Origin: Periplaneta americana
Lineage: Eukaryota > Arthropoda > Insecta > Blattodea > Blattidae
Length of the DNA: 64,000 nucleotides
Assembly: GCF_040183065.1 (NCBI RefSeq)
Contig: NC_091119.1
Span: 69,561,392-69,625,391 of the forward strand
Direction: 5' to 3'
A program made the translations under genes and the position numbers. This document shows positions 1-64,000 of this stretch, one piece after another. Every line of letters begins with the position of its first letter. The stretch's first letter is position 1. The notes beneath the pieces are model-generated. The model was not told where the DNA came from. It worked only from the letters and a program-made list of their open reading frames with translations, and searched no databases.

Positions 1-606
1 GTTCGAACGAATATGAGTTATTTGCTTCCGTTTTGAGCTTCGGTTTTACAGAAACTGGGCAAACTTGAACCAAACATAGCGCACGATGCTAGACTTGAGG
101 GTTTTAGGAGAGAAGTAACGCGTTTTCCGAACGAAATCTTACCTAGTAGGACAATGTCTATAATTATCTATGGATCAGAAGAAGACACGTTGAGTGGCCG
201 GTTAAATTAACTGATTTCAACCCACTAATTTCTTCTGAGACCACTTAAAGGCCGGAATGTATGGGAATAAACTAAAATATATTGAAACCCTGGGAGATGA
301 GATGAAACAAATCAATCTTGTGACTGAGAAAGACAATAGATAGTTTTTGTGATGCACTAGGACGTACATCAAATCCGTATACTATACCTCACATATCTAC
401 GCGAGTCATATCTCCGTCAGAATATTAGTAAAAATTGTAAAGTGACTTTTCTTTTAAATTGATTATAGGCCTGATTCTATACACCTTAAAAATATGCATT
501 AATAAATTCAGCAGTGTTTCAAATTAAAATTTCCACAACATGTAAAAAGTAAACACAGGGAACTTTATTGAAACAAGTTTGCCATACCATGTATACCTGA
601 ATATTT
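1..606. other. No recognisable feature
   Basis: AT-rich DNA with no coding signature, no clear terminal repeats and no simple repeat. I see nothing assignable here on either strand. Confidence 0.5.
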
Positions 607-804
607 GAATCGCTCCATGCAGAAAGGGGTTCAATCCAGCACGTAAAACATTTTTTTTATCATTTAAGAAACTGCTAGGTCAATAAACAACCGTGATTTT
701 TTTCATAAGCTTTGAACTCGTAATATAGTCTACAGAATGTTCTTTCTTTAATTTTCTCAAAACTAGGTCTAATGGACTGAAACCCTTTCTGCATGGGGCG
801 ATTC
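607..804. mobile_element. Short MITE with about 31-bp terminal inverted repeats
   Basis: The left end GAATCGCTCCATGCAG and its continuation is repeated inverted at the right end (GAATCGCCCCATGCAG on the minus strand), with about three differences over 31 bp. The 198-bp interior has no coding capacity. It contains the word TCTCAAAACTAGGT just inside the right end, also present at the same relative place in the MITE at 8479-8737. Superfamily not determined. Confidence 0.6.
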
Positions 805-1107
805 ATTTCCTATAAACTTAGGTGGAAATGGAATTTCAGGGTATATTCAGGGTGCGAATTAACGGGGGAAATGGGGGGGGGGGATTTCTCTTCTATTGGA
901 AAGTTATCCCCTCTCATAAATTCATATTAATATCCCTGCCAGTGATAACTTCTACCTTCTTCATAAAATATATTTTTTTAACACGAGTATACTTTATAAA
1001 GTATAAAGAAAGCAAAGAAGATAATATTTCTGTATTATTTATCAACACCGGCAAGCTGACAACAATCAATAACTTAAGAATTACCAATCTTATCTAAGCC
1101 TGCTCGT

Positions 1108-1195
1108 GGATATTATTATTATTATTATTATTATTATCATCATCATCATCATCAAGATGCAAGACAAGCAACTCAGTGCGACAAAGCGTTGAGCC

Positions 1196-1264
<69 letters not shown>
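1108..1264. repeat. ATT/ATC and AAT microsatellites
   Basis: Two trinucleotide tracts: (ATT)n passing into (ATC)n at about 1108-1155, and (AAT)n at about 1197-1264. The long poly-Asn reading frame here is an artefact of the repeat. Confidence 0.9.
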
Positions 1265-1486
1265 GTCTAATAATCTTCAACTTCAGGGTACAGGCCTCAA
1301 GGCTTGTTCCGACTTCAAATGATGTCATCTATCCATCGGGTTCTAATTCTTCCAACGCTTCTCCTACCAATAGGATTGTAATTGAGGAGGATTTTAGGAA
1401 GTCTTTAATATTCCATACGCTGAATATGTTCGTACCAGTTTTGTTTTTGTGCTTGTACCCGCTCATAAAGATTATACATATATATA

Positions 1487-1958
1487 CAGGGTGTTTTAAA
1501 AATACGGGGCATAATTTCAGGTTTCCTGATCAATGGATAGGTAGAGGTGGCCCAATTGCTTGGCCTCCACGCTCACCTGATCTGAACCCTCTCGATTTCT
1601 ACTTGTGGGGCCATTTAAAATCATTGGTTTATTCGTCTCCGGTGCCTGATTTGGAATCCCTTCGGAATCGAATTGTGGCATGTTCTGAGGACATACGCAA
1701 TACTCCTGGAGTTTGGGATCGTGTTCGCAGGTCAATGAGATATCGATGTGAGGTCTGTATTCAAGCAGGAGGTGGACATTTTGAACATCTTCTGTAATGA
1801 CAACGACCTGCGGAAAGAAAAACGTTCCGGTGAATTTCAATGTTGTGAAGGCCATAACTCGGAAATGAAGCATTTCCGGACACATGTTGTAATGAACGAT
1901 TGTCTACATGTGGGAAATACATACCTGAAATTATGCCCCGTATTTTTGAAACACCCTG
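1487..1958 (+). mobile_element. Deleted Tc1/mariner-type (IS630) element with transposase C-terminus
   Basis: Both ends are CAGGGTGTTTYAAAAATACG in inverted orientation, near-identical over about 37 bp, and are flanked by TA (1485-1486 and 1959-1960), the target duplication of the Tc1/mariner superfamily. The plus strand keeps only the transposase C-terminus: a WPPRSPDLNPLDFYLW block (third catalytic acid in SPD) through a GGGHFEHLL ending before the stop near 1797. At 472 bp, two thirds of an active element is missing, so this is a non-autonomous deletion derivative. Confidence 0.85.
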
Positions 1959-1996
1959 TATATATATAATCTATTGCGTATATCTTCACTACTTTT

Positions 1997-2260
1997 TTAT
2001 TTGTCTAATAGACCTAATGTGAGGCCTGCAACACTTCGAAGAAATTTCATTTCGCTGCTTTCTAATTTTCTCTTGTTACTTCTGTTTAATGTCCAATTTT
2101 CGCAGCCATAAGTGAGTAATGAGACTGCAAGCGTTTTGTAAAATTTTAGTTGTGTTTCAGGTAACGTTTTATTTTTTAGTGTTCTTATAATATTCTTCCA
2201 CACATACTTTGAAATCTATTTATTTTTATATCCACGTCTTGTTCTTTTAAATATGTAACA
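1997..2260 (-). pseudogene. Non-LTR retrotransposon fragment, region after the RT domain
   Basis: The minus strand reads KFYKTLAVSLLTYGCENWTL and KRKLESSEMKFLRSVAG, the block that follows reverse transcriptase in many insect endonuclease/RT LINEs. It is a short 5'-truncated piece without catalytic motifs. It lies next to an AAT/ATT tract, which may derive from a LINE tail. Confidence 0.65.
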
Positions 2261-2261
2261 C

Positions 2262-2265
2262 CAAC

Positions 2266-2354
<89 letters not shown>
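2262..2354. repeat. AAT tract fused head-on to ATT tract
   Basis: (AAT)n switches to (ATT)n near 2296, making a self-complementary simple repeat able to fold into a hairpin. It borders the LINE fragment on its left. Confidence 0.85.
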
Positions 2355-2355
<1 letters not shown>

Positions 2356-2537
2356 TTATGCATGGTATTCTCTATATAGAATTCTATCCCCCGTCATCAG
2401 AAATCTTAATTCGTACCCTGGGTATATTTCTTTCAAAATGTGAACTCTAGTGGCACCTTTGAGATAATTTCTCTTAGAGAAGAAATTAGCAAATTTACTT
2501 TAAGCAGCAAACAATCAATGCTTGTCCAGCTTTTATC

Positions 2538-2785
2538 ATATGAGGCGCTCAGCGCACAAATGGCCCAACCCACAAAATTAATTATATTTCCACTTTATCT
2601 CTTTGTAACAGTGCGCGCAATGCGATACACAAACGAAGTTAGTGCTGAAATCTCATCTAAAAACTGAGAATTGTGATTAGACCGATTTACACTTTGAAGA
2701 GAATTATATGAGTAGCTCTTTAAAGCAATAAACTGAATGTGCAAATTTTGTGGGTTAGGCCATTTGTGCGCTGAGCGCCTCATAT
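2538..2785. mobile_element. MITE with about 44-bp inverted repeats
   Basis: The left end ATATGAGGCGCTCAGCGCAC extends for about 44 bp and recurs inverted at the right end with one or two changes. The terminal repeat itself holds a palindrome, GGCGCTCAGCGC, so each end can also form a small hairpin. Length 248 bp, no coding content, target duplication unclear, superfamily unknown. Confidence 0.7.
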
Positions 2786-3029
2786 AAGAGGCGGAATCGC
2801 TAATAAGTTATTGTAACTATCATATTTAGAAATAATTCCCCCGGCCACAGAATACCCACAGCTTCATTGAGCAGATTTGCTATATTTTTGTTATTTCGCT
2901 TTTCTAAAACGTCGCAATGTAAATAAATCCATTCAGTAAATTGTTCACTTAACAAACTAATGACTACTTTGCCAATTGTCTTCTTTAATAATTGTGACCT
3001 CATCAATGCACATTGGGCCGGAAAAAAAG

Positions 3030-3450
<421 letters not shown>

Positions 3451-4064
3451 GATGCCCGGAAGTTTTTCCACTGAGAAAATAGTCCATATCTGGTCTTTGA
3501 TCAAAGCTCACTTCGGGCAATAAAGCCCAGGAGCCCAGAGAAAAGAAAATGGTCGGATTCGCTCAGACATTATTTAAATACAAGCGTGGGAAGTTTTACT
3601 GCTTAGAATAATAAGGGCCTTGAGGTTGCTCCCCTTCAGGATCACACATCTTTGTTGTTACTAATCGCTCCGACGATCTTGGTATTTAAACACTAAAGGC
3701 ACACTTGCAATTAAGTGAGGTTGGGTTTCCTTACCCATTGTTATACATAACAAATAACCTTGAACTTTACCGAGTAGCTTACTCCATCATACATTTAATT
3801 TACCGCTTCTGGAATAAAAGTGGCTCACACTCTACTCATTCCTTCGCCCCGAAGTCGGATAATAAGATGAAAATATGTGACACAGTTTTAATAAAATTCT
3901 TCTGTCCAATTGCAATAGAAGTAACAAAGGTTTGGGATCAATCAACCAATAATTGTGTGCATTCGTATACTGTGCATCTGGTTGTGTTGCATCCCTGTTT
4001 CCCCCTCCCGTTTCTGCTGGCAAAGGCCAGTGGCTGTACTGTTAGGCGGATTAGGCCTGTCTTA

Positions 4065-4392
4065 CAAGCAAACATTCTGATGGGGGCAGATAAAAGAGTT
4101 ATTTTTTTTCCTTCCACCATGTTAATAATGCCAAAACAAGTGCTTATACAAATTTTGGTCACTCGAGCGCAATTATGAGGGCCGTAAAGGAATAAGTTCG
4201 CCAGAAGTTAAGTTAACAGAAACAAAACACAATCTTACTGGAAAATTTTATTGGAACAGACACAGCAATTGTTGAGCTATTTTTCAATATATTTTCCATC
4301 AGAATTGAGACATTGATCATATCCTGGGATCGACAGAGAGGTGCAGACGGCTGTCAAACGCTGGTTCCGATCTCAGGCTGCTGACTTCTACG
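4065..4392. mobile_element. Left half of a palindromic mariner-derived MITE, interrupted by a hAT element
   Basis: It begins CAAGCAAACATTCTGATGGG, like the intact copy at 48157-48764. From 4220 to 4340 the minus strand reads a mariner transposase C-terminus (YDQCLNSDGKYIEK then stop). From about 4338 the plus strand reads the same region in the opposite orientation (VKRWFRSQAADFY), up to the hAT insertion point. The remainder continues after the hAT element at 5808. Confidence 0.7.
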
Positions 4393-5260
4393 TAGAGATG
4401 GGTAAAAAATAACACAACAGTTATTTTGGAACTGTTCCGGTCTCGGAACTGTTGCAAAAATGAACAGTAGGTCGGAACCTCCTGTTCCGAAATAACAGTG
4501 TTCCGACTCCGAGCTGCTCACTTGCCCAGCTGTTGCGGGCTCGCAGTACCGCGTTGCACAAGGTATGTTCCGACTCCGAGATAACAGTCGGAACGTCGGA
4601 GCTTGTTCCGATGAACCAACGACAGCTGCAGTTACACTGTTCTCGTTGTTCTTTATGTTATACTTGGAACTTCGTTGGATGAAGTTGGTACTTGAAACTC
4701 TCACGTGGTTGGAGGGGGGCGCAAGGAAATTAAAATCCTTGCGGTGGCGCAAACTTTAATATCAAGACTGGCCAATCATCTGTAATGTTATAGTAAGTAT
4801 TTAATAATCTGTAATATTCATTCCCGCTTTATGGTTTATTTCACCATTAGTTGACTAATTCTGTTTTATAAACATTCTACAAAGTCATAAAGTACGCATA
4901 CTATTATTAATTCATTGATCAGCTGATTTTATACAAAGGTTAAAGTCGTAAAAGGTAATGAGTGGTTTAGTTACAATGTCTGTATGTCGTTTGTTGAGGT
5001 TAAGTCTGACAAGCACAAGTTTTTGTGCTATCTTCTCTGTTATCAAAGAACGACAAAAATGTTGTAGCATTATTTGTTGGAAACTACCCATATAAGTACT
5101 GATTTGGAGAGCGAGGTTTAATGCGAAGTTTAAATTACACTTTGGTAAAGATGCGATTCCAACATTTTACTAACCCACTGCGAGGTTTCCAGGTTTCAGC
5201 ACTGCCAATATATATCTTTTTTATTTATGAAATTGTAATATATATATATATATATATATA

Positions 5261-5312
<52 letters not shown>

Positions 5313-5807
5313 ACTGTGCATAAGGAAAAGTAAAAATAAAAATTAATGATTTGTTTTTTTTTATTATGTAATAGAGAGAACAGAAATTACATACCATATG
5401 TTTTAAATGTTATGTTATTTTTTTTTAGTTGGCTACCATGTCTTTATAACTTTATGTACGAAAACAAAGTGTTGTATTCTGTCCTTGTAGTCAACAGCTG
5501 TGTAATTACTAACATTAAGCTTTTGAGTTCTGTCCGCATGCACAGCAATTTTCCAAAATCGATTCGAATGTGCATTGCAGTGCCATCTATAGATAAGAAT
5601 GTGTACTATGTCCTGCCTATGAGTGCTCCAGTGTGAGCAGCATGGTGAAGAGGGAGAGTACTGTACCGTTCGTTTGAACGACTCAACGACTCCGACTCAT
5701 CACCACTGGTGACTGTTATTTCGGAACTGTTATTTGGAACATAGTATTTTTTCGGAACCGGAACAGTCGGAACTGTTCCGGGAAAAGAACAACTTCGCCC
5801 ATCACTA
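4393..5807. mobile_element. Non-autonomous hAT element with 8-bp target duplication
   Basis: Left end TAGAGATGGGTAAA and right end (minus strand) TAGTGATGGGCGAA form hAT-type terminal repeats. CTTCTACG is duplicated exactly on both sides (4385-4392 and 5808-5815), the 8-bp duplication expected of hAT. Many copies of GGAAC-GTTCC words in both orientations lie inside each end, as expected for subterminal transposase-binding repeats. I see no transposase. An internal (TA)n(TTA)n tract sits at about 5239-5311. The target was the mariner-derived palindrome. Confidence 0.85.
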
Positions 5808-5860
5808 CTTCTACGACACAAGGATACAAAAATTGATCCCATGGAATGATAAGGCTGCCA
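5808..5860 (+). mobile_element. Right remnant of the interrupted mariner-derived palindrome
   Basis: After removing the hAT element the plus strand continues the mariner C-terminus as YDTRIQKLIPWNDK. Similarity is lost after about 5850, so the right arm present in the sister copy near 48500-48764 is missing here. Confidence 0.6.
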
Positions 5861-6537
5861 AAAATGACACCTATAATGTACAAACTAAAGTGTTACATTT
5901 TATGCTCCTAGTAAAACATTCTAATAATTTCTTACATGTGAAAAATTGCAACTTACCTGTTTACAACAGTATTGACATAGAATTATTTTTCCATGTGTTG
6001 TGAACGCTGGACCACTATTTACCCACTGTTTGTAAAGTGAACTCAATGAAGACGGTCATTTCGCATTTCGCCATGTAAGATTTTTTCACTTAATACTCCA
6101 GCGAGGAAGAACTGAACTAACCCAATAATTAAAATGTAACATTGCAAAATAAAAACTATAACTGTTTTGTGTTCCATTGTTGGAAAGTAATGCCGCTATT
6201 ACAAACATCCTCAGATGTGATGCCAACCAGGATGAACAGATTGGGCGATATTTCGCCGTTTGGGCTCCATAAAAAAAAGATTTTGCGACCCATTTTTAAA
6301 GAATTGTGACTATCGCCATTTGGGCGACTTTTGCTTGGAATTTTGCCAAATTTGGGTGACATAGAAAAAGTCACGCAATCGTTTATTTTATTTTACTTTA
6401 CTTTAGCAGTGTCTCCATGCCCTATGATTTTTAAAAACACACACTCTATAATTCAAATTATCATTGTTGTTATTAGTATTGTGAGTGGCGCCAACTTTTG
6501 GAAAACATTGGGTGGGCTGAAACACTAGTTATAAGTT

Positions 6538-6541
6538 ATAA

Positions 6542-6576
<35 letters not shown>

Positions 6577-6580
6577 ATCT

Positions 6581-6630
<50 letters not shown>
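6538..6630. repeat. AAAT and AAT microsatellites
   Basis: (AAAT)n at about 6538-6578 and (AAT)n at about 6586-6629, on the left border of the LINE fragment. Confidence 0.9.
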
Positions 6631-7980
6631 GCTTCATTAGACCACAAAACTCTTGCAATCATAAAAGATACACGGACAAATGCAAATTCTAAAGTTAAGT
6701 TTATGGGGGAAATTTCAGAACTTTCCGAAGTAAAAACAGGAATAAGACAAGAAGATGGACTCTTTCCATTACTTTTCAACAATGTACTTGAAAAAGTAAT
6801 ACACGTGGCTAACGAAAACGACAGGCTTCGGCACGAATCTTAGTCACGTGATTATCATGATCTAGTCATGGCCATCTTGACACTCGCCTAATATAAATAT
6901 ATGTTCAAAGTTCTAAAAAAACAAAGGGATTCCTATATTAAACTCATGCTAAATGTGCATTTATATATAAACTCGTTCAATGTTGGCAGCCACGGTAATA
7001 CAAGAGTGACTTAAACAAAAAACAATCCTCAAAATTAATCAACCAGTCACATTAGGCAGAGGAAAATTAAAGAGAGATTGCCTAGCAACTGCAGACGACT
7101 TAGCAATTTTACCTCATGACGTCACAACAGCTGAAAAACAGACTGAACTGTTAAAAGAAAATAGAAGAAAAAAGAGAAAACGCAAAAAAAAAAAAAAAAA
7201 TCGCGGAGAAAATCGGTCTCCGGATATCCTTTGAAAAAAACAGAATACTTTACCTGGAAGCACCAAAATATATGGAAACCAAATATAGTAAAATTAAACG
7301 AGTCCCACAATGTAAATACCTCGGCGAAATGATTGAGAAAATGAAGTTGAAACAAAAACGAACGAAATTACATGTCAAAAAATGGAGACAGCATTTCGGC
7401 TCACTGAAAATATTTACAATATAAAGTGCATACCCAAACATACAAAATTAAAACATTATAAACACGTCATTAAACCAGAAAGTCTCTTGAAACGTTAATT
7501 TTGAATAGAAAAGCAGATGTCGAAAACATTGAGAAAAGAAAATGCAAAATCTTAAGGAAAATTTTAGGCCCAAAAGTCATAGGTGAAACAATACAGACCG
7601 AAAGGTAAACAAGAAAAAGAAACACAGATACTTATAGTGACATTAGAAAAAAAAAAAAAGGTTAAAATTTTACGGACATATCAAAGGAATGAACTCCGAC
7701 AGACTCACAAAACAAATAGTTGAATTTTATGAAAATAAGAGTAAAGCACAAACAGATACTATAAAATGGATTACCGAAATAAAAAAAATTACTTAAAATA
7801 GCAGAAATCACACAAGAAGACACCTTAAACAGAGAGATCTTTGGAATCAAAGTTCATAAAATGACAAAGAAGAAAAACCGACGAAAAAGACTGGAACAAC
7901 GTGGACTGAAGAGAGGAAAGAAGCCCACAGCCAAAGAATGAGAGAACTACGGGCAAAGAAACGTTGTAAGTACTTTGCAT
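6631..7980 (+). pseudogene. Degenerate LINE reverse transcriptase, C-terminal half
   Basis: The plus strand reads KTGIRQEDGLFPLLFNNVLE (RT motif B region) near 6737. Near 7095 comes TADDLAIL, the catalytic YADD box with its Tyr changed to Thr. ISFEKTEYF follows, then KFYGHIKGMNSDRLTKQI near 7670. Several frameshifts and an A-run at 7184-7200 break the frame, so it cannot be active. It belongs to the insect endonuclease/RT LINE type also seen at 49660-50560. Confidence 0.7.
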
Positions 7981-8005
7981 AGTACTAAATGGGCTTATTC
8001 GTAAT

Positions 8006-8007
<2 letters not shown>

Positions 8008-8069
<62 letters not shown>
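8008..8069. repeat. AAT microsatellite
   Basis: (AAT)n on the right border of the LINE fragment, probably its expanded 3' tail. Confidence 0.85.
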
Positions 8070-8070
<1 letters not shown>

Positions 8071-8478
8071 GACAAATTATTGGGTGGGCTCAGGCCCCAC
8101 AGGCCCATATAAGTTGGCGCCACTGAGTATTACTAATGTTTTATGTATATTTATTTTTCTTGTTTTATTTTCCTCGCAAAATGTTAAATACTGCTGCATT
8201 TCGAATAACTCTTCTCCAGTTCTCGCCCAGGTGAGTAAGTACGTGAGTTGGATAGTTGCTTCCAGAGCTTTGTTATGACACGACGCCGACATTATTATGT
8301 TGTTCAGTCAACTGTCCCAAGACAGGTCTGAACCTCAAAAGTGATACCAAGAAGGCACCAATTATGAGGCAACTAGGCCAGGAGATAACGGGATAGAGTG
8401 GCCAGTTTCTTTGCCCCTCCATTGCATACATCGCCGACTAGCTACATAATACACTAGTCAGACTTCAGATGCACACAA

Positions 8479-8737
8479 ACAATTGAGGGGCTTAGAACAA
8501 AAAGCAGGTAAGTGACATTATTTTAAAAAATGAGGTAAGTGCGGGTTGTGACAGCCCAAAAGGATGTTTCTTTGTGATAAAATCAGGTAAGTGATCACAC
8601 TGTGCAGTGCTGCAATATGGGCATCATTTCACCAGACTAGTGTATAATATTCCATTGCATGTAGAACTTTAACTGTAATTTCCTCAAAACTAGGTTTCCG
8701 TCACTTACCTGTTTTTTGTTCTAAGCCCCTCAATTGT
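8479..8737. mobile_element. MITE with 38-bp inverted repeats and repeated splice-donor words
   Basis: Both ends start ACAATTGAGGGGCTTAGAAC and match over 38 bp with one change. AGGTAAGTG, a perfect metazoan 5' splice-site consensus, occurs on the plus strand at 8506, 8533 and 8585, and on the minus strand at 8702-8710 inside the right terminal repeat. There is no coding capacity. It shares a TCTCAAAACTAGGT-type core with the MITE at 607-804. Confidence 0.75.
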
Positions 8738-10037
8738 TCTTCCTCTGACACATATCACCAAGTGAGATGTACTGCCTGATAATGTATGTTCATATCAACC
8801 AGAACTTCAATCAGAGGATAGAGATTATTATACGAGTAGTCAATAACAGTGCCATAGCATAGTCTGTGTGTAATAGTACCCATTCAGAATTCAAATACCG
8901 CCAACCAGTGATGCCAACTTGTCAGCCACTCATTCTGGTACACACCAACACTTCTAAATTATGGCATTTTATGGTACGGAAAAAATTAAATTAAATACAT
9001 AAGAACAGTTTACTGTGTACTGCAATTTATTCCTTTTAACGTAATTATAATTATAATTATACGAACAGATATAATTATTTGATAACATATTTTCTTAATG
9101 AAATTATGTTTTTAACTGAATATAGGCCTATTCCTGTATATGGAAAAACCTAAACATTTGAAGTATGTAACACATGGTCTACAAAATATCAAATCAGAAA
9201 TTTGTTAATAATGTTTATGAAGTATGGTAGGAAAGGTTTCACTGTAGTTTCGTGTTCATTTGATTTCATGTGGTTGCGTATAACAGAAATATCTGCCCTA
9301 TCGAATCATTACACAGTTTACAACGGATCTTGAATACATCCTGCTTGTCAGGGCCCAACCAGAGCTTCAAGTCACACTAAATACATTTTCCAGACAGATG
9401 TATTTGAAGGGGTAGTCCTGTTTCTTGGCCAACATAGTCCCCAAATCTTCAGTAGATTTCTTTCTCTGGGGCTGCATGAAGATCGGCAGTAGCAAGCAAG
9501 AAAAAGCTCGTTGCAAGGATTCACACAGCTGTAATATATATATGAGAGCAGGGATTGGGTAACTTGCAGTGAGAGGTCAAACAGATGCTGAAGGTTGTGT
9601 TTGTGCGAGAGGCGGACATTTTCAGCATCTGCTACGATAGACAACTAACAATTTAAATTATCTTGTCTAAAGCAGACGGATCCATTGGAAGTGAAATCAG
9701 TACAGGTAAGTGATATTTTCGTGCAACCCAAAAGCAGGAGTGAATTAAAAAATTTGTTTTAACATTTTGTAGCAAATAAGATCCTCAATCACCTCCTTAA
9801 GGATTGATCTCACCTGTTACACCCTATATATGGAGTTGCATAATAGAATACCTTCTGTTTAGGTTGGTAGCCCTGAAAATGGAGCAAGTTCTGAGGAAAT
9901 GGCATAGAAATCTGTATCTTAGATTATATCTACTCCAGCTATATAGGGACACTACTTGGGGGTGGCAGTGTGAGCATAAATTTAACAGTCTTCACAGTGA
10001 TGACATAGTTTTCCTAGAGTGGGCTTACTCTCTTATA
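8738..10037. other. No gene recognised
   Basis: AT-rich sequence. A single AGGTAAGTG near 9704 followed by CAACCCAAAAG resembles part of the 8479 MITE and may be a fragment. A minus-strand frame near 9372-9480 has protein-like composition but no family I recognise. Confidence 0.4.
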
Positions 10038-10778
10038 CAGAGTGATTCAAAACCTCTGCGACAAACTCTAAGTGGTGATAGATCTAACAATAAGGAACCC
10101 TTTTTGTTAAACAACCTTTGTCTTTTGACGCGTCGTTTCGAAGTTATCGTTGAAAATGTTTTTGCGCGGGCGTACGTCAATGTATGCGAATTTGTGCACC
10201 CCTGTTTGTTTGTTGAGATGTTTGTAAGAGACGAGAAGGGTTGCTGTTGTTTGTTTACGTTTAATGTTCAATACCTTTTCCTTTCAGTTCAGTCTAATCA
10301 TCAATTGACAATGAATGTCTACACTTTTCCCGACTTAGCCGACATGGTAATGTGTTATGGGGAGGCTCGCGGAAACGGAAGAAGAGCTCTCCACATATAC
10401 CAACACCAGTTTCAAAACAGAAATCACCCTCACCACACAATGTTTGCTCGACTTTATCAGCGTCTTAGAGACGATGGGTCTCTTCGTTCCCGGTCGCATT
10501 GGTGGAAGACAGCGTAGACATCCATTCTCAATTGACGATTACACTGAACTGAAAGGAAAAGGTATTGAACATTAAACGTAAACAAACAACAGCAACCCTT
10601 CACGTCTCTTACAAACATCTCAACAAACAAACAGGGATGCATACATTCGCATACATTGACGTACGCCCGCGCAAAAACATTTTCAACGATAACTTCGAAA
10701 CGATGCGTCAAAAGACATAGGTTGTTTAACAAAAAGGATTCCTTATTGTTAGATCTATCACCCCTCAGAGTTTGTATA
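10038..10778. mobile_element. Palindromic element with about 260-bp arms around an HTH coding fragment
   Basis: 10062-10323 and 10514-10774 are near-identical inverted repeats. Examples are GTGATAGATCTAACAATAAG at the outer side and AACTGAAAGGAAAAGGTATT at the inner side. The left end is preceded by TA and CAGAGTGATTC, in the style of IS630/Tc1 ends. Between the arms lies about 190 bp holding an HTH-like coding fragment. The right arm abuts another element end at 10779, so its outermost bases seem lost. Confidence 0.75.
10311..10517 (+). pseudogene. DUF4817-like helix-turn-helix fragment of an IS630-type transposase
   Basis: From the ATG at 10311 the frame gives about 68 residues. They include DMVMCYGEARGNGRRALHIY and NRNHPHHTMFARLYQRLRDD, which fit the helix-turn-helix (DUF4817) domain found at the N-terminus of many insect Tc1/IS630-like transposases. 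No DDE catalytic domain follows; the frame stops where the right inverted arm begins. It could bind element ends if expressed, but that is only inference. Confidence 0.6.
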
Positions 10779-11000
10779 CAGGGTGGAAGCGATATAATCC
10801 TGCATATTGAAAGGAGGGATAGATGAGATGAAAATAAACAAAAAATCTATTACATGTTTTGAGATTAAGTACGTGATTAATTAAATAATTGCGTCGAAAG
10901 TTTAAACTCGTTGGCAACGTCGCAACGCCCAGAATTCCGTACGGAGGCATTGAACTCGTCCGAACTGAGATGTAAACAAAAGGCTACGTATTGCAAAATC
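10779..11000 (+). mobile_element. One end of an unidentified TA-flanked element
   Basis: TA followed by CAGGGTGGAAGCGATATAAT has the form of several other element ends in this window (1487, 29904, 33925). I could not find the partner end, so the length is approximate. Confidence 0.4.
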
Positions 11001-11635
11001 AAGCGTCTGTTTCTGCCCGGGTTTTTCTCGACCAAATTTAAAATCTCTTCCCTGTCAAAAATTTCGTCAGTCGTTATAGACCCCGATTGCGAAATATTGG
11101 AATTATGCTGTACGTCTCATATACCAGCTAGCAGACAGAGGTGAATATCTCTGCTCTAGATAATGAATGAATTTATTAATGACATAGCTATTAAGTCCCA
11201 AGTTGGGCAAAGGCCACTTGTGCTGCGGCGGGGACCCCTTTACAGGAGTGGCTCATGAGCAGAGAGAGCATTTGGTGTACGTAAACCGTTGAGTTAACTC
11301 CTACATGCACTATATCGTAATGTATTAGGGAGCAAGGAAGGGAGGGGGTGAATGTCTTCGTGTCGCTACAATAACGACGACTGGAGTACAGTTCCTGCAG
11401 CAAATTATCTTTACTAGTCAGTAATTTCACTTTGTAATATTAAATAACCTAATGTTTATATTGTACATTTAATTACAACATGCATAGTTATGTGTTACAT
11501 GATATTAATGTAGCTACATAAGAACAATATATTGTATATCAATACAACAATATAGAAAACATAGTATTTTACTTTGTACTACTTTGCTCTTCTTCATAAC
11601 TGCATTTGTTACAGTTACGACAATATACTTCTTTA

Positions 11636-11911
11636 AGCTTTTCTGCTTTCAAGTCGTCAGACCACAATAATCGCATTGATTTTTCAAACATAGCTTTTCT
11701 GCTTCCATTTCGTCAGACCACAATAATCGCATCGAATTTTCAAACAGAGCTTTTCTGCTTTCATTTCGTCAGACCACAATAATCGCATCGAATTTTCAAA
11801 CAGAGTTTTTCTGCTTTCATTTCGTCAGACCACAATAATCGCATCAAATTTTCAAACAGCTTTTCTGCTTTCATTTCGTCAGACCACAATAATCGCATTG
11901 ATTTTTCAAAC
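11636..11911. repeat. Five tandem copies of a 56-bp unit
   Basis: CGTCAGACCACAATAATCGC recurs at 11655, 11711, 11767, 11823 and 11877, a period of 56, 56, 56 and 54 bp. The unit lies at the downstream edge of the hAT transposase remnant and includes its coding sequence (minus strand, MRLLWSDEMKAEKL). As 56 is not a multiple of three, the expansion breaks the frame. Confidence 0.9.
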
Positions 11912-12335
11912 AGAACTGCAATGGTAACAAGATTTACTTTTGTCTAGCTCTTCGGATGTCAATAGAAACATTTTGCCCACATCTTCAGTTTGAAGTGCCC
12001 CAACAATAACATTAGCAAGGGATCTGTTTGCAATATTTGTCGTTTCGTTTATAGATACCCACAATTTTTCATCTTTTAAGGTTTCTCTAATTTCACGTAA
12101 GACATCTTCATAACATTTTGCTAAGTAACCTGTACGCAGAGTAGATTGTTGGAATAGTGTTCTACCTGTATATTTTTGCAAAAATGATCTGACACATGGG
12201 TGTTTCAGTTTTTTTAAATCGAATATTTGCCCTAACGAACATGTGGCCCAAGTCTTGGTAAAAATCACATTCCATATTTGAACTCGTGGGAATAGCTTCG
12301 ATTTTCTTCAAATTCAACAACTTAAAACATTCCTT
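11912..12335 (-). pseudogene. hAT transposase fragment, CGGBP1-like family
   Basis: The minus strand gives KHPCVRSFLQKYTGRTLFQQ, then STLRTGYLAKCYEDVLREI, then LWVSINETTNIANRSLANVI. The last block aligns with the first DDE region of CGGBP1-like hAT transposases, usually V-S-I-D-E-T-T-D; here both acidic positions are Asn. N-terminal codons continue to about 12335 with a frame change. The downstream part is replaced by the 56-bp tandem repeat. Non-functional. Confidence 0.65.
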
Positions 12336-12720
12336 GTGTCTTCTAGAGTTTAAGGGTACTATTCATAGACATTTCGCAGCACGCGCTACGAGCGTACTAA
12401 GCTAGCCCCGGCTATCCACTGGTTACTAGTACAGAATTCAAATCATATCCTATCAAATCAAAGCGGAAAACTGCATTGATTTCTACTATTACGCGAGACA
12501 AGATCTGTCGCAAAGTACTCTTAATTTAAGCCTAGCTGTCCAAGTGTAGAATAAAGTTGCTTTTAGTAACTGAAGAGAATAATTTGCCAATTTTTATGTG
12601 AAATTTTGTCGATTTCTTAATCTCCCGTATTTTCTTCAAAAAAAGTTGGCAACCCTAGTCGAGTGAGCACAGCTGATCAGTGTTGCCACGTGTAGTCTCG
12701 CTAGTCAGGTAACAAATTTG

Positions 12721-12723
<3 letters not shown>

Positions 12724-12760
<37 letters not shown>
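12724..12760. repeat. AT dinucleotide repeat
   Basis: Uninterrupted (AT)n of about 36 bp. Confidence 0.9.
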
Positions 12761-12762
<2 letters not shown>

Positions 12763-12839
12763 TTTTAATTTACACGAAAACCGTGTCTATCGAAATATGA
12801 CACAGAAAAAATTCTTTATTACATTATTTATTGGTATTG

Positions 12840-13030
12840 ACAAAAATCAAGATCCTATGCATAGTAATTATCCACCACGACGTAGACGTTAAAGTTTTCG
12901 GAAAAAAAAAAAAGAATTTCTTTTTCGAAAACTAAAAACTTTCAACCCGTATGGTATTAGACTTTTTTTGTTATACTGAATATGAACAATTCGTTCTGCA
13001 AAGCTGCAGGGTTATTTCACTTCTACCCTG
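12840..13030 (-). mobile_element. One end of a TA-flanked element
   Basis: The sequence ends in TTCTACCCTG followed by TA. Read on the minus strand this is CAGGGTAGAAGTGAAATAAC, an element terminus like those at 1487 and 10779. The other end was not found and the left limit is approximate. Confidence 0.4.
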
Positions 13031-13659
13031 TATATATATAGACTACATATAATTTTTGTTTTTAGTTTGAGCGATTTCATTACGAATTTCAATTATTGCC
13101 CACGTGTAATTATTTTGTCTTATACGTCGCATATGGAAGGTCCATTGAAAGAACATGTTAAGTCACTTCTTAAATTTCTCAGAAAAGCATTTTTTTAACT
13201 TCAAAACACTGCCAAGACTTTATTATTTTAAATATGATTTAGTTTATGATACCATGTTACAAAGCAGGCTTTTAGCCATTTTGATTTTCTAGAATGATAA
13301 TTCCCCTTGAGTTAACAGCTGGCACCAAAAAAAATTGACTTAGCATGTCTTCCAGTGAACCCATCATATGTAAAATTCCAATAACGTATCTTCTTTTAAG
13401 TTATATAATCTTCTACACTTATTATTCTTGAAAAAAGTTATTTCTACTGTTTTGGTGTCATATTCTTATTTTTACCACACTACAGAGTTCGATTCTGAAA
13501 ATTAATCTAGACAATTTAAACTATTTCATGAAATTTTAAATATATTACTTCCTTTATGCATGTTTATGCTTTTATTTTAAAGTATGTACCCACTTCACTT
13601 TACGTGATTTGGGTTCCACATATTGCGGATAGATGGCAGGACTGTGACCCATTTTTCTA
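13031..13659. other. No recognisable feature
   Basis: AT-rich sequence without coding or repeat signature that I recognise. Confidence 0.4.
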
Positions 13660-14102
13660 GTTCTACACCACTTCGGCAGGCCACACTGTACATGATGTGT
13701 ATCTGTGGAGAGTTATGTCATGTACTAGGGTGAGTGTATGTGTAAGTGTAGTGTCTTTAATGAGTGATGATGATGCGGAGGGGAGAAGGAGAAACCTGAT
13801 GTCGGCACGTAGCCTACTCCTGCCGAATAGCACCAAGGAGGCCGCCAGGCTTAACGTCCCTATCCGACGGACGAGTCACTATCAACAGTGACAAATGCCT
13901 TCTCTTCATGTGCACTGTGGAGATATTTGGGATTTAACCCAGGCATATTGGTACACAATCTAGTGATTAAAAGTTGCGCACTATCATCTCTCTTAGTCTC
14001 GAGGTAGAAATTTTACATGAAAATTTCTGACCCCACTGGGAATCGAATCTGGGCGTTTAGTCTGGAGGCAGAACGCTACCACAGAGCTAACTCGGTGGAC
14101 TT
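13660..14102 (-). mobile_element. tRNA-derived SINE
   Basis: On the minus strand the head reads TTAGCTCTGTGGTAGCG (A-box) and, about 35 bp later, ATTCGATTCCC (B-box), an internal RNA polymerase III promoter. A body of about 350 bp follows with no coding capacity. It lies against the left end of the R2-like LINE. Confidence 0.65.
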
Positions 14103-16427
14103 TATTTTAAAGTTTGTACAATGTCTCACCAACAGTAAAAGAAATCTTAAATCTTCCATCCTACACTCCAGAGAATATGCTTTACTCACCTAAGAAATAC
14201 AAAGGACTTGGTCTTTATAAAGAAAGCTGGGAAGCTTTTCTACGGTTTATCAACGTTTACAAATTGTTTGCAAGACAAACATATATGTTTCGAATAGACG
14301 TGATTTGACCAATGAAATACCTATAAGCAAGTCTGGATAAACTTGGACTGACAAATCAGGTAAACGTACCATCTTTACGAGAACTTCTACGAGACAAGAA
14401 CTTGACTCCTGGTGTACATTGCCTCAGAAAGGAGAGGGAGATGATCTATAACGAATACACGCCCGCTAATAAGTGGCTATCTAGACTGGATTGACCAGCA
14501 GCGAATGGAAGAATGCTATTAAGATAACTACCAATATAGGCCCCTAAGCCCAGAATTCATTCTATCCCCTACCAGGTGGGTCTCAGAACAGAACCCACTG
14601 CCGACATTGTCGGAGTGAGAAAGAAACATTTGCTCGCATTCTGGGAGCCTGCCCTCATGGAGAACTACTGAGGAATAGTCGTCGCAAGATTTGATCCCTC
14701 CTAGCATCGACCCTACGAGGAAAAAAACTTCCAAGTAGAAGAGGAGGTCCATGGTTTGTCCACAAATGGGTCTACAAGACCAAGAGGAGTACAAGACATA
14801 TTAACATCATCCCTATCCCGACAAGACCAACAACTGGATTCATAATTAACCCAACTGTAAGGATGAAAACATACGAGGATCAACCTGTTGAGGTACATCA
14901 GGAAAAATGCGATATATACAACCCCACTATACCATACTACAGAGTGGCGCACGAAAAACCGGCCCGCCACGAGCAGATACAAACAAATGAAATAAATAAA
15001 AAATAGGCTAATGCAAAGGTCTGTATTTACTGAAACGATCTTGTCTTTTACATAAGGTGCTGAAAATGACCTCCTTGTGCTTCAATGCACTTTTGGGCGC
15101 GCCCTATCATATTATACACTTTGCGCAACTCTGCTGCATCAATTCTCAAAATTTCATTACAAATATTATCCTTCAAGTCTCCTAATATTCTTGGATTACT
15201 TGTGCACACTTTTCCCTTTAGACTGCCCCACAGATAAAAGTCACAAGTGGTAAGGTCCGGTGAATGCGGCGGCCACAATCCTTATCTGACAGTCCTTTCT
15301 TCTGTGAATCTTTCATGAATTTGTGAGATTGACTCGCGTAAAGTATGACAGGTCGCCCCATCTTGTTGAAAGACAGCGTACAAGCGTTCATGGGGCGTCA
15401 ACTGTGCGTGAAATTCCTCAAAGATTTGTATATACACGTCAGTGTTTACTGTTGTTCAAAAAAATATGGGACCCACAATCCGACTTGCTGACACAGCACA
15501 CCACACTCCGATTTTTCTATCGTGAAGAGGTTCCTCATGAACGTAAGGGATTGTTTGTTGACCAGTATCTGGTGTTCTGGGAGTTTTCATGTCCTGTCAG
15601 ATGGCACAAGGCTTCATCACTCATGAAATACAGCAGAGGATCCAACATTCCACTCTCAATTGTTTGTCATAGCCATGTGCAGTAATTCATACTTTTTGCC
15701 TTGTCTTCCTCCTTCAGTTCTTGGACGCGTGTCACTTTGTAGGGCTTCATTCCTATATGGTGTAAAACACGTTGACAAGACCTACGCGAAACATTCACTT
15801 GTTGCGACAATTTACGTGTCGTCTTCTTAGGACTCTGGATATTTCGTGCTCGAATATCCGCGATCACAGCAGGTGTACGAACGGACTGGGCTCGATTTTT
15901 TTTTTCAACTGACTCTGTAGTACCGGTACGCCACTTTTTCACCAAATCCTGTATACTGCTCTTTGCTAATATGGAAACGCCAGGTAATTTGTTTGCAAAA
16001 ATATCCCGAGTTTCCTTAAATGTACCAGTAGACACGTACAAGGCGTACGTGTCTTCTGGTCTACGCTATTGCGATTCTTTCTTGAAGAGAATACGTCTCG
16101 CTAAGATATTTACTTCACACGTTTTAACCAAGTCTTCACGGTTTTCGTACTGACAATACAATACAAAACATAGTCGCAACAATAGGTGACAAATTGGCGG
16201 GCGACAATGAGCAGTCTGTACTCAGGCCAGTTTTTCGTGTGCTTCTCTGTATAAGGAAAAATATCATCGACGTTACTGAATTACTCATTGGGGCTAGAGG
16301 GACCGTCACAAAGAGATTCGCGCATTTTTGCAAGCAGTTTGGTCCAGGACAAACTCTTGTTACTGAAGGATCTCTGTCTGCAGTGAAAGGATCTATAAAA
16401 ATTCTAAGAAACCTTCTCTACACTTGA
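14103..16427 (+). pseudogene. R2-like LINE C-terminal region, split by a DNA transposon
   Basis: The plus strand gives PENMLYSPKKYKGLGLYKES, then CRHCRSEKETFARILGACPH with the C-x2-C of the R2-type CCHC knuckle, and ELLRNSRRKI, typical of the restriction-like endonuclease region. The expected His of the knuckle is Arg (FARI). The frame is broken several times up to 14939. After the inserted transposon (14940-16249) the C-terminus resumes as NIIDVTELLIGARGTVTKRF and stops at 16427. Assignment to the R2 type is from recalled motif similarity. Confidence 0.6.
14940..16249 (-). mobile_element. Full-length but degenerate IS630/Tc1-like transposon
   Basis: Ends CAGAGTGGCGCACGAAAAAC and (minus strand) CAGAGAAGCACACGAAAAAC are inverted repeats flanked by TA. 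The minus strand encodes a broken transposase: an N-terminal helix-turn-helix part (16041-15667), MSDEALCHLTG (first Asp), FQQDGATCHT (second Asp), and WPPHSPDLTTCDFYLWGSLK (third Asp) ending GGHFQHLM near 15048. Frameshifts lie between the blocks. The 1310-bp length is normal for the superfamily. It has inserted into the R2-like LINE. Confidence 0.85.
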
Positions 16428-16853
16428 ATAGACTGATGTCTTTCCTATGGTAATCTGCTCACTCTTAAGTTGGCTATTGCAAATGCGACTAGTGCTGAAT
16501 AGGCGACTGCGATCATCTGATAACATGATAGATACTGGGAAGAAATGGTGTTCCTACTGGCATTAATGAAGATTTGTTTAATAGTTTAGTTATTTATTAT
16601 TGTATTTTTTTTTCTTTTCTATTATATTTATTTATCTTTAATTTTTTTTAAATAATTTTATGGTAAGCTTTGTCTTTTAGGCAGCCTACACTTGGAGGAA
16701 GCTGAATAAATACAGTTTATTCTAAATAACACCGAAAATAAATGTTCCACATGTAACCTCTTATCACAAAGAATATTGCATCATAAGTAGTTAACATGAG
16801 AGACCTGGCTTAAAACTGGTTTCTTTTCTGTGATTCTCAAAGTTTACAACATA

Positions 16854-17777
16854 CGAGGCGTGTTTTTGAATACGTGCTGATATAAAAAAAAATAAAATAA
16901 AATAAAATAAAAAAACAAAAAAAAAAAAACATTACTTTCCAAATATTTTATTTTCGTTGCTTATCTTACACCTTACACTACTTTTCCACATAGTCACCGC
17001 CATTATTGAGGCTCTTGTCATAACGGGAAACCACTTTTTTATATGCCTTCACCAAAGAATGATGCTGTCTATGATGAAAGCCAAGTCTGCATTTCTTGTT
17101 TCACAACATCGTCATTGAAATGTTTTCCATCAAGGAATGTCTTCTGATGAAGAAACAGGTGAAAATCGTTTGGTGCCAAGTCAGGACAGTAGGGAGGTGG
17201 GTCGAATTGTTCCCAACCAAATGATGTGACGAGATCTCGAGTTTGGCACCCATCTTGAGCATAATTTCTGAAATCCTAAGCGTTCTGTCACAATGTTGTA
17301 GAGGAATGATTTTGAAATTTGTGGAAAATGCGAAGAAAGCAACGATATTGTGAAACTTCTGTCCTCGCGAAGTTTTGCTTTCACAGCTTCCACCAAATCA
17401 TCTGTGACAACAGACGGTTGGTCGCTCCACGGCTCATCATGCACATTTTCACAGCCTTCCTTAAACTGTCTAACCCACTTCCTCACCATTCCATCACTCA
17501 TTATTGTTTCCCCATAAATCTCACACAGTTGGCGATGAATGTCTGCTGGTGTAATATTTCTCATATTCAAAAAACGAATCACTGATCGGACTTCACAGTC
17601 GGTGAGTCGTTCAATTGTTTTGAACATTTCGAAATGCTCTCACAATAAGGAAACACAAAATGACCGCCGTCTGGGTTTCTAAAGGATGGAGGAAATCATT
17701 GCGCATGCTTAGAATTGCTACCACAGCGGTGCCGTGGAAAAATTTTAAAACAGTACTTACTTTTAAAATACACCTCG
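16854..17777 (-). mobile_element. Internally deleted mariner (SETMAR-like) element
   Basis: Inverted ends CGAGGCGTGTTTTTGAATAC and (minus) CGAGGTGTATTTTAAAAGTA lie inside TA dinucleotides at 16852-16853 and 17778-17779. From 17627 downward the minus strand encodes the HTH region (MRNITPADIHRQLCEIYGET, MVRKWVRQFKEG). It then jumps to the C-terminal block EQFDPPPYCPDLAPNDFHLF. The section with the first two catalytic Asp residues is deleted, which explains 924 bp instead of about 1.3 kb. Confidence 0.85.
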
Positions 17778-17779
17778 TA

Positions 17780-19161
17780 CTCGTATGTATAGGAAAAATA
17801 AAGAAGCAACAGGGGATTTATGAAACCCCTTGGATTGCGTGAAAAGTCTTTATACTTCGTATACAATTTTCTGGATAAGTAAGGATGAATTTAAAGATTA
17901 GATAAATACTATAACAGATGAGATAAGTACACCTTATCAAAAAATTAGATAATGGAGCGAAATGAACCATATGAAATGATGCGAGAATGGGAAGAGTAAC
18001 TGAGGAAGAATTTGGGAGCTCTAAGTCAGTTGGCTATTTGTCTCACTTATTTTTTCAACATTCCACTGAAGGAACTTAAGAGATTTTGGGTGGGAAAAGC
18101 TGAAAAACAGACGTAACCTAATACCTATTACATGAGGGAGAGAACCATGTGAATAATCTCGAGGCACATTAAATAGAGAATGGGGGTGAGCCAGATCGCA
18201 TGGAAAATCACAAAGCACTAAGTTCATCTTACATTTCTGTTTCCATGGTATGAGTAATGTCAGAGAAAATCTTTCATGTCGAAATGTTACAAATTATCTC
18301 TTCTTGAAGGTCGCATATATACATTTCACGTCAAAATAACGCGATTAACAATTTACTCATATGTCACAGGTCTGCCTTTATTGCTTACTTGCAATAAAAC
18401 ACAAAATTCGAGAAAAAAAAACTTCTGTTTAAATGCACGTTTACTTAAAAACAATACCCACTGTATTAGACAGTAAGTTTTACAATTATTGTTCCAACAG
18501 AATTGTAAGTCTGCATAACCCCTCTACTTCTGTTAAAGAACATTTTAATTTGTTAGCACAACATAGAAGGTACCCTAGTGAATTTAACTTGAAAATATTA
18601 CTTTTTTTTTTAACTTAAGGTTTACATACCATACATATAATAAGATCTTTTGTACTACTTTTTCATTCAGCGTCACATTGAGAGAACTGCTACCTGAGTA
18701 TAAATTTTGGCATAATAAATGTGCACCAGCACTATGCCAAAAGTAACTCTTTCTCACAACATGAATACTGCACATGTTTATTTCTCAGAATCGAGTTCAT
18801 TGGCTTACAGCAGTAATTGGAAACCTACATGTAGAAAACATCAATATAAAATACAGAAATGCACAATAAAGTCATTAGTTTAAAAAATCCTAAAGTCTTT
18901 TCTTTAACTTATGTTATACGATTACTTAAAATAATATTGTAATTTCATTCTTAAATAATAAATATAAAAGTGTAATGTAATCACTGAACAAACAACAAGT
19001 GCTGAGAGAAGAAACTGTTATGCACAATAGTCCCAGAAAAGAAAAATGACCGGCTGGAATTTTCCAAGTCTCAGAAAAGAGGATTTGCACATGCACAGGA
19101 AGGCCTGAGCTGAGTTCACACGAGAATATAATTTTAAATTGTTATGTCTTAATAGTTAGCT
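17780..19161. other. No recognisable feature
   Basis: AT-rich sequence. I found no exon-like frame, terminal repeats or pol III boxes. Confidence 0.4.
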
Positions 19162-19330
19162 GGAAGGCCGGAGGGAAAAAGACCTTTGGGGAGGCCGAGA
19201 CGTAGATGGGAGGATAATATTAAAATGAATTTGAGGGAGGATTAATCTTGCTCAGGATAGGGACCAATGGCAGGCTTATGTGAGGGTGGCAATGAACCTC
19301 TGGGTTCCTTAAAAACTAGTAAGTAGTAGT
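19162..19330 (+). pseudogene. 3' end of an endonuclease/RT LINE
   Basis: The plus strand reads GRPEGKRPLGRPRRRWEDNI then KMNLRED, the C-terminal Arg-rich block that follows the RLRWAGHVARM motif in a common insect LINE. The same family supplies the minus-strand fragment at 47373-47655. Only the last part and 3' region are kept. Confidence 0.7.
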
Positions 19331-19504
19331 ATGTCTTAATAGTTTCAATCTAGATATGCACTTAAAAGGGGTAAATCATTTCTTTCCAAAATATTGTATC
19401 GTAATGAAGATGATTAGTGTTTTAAAATATCAATAAACTGTTATAACAAGTTCGAAATGCCTCTGCAGTAAACATATTTACTTAGTGAAGTGTTTGCAAA
19501 AGTC

Positions 19505-19923
19505 ACAGCTTCAGCTCTGATCTTTTCATCACGATGAAGGATGGGTGAAATGGAGAAAAATTCTCTCCAGAACCAGGACTTGAACCCAGGTTTCCAGCTC
19601 TATGTGGTGAAGCTTTATCCACTAAGCCACACCGGATACCAGTTCCGATGCCGGATTGAATCCTCCCAATTTAAGTTTCACCTCTTAGTTTCCCTTCATT
19701 GGCCAACCCACATGCACTATGTCACAGAAATGTGTAACAGTGGCACAATATCCAACACTATGAGCACAGGTGCAATCATTATGAGTGACTAAGTGGCCGG
19801 GATCTGACAGAATGAGTGCAGTCTTAAATCACTAAGTGATTATTTACGCATGTCATATTATTGTGATGTAGCAAAGTACATATGATATTTCCGTGCAGGA
19901 ATTCTGCATTATCATATGATGAG
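19505..19923 (-). mobile_element. Tail-duplicated SINE, copy C
   Basis: Minus-strand order: partial tail (CATCATATGATAATGCAG), body, tRNA-like head (GGTGTGGCTTAGTGGATAAA, then B-box GGTTCAAGTCC), then the start of a second tail cut off at about 19520. The tail hairpin is kept although its sequence changed (GCAGAATTCCTGC instead of GCAGAATATCTGC), so the pairing GCAG/CTGC persists. Related to copies at 24289 and 35592. Confidence 0.7.
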
Positions 19924-21440
19924 TTTGAATCCATATCGTGGCAGAATTATTTAAATCAATTTTTTAGCATATCTATGTAGTGTCAGATATGGGCAATTCA
20001 TTATCTCGTGAAACCAAAGATATGCGTACACTGTACCTTACAGTAAGAACCTTATGATGGAAGTAAGTGAGCTAGCTATCTGTAAGTGGAAGCAAAGAAG
20101 AAGAAGAAGGAAGCTTCCAAGTCCAATTAATACTTTCTCTCATGAGCAAGTACGTTTCACGAGATAACAAATATCCTATAATCGTACTCATTTAGTGATA
20201 TTTAACTTACCTAAGAATCCCCTAAATATTCAATATTTATGTCAGTTTTAAGGCAGTGAATGGATTTCGGTATTCAAGGCTGAGTTCAGTATGTGAATTT
20301 ATTGTTATGTTCTTAATTTACATCATTAAGCATTGAGGTAACATGTATACCATAAGCGCAACTTCTTTTTTAAATCTATGTCTTTAAACGTTTATGCTAG
20401 AGTAGCAGAATTCATATCATGATGAAAAGAAGTTCACTAAGTGTTGTCAAAGCTCACGTTCAACATGATTGAGTTCTAATCCAAAGTTACCAGATTCAAG
20501 TCCTTGCATCTATGAATCTGTTAGGTAAGTTAGGTAAAGAATGTTCTGAAAATTGAAGTCGTACATTTTAGCCACTGATATAAGTAAACAAAAAGCGTAA
20601 CTGTGGTGCAAAATAAAAGTATTATTTTTCGTAATTGAAATAAAGTAATATAGTAAGAAGCTCATCTTTCATGTCATTGGATGACTTCCTGCAATCCCTG
20701 GGACATTCCATATTTGAAATTAAATCTGGTCTTCCTGCCAAGGCATCACAGACATTCTGAATTAGTTGTCATCATTCATTGGCAGTCACAGGGGTTGCAT
20801 ATGGTCAATTCTTCCAAGGTGTTAAGAACATGTTTCAATATAGACATTTCACAAGATGGTCCTATCTTTGAAAAGACTTTAACAATATAGTTTAGTTCTA
20901 AGAGTTTTTTTTTTCTAACCTGTGGTGTGTTCATAGTGTGCCATACAAAAAAAGGGGGTATAAACTTAGAAACTATAAATCACAGAGAACGAAAAATTAT
21001 ACAATAAAAAATATATTTTCTAGTCAAGACTGAACATCAATTCTCCTGCAATGAGAGCAGAGGTCTATCGACTAGATCACAAACAGCATTGCGAAGCTTA
21101 TCGTCCAAGTGACTAACATTCAGTTAACCCTCGATTATTGATTATCAATTAAGAGACAACATACCTGTCTTCCATTGAAACAAATAAGCGAACTGTGAGT
21201 CAAAACTTCGATTTTGACTCAAACAAGAGTCCAGCCATTTTTTTCTTGGGGCGACTGCACAATTAACAGAAAAAAAAACCACAGGAGTATTTTATATTTA
21301 GGTTGAAAATACAATTTCTTATTGTTCATGTAGTTAATTAATTATCACAAGTTTTATGATGCAACAAAGTAAAAATGAATGAGACAAAAGCATGAATTTC
21401 TTCAGAAGAGAAGTGAAGTCCAGTTCCATGTTGTACATCT
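19924..21440. other. No gene recognised
   Basis: AT-rich. A short inverted pair (TTATCTCGTGAAAC near 20003 and GTTTCACGAGATAA near 20155) could mark a small MITE. Nothing else assignable. Confidence 0.35.
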
Positions 21441-21455
21441 ACATCTTCATGACCG

Positions 21456-22213
21456 GCTGCAAAAGGGTATCTGTCGGATACAGGGGGGAGAGCCATTAAT
21501 CCTTTCCATTGAAGGTTTTAAGGAACCAACCTGGACAAATACCCAATGTCCCATTCCTACCTTCCCATGGTGCAGCTGTTAGTAAGCATAATTTCATGAG
21601 TTGAACTAAAGGGAGGGGCTACTCATCAATTAGCACTGGTCAGCTTGATGAGTTAATGACTGAATTTGGTATAATTTTCCTCTATTCAATACCTAATTCC
21701 CTCTTTACCCTTTCCTATCCAGTCCTCTGACTGAACTCTTACTTTCTTCGACCCCAATGGCATTAGAGCATTCGAGGCCTAGGGGTTCATTTCCCTTTCC
21801 TTCCTCCTCTTTCTACCTTTCTGTTCCTAGTGCTGACCTGCTATGGCACTAAAATCGTCCTTCAGTGGCTTAAGGAGGGAAAGCTGGTGATCAATAAGAT
21901 CTCCCAGCTAGGTCCATGGACCCATGGTGTGGTCCTCCAGACATTCTGGGGGTTGTGTGTGAATGAAGTAGCCACCAAAACGTTAAAATATGGTGTTCAC
22001 TTAAATCGGCTACAACTTGCCATTTTCATGCATAGAATTGGAATATATCAATCCCCTAACTGCCCATTGTGCAACTCAAACCAAGAAATGGATTCGGAAC
22101 ACCTCAAAATCTGTGCTTCAGTGGCTGGTCATGATAATATCTTTGAAAAATATTGGAGTGCAAGAGGTCAAATGACTTTATTGTCAAATGCCTGGCATTA
22201 GAAAACAACAACA
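21456..22213 (+). mobile_element. Short internally deleted LINE with 15-bp target duplication
   Basis: ACATCTTCATGACCG is duplicated exactly at 21441-21455 and 22214-22228. Between them lies a 758-bp insert. Its 5' part (to about 21830) is non-coding, G- then T/C-rich, like a LINE 5' leader. Its 3' part encodes only the C-terminus of an RNase-H-type LINE: NCPLCNSNQEMDSEHLKICA (CCHC knuckle) to LLSNAWH stop, then a CAACAACAA tail. ORF1, endonuclease, RT and RNase H are absent. The exact duplication suggests a fairly recent insertion. Confidence 0.75.
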
Positions 22214-22228
22214 ACATCTTCATGACCG

Positions 22229-22890
22229 AATAGGTTTATAGTTTACCCTTGCAGTAGGAGCAAAAGAAGAAATCCTGTCCCCAAGAGAGAAGGCTCCAAA
22301 AACGTTTATTAACAGTTTTCCCACCCACATTGGAATTCAATTCTGTCACTCAATGTACATCATCCTATCATTTGGAGTAGTGAATTCTGCCTTGCAGATG
22401 CCACCATTTCAGAAATGGAATTCAACTGTCAGCTAGTGGAGTTCCGAGGCAAGAATGTAAACCACCAACTACATTTCGGTAGGTGATCAAACAAGATATA
22501 ATGAATTGCGAAGATTATGATCTAGTCTGATCTGGAAAAAACTGTGAGAGAGTACACAAACTGGTCAGATATTCACTGCACGAATGGGAATAATATAACT
22601 TTAATAAAGAAGAGTCTGCATATCAGCCATAGCGGTGAAGAAATTATCTGATTAAAAATAAAAGGAAAAGAAAATGAATTTCAGATTCTGTTTCTGCTGA
22701 AAAGATACTTCTAATAATATCATCTCGTAAACAGGTGGTAATACATCTGTAGCTCTGGATACTAAATAATTGTAAACATGACTCAATTCTGGACAAGATT
22801 CTCCTCAAGACAGATGATTACACAGAACTCCCTGTTTAGAGCAGATAAGACTTCAAAAGAGAAATAGGAAACTATAACTCAGTAGACACA
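22229..22890. other. No gene recognised
   Basis: Non-coding AT-rich sequence between two LINE-derived segments. Confidence 0.4.
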
Positions 22891-22899
22891 GTGAAGGCA

Positions 22900-23697
22900 A
22901 AGTACATAGGGAATAACTCAGGTAGTTTTCATCATGCAGAACTTATGCAGGAACTTAGGGTTGATCAGATTACTGACAAACTTTAAAGATACAGTTGGAC
23001 TGTTAATCAAAAAATTAACTCTCAATATGCTGTATTCAGTTATAAAACAAATGAAAGATGTCTAAAAACTCAAGTAGGCTTTATTCAGTCAGTAAACAAG
23101 CTGAAATCAAACCATCTAAAAATAGCCAGCCAAGCGTTACTAAATCTGCAAAACCCTCTCGAAATTACCATTGTTAGATCCTCCGTAGATCATGAGGACG
23201 TTTCCACTAAAAGTCAGATTGACAAGGAAAGTTTAAGCCTCATGGTTCTTGAGACTATCTATAACAGATACCCAGGATCCAAAATAGCTGGACACTTGAA
23301 TGCTGGAGCTGAAATCTATAGTAACCTGTTTTCATTTTATACCCCTATAGGCCAGAATACATCAGCTTTTGATGGGGAAGTCCAAGCAATTAAAGTGACA
23401 TTACAACTCACAGGCCACTTAGGAAAATTCAGTAATGCTGTTAACCTGTCTGACTCTAAAACAGCTATCCAATCAATTAGTCAGACTTTCCAGCCTGGTT
23501 CAATAGAAATAAAAGACTGCCAAGATATGCTAAAAGAACTTTCAGGAAACAATAAAACAGTTGTTCTACATTGGATACCTGGTCACTGCTCAATCTATGG
23601 AAATGATCAAGCAGACTCCTTGGCTAGGAAGGAAGCTCGGCTCCCACTAACCTACTCAAAACCATGGTGGGAATATAATGGTGTAGCAGACGGGTGA
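22900..23697 (+). pseudogene. LINE RNase H domain fragment
   Basis: The readable frame 23242-23697 contains FDGEVQAIK (acidic residue of the E motif), NLSDSKTAIQSI (Asp) and LHWIPGHCSIYGNDQADSLA (His and final Asp), the order of type I RNase H in I/Jockey-like LINEs. The first catalytic Asp block (usually TDGS) is missing between YPGSK and NAGAEIYSNL. Upstream to about 22900 is related but frame-shifted linker. It ends in KPWW, fused to another repeat. Confidence 0.75.
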
Positions 23698-24288
23698 CTC
23701 AAACTCGTTTTCTACTGCGTATGACGTCACTTGGGAAGCAGCAGCGGCGCGCTAATTCGCGCCACAGTCCTCGAGGAACAAAGCAAACAGCTGTTATGTG
23801 TATGTGCACGGTGTTAATTCTTTGTTTATATTATTATATTGAATGTTATTCTTGTATCAGTAATGCTATTAATGTGACACATTTTTAAATCGATAATGTA
23901 TTTGGAATAACTCACATCACACAATGACATTCGAGCATTACCACAGTACATTTAGCAAAACTACATCTATGGGCCGGTTTCACTAACCTTCAGTAAATCA
24001 GTCCAAATGAAACATTAACTACTGAACATTAAAATATTTAACGATTTACTACAATGCGAGCTGCTCACCAATCAAATTTTCTTAACATTTAATGAACAGT
24101 AAGTAATGGCTCGTTAAGGATAAATACTCGTAAATGTGATCTATGAATTTTTCATAACTATATCAGAACATCTTTATACGAAACCACAGTCTACTATATC
24201 GCAAATCGTGTACAGTATTAGAAAACAGTTTTGTTATGTCTCTTGGTAGTGGAAATGTTGAAATTTTGGGTATGCTTTACACGAATAA

Positions 24289-24768
24289 TACGATGAAAGA
24301 GTTCCATTACTCTTTCATCGTATGATGACGCAGAATATCTGCATGGAAATATCATGTGTACTTCGGTACATTAAAATAATATATATGATATGCGTAAATC
24401 ACTTCGTGATTTAAGATGGCGCTTATTCTGTCGGATCCCGGCCAACTAGTCACTCATAACGAGTTCACCTCAGCACATGTGTGGACTTCAGTCCTACGTT
24501 CAGAGACATCTATGACGTAGAGCAGAGGGCAGCCACTAGAGGGAACCCAAAAGTTGGAACTTAAACTGAGACGATTCTGTCCGGCGCCAGGGTGGATATC
24601 CGGTGTGGCTTAGTGGATAAAGCATCAGCACATAGAGCTGAAAACCCAGGTTCAAATCCCAGCGCCGGAGAGAATTTTTCTCCGTTCCATTACTCTTTCA
24701 TTGTATGATGACGCAGAATATCTGCATGGAAATATCATATGTACTTTGGTACATTAAAATAATATATA
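24289..24768 (+). mobile_element. Tail-duplicated SINE, copy A, with 12-bp target duplication
   Basis: TTACACGAATAA (24277-24288) and TTACACGAGTAA (24769-24780) flank the insert. An 86-bp tail is present at 24301-24386 and again at 24684-24769, with a few differences. Between them are a body and a tRNA-like head (TGTGGCTTAGTGGATAAAGC as A-box, GGTTCAAATCCC as B-box, about 24603-24668). Order: tail, body, head, tail. The left end starts with CGATGAAAGAG, the inverse of CTCTTTCATCG 8 bp further on. A pol III SINE normally starts at its head, so the copy ahead of the head is odd. Confidence 0.75.
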
Positions 24769-24845
24769 TTACACGAGTAAGTTTATATGCGCTGTCTCCC
24801 TAGACTTCAAGCCAAGCACCTATTATATGCCTCGTAATGCTTATT

Positions 24846-24925
24846 ACGCCTCAGCTCTTTGGTGGAGCAGTCATTAGTATGCTGGCTTGTCAACCGTGGG
24901 ACCCGAGTTTGACTCTCGGTAAGAA
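24846..24925 (+). repeat. tRNA-like (SINE head) sequence
   Basis: GCTCTTTGGTGGAGCAGT and GAGTTTGACTCTCGG have A-box and B-box character and tRNA-like spacing. The acceptor and anticodon stems do not pair well, so I take it as a SINE head rather than a working tRNA gene. Confidence 0.45.
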
Positions 24926-25117
24926 CTATTTTTTATTAACGTAACTAATTTTTATACATGTTATCTTTCTTCATTTTCTATTCTTTTTTGCAGTGAAACG
25001 AATTATTTCGCAACTCTGGCTCCACTAGAATTAAGAAAACCCTTGGGAGATCAATTTTCTTACAAAATACAACAAAAATAAACAAATTAATGAAAAAATA
25101 ATAATACACATGTAGAG

Positions 25118-25333
25118 CTAATACTTTGTCCACATGCCACTGGCGTCTATCACTGCCTGCGATCTTCGGGGCATTGAGTCCATCAGATCACGGAAATAGT
25201 TCTGGTCCTCAGAGAGATCTTCCCAGGTAGTCAGAACTTGATCCCACAACTGATCTGGATTTTGAGGTGAATTGTCTCGATATTTGTCAATCCTCCTCTT
25301 TGTCATGCATTTCTGTGAACTGTCTTTGAACAT
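25118..25333 (-). pseudogene. Tc1-like transposase C-terminus
   Basis: The minus strand reads RRIDKYRDNSPQNPDQLWDQ, VLTTWEDLSEDQNYFRDLMD and SMPRRSQAVIDASGMWTKY, the C-terminal end of Tc1-like transposases. No catalytic residues remain. It lies inside the Harbinger-like element. Confidence 0.75.
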
Positions 25334-25699
25334 ATATAGCAGTGTGGTTATCCTGCTGGAAATGAAATTTCCTTTGATGATATATAAATTCCATGAATCC
25401 AGTTCTTTCGCTTCTGTTTTAAAGCCAGTGCAAGCATATCTTATCGCTAGCTATAATATAATTCTAATAAATGAAAGTTAATATACCAAATAAGTTTTGT
25501 TATGTTTGAATGCACATTATGCATTAATTTACTAATATTGCTTAGGTATCGTTATAATAACCACTTTCATGTGTTAAAATAAAAACTCACTTGTATATTA
25601 CTTAGTTGACTAGTTTCAGCTTTGTCTCAGCTGTTTTTATGACATTCTAACCTATGATCAATTTCTTCTAAAATGTTGAGTACCACGATCTTCGTGACG

Positions 25700-25843
25700 C
25701 GGTATCTTTCGTGAATTTTTTGTGTCATTTAAGATTTCAAAATGATCGTTTCTTAAATGGTTAACATTATCTTCATCTGACTCTTAATTTTCGAGCAGTT
25801 CCCGATATAGGCCTAACAATTCTGCGTCGAAACGTTCCGCCAT
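25700..25843 (-). pseudogene. Possible HARBI1-like N-terminal fragment
   Basis: From the minus-strand ATG at 25843: MAERFDAELLGLYRELLEN, a stop, then ESDEDNVNHLRNDHFEILND in the same frame. It resembles the acidic N-terminus of insect Harbinger nuclease-like proteins. Short and broken. Confidence 0.35.
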
Positions 25844-26529
25844 TTTATATTGCAACTAATGAATCATTAAAAATTTAAAGACGGTAATTTCTTATCATCA
25901 TTGACTACTTCATAGCAGTCGTGTTAATATTCAATGAGGATGGAAAGACCTCATATAATGAATATTTGATGTACGGAAATTTCTGTCACTAAATATAATG
26001 ACAGTTTTACTGATTCGTTAGGCTAAAGATGGTTGGTAAGATATAAAAATGATTTAATGAACCAGTAAATAAATTAAAGAATCATTAAAACCTTAGTGAA
26101 GGTTGGTGAAACCGGCCCATTTGTCATAAACTGAATGTGTAATGTAAAATTAATTTTAGTAGGTAGCTTTATAGTTATTTTTATCTCACAAATTATACTG
26201 CTGTTTCAATAATTCAATTATTTACTGTTAAATAATTATAATATGTAGGTCTATTGTAGACGAACTGCAGAATTGTTACATCTGAATTTTGGTGAACTTA
26301 TTATTTTTTAAATTTAGATTCAAATTTTTTTTCGATGCATGTTGTTATTTTAAATTCCGAATGTGGTGACTGTATCCACCTCTTGTGCTTAAAATTGTTT
26401 TATGTTTTAAACATACAGAATTAATAAAAGTTAGTATATTTAATTAATAACAAGTAATATAAAGTGCCATATTTGGTTCTGATTTCTTGGTATTCATAAT
26501 CAATTAACTTACTCCTCTTCCAAAATCTT

Positions 26530-26660
26530 ACGGAGTTGAGCTGAGCTAAGCTAGCAAGCTGCGAGAGAGTTCGCAATGCTTCCCGCGTGACGTCATCACA
26601 TAGTACGAGATCGGGCGAGACTGCGCACTGCTTCACCATTATATTCCCATCACACTCAAA
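26530..26660 (-). repeat. Repeat shared inverted with 23650-23760
   Basis: TGGGAATATAATGGTG and a TGACGTCAC-containing block occur here on the minus strand and at 23665-23745 on the plus strand. The two copies therefore lie on either side of the Harbinger-like element in opposite orientation. Confidence 0.55.
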
Positions 26661-26907
26661 ACCAATATCATTCCAGTCTGTGAAAATAGCTGTAAAAGAG
26701 CAATTCAACACCTAGCCTCAAAACATCTGAGAAGCACTGGAGAGTGTCAATTCTGAAAATAACATTTCAGCCAAGAAAAAGTGCATTCGCACTATTTCGT
26801 CAAGCAACAGGGCATCATTTACTGGCGAAACACCTCTTTCGTTTGGGATAATGGAGACACCATCCTGCAAATTATGTAACTCTAATAAAGAGATGGACCG
26901 ACATCAC

Positions 26908-28011
26908 TAAAGCCCAGATTTCTAAGCAAAATGCATATTCTTTTCCACACTTTTAAAGGTAAGCAGAAAGGTTATATTTCATAAGATACACCCACATAAG
27001 CAGTTTTAACTATGTCTGTTAGTGCTTATAAATGCTTATTTCGCAGGAAAACGTTTTTGCTTACTTATTTTACGATTTTTAATTAAATCAGCATATTTTA
27101 TCCAAAACTGTACTTTTAAAAGTGCATATTTCACTCCTAGCCATCCTTTATCACAGATTCCCTTTCTTTTATTGGCTAATAAAAAATTAACTTCAGTCGA
27201 ATGCGTAAGAAGGCAATGCTAGGGTATGACCCAGATGTTGTGAAATAATACTGCATAGTTCTAATTAGGAGAGAGTCTTGGGATTCCCCACCAAGCTTCT
27301 GTGACTAGGCAGGTCAATTGGTTATCGCACTTATCACATGGATGGTGAATCCCAGAGTTCCAAACTGCAGTGTGCAAGTTGTGCAACACGCATTGTTTCA
27401 ATAAGGGGTGTGTGATTGCTCACTGTTATAATTAAGAAATGTCACCCACAAAAACCTTTCAATCAGCATTCTTATGCAAATTCTTTCCAAACGAGTCTGG
27501 AAGTAACATTTTCAGGAAGGACGGCAGTGTCTAATTTTGTTTGGTGTGTGAAAAGAGTGTTTTTGCAAAGAAAAAAATGACATTGTGCAGCATATTGATA
27601 CAACATGGCACAAGGAGAGGTTTAAGAATAAATATAAGTTAAACCAGCAACTGATTAAAGCAATGTGGGTGAACAATCGAGTTCTGGTGATACAATTTTC
27701 AAAGACTTGTGTTTAGCATTAGCAGGTTCCAATATTCTGTCGAAAGAACATTTTCACTGTACAAATCGTTTTTCACTGACAGACACAGGAGCTTCACACA
27801 GGAAAATCTCAGGATGACCTACCTTGTATACTGCAACAGCCTTCAATAAGGTAAGAGTTTCTCGAAACAAATAATTTTATCATATTTCCATGTATTCGTT
27901 TTTGCTTATTTTACTGTTTCTGTGTATCCGTTTTTGCTTATTTTCACCATTTTTCGTGCTTATTTGCTTGCTTATTTTACTGTTTGATTGTGCTTAGAAA
28001 TCCGGGTTTTA
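26908..28011 (+). mobile_element. Internally deleted hAT, CGGBP1-like family
   Basis: Ends TAAAGCCCAGATTTCTAAGC and (minus) TAAAACCCGGATTTCTAAGC are inverted repeats. Flanking octamers GACATCAC and GACATTAC differ at one base, fitting a hAT duplication. The plus strand near 27520 gives a BED-like finger (CLVCEKSVFAKKKNDIVQHI then H). It is joined directly to a C-terminal dimerisation segment near 27730-27840 (VERSFSLYKSFFTDRR-like, frame-shifted). The catalytic core is deleted. Both inner flanks are rich in GCTTATTT words. Confidence 0.8.
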
Positions 28012-29903
28012 GACATTACCTTTCAATGTGTCCTGGCCTACAGTCACTCACAGAAGTGAAACGCTGATGGGAAGCCAGAAAGAAGAAGTTTTTTCTATAA
28101 AATTGTTTCTTAATGTTTGTTCACTTGTTGTTTTCTTTGAAGATTGATGATTCTATAATCAATTTATCAGCCATTAGATAAATAAATAAATAAATATGCT
28201 GTATTCATATGGTCCTTGAATATGAAAGCCAGAATGGACACTATTAAGATACTACAAATATATGGCAAAACTGACCTGACTTTTTGGAAGCAAAGGTTTT
28301 CAAAAGCACAGATCGAACTAGGTTTATGCTGACAGAATGTTATTCCTCAAATCATGCTTTGGAGTTAGCAGAAGGAAACAATTGCAAAATGAAGGAATTT
28401 CTCTGTAACTAAAGGACTAATTAGAACAGACAATTAATATGAACACACATTTGACAAATCTTAGATTATACAACTAGAGATAAAAAAAAAAGGTTGAAGG
28501 AAATCAAAATGGCTTAGTGTTTTAAGAAGAGGTGAACTGTGAAGTTACATTAAAGATGTTCCATATGTACCATATTGTAATTTTCTCTTTAATTAAAAAA
28601 AATTACGAATGGGTAGAGTAAACACTGAAGTATTCCATTTATCCTGCATTTATTTAATTAGAATTATAACTTACTTCTCTACATGCAAAATTCTTTCAAT
28701 TTTCTAATTGTTTTATGAATATAACACATACATAATATAACTGTTTTCTGTCATGATAAAACGTGACCAAATTGTTTACATTACAATGTATTTTTTTTAT
28801 TCTTCCTAGTTCTGTAGGAAGGGAAGAAAAAAGATTTAGGGGGAGAGACTAACAACAATTAGTAGTATACTACAAAAAAAAAAAAGTAAGACAACAGATT
28901 TTGTAAAGCTTGCCTTACGTTTTGAACTGAGATTCTATAAACTGTACGTGTTATTTATTACTTGTTACTGGTTTAGTATCATTCTGTGCCTAATTACCAG
29001 TTAAAAATACTAAAATACATCTGAACATTTTTTTTATCTTACATACACTTTTTCCTGAAAAAAATCTGTACCTGCCAACAATTCCTAGGTTATGTGCTGT
29101 GAAACTCCATAGAGACTGTAACTGCTGCAGTAGCATCACTCAATTTTCTTTATTTTTTAAATTTCCATCTGACATGGAAGAAATTCTAGATTTATAATTG
29201 CAAAAATAATAATTACTTTACTCATGAGTTTTGTGGTTAAACAGTAGTAACATTTGGATACTGAATTTCACAAAAAATATATTTAATAAAATTCAGAAAT
29301 TAACCTCATATATGAACAATTGAATTCCTACATGGGGAAATTTATTCTAAATCAACAAATTTGAACTGTGCACAGCTCTTCTTTAAGATTAAGTGATACT
29401 AACACAAATCTTCATTTCTTGTTATTACAGTACAATATACATTCATGACCACAACACAGAATAAGTACCAAATATTCACGATATTACATGCACTTTGATA
29501 ATATCAAATTTTAAATAATATGTAGTAGTTCTCATTAATCCGAAATTTAATTTGCTGGAAAGACAAACTACATATATGCTATGTCATGAAAAGTAAAAGA
29601 GAGAATAAATTTACATGAACTCAAAATCTAAGATCTCATATATATATAATTTCAACATCTCGATGCAATACATTGTTTTACATCACTTTTTTGTTTGTAC
29701 TCTTTGCTTCTGGAGCACTTATTTTTTCAATATGCTACATCAACTGAGCAATGATACTAAGCATTATGATTCTGTCATTGTTTTTCAAGTCTAAAGGCGA
29801 CTCTAAATCACCAAAAGTTGTCACCTCAATTTTGGTATTCTAAAGAGAGCTACAATGCATTTTGGTAATTTTGTGCTGAGCAATTTGCCAAATGTATAAT
29901 GTA
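28012..29903. other. No gene recognised
   Basis: Unusually free of recognisable repeats, AT-rich, with only a short (AAAT)n near 28176-28194. No exon-like frame seen. Confidence 0.4.
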
Positions 29904-30651
29904 CAGGGTGATTTACGAGGATTTACCGCCACTTACGGAGCTTATTTCTGAAGATATTCTGAGCAAAAGATGTCATATAAACATGTGTTCTAATCTCAAT
30001 ATTTTCAGAGTTACATTAATTTGAATCTGTTTGTAAAATACCATTATTCTTTAGTTTTAAGGGTAAAAGAATATTATAAACAGAGAATGAATTATTCAGG
30101 AGTATGATTTCTTTAATTAGCTAGTATTCTGAAGTTAAAAATGTATTGTGAATTCCATAATTGCTTCGTAAACAACTTTTTTCGATTTTTAACTACAAAA
30201 TTACATTTTTCTTACGCATTTATCACAACAATTGTTACAAATTACGCCACTCTTGTAAATTCTTCAAAACTGTACATTAGGCTGCATAATTACACTGTGA
30301 AGAATCAAGTTCCTAAAATCGTATGATTTTAACACTTTCTGTGATAGGTGCGTAAGAATAATGTAATTTTCAGTTAAACATTGAAAAACAAAATCTGTAC
30401 AAAGCAATTAACAACACATTTTTAGCTTTAGAAAACTAGACAATTAAAGAAATGACACTTCTGAATAGTTCATTCTCTATTTGTAATATTCTTTTACCCT
30501 TAAAAGTAAAGAAAAAAAGTATTTAATTAACAACTTCAAATTAGTGTCTCTGAAAATAATGAGATTAAGACACATGTTCATATGACTTTTTGCTCAGAAT
30601 GCCTTCGGAAATTAGCTGCGTAAGTGGCGGTAAATCCTCGTGAATCCCCTG
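29904..30651. mobile_element. Foldback MITE, copy 1
   Basis: TA-flanked. The left end CAGGGTGATTTACGAGGATT and the right end (minus) CAGGGGATTCACGAGGATTT start inverted halves that stay complementary over most of the 748 bp, so one strand can fold into a long hairpin. No coding capacity. A second degenerate copy lies at 59285-59970. Confidence 0.85.
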
Positions 30652-30653
30652 TA

Positions 30654-33104
30654 TATACACACTTCTTTTTCTTTTCCGAGATTAGGTCAAATACAATTCT
30701 AACCTGTTATCATGAAAACCCTTCTTACAAATTGAACTTCCTTTTGAAAATATGGTATGCCAAAACTTAATACTCCTCTTCCGCCCTGCTGTGCCTTTAA
30801 AGTTTTCTTTAATCTAAATATCAAAACAATTTTTACCCAATATTAATTATTTAATAACTGGTAGAAAATGTTACATTTGAATACAAGAGATGTCTGAAAA
30901 CTGTTGAAAAGGTGACGCACAACAATCCCTGAATAATGATGAGGTATGCAAACATTTAATATTAAGGTCCCATCATTAGCCTGAAAGCTACACTCAGCTT
31001 TCCATGCTGAAGACCTGGGTTTAAATACTAGACAATTCAAGTGGAAATTATGGTGGACCAAGTCAGTGATTTGGACAACTTTTAAAGAGGGTACTCCAAT
31101 TTCCTCTGCCATCACTATCACTTCTCCATTAAACATGTATATCCCAGTATAATGCAGATTCATCTTCATGTAGCACACCACAGTCGAGACGATAAAAGTT
31201 TAGTATGCACCATTAGATAAAAAATATTCAGACTGTTTATTTCATCACAATGAACTGAGCGAGGTATGTAAATGAGATACATGGTTAACTACCACGAACT
31301 GATCATCTTTACTCATAGAAGCTTGAGTGCATTCCAGGACCTTTTGAAAATAGCAGAGATCTCTTGCTTCAGACTGAACCTACGGCCTTCCCCTTAGCTA
31401 TTAATTGCTTCAATCACTGAGTTAGCTGATCATAAAATATTTTATATCGAAAGACTCCAATCTTGAGTCTGAGTTGGTACTACCCAGATCACATATAACA
31501 GATTGATAAGCCTCATGGGCTTTGAAAGCAACAATTTTTATCAATTTCACTATGCTGCCATCTAGTGACTGCGAAAGAAGTCACGTTGTAACTTTCATTT
31601 GAATTGCGTGGAGCAACTGTACTTCCATCTAGCAGTCGTTACCAATCGACAGTGGCAATCCTGATGGTTGTTCTCTTTCATATGTTACCGTTTTTAACAT
31701 GGGGATGGCCAATCTGTTATATATGTGATCAGGGGTACTACTTTGAAGTATGCCAGCATGACTTTAGTTACAATGTCTTTAGCCCTACTTATGCTCGCCA
31801 AGTTTTTAACCTCTACCACCACAGAAACACAAAAACATACCAGTGTTTCTGTTAACATTAAGGGCATATTGTGATAGCTAGAGCTTTATCTGTTATGAAA
31901 TTTATGACTATACAGTGAACTCTCGAGTCAACTGACTAAGGACCAAAACCAACCAAAAGTTAGAAATGCTGTATACAATTTTAGACGATATTTGCTCAGA
32001 AATGGTTGGATGAAAGTGAAGCAGACCCAAGTTACCTAGCACACTCAATCTGGGAGAGTCAAGAAGCATGTGAAGAAATCAAAGATGATGATTCACATGA
32101 AGACTCGAACTACGAGTGATGAAATCCAAGATGTTATCATTTATATTGATGTGTGTCACAATCCTGAGAATAAGTAATTTACAGCAGAACCCCATTTGCC
32201 AGAGTCACACGGGACCAGGCATGATCAGATGATTGGAAATCGAAAAAATAATGACATAAATAAGACAGTTTACATACATGTTACTAACTGCACTTCACAA
32301 TAAAATATTTAGTTAAATACAAATGATCTACATCTTTGCATAATAAAATGTAACAAATATATAAAGTAAGTATAAGTTCGACTTGAATTAGGATACTGTA
32401 TCTTAATTATGAAGCCCTGAATATTTAGGTTTTAAAAAACTAAAATTTGTTTTTTTCAACACATGCTTCAGTAATTTTTAAAATTCTAAATCTTTCATTT
32501 AGAAAATTATATGTTTTTAAAGAAAAAATGAAAATAAGCAAAATACTATTAGACATATTAAAATATCTGGTATTATAACATAGTACGTCAAAAACATAGC
32601 CTGATGACGGAATGTTTTATGAAATTATTCACCAATATTAACACATATTAAGAGTCTAGTATGCCTACAACACTTGTTAAATTATTACACCCGCAAGCCA
32701 TTCTGATTAGTGCTCCTAACATGACAATGAACAATTAAATATTTTGACAGATTTTCAGGAGTAAAACCTCCTCATATAAATCCTCAAGATCTGCTTTACT
32801 GCAAGAGTGGATTACTATTCGTACAATATAAGTCAATTTGCTCGATTAAAGGGATAAAGTCTAATAAAATAATTCCTTTAATAACAAACTGAATTATATT
32901 GTAAGAAAACAATATTAAAGTCTGCATTACTACAGTCGTGCTCAAACCTCCTGACGTTTGCAGGTGTGTCCGCTTATCGGTGATAGCCAATAGCGGCAGT
33001 GCTGTGTTGCAACATATGGGCATGCAAACTCGCCGCTTAGAAAGTCTCAAGGTCAAATAACAACTGTGCTCAGAAAATTGGTATGTTGTAGGGACCCTTC
33101 ACAT

Positions 33105-33106
<2 letters not shown>
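30654..33106. other. No gene; possible pogo-like ends
   Basis: ACAGTGAACTCTCGAGTCAA near 31912 and ACAGCAGAACCCCATTTGCC near 32181 have the look of pogo/Tigger termini. A weak acidic reading frame lies between them. No complete element can be drawn. Confidence 0.35.

Positions 33107-33163
<57 letters not shown>
33107..33163. repeat. AT dinucleotide repeat
   Basis: (AT)n of about 50 bp preceded by ACATACATAT; low-complexity frames on both strands are artefacts. Confidence 0.9.
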
Positions 33164-33168
<5 letters not shown>

Positions 33169-33245
33169 AATGTTTGGTGTTTTCTGAACACACAGAAACA
33201 AAAATCACATTTCAACCCCCAGTGGTTCCAATTATATGGGTTAAT

Positions 33246-33924
33246 ACAGTAAAACCCTGATAAGACTCTGTTCAAGGGAGCACATGTAAACCGCATATTA
33301 ATTGGGACCTCGTATTAGGCGAGCATGCTAATTTTGACATATACAGTATCTATTAGAATTTTTCTTTATTGAAATACATGATTCATGGAAGTAATACAGT
33401 ATTATTCCAATATGTAATTACTGTTCTGTACGTCAAAGATATTTACATTATGTACTGGACTTAATTCTTTTGAAAAAAGTCATTTATAGTTGTTTTCCGT
33501 GTGCATGTTCTCCAAGTGCTCATGTTTACCGCAATTCACTTTCTTGCACTTACATCCTCCCGACGTCGCAGCTGCAGTGATTGAGTCGCGATTTTTTATT
33601 ATTGTTCTTAATGTCAATGATGGGATTCCTAATGAATCAGAGAGTTGTTTCTGATTAAGAGTACTGTTTTCATCGTACTTTCATAAGATTTCCAATTTTT
33701 CCGACACAGAAAGCGCTTTTCATATAATACTCATTGTAATCACACTCATAGGCACTTCAGTACACTAAAAGACAACTGACCTGCAAAAATTTCCATTCAA
33801 TGGCCAAATGTTTCATTTCTGTTACAGTACATTGCTGAAAATTACATCGAAAATATTCCACAAAAACAGCGTATTATACGGGACTTCAGCGCAACATGGT
33901 ATTTTATAAAGGTGTTATAATATA
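33246..33924 (-). mobile_element. pogo/Tigger-like fragment with CENP-B-type HTH
   Basis: The left terminus reads TACAGTAAAACCCTGATAAG. On the minus strand 33722-33480 reads KALSVSEKLEIL, a stop, then NQKQLSDSLGIPSLTLRTII and KNRDSI, the CENP-B-like DNA-binding HTH at the N-terminus of pogo/Tigger transposases. The catalytic domain is absent. The right limit is set by the next element and is approximate. Confidence 0.6.
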
Positions 33925-34110
33925 CAGGGTGTTTCCGAGGTGGTGTTACAAACTTTCAGGGATGATGGCGAAGGGCACATGTATCAATTTGAGATAAGGA
34001 ACCATGGTCCGGAAATGGCTGAGTCGAAAGTTATAAGCAAAAATAACTGGTACATAAAATGAGAAAGGAGTGATATTTCAAAACTAACGTGATAGCAACA
34101 GAATAGGTTT
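33925..34110 (+). mobile_element. One end of a TA-flanked element
   Basis: TA then CAGGGTGTTTCCGAGGTGGT, the same terminus style as at 1487. The following sequence is non-coding and no partner end was found. Confidence 0.4.
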
Positions 34111-35591
34111 GAACCTAAAAATCCGGGGCTTCCTAATTACATACCTATGAATATGAGTTTCATTTGTTTAAGCTTAACATGACATTTGTGTGCTGCACGG
34201 TCTCGTCATCATACACACTTATTTGCTTGCTAGACATGTCTAAAATAATTCTTTTTACGAAATTAATCTGGATAAATCATAATTAAAAGTATCCAGATAA
34301 ATGGAGTCCCACTGTACTTCAGAGGTTTAAAATCGACTGTGATTGCGATCCCAGTGCAGTATAAGAGTGGAAAGCATCACTTATTTCGTCTACTTTTGCC
34401 CTACACAAACAGAGTTCAATGAGCCTGAGGAGCCACACAGCTCGTCTAACTCAGAATGAATGATTACTTCGAGACTCATTATACACAGCACAGCAAATAA
34501 GACTTAATCTTGGTAACACGATCACTCACTCGCCATCAGGAACTGATAAGCAAGAAATCTGCACAATGACACAACTGAATTCAGATTTCGTTGGTGTTCT
34601 CACAAGAGGACGTAGTCGTAAAAATAACCATGGTTAGTTACACTACTGAGAAACGAATATTCATTATGGAAATCCATTAGTGAAAATGTCGCATGTGAAA
34701 TGTTTGACCAAATTTCGGCTATGTTTTCTGGAAGCTACTAAACCATCTAAGCAATATGTCCTTAACTTGTTTAAAGTGTCATGAAACAGGCTCCACTTTA
34801 AACAATAGAAAAAGACAATATAAAAAACAGCCCTCACAGGATCTTGATGATATGAGAAGAAGATTGATGCAAAGTCCAAAGTCAAACCTTCAAGATGGTT
34901 AGCGCAGGAATAAGTCGCAAAGATTTGTTATACGAGGGCTCAAAATGCTTAAGTTTTATCTATATAAAGTGTCAGTATGTCGTTTGCCAGAGAACAGAGT
35001 GACTGGTGGCATGCAAGCACGTTATCAGGATCAGTTTTGTTTAGCAAGCTCTGTATGATCATAGTAGTACACTCTCATCTCTCTGTTATTCGAGATAAAT
35101 AAAAGTTATTTTAAATTTACTGTTGTGGTTTAAATCACGCACACATAATAGTTCTATCATTTTTATACTATAGTCCTGTCATTCTTATTTCCGGCAGCCA
35201 ATCACGTTGCAGGCCGGCTACATTTAAATGTGTGCGTCTTGTGATTCGCTGCTGATGATGTTATGCACTTCCTAAGGCTCGATAAATACTTAATATAATC
35301 GCCACCATTTTGGCTCTTTCGTTGGCGTTCGCAGACAGCACACGAGGACGTTATTTGCCACTCAATTATTTGCTCAATTACAGTGCGTTTGATTTATTAT
35401 CACAGGAGCTACAACATGATCATGTTTAACGGTGTAGCAAATAAGATACCTCGCCTGGTAGCTAGGCAACGAAAGAATAAAAATGGCAAACGATACTACC
35501 TACATAGACTTTATAGAGTCTTCACTTCCTAAGGTGTAAGCAAAGAGTAGGAGTCACGTCAGAAATAACAGCGACACGACTATAATTTATT
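34111..35591. other. No gene recognised
   Basis: AT-rich. The minus strand near 34320 reads TACAGTGGGACTCCATTTAT, which could be another pogo-like end. Otherwise nothing assignable. Confidence 0.35.
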
Positions 35592-36013
35592 GTATGATGA
35601 ATGAGTGATGGAACGGAGAAAAATTCTCTCCGGCGCTGGGATTTGAACCCGGGTTTTCAGCTCTACGTGCTGATGCTTTATCCACTAAGCCACGCCGGAT
35701 ACGACCCCGACGCCGGTTAGAATCGTCTCAGATTAAGCTCCATCTCTTGGGTTCCCTCTAGTGGCCGCCCTCTCCACTACGTCATAGATGTCTATGAACG
35801 CAGGACCGAAGTCCATATATGTGTTGAGGTGCACTCGAATGAGTGACTGGTTGGCCGGGATCCGACGGTATGGGCGCCGTCTTAAATCACAAAGTGATTT
35901 ATTACGCATATCATATATATATTTTGATGTACCGAAGTACATATGATATTTCCATGCAGATATTCTGCGTCATCATATGATGAATGAGTGATGGAACGGA
36001 GAAAAATTCTCGG
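35592..36013 (-). mobile_element. Tail-duplicated SINE, copy B
   Basis: Minus-strand order: tail (36011-35914), body, tRNA-like head (GGCGTGGCTTAGTGGATAAA and B-box GGTTCAAATCCC, about 35695-35635), then the first part of a second tail ending near 35592. It matches copies A and C in order, so tail-body-head-tail is the family structure. Its 5' end (minus sense) continues into an inverted tail copy. Confidence 0.75.
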
Positions 36014-36118
36014 CGCCGGAGAGAATTTTTCTCCGTTCCATCACTCATTCATCATATGATGACGCAGAATATCTGCATGGAAATATCATATGTACTTCGG
36101 TACATCAAAATATATATA
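35914..36118. repeat. Perfect palindrome, 98-bp arms, 9-nt loop
   Basis: 35914-36011 and 36021-36118 are exact reverse complements by base-by-base reading, with loop GGCGCCGGA. Each arm is the SINE tail, including GCAGAATATCTGC and GTACTTCGGTAC hairpins. Confidence 0.95.
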
Positions 36119-37057
36119 TAATTTATTGGTTTTCTTTGAGAGTTTTGTACTTATGGTGAGAAACGCAGAAGAATTAAAGCCTACAACACCTTGGCAATGC
36201 CAATGTTTTCATATAGCAATAAAGTCTCATCATAAGGAAGTGTGATAAAAACAATCATGGTCAGCAAAATTAAATTTTTGAGGACTGCTAGATATATATA
36301 ATTAAATAAAAAATAAATATGGATACTTTGAAAAAATTAAAAATAAAATTAATCACATTTCACAATGATAAATTTTGACACAACATAGTCTTCATATATC
36401 TATAGGACACATATAACTTAACAGTTCCTTATTACAGATCAAGAGGAAGAGCTTAGTATAACACATTGTAATCACAGAGTATTGATTATTCAATCTAGCT
36501 TGAAGAAGAAGCAATTAATTGCAATCAGTTTCGACCTCAAATTTAGATATCCTCACTTTATAAAAAAAAAAAACCCCAAACAGAGGTATACAGTATTTGG
36601 GAACACACCCATGCTGGGTTGCAAGAAAACAGACCTATAAATAATATATTTCTCCATTAGTTGGTGGACCTTTAAAGTTAGTGGATTGTCTGGTTGCAGA
36701 AGAGGAATTTAACGGGCCACTAGTTATTGGATCATTAACCAAGCATCTTTGGTTTTCACAAGTGACGTAATAGTACATGAATGAATAAAAAGTGAACATT
36801 GGTTGCCTGACTAATATGAGAAATTATTTTTATTGTTGTCAAAATTTGCAATAAATATAGACTAATATGAACCAGAAAGAAATATGGAACAGAAGTTTAA
36901 GTGAGAAAGATAAATATGCCTATTTGTTACTAGAAATAGCACACGAGTGCATTGATTTTATAGAAAATAAAAAGACACACTACACAGCACATAACCTCGT
37001 CGTCAGATGATGAACTAGAGTCTGTGAATAATTAAGAAAATAAGTAATCAAATTACA

Positions 37058-37322
37058 GTATATCGGTGGCTAAGAAGAGATACCTCGTATCTACAAAATT
37101 GGTAATTTAGTTTAACTACATTATTACTATTTAGATTAACTACATTATTATCTTCACAAAATTGGACAGTGTACTAATATTTTGTTCTCGAGTATAAGAT
37201 CTTGCAAAGCAGAAACATAGAGTAAGTTTGTCTATTTTGAGAAATTAATTTCTGAAAGAGTTTTTTTTATTTACCTGTAAATGTACAGATACGAGGTATC
37301 ACTTCTTAGGCATCGATATGCA
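37058..37322. mobile_element. Possible MITE with about 40-bp inverted repeats
   Basis: GAGATACCTCGTATCT near 37078 with flanking CTAAGAAG is matched inverted by AGATACGAGGTATCACTTCT near 37287, with a few changes. The roughly 170-bp centre is non-coding. Target duplication not seen. Confidence 0.5.
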
Positions 37323-40300
37323 ATATTATTTTACTATCGTGTATATGGGCCTATTATACAAAATATCGCATGCCTGAATCTCGTACAGGTAACATTATGA
37401 TGAATCAAAATATATAATCTACTCGCCAATACACAAAATATACGTAAGATGGCTGCCTAACGGAGGAATAAATATTATTATAGAAGGGAAATCAGATCTC
37501 TAAGTTAGTGAATCCTTTAACAGACCAATAACACTAAAGAAGTTTCTTGCAACGCGTCTTTCGAACTTATTGGTCCATTAGCAACTAACGAAGGAATAAA
37601 TGCGTTCTTGCAACCCACCGTCAGAATGATATCAGAAGCAGAAAACAGACCATAAGGCTCAACATGTGCAAGGATATTGGCGACATTATTGTTATTATTA
37701 TTATTATTTCTTCAACATCATTGGAAATTACAATCTGCAGTGATGAACATCCTCTGTTTCCATTAGCATGTTGACTCAAAAGTGGAATATAAATATTATG
37801 GTAATGTGTTCATTATAGCATTTGTTATCAAATCAGGCAATTCTCTCATAAAGACACTAGCAGATGACATTTGCTATGAGGAAGGATCAGGAAGTTAGAT
37901 ACAAATTGAAGTAGCGACCTACATTTTTTAAAGAGGTGCCTAAAGCTATTGCCAGTAGATTGCCATATTATTGCTATATGCACAAGCAAAAATAATTGAT
38001 ACAAGCACTGATGCAGGCTGGTAATGATGAACCCAAGACTCATAATCTCTGACTATCCAGGCAATCTTCATTGGCTGACCGACTAGATGTTCGATACTCA
38101 TCCACCTTTCAGAGAACTTCTGAATTCAAGTGCAGACAGCTTGACGAGACAGGCAATGTACACCATAAACAGGCAGCTTTGTTCTGTGAATATTCTTTGC
38201 TGCCAAACCTACCAGACAGAAAAAATGCACAACAAAACCCTGCCGACAATGGTACACTTGTACAGAAGTGCTGCCATCTTGAAACTGCTGCTTCTTTGTT
38301 TTGCTTGTGCATTCATCAATCACCTTTGGATAATATTGCCATCTAGCAGTAATAGCCTCAGGTGCCTCACTACAAAATGTAGGTCATTAACTTGATTTGT
38401 AACTTACTGATTCGCCTGTGTACTTCTCAAGATTTTCATAATACAGATAGGTTTGATCTACATATAAATATATCACTGTACTAGGAAATGGTAAGGAATC
38501 AATAATTTCAGTTTGTGTTTAGCAATACACAAAAATTATATAGAGGAAATGATGGGATTCAAGAATACAATGAAGGTTGAAATTTATAGGAATCAAGTAA
38601 TTATAAAAGGCTCCATTTGTACAAGTGGTGATTGTAATTAGCATTCACAATTTTGAGACCATCACATCACGCTTTGCTTTGCCCTCTTGGAAGGAGAGTG
38701 ATGAAACTACTACTTCCATTTCACTTCAATATGTAAAAATAAATAGCGCAGCTCTGAAATTATCTTCCTAAAATGAAAGCTTAATATTGAGTTCATATTA
38801 CAAGGTGCACAATCATTCACACTTTATTATTATTTTTCTTAAAAAACGTAGATGACATAGATAATGAATGTTGGAATTGGAATGGTAGTCAGAACAAAAC
38901 TTGCCACATTTCAAATGAATGTGTTCTGCTGGCCCACAAGTCACAACCGTTCTGGTAATGTTCTCAATTTTAAATTTTTTGTCACACAAATCTTATTGTT
39001 CTTGCACACAATATCACTACCGATAAGAGCACTCAAAATGGACCAAGTTTTTTTATGCTTAACAGAAAGGCACCGCAAAACACAACTGCTGTCATTTTTT
39101 TTTTCTTTTAAAGTGGACATAACATTTTTATGCGCAAATATTTCTATGCAAATGTCAGTTTGGCGAACACAAAAGCACAAAAACATCAAAGTCTGAAAAT
39201 ATTTAACCATCTGTTCAATGAGTATAAAAAGCTGTAAATTGAACACTTAATTTGGTGCCAAGAATCACAGGCACTTATATTATTTTAATAGTGATTTGTA
39301 TAAAATTAACTTCATAACTAATTTATCTAAATGTGAACACTATACATACACTAACTGTTTTAAAAGGGAAAACAACAAGTGACCTCTATGTTCCACAAAC
39401 ACACAAGGTACATGATCCATTCAGAAACTGAACAGATATTGTAGCTTCTGTATTCTTGGAGCATTGTAGGTTTATATAGGATAAATAATAAAAAATACAA
39501 CAAAAACTAAAATATTAGACGCACATTTATATCTGCATCCTCTGGCATTACCCCATTGCCACAACTTCCACACACGCTATGAGGAATACAGAACTCTCAC
39601 AATCAATCATACAGTTCGATGCATGCAGTTCTTGTTTATATGAGACCAATTTGAAAGTGACTGTATGAAGTGATTGTGATGATCTGCATTACTGATTAAG
39701 GATAGACAGAGCAAATATAAAACTCTTTTAAAAGCATATCCCTTCTAGCAGGATAATGCCAAATAACAGAAAATAAAAAAATCTTGTGACCTTAGGAACA
39801 GTTGCATTATATAATTATAAACAAGCAATATAAGAGCATGAAAGCAGCCCATTGCAATTATAATTTTTTTACCAGTTAAGGCCTGTGCTTCATTTTAAAA
39901 AACTACATTACGAGTCTTTATATGTCATTAGAAAGCATGAATTCTCTCATTCTCTTGTACATTCATTCATTTTCAGTTTTAAAACAAGTCATTTAAAAAA
40001 AGCAGCCTCACTTTACACTTACACAGCACCGTGCACAAAGAGAAATAAAAGTTTTGCACATTAAATTATCTTTGTCAATATCTAGATGTAAACGACAACA
40101 CATTACAGTACATAAAAATCACCCTACAGTATTCTCCTTTTGCATTTTCATTGCAGAGATCATTGTTACTTTGTCGTATTCCAACTAGAAACCCTCCAAT
40201 ATTTCTGATGGAGGAGAAAGGGAATATTCTTCAAGAGACGCAGCTGTTTCCCATATATTGGATAAATTGGCTTCTGATATCAACCTCTAGTTTCAGCCTA

Positions 40301-40620
40301 AATATCCAGTAAATTCTTGGAGATAAAACTTGGAGCAACTTTGCAGATATATTTATTGTAACTCTGGAATTTGTCTAATTCCCAAATAAATAAAACCCCT
40401 ATGTCCTCTAGAAATGTCTAGCATCTGTTAAAGAACATAATTTTGACCCATAAATGTCATCCAATTCAATCATTCCATAAGTTCCAATCTATCAAAACAT
40501 TGAAGACATATGCAGCACCCAACAAAGATGACCAACAACAACATCATGTCTTCTCCTAACAATCCATAACACTATAGTCTGAAAATTACGCAAGCTGCTC
40601 GACGATAATCTCAAAACTCC
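37323..40620 (-). other. Region downstream of the Mad stop codon, probably including its 3' UTR
   Basis: This sequence directly follows the Mad stop codon on the minus strand. It holds few recognisable repeats, which fits a long 3' UTR, especially to about 38600. Several minus-strand AATAAA-like words are present but I cannot choose the true poly(A) site. Overlapping short frames near 38071-38395 match nothing I know. Confidence 0.4.
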
Positions 40621-40809
<189 letters not shown>

Positions 40810-40819
40810 CTATAAAAAG

Positions 40820-41270
40820 AAGTTTTTGGATTCAAAGGAGTATATTGTGGAGAAAAGAGTAATAGAGTAGGTTCCCAGGTTTTTATATTGAAAAGAATGT
40901 GAAATTTGAGGAAACAGTTGTGGAATGAATAGTAACAGATTTCCAAGCCTTTGGATTGAAAGGAATGTGACTTGGGAAAATATTTGTGATAGAGCAGATT
41001 CTCAGGCTTTCGGATTTAAATGAATATAACTTGGGAAAATAGTTGTGGAAAAAAAGAGTAATAGAGTAGATTCCCAGGCTTTCGGATTGAAAGGAATGTG
41101 ATTTGGGACAATATTTGTGGAAAGAAGAGTAACAGAGCAGATTCCCAGGCTTTTGGATTGAAAGGAATGTAACTTGGGAAAATATTTGTGGAAAGAAGAG
41201 TAATAGAGTAGATTCCCAGGTTTTTGGAATGAAAAGAACGTGAGACATTTGAGAAAACAGATGTGGATAG
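40820..41270. repeat. Minisatellite of about 71 bp next to the Mad terminal exon
   Basis: Six copies, plus a partial seventh near 40820-40853, of a unit with GATTCCCAGGCTTTTGGATT and a GGAAAATATTTGTGG end. Unit starts (TTCCC) fall at 40872, 40941, 40999, 41071, 41142 and 41213, so the last copies have periods of 71-72 bp. The array lies in the final Mad intron and comes within about 40 bp of its splice acceptor. Long minus-strand frames here are by-products of the repeat. Confidence 0.9.
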
Positions 41271-41294
41271 AATGGGGCACTAGTGGTCATGACA

Positions 41295-41470
41295 GCAGCA
41301 GTAGTATTAGTAGTAGTAGTATTTATTCCAAATTTATAAAGCCCTATTTTACATAGGGTATATTAGAGCAATAGTTTAGACTAATCATAACAAATAAATA
41401 TTAATATACAGTAATTAAAGTTTTAAATTAATTATACAGTAATTAAAGTTTTAAATAATTAATTAAGTTA
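41295..41470. repeat. AGT tract, probable retroposon tail, and a short tandem duplication
   Basis: An (AGT)n tract at about 41303-41323 is followed by TATTTATTCCAAATTTATAA, in the style of a LINE 3' end read in reverse. CAGTAATTAAAGTTTTAAAT then occurs twice, about 30 bp apart, at 41409 and 41440. Confidence 0.5.
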
Positions 41471-41628
41471 ATGGACTCAATTAAGCATTTTGTTGCTTAA
41501 GGTGCAAATACTCGTAACCCTCAAATTTTCGAAATTGAGTTTATGCTACCATTGAATTTGTCTCAGTGACGCGCATCTACCTGCAAAGTCTCGTAAACCA
41601 CATTTCAATATTAATCGTGGAAAAGTAA

Positions 41629-43371
41629 AAATTTCAAAACACACAACCACAACACCAAGAATACATTCGACAAGATTTATTGAGAAACATAGATAAAATA
41701 AACAAACCTATAAATGATAAGCATGAAATTAAAACAATAAAAACATTAAGAGAGAAACAACAAGCACACAATTTAAGATTTGTAAAAGCTGATAAGGGTA
41801 ATTGCACTGTAATAATGAATGCTCAAGACATGAATGACAAAATTAACACATTTTTTCACGAAAATAACATCACAGAAATAAAAACAGATCCAACAACAAA
41901 ATATCAAACAATAGTCAAAAGTACAATAAATCAAAACACTCACATCATACCTAACAACAAAAAACAACAATTGAAACAAATTAAACCTCACGCACCTAAA
42001 TTAAATGCGTTACCAAAAATTCACAAACAAAATATACCAATCAGGCCTCTTATTAACTACAAGAATGCACCAGCATACAAATTAGCGAAATATATAGACA
42101 ACAGTATAAGAAATAATATACAATTTGAAAACCCAACAACAATAATCAACACCATAGACCTAGTTAACAAAATAAAACACAAACACATTCCACACAACAC
42201 AACATTAGCATCATTTGACATCGAAAACCTATATACAAACATACCAGTAACAGAAACACTTGAAATACTTCGAAAAATGCTTATCAAAAATAACATACCA
42301 CAGACTCACATTGACGAAATTATACACATTACAGAGATTATCACTAAACAAAATTATTTCACACATAACAATAAGTATTATACACAAACTGAAGGATTAC
42401 CAATGGGTTCACCTATATCAAGTATATTAGCTGAAATCTTTATTCACAACATAGAACAAACACACATACTAAACACCGATAACAACAAACACGCAGAGAA
42501 AATAATGTACTGGCATCGATATGTAGATGACATAATAATCTTATATAATGGAAACAAAAGACAAATAGAAAACCTACATCAACAACTCAACAAAATACAT
42601 CCCAAATTAAAGTATACAATAGAAATGGAACATAACCAAGCTATAAACTTCGTAGACATCACCATAACCAAAACAAATAACAGACACGAATTCAAAATAT
42701 ACAGGAAACCCACTACAACCACAACACATATACACAATTCATCAAATCATCCCATACAACATAAACATGCAGCTTTCCGTACAATGACACACAGATTAAT
42801 TAATATACCAATGAACAATGACAACTACACTGAAGAATTAAACACAATAAAATATATAGCACAAGACAATGGATACAACCCTAACATAATAGACACACTA
42901 ATAAAAAAGGCAAAACAAAAACAGAACAAACCAACACAAACACCACGCGAGAATAAATACATAACATTAACATATCACAATACCAATACTCACAAAATTG
43001 CAACTTCATTCAGAAAACTAAAATACAAGATAGCATACAAAACAAATAATACAACACAGAAATACCTAAATAATCACATTAAACATTCAAATAAATATAA
43101 TTCAACTGGAGTTTACAAATTAAAATGCAATAGTTGCCCACATTTTTACATAGGACAGACAGGAAGATCCTTTCATACAAGATATAATGAACATATTAAA
43201 GCTATAACCAAACCCTACATCACATCAAATTATGCAGACCACATTATCAACTATAATCATGACTACAATAATATAGAAACAGATATGGAAATTTTACACA
43301 TCACACCAAAAAGTACACACTTAAACATCCTAGAACAGTACGAAATATATAAGAATACAATATATACCTAA
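41629..43371 (+). CDS. Penelope-like reverse transcriptase with GIY-YIG endonuclease
   Basis: A frame open from 41629 (after a stop at 41626-41628) to the TAA after 43371. No upstream ATG exists; an alternative TTG at 41680 gives 563 residues and the first ATG is near 41815, so the N-terminus is probably truncated. Numbering from 41680: VKADKGNCTVIM (~35-46), ALPKIHK, SFDIENLYTNIPV (RT motif A, ~179), LPMGSPIS (~240), RYVDDIII (catalytic box, ~280), then GVYKLKCNSCPHFYIGQTGR (~477), a GIY-YIG nuclease with the CxxC between its halves that typifies the family. Codons are extremely A-rich and G-poor. There are no internal stops, so it may be young. Confidence 0.9.
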   Translation, partial: KFQNTQPQHQEYIRQDLLRNIDKINKPINDKHEIKTIKTLREKQQAHNLRFVKADKGNCTVIMNAQDMNDKINTFFHENNITEIKTDPTTKYQTIVKSTINQNTHIIPNNKKQQLKQIKPHAPKLNALPKIHKQNIPIRPLINYKNAPAYKLAKYIDNSIRNNIQFENPTTIINTIDLVNKIKHKHIPHNTTLASFDIENLYTNIPVTETLEILRKMLIKNNIPQTHIDEIIHITEIITKQNYFTHNNKYYTQTEGLPMGSPISSILAEIFIHNIEQTHILNTDNNKHAEKIMYWHRYVDDIIILYNGNKRQIENLHQQLNKIHPKLKYTIEMEHNQAINFVDITITKTNNRHEFKIYRKPTTTTTHIHNSSNHPIQHKHAAFRTMTHRLINIPMNNDNYTEELNTIKYIAQDNGYNPNIIDTLIKKAKQKQNKPTQTPRENKYITLTYHNTNTHKIATSFRKLKYKIAYKTNNTTQKYLNNHIKHSNKYNSTGVYKLKCNSCPHFYIGQTGRSFHTRYNEHIKAITKPYITSNYADHIINYNHDYNNIETDMEILHITPKSTHLNILEQYEIYKNTIYT

Positions 43372-43522
43372 CACACAATTGCAGTTCAATACACACACAT
43401 TATTAGACGTCATAATACATCATAACACACAAATAGCCAGCCCCCACCATAGGAACAACACACCTCCACCCCTACCATCGACAAATGCACATCACAGAGT
43501 CAAGATCACCAGTGGTTCAAGA

Positions 43523-43567
43523 GACACTAAAGATGACGTGACATAGCGTTGAAACGGGCCGTCTGTC
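43523..43567 (+). ncRNA. Candidate hammerhead ribozyme-like fold in the Penelope-like tail
   Basis: Order in the RNA sense: GACA (43523-43526), CTAAAGA (43527-43533), a helix GACG/CGTT around a loop, GAAA (43551-43554), CG-GGC-CG, then T, C (43563) and TGTC (43564-43567). GACA/TGTC would be stem I, CG/CG plus A-U a short stem III, and C the cleavage site. Hammerheads in Penelope-like elements are known. CTAAAGA departs from the consensus CTGANGA at the conserved G, and stem II has an unpaired base, so activity is doubtful. Confidence 0.45.
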
Positions 43568-43732
43568 GAAGGTATATGCCTTTTTTAACAATTTTACACT
43601 TTTTTAACATAAGACTAAGTAAATTTTATGATTTCAATATGACGTAAGCTTGCAATTAATGGCGACAAAAACAGTTTTTTCATTCTCCTGTAAAATTTTG
43701 ATTTTGTGGGACATGAGCATTTGCACCTTAAG

Positions 43733-44989
43733 TGATGATTTGTAGCAATAGTTTTTTTGAAAAAGAGTTCATACAGATTGTTCAAAGCTGATTACAATTT
43801 ACAAATATTTCCATTCTTCTGCAGTCAATTTTGAATCATTCAAAATAATCTCAAAATTTGCCATGATTAGATATAAATTGCATACTAACAAAGGTTAGAG
43901 AGTATACTTCACATTTCACTCAATCGTACACTTGAGGAAAAATAAGTTTTTGATAATTGAACCTTTATCACTTTTAGTCCAGTGTGAATTCCTCGTAGAA
44001 GTAACAAATTTCTTTTTTTTTAATTTAATGTATGAGATGGGGCACTCTGTGTATGAAGAAGATAGATCTGTGGAAGCTCCTCCTTTCGCCAGTTAATTTG
44101 CTCATTCATTACCTACAATGCCTGTGTGCTCTCGTAATTTTGAAATTCAGACCTTATTTCCAAAGCAATATGGTGAAGATACTTATTGTTTTTAAATGAA
44201 GTGCAGCTTGAGAATCAGAATGCACGAACTTCCGCAAAACATCGAAAATAGCTAATTATTCGCAACATTCTTTATGACTATTTAAAGTCCAGTAAAAGTC
44301 ACTCTGACATATTTAATTACTAAAATACACTTCAAAATGTAAATATACAATGCTGCAGTGGCATAGAATTTTAAAACAAAAAACAACAGTTTTACAAAAT
44401 ATCAGAAGACACTTTAGTTTAACAAAAATAATGTTATCTGTTTTTGATTCTTAGAGGGTTTTCCAATTTTTTTCTTATTTTGGATCGTAAATTTTTTGAG
44501 AGAAAGGAAGCGCGTAAATCTAGTAAAAAACAGAATTACCTGCAAAGCAAATTAACCGCACACGAATCGAATTATCAGGAGTTGACTACATTGATACTAC
44601 AATACAATTTATTATAAGCACTTGTATTACTTTTACAATTGGTTATTTATTAAAAATTTTATTATAACCAGTTTAATTGTTTGCATTATTATATTGTTGT
44701 TGAAAGTTAAGAACATTGCTACTAGCAACATATCACAGCTTCTATAGTAGGGGCATTGAAAAAGAAAGATGTCATAGCGACCAGAGATTAGATGTAGACG
44801 TCAGCAAATGTGTCATCTTTTTTTTTATCAAAATATGGCAACTCTATTTTAAAGCAAATTCTTATGGTATTAAAGGCAGTGATAGTAGGATTTGCAAAGA
44901 TTCTCCTCCTGAAAATGTTGAAAGAAGTCAAAAGTGCATTGTCTGGTAATGCCAACAGAGAAGTTAGTCAGTCACCACTAGGTCATTAA
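43733..44989. other. Mad intron, no feature recognised
   Basis: AT-rich intronic sequence without a recognisable element. Confidence 0.4.
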
Positions 44990-46620
44990 AAAGAACTAAA
45001 ACCTCTATGACCACGTTATCTAGTAACTGTTCACAAATTCATGCAAATACTAATATTTGCAAGACCATCAGTAAAATTGTAAAGACAGTTTCACCCATCC
45101 ACTATAAAGTTTTAAAAGATGGAAATTTGGTGATAGAGACTTTGTAACGAAAAATGGTACGAAAGCATAGCTGTTTGGAATATTATATCAACAACAACAC
45201 AGTTTATTGTTTCTTCTGTCGTCATTTTTCAATGGTTTAGAGATAGTAGAACCCACATTTACAAAAATCGGTTATTCCAACTGGAAAAACCTCAAAGAAA
45301 AGTGCACTAAGCATGAAGTTAGTGATTGTCATAAGGAAGCATATGTTAAGTCAGTGGTTACAAAATTTCAGAGGAACATGATAAAGTAACTTCAATGCTC
45401 AATAGCGACAATAACAGTTTTGCTGAGAAACACAAAACAGAAATGTCACTGCAACACATAACTAAGCAGTACTAATGTGTGTTCCTCAAGAAATAAGTTT
45501 AAAGAAGTAATGAGCAAGCACATGTGCACAAAAAAATCATGTGAACTGAGGAAATTTCCTTAAGATTTTAGAAGTTCTCAGGTGAAGTAAATATGAAATG
45601 GAAAATTTACCAAACAATGATAAATATTTTTCAAAAGAAACTAAAAATGAGTTCTTAGACGTCTCATCAAAATAGTTTTAAAGACCATCATTAATGATAT
45701 GAACAGTTTCAATTAAGGATATTTTTCCATTGTTGTTGATGAAGCAAAAGAAGTTCGCACAATGAAGCAGATGTCCATTTATCTATGTTATGTTGGACAA
45801 GATGGTATTATGTGGAAGATTTTTAGGTTTCATTAATTGAAGATCTCGGGGGTAAATAGTGACAACCCTCAAAATTGAGATTATCAGTTTTCTGGTCGTT
45901 AACAGCCTATAAGCCACATTATCTTTGATTCGGTTAAATAATTAAGTAAATATGTTAACAAATGATTGGATTATGCTGCTTGAAATATATGGCATTCCTC
46001 TTGTGTTTGCAGTAAAAATTAAAATGTATGCAACTATTATTTACCCCTGAAGTCTTCAATTCCAAAAATTGTAAGCCAATGCTCTTATAACAAAAATAAG
46101 AGGTTTCTTAAGATCATATAACCTTATAACAACAAAATTTATTTGTCAGTCTCACCATGGCACTTACATTATGAGGGGCATATAAATGGTAAATGCATTA
46201 ATTCATGATGTATTGTCACGCACACAGACTGAATTTAGTTCTAGTGAATGTAGTAAAAAATATGGACATACTTGATGATACTTTAGGACTTTTGATATGT
46301 ATGTACTCATTTCAGTGTGCATTGCCTCTACAATATCTAAAGTTTATTAGATACTTCGTACAATAAGTACTTGGAACTGAAAGGAAAACAAAAATACAGA
46401 AATCTGCTTTTCAGGTTCTGGATTATATGAATTCTGAACTGAAGACAAGATTTGTACAGCACAATCTACAGCCTTTAATACAGTAAACCAAGAAATGCAT
46501 ACATCTTAAATATGGATTGTGTGAATTACATTCTTCATAAAGCACCACAAAACATTTCTGAACATATGCAATAATGTTAAGTACAAAATGGAAACAGCCA
46601 AAACTTCTTTTAGTGAAATA
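44990..46620 (+). pseudogene. Decayed hAT transposase (ZMYM1-like, TTF finger plus DUF4371)
   Basis: Plus-strand pieces: FTKIGYSNWKNLKEKCTKHE (TTF-finger end, about 45257), then YFSIVVDEAKEVRTMKQMSI and YLCYVGQDGIMW near 45720-45810, matching the DUF4371 block where a DETxD acid is usual. Many stops and frameshifts. Later parts to about 46620 are barely readable. Lies in the last Mad intron. Confidence 0.6.
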
Positions 46621-46876
46621 GCTAATTAATTTCTTTTCAAACGTAAATGAACAGATAAATTATTTTACAATTGATAAGCTAGTTAAATTGTAGTATAGTT
46701 TCAGTCTTTACGATTTACTTTATCATTAAATACAAATGTAGTATACATTATACAATTTGGTTTTATTTAAAACCATTATTTGTTTGTTAACTTTTTCACC
46801 TTCATTTGGCATCTTCAGACAATTCTATAAACAATATCAAATTCATTGGATACTATATATTTAATATTACTTATAG

Positions 46877-47030
46877 CAGTAGTTCCCAAAATAGTGGTCG
46901 CGACACCTTACGGGGTTGTACAAAGCTTTGAGGGGGTCATGAGATGGTTTACAAAATAAAACAAAACGTGCCTTAGTAACATACATTTTCGTTTATTTAA
47001 AAACATACCCATAAACAAATTATACTGACA
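46877..47030 (+). mobile_element. 5' end of another hAT element
   Basis: CAGTAGTTCCCAAAATAGTG followed by a GGGGTTG/GGGGGTCATGAG block is the typical start of many animal hAT elements (CAGTGGTTCCCAAAC). It is truncated by the SINE that follows. Confidence 0.5.
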
Positions 47031-47036
47031 ATAGCC

Positions 47037-47245
47037 ACTGGCATAGCTCAGATGGTAAAAAGCTGTGCTCGGGTGCAGGTTCGATTCTTGCTTGGGCTGA
47101 TTATCTGGTTGGGTTTTTTTCCGGGATTTTCCTCAACCGTAAGGTGAATGTCACGTAATCTATACCAAATCCTCGGCCTCATCTCTCTATCACCAATTCC
47201 ATCGATGCTAAATAACCCAGTAGTTGATACAGCATTGTATCCTCC
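47037..47245 (+). mobile_element. tRNA-derived SINE
   Basis: Head GGCATAGCTCAGATGG (A-box) and GGTTCGATTCTTGC (B-box), then a body with GGTTGGGTTTTTTTCCGGG and AATCCTCGGCCTCATCTC, ending TAGTTGATACAGC. A second copy of the family is on the minus strand at 53530-53700. Confidence 0.75.
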
Positions 47246-47372
47246 CGGCTCCTGCATTGATCTCCTAATTCTTCCATACTTTCCTTTATCAATCATAATC
47301 ACTAATTTTTTTGTGTAATCTGATAACAATTCCCGCCAAATATTATATCGACAATAGCACATTCTGTTATTT

Positions 47373-47655
47373 TCATAGGTCTTTTTCCTCCATCCTCCCA
47401 ACTAACACTCTATATGCATGCCTGGATTCGCCCATACGTGCTACATGCCCTGCCCATCTCAAACGTCTGGATTTAATGTTCCTAATTATGTCAGGTGAAG
47501 AATATAATGCGTGCAGTTCTGTGTTGTGTAACTTCCTCCATTGTCCTGTAACTTCATCCCTCTCAGCCCCAAATATTTCCCTAAGCACCTTATTCTCCAA
47601 CACTCTTAACCTCAAAGTGACAGTCCAAGTTTCACAACCAGGGTTTTATACTATG
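47373..47655 (-). pseudogene. Endonuclease/RT LINE fragment, region after RT
   Basis: The minus strand reads PGCETWTVTLRLRVLENKVL, REIFGAERDEVTGQWRKLHN, ELHALYSSPDIIRNIKSRRL and RWAGHVARMGESRHAYRVL. RLRWAGHVARM is the conserved block after RT in this insect LINE type. It stops at EEKDL just before the Arg-rich block that is present in the copy at 19162. Confidence 0.8.
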
Positions 47656-47917
47656 AAGAATAAATGAAAAATTGTTACAAACAGGAGACATCCTGAGCTG
47701 AACAAAGCAGAACTACAAATTGTATTAAATTTTCTTTCGTTTGTGAACATGTTCACCAATTTGCACAACAGGATGAAAGATTGTTAAGACCAGCTAACTC
47801 TCAAGAGAGTAAATTAAATGTAGAATATGTAAACAACAGTGTTCTATTCAGTGTAATAAAATAAATATATAATGGCATATCTTCAGTTTTTTCTGACAAA
47901 AACCTGACACCCATAGT

Positions 47918-47950
47918 GTGTGTGTGTGTGCGTGCGCGTGCGTGCATGTC
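47918..47950. repeat. GT/GC alternating repeat
   Basis: (GT)n passing into GCGTGCGCGTGCGTGC, an alternating purine-pyrimidine run able to adopt Z-DNA. Confidence 0.7.
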
Positions 47951-48156
47951 ATGGAGGAGGAAAGGAACAAATAGTGAATATAAAATGTTTGTGTTTGGTA
48001 GATAAAAATTACATAGACCCATACGCAGCACAGTCACATTTGAGACTGTTCTTGAGGTTGTCTCGAGAAAACCTCATAGAATTGGTATGCACATTCAATT
48101 TTTTTAGACGCGTTTGAGACTGGGATGTAGTACACAGTCACGCATATGAAAACTGA

Positions 48157-48764
48157 CAAGCAAACATTCTGATGGGGGCAGATAAAAAAGTTAATTTTTT
48201 TTCTTCCACCATGTTAATAATGTCAAAAGAAATGCTTATACAAATTTTGGCCACTCGACTGCAATTACGAGGCCGTCCAGAAAGTGATTTTCCCTGGGGC
48301 CTTTACAGAAAAAGAAAAGCACAATTGCATGAAAGATTTATTGAAACAGATAAAGTAATTGTTGCGCTATTTGTCAACATATCCTCCACTGGAATTGAGA
48401 CATTTCTCACACCATGGCATCAATTTTTGTATCCTTGTGTTGTATAAGTCAGCTGCCTGGGATCGAAACCAGCATTTGACAGCCATCTGCACCTCTCTGT
48501 CGATCCCATGATATGACAAATGTCTCAATTCTGGTGGGGAATATGTTTAAAACTGGCTCAACAATTTCTATGTCTGTTTGAATAAATTTTTCCAATGAAA
48601 CTGTCTTTTCTTTCTGTTAACAGCCCCTGGCTAACTTATTTTTTATGGCCCTCGTAACTGCGGTCGAGTGGCCAAAATTTATATAAGCACATCTTTTGAT
48701 ATTATTAACATGGTGAAAGAAAAACATTTAACTTTTTATCTGCCCCCATGAGAATGTTTGCTTG
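48157..48764. mobile_element. Palindromic mariner-derived MITE, intact copy
   Basis: The outer arms start CAAGCAAACATTCTGATGGG and end with the inverse, including ACTCGACTGCA/TGCGGTCGAGT at their inner side. Nested at TA-TA is a mariner-derived core (48268-48654) with CGAGGCCGTCC-type ends. Its left half reads a mariner C-terminus on the minus strand (KCLNSSGGYVDK) and its right half the same region on the plus strand (YDKCLNSGGEYV). The unit is thus two inverted mariner 3' ends inside inverted outer arms. Confidence 0.75.
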
Positions 48765-49258
48765 TGAGACAAGTTTTGGCTTATTCTTGATCTTGGGAAA
48801 GTCCTACAAATAGCTTGGCATTGGCTATGTATATGGACCACAGAGACATTTCTAATGACTTACAGAAAGGGACATTTAAAAATCGAAAGAATGCAGAAAA
48901 TGCATTTTCTTTACAGAACTTAAAAATATATAAAACAAATACCAAGTTCACTACTTGGAATATCTTTTATATGAAACACTTTTCATCTTTTGTTTCCTTG
49001 TTTTTCATAAACACATCATTTAATAAGAGATCGAATATGGACTGCACTCGTAAGCACAAAGCCTTTCTGAATATGTTTATCCCATTAAAATCTAGAAGTA
49101 TTTTTTTTAGTATTTAAACACTTTCTCACATTTTATAATGTCAAAAGATTCATAAATACACGTATTTTATACATTTATTCCTTCCAGATAGAATTAAACA
49201 CATGCAGACAGGCATTTATTTATAATTTTCACAGTATCTTATCACTTGCTTCGACTTA

Positions 49259-49513
<255 letters not shown>

Positions 49514-49659
49514 TCAGTTATTAAGTTTCAACATGTTGCAATGAAAATCATTTGTATTTATATTCTTCCGAAGTACTGTATAACAAAGTAAAAAGATATT
49601 CTCATCATGCACTATATGACAAAAGACATTATAAAGGAATATTATTGATGTTCGAAGCT

Positions 49660-50560
49660 TCAGAAAGGAAGAATGTACATCAGACTGATCATAATCTAGT
49701 CTGCATCAAGTTAAGGCAAAGAATATCAGTTGTGAAAATTAATAAAGAGGAAATGGTGAAAAGAACAAGGGTAATAGTATATAGCATACCAAAAACAAAC
49801 CCTTTTGAAAAAGAATTCAAAATTAACATTTAAATAGCTACGTGGGGGTCATGTTGACCCCAGTATTATGTCTTGGTTTGTATTACTTTTATGCAGTTGC
49901 CTACATTGTCAGGCTTATCAGTACCTTCCAAGAACCATGCCAGCAATATGTCCACATGATTACTTCCAGTCTATCACTATCATTATTTGTCACGTTAATT
50001 CTAATTTTAATAAGGAATGTAGGCCCCAAATCAATGGCATAAAAGATAAACATGATAATCTTGGAAAAATAAAAGTGTCTTTGAGCATGGGAAACTTATT
50101 TTGATGGTCTTTTAAACTTTCCTTCTATTAAAAACAATACAAGCCTTCAGAATGAGGACAGTAACGTACAACCATGGATAGAGGAACCCAATGATTGATA
50201 TTGAAGTAGTCATTCTAAGATTCAAATTTGGCAAAGCATCAGGTGAAGACGGCATTATTCTTGAACAAATTAAATGAAGCGGGGCACTGTAATCAGAAGA
50301 TTGTATTTATTAATTTTAGAAATTTAGAGACAATAAGCAATCAGAGATACCTGGAAAAACTCTGTAATTGTACCAATTCATGAAAAAAAAGACATGTACA
50401 AATGTGAAAATTCCAGTGGCATCACTCTCCTAAACTGTGCATATAAAAATCCTCTCATAATTCTACACAGGCTCAAACCTTATAAATCGAAAGGTACAGG
50501 GGATCATCATGATGGGTTTATGCAGGAGCAATCAACTTGCAAACACTTCTTTCATCTTCA
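49660..50560 (+). pseudogene. Endonuclease/RT LINE fragment
   Basis: HQTDHNLVCIKLRQRISVVK near 49680 is the end of an AP-type endonuclease (DH motif). After a gap, FGKASGEDGIILEQIK near 50230 and KKDMYKCENSSGITLLNCAY then KNPLIILHRLKP near 50390-50480 are the start of the RT domain. Frames change several times. In the Mad intron next to an MH2 exon. Confidence 0.65.
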
Positions 50561-51599
50561 CCAAAATATGTCAAAATTTTGGGAATTTGAAAAATATTTA
50601 CACCTATTCTCCATCCGATTTCCCTGTAGCATCCCAACAAAATATCTCCATCATCATCTCATCTCGGATGTAGAACAGACCACCCTCCTATGGGGCACCA
50701 TGGGAAATGACTCAGTTGTAAATTTGTCTACACAACTGGCTTCATATGAATGAATCATAGTTAAGTATCCACCATTAATATAAAAAAACACCCATTCTTC
50801 ATTGATTTCGAGGTCTATGACAGTATAAGAAGTGGTGCGGATGTGGAATACCACACAAACGTAATAAGATTAATTAAAATGTGTACAGAGAGCTCCAAAT
50901 TCAAAATTAAAATAGGTTGCTCCAAATGCAAAATTAAAATAAGTTATCATCATCTATCTAAGAGCTTCCTGATGAATTCTATATGGAACAACATTCAACA
51001 ACATATCACAATATTATGATAAAATAATACATTCAAAAATCATTACGGTTTTCACAGAATAATACGTATTAACAAAACCTTTATGCCTTGCCTTGTAATT
51101 CTATTTAATTTTGAACAACAAGGACTGCATGATTGCATTCAATTTGTATGTACGTTACATTTTATCTATATTTAACTTGTCACACTTTAATGTCAATCAA
51201 CTATCGAATCCAAGAATTTTATTTGATATGTATAAATGTTTTTAGATATTGTATACATTGCCTGAAGATACCTACGTGACAAAAATGTTTGTTACTTAAT
51301 TTAATATTAAAAACAAATTACTGTATGTTCTGAAATTTGTTTTTATTTAATAAAAGGTAAGTCATTTAGATTGAAATCCACAAATAAGTTACATTTAAAT
51401 TAACATTTTAACTTATCTGAAAATAATCACCACAATGAAATATAAGCAGTCAGAGAATTTTTGTTCCCAAACGTACAGCAGATTGAGTAGTTTCTTCTGG
51501 TAGCTACATCTATTAAGTCACGTGGATGCGTAAGCAAGGTCGAATTGCAAGAAGGTACGTATAGGATCATTAAATAGCAATGATGCAATGTATTATAAA

Positions 51600-51985
51600 T
51601 ATGCCCCTGTAATGTCATATGATGTAGAAAGAACATTCTCTTAGTTTAAACAAATTTTATGTGATGTTCGTAAAAAGATTTGCATTTCATAACCTCAGAA
51701 TACATGTTTTCGTCCACTACAATGGGATAGGTTTTGATAAACGAATTATTTGTATATATTGTGTAAGATATAAATATTGATAATTTGTATATTGATTTTT
51801 GTTATTATTATTTTGTCCCTGTAATGTCATGTGACATAGGAAGAACATTTTCTTAGCTTAAACAAATTTTTACTGGTACTGACAGTTATAGTAAAAGATA
51901 TGAATTTCATAATCTCAGAATATATATGTTTTTGTTCACTGTAAGAGTTGATTTTGTTAAATGAATTAACTGAATATATTATATA
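51600..51985 (+). pseudogene. Two tandem hAT dimerisation-domain remnants
   Basis: CCCTGTAATGTCATATGATG (51604) and CCCTGTAATGTCATGTGACA (51816) begin two copies about 211 bp apart. Both then read like the hAT C-terminal dimerisation motif (PVMSYDVERTFS in the first, a mutated PVMSCDIGRTFS in the second), with AATCTCAGAATA-type continuation. Both are broken. Confidence 0.65.
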
Positions 51986-52186
51986 TAGAATATTTACAGT
52001 TAATGTATATCATGTTTACTATTATGTTCTATAATATAGATTGTATATAATAGTATACAAGTATATTGTATATAATATATAATATACAGTATTCAAGGTC
52101 CAAGGCACTCGAAATTTTATTTGCATTATTTCGTAAATACATAGTGTGCAAAAATTTTATTACATTAAAATACCATGTTCTACTCA

Positions 52187-52393
<207 letters not shown>

Positions 52394-53529
52394 CTAAAAA
52401 GAGAGACAAAAAATTAATAAATAACATTCCGTGACATAACCACTAAATCTGACAGACAAGTCTTCTTAGATGGTTAATACACAATTAACAACAAAACAAA
52501 GCTTCAGTATGTAGATCTAATCAATTACTTGCGCTTTCTTAAAATGTGGAACCATAGAAGGTAAATCCTCGTTGGTTTTTAACAGTAATAAACCATATGT
52601 GTACAATCCTGTGGTAGTTTAAAAAACAGGGGCAGCACCAGCGGGAATAGTAGGTGGGCTAAGGACTTCTTTGATTCAATCTAATATAAAGAATGTTATA
52701 ATTAAGGCATTGCATCAGTTTTACCGCCTCTCTGCCCATTGAGCTGTTTATTAGTGCAACCCTACACTTCAGCACCTGCCACAAGTGCAGTTTCTTAAAT
52801 TGTTTGGTTTGAAATTATGAGCCGAGATTGTTATGAATTTTATTTGGTGGCCAGTAGCAGTCGGACTTCGGAGTCAGTAATACATTCTTACAGTTTATTG
52901 TCAAGCTTAGAATTGCGTGTCAACAGTACAGTAAACAGTACTTGTATGTATATATGCTCTCTATACAAATCGACACATTTTTACTGATATTTACCAAATT
53001 TGCACATTTTATAACCTTCACAACTAAGAAAAAAACACAAACTACATTAAAATAGCAATATTTGGTTCTGGAATGGGGAAGGAGATTCTTTGAAACGAAA
53101 TAAAAGGAGGAAAAGTTTAGTTCACCAAGACACCCTATGGGTGTCCTACCCTTCTAAGGGTAGAAACAAAATCCAAAGTCCCCTAACTGAAGTACAATTT
53201 GATATCCTGGGATTTTTTTTGTGGCATATAATACAATTATGAGATTGATTTGTTTGTTTTCTGTTTTCGCCGATCACAAACTCTAAGCAGGTGTATAGGT
53301 GTAAAGAGGTGAAAAATACAAAATCTATTAATATATATAGTACAAATGATTGAAACTGTTATGTCTTCATACGAATAAGGATTTATTTATAGGCTGTAAT
53401 GTGCATTTTTTCACTTACATTGTTCCCCCCCCCCCCCAATCTTTGGCGTGCCCACTCCAATTTGAAAGTTCTGACATTGCCACAGTTTAAAGTGTCCAAC
53501 TCAGTATATGTGCTGTTACTGTTTTATAA

Positions 53530-53700
53530 TTTTTTTTTACTTAGTTGTTATTTAGCATTGAAGGAATTGGTGATAAAAAGATGTTATTTGGCAAGGTGAG
53601 ACCGAGGATTTGCCACATATTACTATTACTTAACATTCGCCTTATGGTTGGTTCGCCTTACCCATGCCCAAGCGCAATTCTGATCAGCAGATAAATTCGC
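53530..53700 (-). mobile_element. tRNA-derived SINE, truncated
   Basis: On the minus strand AACCATAAGGCGAATG, then GGCAAATCCTCGGTCTCACC and AATTCCTTCAATGCTAAATA follow the body and tail of the SINE at 47037-47245. The head is degenerate. Confidence 0.6.
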
Positions 53701-53724
53701 TTCCACCTGAGGTACACTGGTGGC

Positions 53725-53726
<2 letters not shown>

Positions 53727-53770
<44 letters not shown>
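53727..53770. repeat. ATT microsatellite
   Basis: (ATT)n of about 44 bp at the 5' side of the minus-strand SINE; the poly-Asn frame is an artefact. Confidence 0.9.
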
Positions 53771-53771
<1 letters not shown>

Positions 53772-54384
53772 ATACGAAAAGTAATCTAAATGTTTGGTGG
53801 TATTTAAATACTATAGTGTAATCGCCAAGATAAAACTCTTGAGATTTTTCAGCTGTGATGCAAAGAAGCACCAGCCAGAACCACATGTGAGAAATTTTTA
53901 AATGTTTATCTTTATACCTAAGATGCACTTATATACATACAAAGGAATTTCGTATTTACATTATCGAATTTAAGTTTTCTTGCCATGTACATAAACTTTC
54001 TGTATTTTAAGTCCTATAAACAGTTAGAATATTTGTTTTCTTGCCTTTCATATATATACAGTATAGGCTATATTATAAGGTTGCTCAGTTGTCGTAGTGA
54101 AAGTTTCAAGGACACCTGCAGTTCCTAGGCCGGAATCATAACAAATTAATCACATTATTAGAGCCTAAGGATTGTTTACAATCTAAATATCTTTAATATC
54201 ATGATTTAATAATATAACAACTTTCAACTCTTGCATAATAACAAAATACTGAGCTAGGTTAATAAATCTGTTTACATCTGGCGGTGTATGACATTCACAG
54301 TGACATTAGCAAACTTGAAACATGTAATTTTGATAATGATCTAGTTGCATTCTAAACAAAATAGGTATAAAGAAAGATCATCAT

Positions 54385-54608
54385 GTCGCTCTCGGTAGCG
54401 TAGTTGGTATAGCGCTGGCCTTCTATGCTCGAGGTTGCGGCTTCGATCCCGACTGAGGTTGATGGCATTTAGGTGTGTTTAAATGTGGCAGGCTCATGTC
54501 AGTAGATTTACTGGGATGTAAAAGAACTCCTGTGGGACAAAATTCCGGCACACCAGTGACGCTGATATAACCTCTGCAGTTGCAAGCCTCATTAAATAAA
54601 CCATGATT
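54385..54608 (+). mobile_element. tRNA-derived SINE
   Basis: Head TCGGTAGCGTAGTTGGTATA (A-box) and GGCTTCGATCCCGAC (B-box), followed by a body with GGCAGGCTCATGTCAGTAGA and TTCCGGCACACCAG and a CATTAAATAAACCATGATTT end. About 220 bp, apparently full length. Confidence 0.8.
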
Positions 54609-54698
54609 TTAATTTTTTTGTAAGATCATCATCACCATGTGATGAACTCACAGTATACAATATTCTAGCCTAGTAGTAGTGAAAAGCATACTGTGAGT

Positions 54699-55294
54699 CA
54701 GTGGCATACATAGAATTTTGTCAAACGGGGGAGGAGGGGGGAGGTTTCCATTATTAAAATTGTTTACAATTTACATTATCGATATTTTAAATTTTGTTAT
54801 TATTATGTTACAGTATATTTATTAATATTGTACTATGCTCTAATAGAACATATTCATGAATATCTTTATAAAATCTTTGAAACGTAATTTTTTCACAGCC
54901 ATTCTATTTTTAACGAATTTTAACCTCTGTTTAATTTTGTATAAAAGGAATGCTTGCATCATTATTACACTTATACAATAATTATATACTGTACATATTT
55001 AGTCAACAATTATTTATATATGATAGGTAGACAGTAGGTCTCTCTATAATAAAGATAGCATTATTATAATTCGAACATACCATAGCACCAAGCACAGGGA
55101 TTATATTGAAGGAAGGGTAGGAGTACTATGCCTTAGGTCGATGTAAATTTTGTTATTCTGACAGTGAAAATTAGACAAGGGAAAACATTTATGGATAAAA
55201 AAAAATACTCACATCTAAATGTCACTTTTTTAAGTTCAAAAGGGGGGGGGGGAGGGGTTCAAACCCGGTTACCTCCCTCTTGTGTACACCCCTG
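54699..55294. mobile_element. Short hAT-like element
   Basis: Left end CAGTGGCATACATAG and right end (minus) CAGGGGTGTACACAAG resemble hAT termini, each followed by a G-rich run (GGGGGAGGAGGGGGG; CCCCTCCCCCC on the other side). Flanking octamers CTGTGAGT and CTGTGTCT agree at six of eight. Non-coding interior. Confidence 0.5.
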
Positions 55295-55576
55295 CTGTGT
55301 CTCCGCAACAGCATAACCAAAGAAAGTAAGATACTATTGCTTTAAAATAAGCATTTGAAGTTGCTTATTTTGTGACAGATTAATAAGTATATGGGAACAA
55401 GGGTTTTTTATTCAATCAACTTAATTTAACAACACTGCTACAGGAAATCATTAATCAATTGAAGATGCAACAGCTCAGGGTGACACAATGGCATAGAAAG
55501 GAGATACATTAAAAGTTGAAAATACGAAAATATGGAGGAGAAAAAAAGAATTGTTTGTTAGTGTAAGATCAAGAGA

Positions 55577-55589
55577 TAATAATAATAAC

Positions 55590-55639
<50 letters not shown>

Positions 55640-55765
55640 TTTATTTTAGCTGGCAGAGTTAGGGCCGTAAGGCCTTCTCTTCCACTCAACCAGCAAAAAA
55701 TGTATATACATATGCATGAACTTACAAAGAATTCAACAATTTGATTTAGATGAGAGTTACATGTA
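55577..55765 (-). mobile_element. LINE 3' end with AAT tail
   Basis: On the minus strand TTTGCTGGTTGAGTGGAAGA, GAAGGCCTTACGGCCCTAAC and TCTGCCAGCTAAAATAAATC run into (ATT)n at 55635-55577. A conserved 3' segment ending in a trinucleotide tail is the form of a non-LTR retroposon terminus. No coding part kept. Confidence 0.45.
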
Positions 55766-57228
55766 TACAAGAGTTATTTACGAATTAAACAACAAAATAC
55801 TATGAACTATTAATTAAACACTGAAATAAACTGTGTAGCAGAATTAAACTAAAATACATAGAATGTTAATATATTTCAAATGATATTAGATAATAGAAAG
55901 AGATTATTATGAGACAATTTTGAAAATACAGCACAATCAGGATGAGCACAATCAGGATATGCTGATCAATGATGATACTTTATGAGAGAAACCATTGCTA
56001 ACTGCAGTGAGATTAAGAATTACAGATTTTTCGGCATTAAGTGAATGGAATTGACTGATTTCAAACATAGCAATGTTTCGTACAGAATTCCATATGGTAA
56101 GAGTGAAAGTGCAGATGGGAGACTGCGACAAGCTGGAAACAATCACAGTTGTAGACACACTTGTCTGAATATGCTTCAAAGGATGTATTCAATGTAAATA
56201 AGACAGAACTATGTTGTAATCTACTGCCTGATGAAAGCTGCCATGGAGGGAAGCTAGGCAAATGAAGAATTATTGTAATATAAATAACAAATGCTGACAG
56301 AAGCAAGAAATTACAGCCTTTTGTCACTGGCAAAAGACAGAAGTCAAGACGTTTTAAAAATATTAGAAGTCTACCTATCAATACCAACAGAAACCCAAAA
56401 GTTTGTAAGACAATTTTTTTTTTTAATTTAGGTTTTATTTATAGTCACTTTAACTGTGAGATCATATCACAAATATCCGTTGGGAATAGTACATAATTGA
56501 TAGTGTTTTTCCATTTTGTTGTAACTATCAACCACATATGACTATGGTTTCAGATCTAGCAAATCAGTATTTGTATTCTTGTAATGAAATGGAACCAATC
56601 CAACATTTGCTTTTTGAAGTAACTAGATTCCGAATTATTTAAGATCAAGGAAACCACTAAAATTCCAGTATGATTGGCTGACCTTGGAATTTATTGTTTT
56701 AAGAAAATATTATGTTGGTTTAAAAATTTTATTTGTTAGTATATTTTTATCTTTTGTCAGTAATCCAATTTTTTTAATATAAGATAATTATTATATAATA
56801 TATAAATTAATTATTTAAATAAAATAACCTAATTTACGAGTATCAGGCAGTAAGACCTGCAGAATATCCAAATTCGTGGTATAAATGACTGCATAATATC
56901 TGTGAAGTCGACAATGTAACAATCATATTTCATGAGCACCATTCTTAAATAAACTCGAAGATACTGAATATGAATAAAAATGTGTCCAATAGTTGAGGAG
57001 ATGTCCCTCTACATGAGCAAACAGAGATATGGATGGATGCTAAAAACCATTTTCTTGGAATAATGGATGCTGAAAACGAACATTTTGAAGTCAATTTTTG
57101 CAGCATCACAATCTTTACAGGCCTATTTCGTAAAATGAAAACATAACCATAGTTGCTCAAATTTATTTTATCAGAATCTGAACAAAGTAACTAAAATAAA
57201 TTTCAAATTACATTAAAATTATATTTAC
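55766..57228. other. Mad intron, no feature recognised
   Basis: AT-rich intronic DNA without an assignable repeat. Confidence 0.4.
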
Positions 57229-57356
57229 CTGGTATGAAACGGGGGCAACTTCAGACATTATGTTATTCGATGTATCCATTGCTGATGGATCTGTCAAGGC
57301 TGTTGACTGACCCTGTTGACTATCTTCAGGGGGACTATATGCAGGAGGAGGAGTTT
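57229..57356 (-). CDS. Mad: Mad, linker exon with PY motif
   Basis: Acceptor GCATTCCAG before 57356 and donor GTAAAT from 57228. With the G of the previous exon it encodes ETPPPAYSPPEDSQQGQSTA, LTDPSAMDTSNNIMSEVAPV and SYQ. PPAY is the PY motif bound by WW domains of Smurf ubiquitin ligases in Smad1/5/Mad linkers. Entry phase 1, exit phase 0. The Ser/Thr-rich remainder varies between species. Confidence 0.95.
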
Positions 57357-57502
57357 CTGGAATGCAACATAATGCAATATAAGAACATGACATACAGGTC
57401 AATTTGTAAATATAGTTGACTGAGTCCTTAACACCTTCATAAAATGGTCGACTAAGTCTTTCCAGAACTCAGCAAATTTTGTCACACACACAGATATATA
57501 TA

Positions 57503-58659
57503 CAGTGAAATCCGTTCAAGATGGAAGTGACATGGTCCTAATTTTTTTTCCATTGTGGACAGGTTTCCACATTATTCAGGTGTGAAGTTAAAATGGAATA
57601 TTTTATAATTTGTATAAATGAAAAACAAAATGGCATGCCGCAAATTGTAGGAAGTACAAAATATTCCATTTAACACTACAGACATTAAAACAGCTTCCTG
57701 TTGCTTATTTAACTGGTGAATGATCTTTATATAAATCTCATTTTCTGTATACTGTAAATTGTATCGTAACTCACTCATTAAATACTATAAAGTTAATTAA
57801 TTACACTAAATTTAATATCTAACACTATACTATAATACTGTATATCACTGCACATTATTTAATTGGACTAGAAGCCATCCATTACAAGCCTTGAATTCTG
57901 GATTATCTAATTTCTTTGCCAGTACAAGGGTTTGCTTTGCAGAATAGGTTCAGAAATTGGCATAAATCTTTGAAAGGGCAAGAAGAATCCACTCCCACAA
58001 CAGTTCATTTATTTCCATGTAACCAATTGTTTTCTGTTTCCTTTTTATGTCACCATTATTGACCGCAGGCCACTCATGCATGATACGGCCTTTATTTTTC
58101 AAAGTGTTACACCTGAGTTTTCCATTCCTAAATTTCAACATTATTTTCCATACGCTTCGTTTCTCATTTTCCTCTATAACTTTTACTTCATCACTTAATG
58201 ATAGTGCAACATTTTTACGAAACTTCTTTTTTATCACGAAATCACTAATACAGTTACGTTCTACCCAGCTACAACAGTATACAGGGTTGAAACATTGAAC
58301 ATTTTTTAAGGGACTCATCTGTCTAGTGAATAGGGTAATAAAATTTATGACCACCAGGCCAACACACCCTAACAAATTTTGCAAAGAAAACTTGTTTTTG
58401 TTTTAGTGACCTACATATTTCATACATTCCTTGAAAGCACATACTGTTTCAAAATATAGTTTACATTAAAGTAGTGTGTCCAAAATATTATTTCCGGTTT
58501 GAACAGTAACAGACAGTTTCAGTTTCCACGTTGGACTATTTCCGTTTTATTCAGAAAAAATTACACATAGTACATACAAATTTTGCCGGGACCAATAAAT
58601 TGTTTCGAAATAGACAGGATTCCAGATTATTCAGGTTCCGATTTGAACAGGTTTCACTG
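57503..58659 (-). mobile_element. pogo/Tigger-like transposon
   Basis: Inverted ends CAGTGAAATCCGTTCAAGAT and (minus) CAGTGAAACCTGTTCAAATC with a related subterminal block (TTATTCAGG). TA flanks the left end; TG the right. The minus strand encodes only the N-terminal half of the transposase. It sits in the Mad linker intron in the same orientation as the gene. Confidence 0.8.
57950..58250 (-). pseudogene. pogo/Tigger transposase N-terminal region
   Basis: RKNVALSLSDEVKVIEENEK, RSVWKIMLKFRNGKLRCNTL, KNKGRIMHEWPAVNNGDIKR and ELLWEWILLALSKIYANF follow the CENP-B-like double HTH of Tigger transposases. The DDE catalytic domain is absent, so the element cannot move itself. Confidence 0.75.
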
Positions 58660-59284
58660 TGTGTGTGTATATATATGTAAGAGAGAGAGGCATATTTCTG
58701 AGATGAAGGCACCAACACAGACAAATTTATAATTCCACTGATAGGACATGTGAGGAAGCCTTGCAGAGTTGAATTCCAATGAAGGTGAAGAGTGGGCAGT
58801 ATATTATAACTTGAGTCCTTTAATTCAGAGACATGATTCTTTAACACACTGTTAAGTCTATCACATACAAGTACCAGTTTTATTTCCCCTCCAAAGAAAG
58901 CTCTGCTAAAACTCCAATTTTCTCAGTCAAATCTGAACTTGTAAATCCTCAATCTAATGCCAAGCATGGTAATCATTTAGTTGTAGAACTTCTTAGGCAT
59001 TTAAAAAAGTAATATAAATAAAAAAAAAATTTAACCCAAGGGAACTGATCATGAGTTCATGTCGAAACCTCAACTCAAACTCAGCAAACAAACCTCCACA
59101 ACAGACAAGACAAACAAACCTATACAAAAATTTGTTGCCTATCAAGTGACATGTGAGAGGAGGACCTTGTGCACACAGCACACTTTGTCAACCAAGTAAG
59201 CAGTATCTATTCATGACTGGGAACTACTTAATTTTTTGATAATCTTTTACTTAAGATTTAATTTTGCAGCATTATGGTTAAAGT

Positions 59285-59970
59285 CTGATTCAGGAGGATT
59301 TACCATCACTTACGGAGCTTATTTCCGAAAACATTCTGAGCAAAAAATGTCATTATAAACAACTGTCCTAATCTCAATATTTTCAGAATGACACTAATTT
59401 GAAGTTGTTTGTAAAACACCTTTTCTTTTTTCTTTAGTTTTAAGGGTAAAAGAATATTACAAATAGAAAATGAACTATTCAGAAGTATCACTTCTTTAAT
59501 TGGCCAGTCTTCTGAAGCTAAAAATGTGTTGTCAATTGTTTTGTACAGATTTTGTTTTTCAATTTGTAACTAAAAATGATATCATTCTTATGTACTTATC
59601 ACAAAAATTGTTACAAATCATAAGACTTCAGGAACTTGATTCTTTACAGTTTAATTATGCATCCTAAGGTACAGTCTTGAAGAATTTACAAGAGTGGCGT
59701 GAGATTTGTCACAATAAGTTGTGATAAATGCGTAAGAAAATGTAACTTTGTAGTTAGAAATCGAAAAAAAATTCTGTACAAAGCAACTATGGAATTCACA
59801 ACACATTTTTAGCTTCAGAATATTAGCTAACTAAAGAAATGATACTCCTTTTTCTGTAATATTCTTTTACCCGTAAAATTCAAGAATAATGGTATTTTAC
59901 AAACAATTTCAAATTAGTATAACTCTGAAAATATTGAGTATCTTCGGAAATAAGCTCCTTAAGTGATAGT
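59285..59970. mobile_element. Foldback MITE, copy 2
   Basis: It follows the 29904-30651 element closely (AGGAGGATTTACCATCACTT, CTTACGGAGCTTATTTCCGA) and again is largely self-complementary, but the right arm lacks a few segments and the outermost bases are lost. In the Mad linker intron. Confidence 0.8.
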
Positions 59971-59992
59971 ATAAAAAAAAAACCCGCTCTCA

Positions 59993-59998
59993 CGCACG

Positions 59999-60032
<34 letters not shown>
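59993..60032. repeat. CA dinucleotide repeat
   Basis: ACGCACGCACG passing into (CA)n of about 30 bp. Confidence 0.9.
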
Positions 60033-60034
<2 letters not shown>

Positions 60035-60429
60035 TGAATAGAACTTCCAACAACTTGTAAAGAAATTGCTCAATGCATGTAGTATTGCAACTCAGCAATG
60101 AAACATGTTGTAGATATATATAAAACACACACATACACGTTATATTTCTGCCCTTTACTAGTAGCATCCAGAAGTCGTCTGCTGGCCAGGAATTTTTTAA
60201 CACGGCTGAACACTCTTCTGAGAACTTGTTGCAGATTTGGAGTTTTGCTTTATTCAAGTCCATTAATAGACAGTTTCTGTTGTTTGTACTTGCTGAGGTC
60301 ATCATAGAAAAACTCTTTCAGTATGAGCATTGCTGCATGGAATGGAAAATATATAGGCACTAACCTTCTTCAGATTTATGAGGGGGGCTTCAGATTTACT
60401 GTACGACGTCAAGTAACTATTATTACTTT

Positions 60430-61240
60430 CATTCATCTAGGGTGAATTAAATACTGTCTCCACAATGCCATACTCTTCATATAATGCGTCCATATCAATG
60501 TTACATGCCTAAACTGCATCAGAGAATTCTCCACAGGGTATAGATTTTGTTCAACTCAGTTTTGACATTTTATTATGAAAGTTGTTTTCAGTTGTTGGTT
60601 CTTCCATAAAGAATAATGAAGTCCGTTTCGTATTTCTTTGATAATTCTGGAGTTAACTAAGCTTGGAATTCACTGCAAGGCCAAAATATTCATCAAGTTT
60701 GTTTTTCCATTCAGTCATTAGCTTATATACTGAAGTTATGCTGAATGACTTGGCCTCTAATGATTAACGGTGTCTGTGAATAATTGAAGAATAATTCTGA
60801 GCAAGAGAAAGTATATCTCTAATATTTCACAGGCATTTCTTTCATCTTTCACACATCCTCACAGAATCTTGGGGCACTCATCCTTGCCTAAAGTCTGCAA
60901 ATAACTTTTTGAATCTTTCAAACACTCAGTCTTTCTTTCAATTAATGCCAAAAGAGACAGCCATTCAGTCACAACATGTCTCAAGAGATTACAATTATCA
61001 ATTTCCACAAAGTCATAGAATCCTTACAATTGTGTCATTCAATTAGTTGAAATGCTGACATAACTGTATACTTTAAGCACAATGTTTTCAACATCAATTT
61101 GTAGCTGTCCTGCGGCAAATCTCCTTGCATTGTGCAAAATACAGGATCCAGTAGAGAAGACTGACATTTTTATATTGTGTAGTATAACAGAACAAGAAGA
61201 GAGTAAAGTATTCAAGATCGCATGCGCATAGGGCAAGAGT
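60430..61240 (-). pseudogene. Decayed hAT transposase, middle region
   Basis: The minus strand reads FYDFVEIDNCNLLRHVVTEW then LSLLALIERKTECLKDSKSY and LQTLGKDECPKIL. This resembles the E-F-C-D-F-V-E ... TRWLSLLPAIER ... KSYF ... CPKIL block of a zinc-finger hAT family common in animals. Multiple stops follow. Confidence 0.6.
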
Positions 61241-61244
61241 GGGA

Positions 61245-62325
61245 GTTTTGTTTACGCTTACAGTCATTTGTCAAGATGGCTACGTGGTCTGTAGAACATC
61301 GCGTTGCATGCGGTGAATTCTTTACAGTAAGTCAGTCAATAGTGCAAACACAACACAATTTCCGACAGTGGTTCAATTTGCGTAAATAACCTTTGCATAA
61401 TGTTATCAATGTGTGGGTGTCAAGATGGCGTCAGACTGGGAGTGTTATAGACTTGAAGCACCCAGGCCAACAGTCTTCAGTTTGTACTGCAGAAAACAGG
61501 GAGCAGGTTAGACAGTCGTTCATTAGAAGACCGGAAAAATCTGAAAAGCGCCATGATTCTGAGCTACACATGTCTGATTGGAGTGTGAGAAGACTTCTAA
61601 AGGACATTCACTTTCATCCACACAAGTTATGTTAGTTCAGGAGCTGAGTGTCATTGAAAAACAGTCTAGACTAACATTTGCTAGAGCTTTTTTAGAACTT
61701 TAAGAACAGAATCCCAACATTTGCGACTGCTTATTGATGAGTGACGAAGCACATTTTTATTTATCGGAGTTTGAAAGTAAACAGAATTTCCGATATTGAT
61801 CCAGTGACAATCCACTTGAAGTTCATCAACACTGCTTCATACTCCAAAGGTTACAGTAAGGTGTGGAATATCTGTGACTAGCATAATTGGGCCATATTTC
61901 TTGATGATGAGGGCACAATAGTGAATGTGACGGCTGCTCAATACATTCACATGCTAGAAACATTTCTTCAGCCAGAATTTAAAAAATTTCATCATCCGGT
62001 GTGGTTACAGCAAGATGAAGCCACATTACATACCGCCAGGCTAAGTATGGAAACATTACAAAGAATGTTTCCAGGTCGTCTCATTTCGAGGTGCGGTGAT
62101 TTAAATTGGCCTCCCAGATCTCCAGATTTGTCAGCTCCTGATTATTTTCTTTGATGTAATTGACATGCTTTTGTACCAAATGCAGTGCAAGAACATTTTC
62201 ACATAAAGCTTTAGCTTTAGTTTTTTCACATGTTACTGTAGTATGTTAATCTGACTAAGCCATCTGGCTAGCAGAATAGTTCAATATAAACGAAACTCCA
62301 ACCCAAACAAATCATTTCAATATTG
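61245..62325 (+). mobile_element. IS630/mariner-type transposon, degenerate
   Basis: Near-ends GGGAGTTTTGTTTACG (about 61249) and, on the minus strand, TTGGAGTTTCGTTTAT (about 62312) are similar and inverted. Between them the plus strand gives MATWSVEHRVACGEFFTVSQ (start near 61276), an HTH part (VINVWVSRWRQTGSVIDLKH), LMSDEAHFYLSEFESKQNF (first Asp), VWLQQDEATLHTARLSMETL (second Asp) and WPPRSPDLSAPDYFL (third Asp). Several frameshifts and stops. By my count 36 residues separate the last two acids. Confidence 0.8.
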
Positions 62326-62473
62326 ATGGTTGCATAAGTGAGTAGATTATGCAACGAGCCTGTAATGATAGTAATTAAGAAGCGAGTATGGATGTTTATG
62401 AAACGAGCGCAAGCGAGTTTCATAATTTTCATACGAGTTTCTTAATTACCATTATAGGCGAGTTTCATACGAC

Positions 62474-63016
62474 TTTTTATGCTCGACCATATCTTGAAAT
62501 TATTCAGATGTATACATTTTATTTGTATCTGACAAGATCGGAAGTGACCTTGTTCTAGGTCATGAATTGTGAGATGTGCGCAGACGCGAAAGTATTGATT
62601 TTTTCCGAGGAACAATAATGTCATTGACCTTGATGTAATCCCGTTACACTTGGTATAACCTTGATTATTGAATTCGACATTGAAAAACGAGATGACAAAT
62701 TGAATTTATTTGAATATTATTTACAATTAAAGCTAATTATTATAGTAACAGAACATAACCTTCTGCAACAGTATTGGATTTCCAGCCTCCGTGACTTTTC
62801 GCTAATTCTCTTTCGATTGCATATCCGAGAATAATCGATACTTGCGGTTTTATAATGGTACAAAGCTGACTTGTCATTGGCTGAACATCTGTAAGCTGAG
62901 TTGTCATTGGCTGAAAACACCTGTACTTTAATGAATAGGTGTACTTTAATGACATGCATTAAAGGACTGCTACCAGGTGTATAATTACTACATTTCGGCA
63001 TGGTCGAGCATAAAAG
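62474..63016. mobile_element. Non-coding element of unknown class with inverted ends
   Basis: TTTTTATGCTCGACCATATC at the left and, on the minus strand, CTTTTATGCTCGACCATGCC at the right are inverted repeats enclosing about 540 bp. Inside are near-repeats TGACTTGTCATTGGCTGAA / TGAGTTGTCATTGGCTGAA and two ACTTTAATGA-type words. No transposase. Confidence 0.6.
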
Positions 63017-63444
63017 TATTAAACGTGTAAATACCTTGATAAAGTGCATTGACATTTTATTAATTTTTTTTTATATCAGTCATCTTCAGAGATCCAGTGG
63101 TTACTGTGGTGTGTATATTCCAAAGTTTCACGAGTTCAAATTTGATAAAAGAAATTCAAATTGTGATCTCCTCTGAGATGAAACAAAAACTGGGCATCAC
63201 TGTCACATTACATGAGTGTGCGCGTATAAGGTCCATCTTTTATTACCAAAACAAATTTCTCAAAACTAACCTTTAAATTTTTTCTTGTTTGCTGACGAAA
63301 CAATCTACTAACGCCTCCTGATACAATGTGGTACATAAAAGGAATGATAAGAAAACTTTAAATTGTTTGGTGGTATCTCACTATTGTAGTTGCTGTCAGC
63401 TACTCCAGATCCATAAATCTTTCTGAAAATCACGTAATTTGTTA

Positions 63445-64000
<556 letters not shown>

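Follow-up and report, generated by a model that had tools for sequence, protein, structure and literature searches.

SINEs are generally regarded as dependent on LINEs for their mobility, and the transposition cycle of Penelope-like elements (PLEs) is only partly known. The Anolis PLE protein cleaves and extends both strands, starting at two adjacent internal sites of the RNA that match the genomic "tail", and in that study the start sites did not differ between the strands (PMC11167929). In rotifer PLEs, two pLTRs are direct and one is inverted, a 31-bp tail occupies one of the ends, and target-site duplications (TSDs) measure 8–10 bp (PMC3846280). On circumstantial grounds, PLEs have also been proposed as mobilisers of animal retrozymes (PMC7229834).

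The element studied here occurs as three copies (A, B and C) in the window, the whole stretch of 64,000 nt of Periplaneta americana DNA that was analysed. With PLEs (Penelope/Poseidon, GIY-YIG) it shares head-to-head arms, two nearby outer sites, TSDs of about 9–13 bp, AT-rich targets and tandem units; it differs from them in having no ORF, a tRNA-like head and no similarity to the PLE ends compared, and whereas hammerheads are common in PLEs, none was detected in copy A or in the unit. Metazoan (non-LTR) retrozymes resemble it by a short unit, multimeric copies and TSDs longer than 4 bp, but the element has a tRNA promoter and no hammerhead was found in it; the main text describing retrozymes does not contain the word "inverted" (PMC7229834). 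The tRNA SINEs of Blattodea (Talua in termites, Sbg1–9 in Blattella) are likewise small, with an A/B-box head and a long TSD. Insertions of Sbg elements begin with the head, 11 bp upstream of the A box, whereas the present element ends at two tail sites with its arms inverted; its insertions do not have the limits of a SINE, which are a 5' end at the tRNA head and only one 3' end. Helenus, a TRIM with tRNA in its LTRs, also combines terminal direct repeats with a tRNA-derived pol III promoter, but has 4-bp TSDs in animals and uses LTR machinery (PMC10886601).

Structure of the window copies

The unit of the element measures 383 bp and comprises a body, a tRNA-like head and a tail. The features of the three copies are the following (strand in brackets where there is one).

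24277–24288: left TSD of copy A, TTACACGAATAA, direct repeat with the right copy, 11/12
24289–24301 (-): short arm of copy A, 13 nt of inverted tail read from the sequence as an inverted repeat, outer end at site 1 (unit 319)
24301–24386 (+): tail 1 of copy A, 96.5% identical to tail 2 over 86 bp
24387–24598 (+): body of copy A, unit positions 1–212; 24388–24595 is 85.6% identical to B and 73.3% to C
24574–24587 (+): left arm, in copy A, of the inverted repeat bracketing the tRNA; pairs with 24662–24675, 13/14
24599–24670 (+): tRNA-like head of copy A, tRNA-Tyr, anticodon ata (ARAGORN)
24606–24616 and 24649–24659 (+): A box and B box of copy A, at unit positions 220 and 263
24675–24679 (+): T5 run of copy A, a potential pol III terminator, adjoining the 3' side of the tRNA
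24684–24769 (+): tail 2 of copy A, outer end at site 2 (unit 383)
24769–24780: right TSD of copy A, TTACACGAGTAA, direct repeat, 11/12
35581–35592: left TSD of copy B, TATAATTTATTG, perfect direct repeat
35593–36011 (-): long arm of copy B, in sense order head end, tail, body, tRNA, tail, cut at site 1
35628–35699 (-): tRNA head of copy B (ARAGORN; Rfam tRNA, 56.9 bits)
36012–36116 (+): short arm of copy B, head end and full tail, outer end at site 2; 102-nt inverted repeat with 1 mismatch
36117–36128: right TSD of copy B, perfect 12-bp direct repeat
19526–19922 (-): copy C, an old single arm, outer end near site 1 (unit 312 to 325)

The earlier note had read all three copies in the order tail, body, tRNA head, tail. 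In copy A, the 12-bp target duplication with one mismatch and the presence of the same 86-bp tail before the body and after the head were both borne out; the order stands as well, while the first 13 nt, which are inverted tail and form a very short second arm, had been missed. The order is only partly right for copy B, which extends to 36116: the insertion (35593–36116) consists of two head-to-head arms, with 101 matches over the 102-nt inverted stretch, and its second tail stops after some 22 nt, where the inverted arm adjoins. Copy C, 82.6% identical to the consensus unit, has the order described, with a second tail reduced to a short remnant. The view of the copies as inserted units with target duplications was upheld. 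An 11/12 direct match at the spacing of copy A is found at 2 of 63,496 window positions and a 12/12 match at the spacing of copy B at 1 of 63,452; for copy C, no convincing TSD was found.

Read in the orientation of the body, the inverted piece of copy A starts at the tail sequence CATCGTA and the other end is the tail sequence TATATAT, while in copy B the inverted tail ends at TATATATA and the direct one at CATCATA. From these end points, both copies use site 1 (unit ~319) and site 2 (unit ~383), one per side. Tails within one copy (96.5% over 86 bp in A, 101/102 between the inverted arms of B) are closer to each other than the tails of A and B are (~93%), which speaks against a fixed dimer whose halves age independently. 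For A and B, the predicted fold of the tail is a three-way junction that places site 1 in the loop of a hairpin (z -1.6 to -2.5), and the shorter tail of copy C is predicted to fold differently. The fold predicted for A and B would fit an enzyme binding site, but does not prove one.

The A and B boxes are canonical in the consensus and exact in 94/107 and 98/112 unit passes, respectively, and the tRNA head may drive transcription. Of 130 passes, 123 have kept the T5 run that follows the tRNA intact; at least one T5 together with sequence upstream of it is present in 86 of the 92 arms sampled from the genome (see below), and three are present in 11. Since arms span T5 runs, either pol III reads through T5 or another polymerase makes the template. 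An Rfam search of 18000–37500 at E≤1 returned tRNA alone above the gathering score, with other families below threshold. For copy A (24250–24800), no ribozyme family was recovered at E≤10, tRNA again being the sole match above the gathering score, and the motif CTGANGA is absent from either strand of the unit. A hammerhead in the tail was considered and rejected; a stretch of the form TGATGA-stem-GGAAA resembles the core, but it has no leading C and no Rfam match.

Two minor features were seen in and beside copy A. Within its body, 24530–24555 holds CCACTAGAGGGAAC, which we take to be near the CTCF core motif. Directly past the copy, 24850–24935 looks tRNA-like by eye and contains GAGTTTGACTCTCGG, which resembles a B box; ARAGORN made no call there, and the stretch is perhaps another SINE.

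Outer ends, duplications and arms across the genome

The genome of the window itself, a 3.23-Gb assembly of 91 contigs, was searched with full copy A (6273 first-look candidates, of which the best 40 were scored, giving 88 matches) and with the body only (3214 candidates, best 40 scored, 44 matches). The element is a real repeat family in this genome. Exact-pattern scans of viral contigs and genome contigs revealed no relatives elsewhere. Sixty loci were excised and resolved into 55 separate places, a non-random sample made of the best matches to copy A. Two loci, L044 and L055, are each counted twice owing to an inserted stretch, and copy A figures among the 55 as a single piece, its 13-nt arm lying below the cut-off.

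Head-to-head pairs were found at 40 of the 55 places, and 36 of the 40 have one site-1 and one site-2 end, a count that omits window copies B and C. These results do not support a SINE with a single 3' end. The order with both tails is one view of a two-armed insertion, and the oddity noted earlier, though real, is one piece of a structure with greater regularity. Among the 36 pairs, site-1 ends lie at unit 316–334 (25 at 316–321) and site-2 ends at 378–389 (25 at 380–383), the site windows (312–336, and 376–383 plus 1–8) having been set after the first table. The site-1 arm is on the left in 22 and on the right in 14. In an earlier table of 38 pairs, 35 had both ends at a site, and 34 of these combined the two sites, for which a free choice of site gives p ~1e-9. 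The four deviating pairs are L033 (unit 16 and site 1), L045 (site 2 twice), L048 (13 and 155) and L044 (371 and site 2, one arm being broken by the inserted stretch).

Single arms ending at one site account for 11 of the 55 places; two are halves of interrupted copies and one is an old fragment, at 86.5%, in L002. Of the remaining four places, L011 runs beyond the fetched stretch and three hold a single piece of another kind, namely copy A, part of L055 and, in L025, a degenerate fragment. The loci L044 and L055 carry a related insert of about 650–690 bp (L044:1718–2408 and L055:1718–2364), over which they are 88% alike. Because its unit position (~370) is the same in both of these separate copies, this insert was probably carried by a source copy.

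TSDs were sought with a slack of 8 bases at each end, a minimum of 6 bp and at most one mismatch. They reach at least 8 bp in 31 of the 36 pairs and at least 9 bp in 28, with a mode of 12 bp (exactly 12 in 18 pairs); one of them, in L052, is a CAT microsatellite. The same routine applied to 288 false right ends gave at least 8 bp in 29 (10%), at least 9 bp in 5 (1.7%) and 12 bp in 1. In 27 TSDs the A+T content is 78.5%, vs 62.4% in the fetched DNA. This figure, like the junction and divergence statistics given below, comes from the earlier table, comprising 49 insertions or 38 pairs, each including copy B; that table leaves out separate insertions whose first 40 nt are identical.

Arms exceed one unit in 47 of 92 cases and two units in 14, up to 1136 nt (2.97 units), and the cut-off arm of L011 is longer still. 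Since arms run past one unit, the template RNA is multimeric, as a tandem transcript or a circle, and the earlier suggestion of a tandem or circular template is supported in the form of a multimer of the head-tail-body unit. Arm lengths cluster, by eye, around 112, 495 and 878 nt, i.e. 112 nt plus whole units. This is due in part to arms being joined at the inverted repeat on either side of the tRNA (188–205 and 272–289), where they meet in 6 of 38 pairs with ends at 205–209 and 270–274. Without these six pairs, inner ends are still in excess at 204–214 (8/64, 1.8 expected) and at 266–297 (17/64, 5.3 expected), in windows picked after seeing the data. Both excesses correspond to the edges of the tRNA (unit 213–284); otherwise the inner ends are spread round the unit, so that the genome-wide tabulation suggested earlier did not show most copies starting at the tRNA head. 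The ends at the tRNA edges could be 5' ends of the RNA, produced by a pol III start near 209 (11 bp upstream of the A box, as is reported for SINEs of Blattella) or by tRNA processing, or they could mark places where the enzyme halted at a stable fold.

Penelope-like elements of the same genome

A PLE is present in the window.

41629–43371 (+): PLE frame, probably 5'-truncated, with an RVT_1 domain (Pfam RVT_1, E 2.4e-15)

Its C-terminus resembles GIY-YIG by eye only, and Pfam gave RVT_1 alone. Just upstream of the frame, in 40845–41243, a 58-bp stretch occurs as five degenerate copies, most of them spaced by 71–72 bp. With this protein as query, the genome yielded 45163 first-look candidates, 75 of which were scored; 8 head-to-head pairs were seen among these 75, and the outer ends were fetched for all of them.

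In seven of the eight pairs, one arm ends at 295–331 and the other at 355–357 of the same 3' region, with TSDs of 9–13 bp. The short end is scattered over 36 nt, within limits set after seeing the data, and the PLE reference ended at position 357, so that longer ends could not show; in three pairs (C15, C17 and C14) the duplication starts at or within one base of the 357 end, which supports that end. The two sites are 26–44 nt apart in six of the seven pairs and 62 nt apart in C8, compared with 64 nt in the element. In the eighth pair, C16, both ends are at 319, the same sequence is found in both flanks and the duplication is only the 6-nt TATATA. The flanks of C16 (L065 and L066) read alike outward, which points to either a genuine inverted duplication or an assembly error that created a palindrome. 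One rule of insertion is thus shared by the element and the PLEs of this genome.

PLE 3' regions were compared with the unit for 2 pairs, the window copy and 8 further copies (6 of a second group and 2 of the first). Apart from one copy with a nested element, no similarity beyond chance to the unit was found among these, and a partner PLE was not recovered among them, the window PLE included. The PLE 3' regions fetched contain what we take to be a hammerhead-like core, CTGAAGA or CTGATGA ... GAAAC. CTGAAGA occupies the corresponding position in four PLE copies (L061–L064). Past the PLE frame of the window, 43520–43572 also carries a hammerhead-like core, CTAAAGATGACG...GTTGAAACGG, with one core change by eye and no call by Rfam.

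Possible modes of copying

In our sample the element has two fixed outer ends, head-to-head arms, duplications of about 12 bp and arms of several units, and the PLEs follow the same rule. We consider it likely that it is a short non-autonomous retroelement, with tRNA-bearing units of 383 bp, copied by PLE-type machinery rather than by that of LINEs. By analogy with the systems cited above, the likeness to PLEs is strong as regards mechanism; membership by sequence is unproven. The unit has no ORF, 383 bp being too short for one encoding RT and GIY-YIG, and shows no similarity to the PLE ends compared, which are a small part of the PLEs of this genome, and for these reasons we describe the element as working like a PLE and not as a proven member.

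By the same analogy, we infer that a PLE enzyme is the copier. The machinery would take up a multimeric RNA of the unit, and its endonuclease would cut AT-rich DNA in a staggered manner, the two breaks lying about 12 bp from each other. Reverse transcription of the RNA would then be primed by both 3' ends, at site 1 for one of them and, 64 nt farther downstream, at site 2 for the other. From there the two cDNAs would extend upstream through up to three units before stopping or running off, and would be joined head to head, sometimes at the inverted repeat round the tRNA. Because start sites are equal on both strands in Anolis, the data from that system alone leave the use of one site of each kind per copy unexplained. 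The two arms need not come off one template, since units of the same and of different pass index in the two arms diverge to the same extent (4.0% vs 4.2%).

With somewhat less assurance, we favour a more specific proposal: a SINE-like element whose pol III promoter derives from a tRNA would be mobilised in trans by PLE machinery via a multimeric, perhaps circular RNA, the tRNA replacing the hammerhead of PLEs and retrozymes as promoter and as maker of RNA ends. PLE-dependent SINEs would then form a class alongside the SINEs that depend on LINEs and the TRIMs that bear a tRNA. Neither a PLE-dependent SINE nor a tRNA-bearing PLE client was found in the open-licence literature, which does not prove their absence. 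If the proposal is true, a high-copy 383-nt client of PLE type in a PLE-rich genome amounts to many natural insertions from which the rules of PLEs could be read, namely the start site per side, the spacing of start sites, the joining of cDNAs and the tandem vs circular nature of the template. The element also supports, at the level of insertions, the view that animal retrozymes and similar small multimeric elements are mobilised by PLEs (PMC7229834).

A retrozyme-like template, that is, a circular RNA of one unit copied for several rounds, is compatible with PLE copying and is a possibility that we hold only tentatively. A 383-nt unit and its multimers resemble metazoan retrozymes, whose RNAs measure about 170–400 nt (PMC7229834). 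In agreement with a circle, units diverge by 2.8% within an arm, compared with 4.1% between the arms of one insertion and 4.4% between insertions, and private substitutions common to two units are about 20 times more frequent within insertions than between them (25 in 150 pairs), at 0.36 vs 0.017 per unit pair. A tandem transcript accounts for the same data, however, and copy A matched no Rfam ribozyme family, as described above. The array of L011 (L011:1–1499) also speaks against a circle of one unit. It contains about five units, and at each of its four junctions the same stretch of ~42 bp, lying between two ACTTCG repeats, is missing; this gap removes site 2, and the facing arm aligns without it. 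By eye, the units are of two types instead of one, in the order a, b, b, a, a, and a tandem source fits better than a one-unit circle.

An unlikely explanation is a SINE mobilised by a LINE, in which a dimeric or tandem pol III transcript would be inserted by target-primed reverse transcription and the inversions would result from twin priming. Twin priming is not expected to produce a fixed second site, whereas here the second end is fixed at unit 316–334 in 36 of the 40 pairs, with 25 at 316–321. The site-1 arm moreover occurs on either side, and PLEs of the same genome obey the same rule. In favour of a LINE are the head with its canonical A and B boxes, the AT-rich tail that ends copy A, TSDs of about 12 bp, which also suit LINEs and compare with 10–15 bp for Blattella SINEs, and the precedent of a dimeric SINE in a cockroach, Sbg9 (PMC9191728).

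It is very improbable that the element is a Helenus-like TRIM with a tRNA promoter, its tails being LTRs. Copy A does show direct repeats at both ends with an adjoining tRNA-like sequence, but the TSD mode is 12 bp, as measured by a routine with a 6-bp minimum, vs 4 bp in animal Helenus (PMC10886601), the head-to-head arms vary in length and one "LTR" is cut internally, always at a fixed site. That an ordinary SINE starting with its head had dimerised by chance in the three window copies, an explanation suggested by the small number of copies first seen and by nothing further, is hardly credible, as the body-only search, which involves no selection for tails, led to 25 places first seen there, of which 18 hold pairs (14 with site-1 and site-2 ends and 4 others), 6 hold single arms ending at a site and 1 holds another piece.
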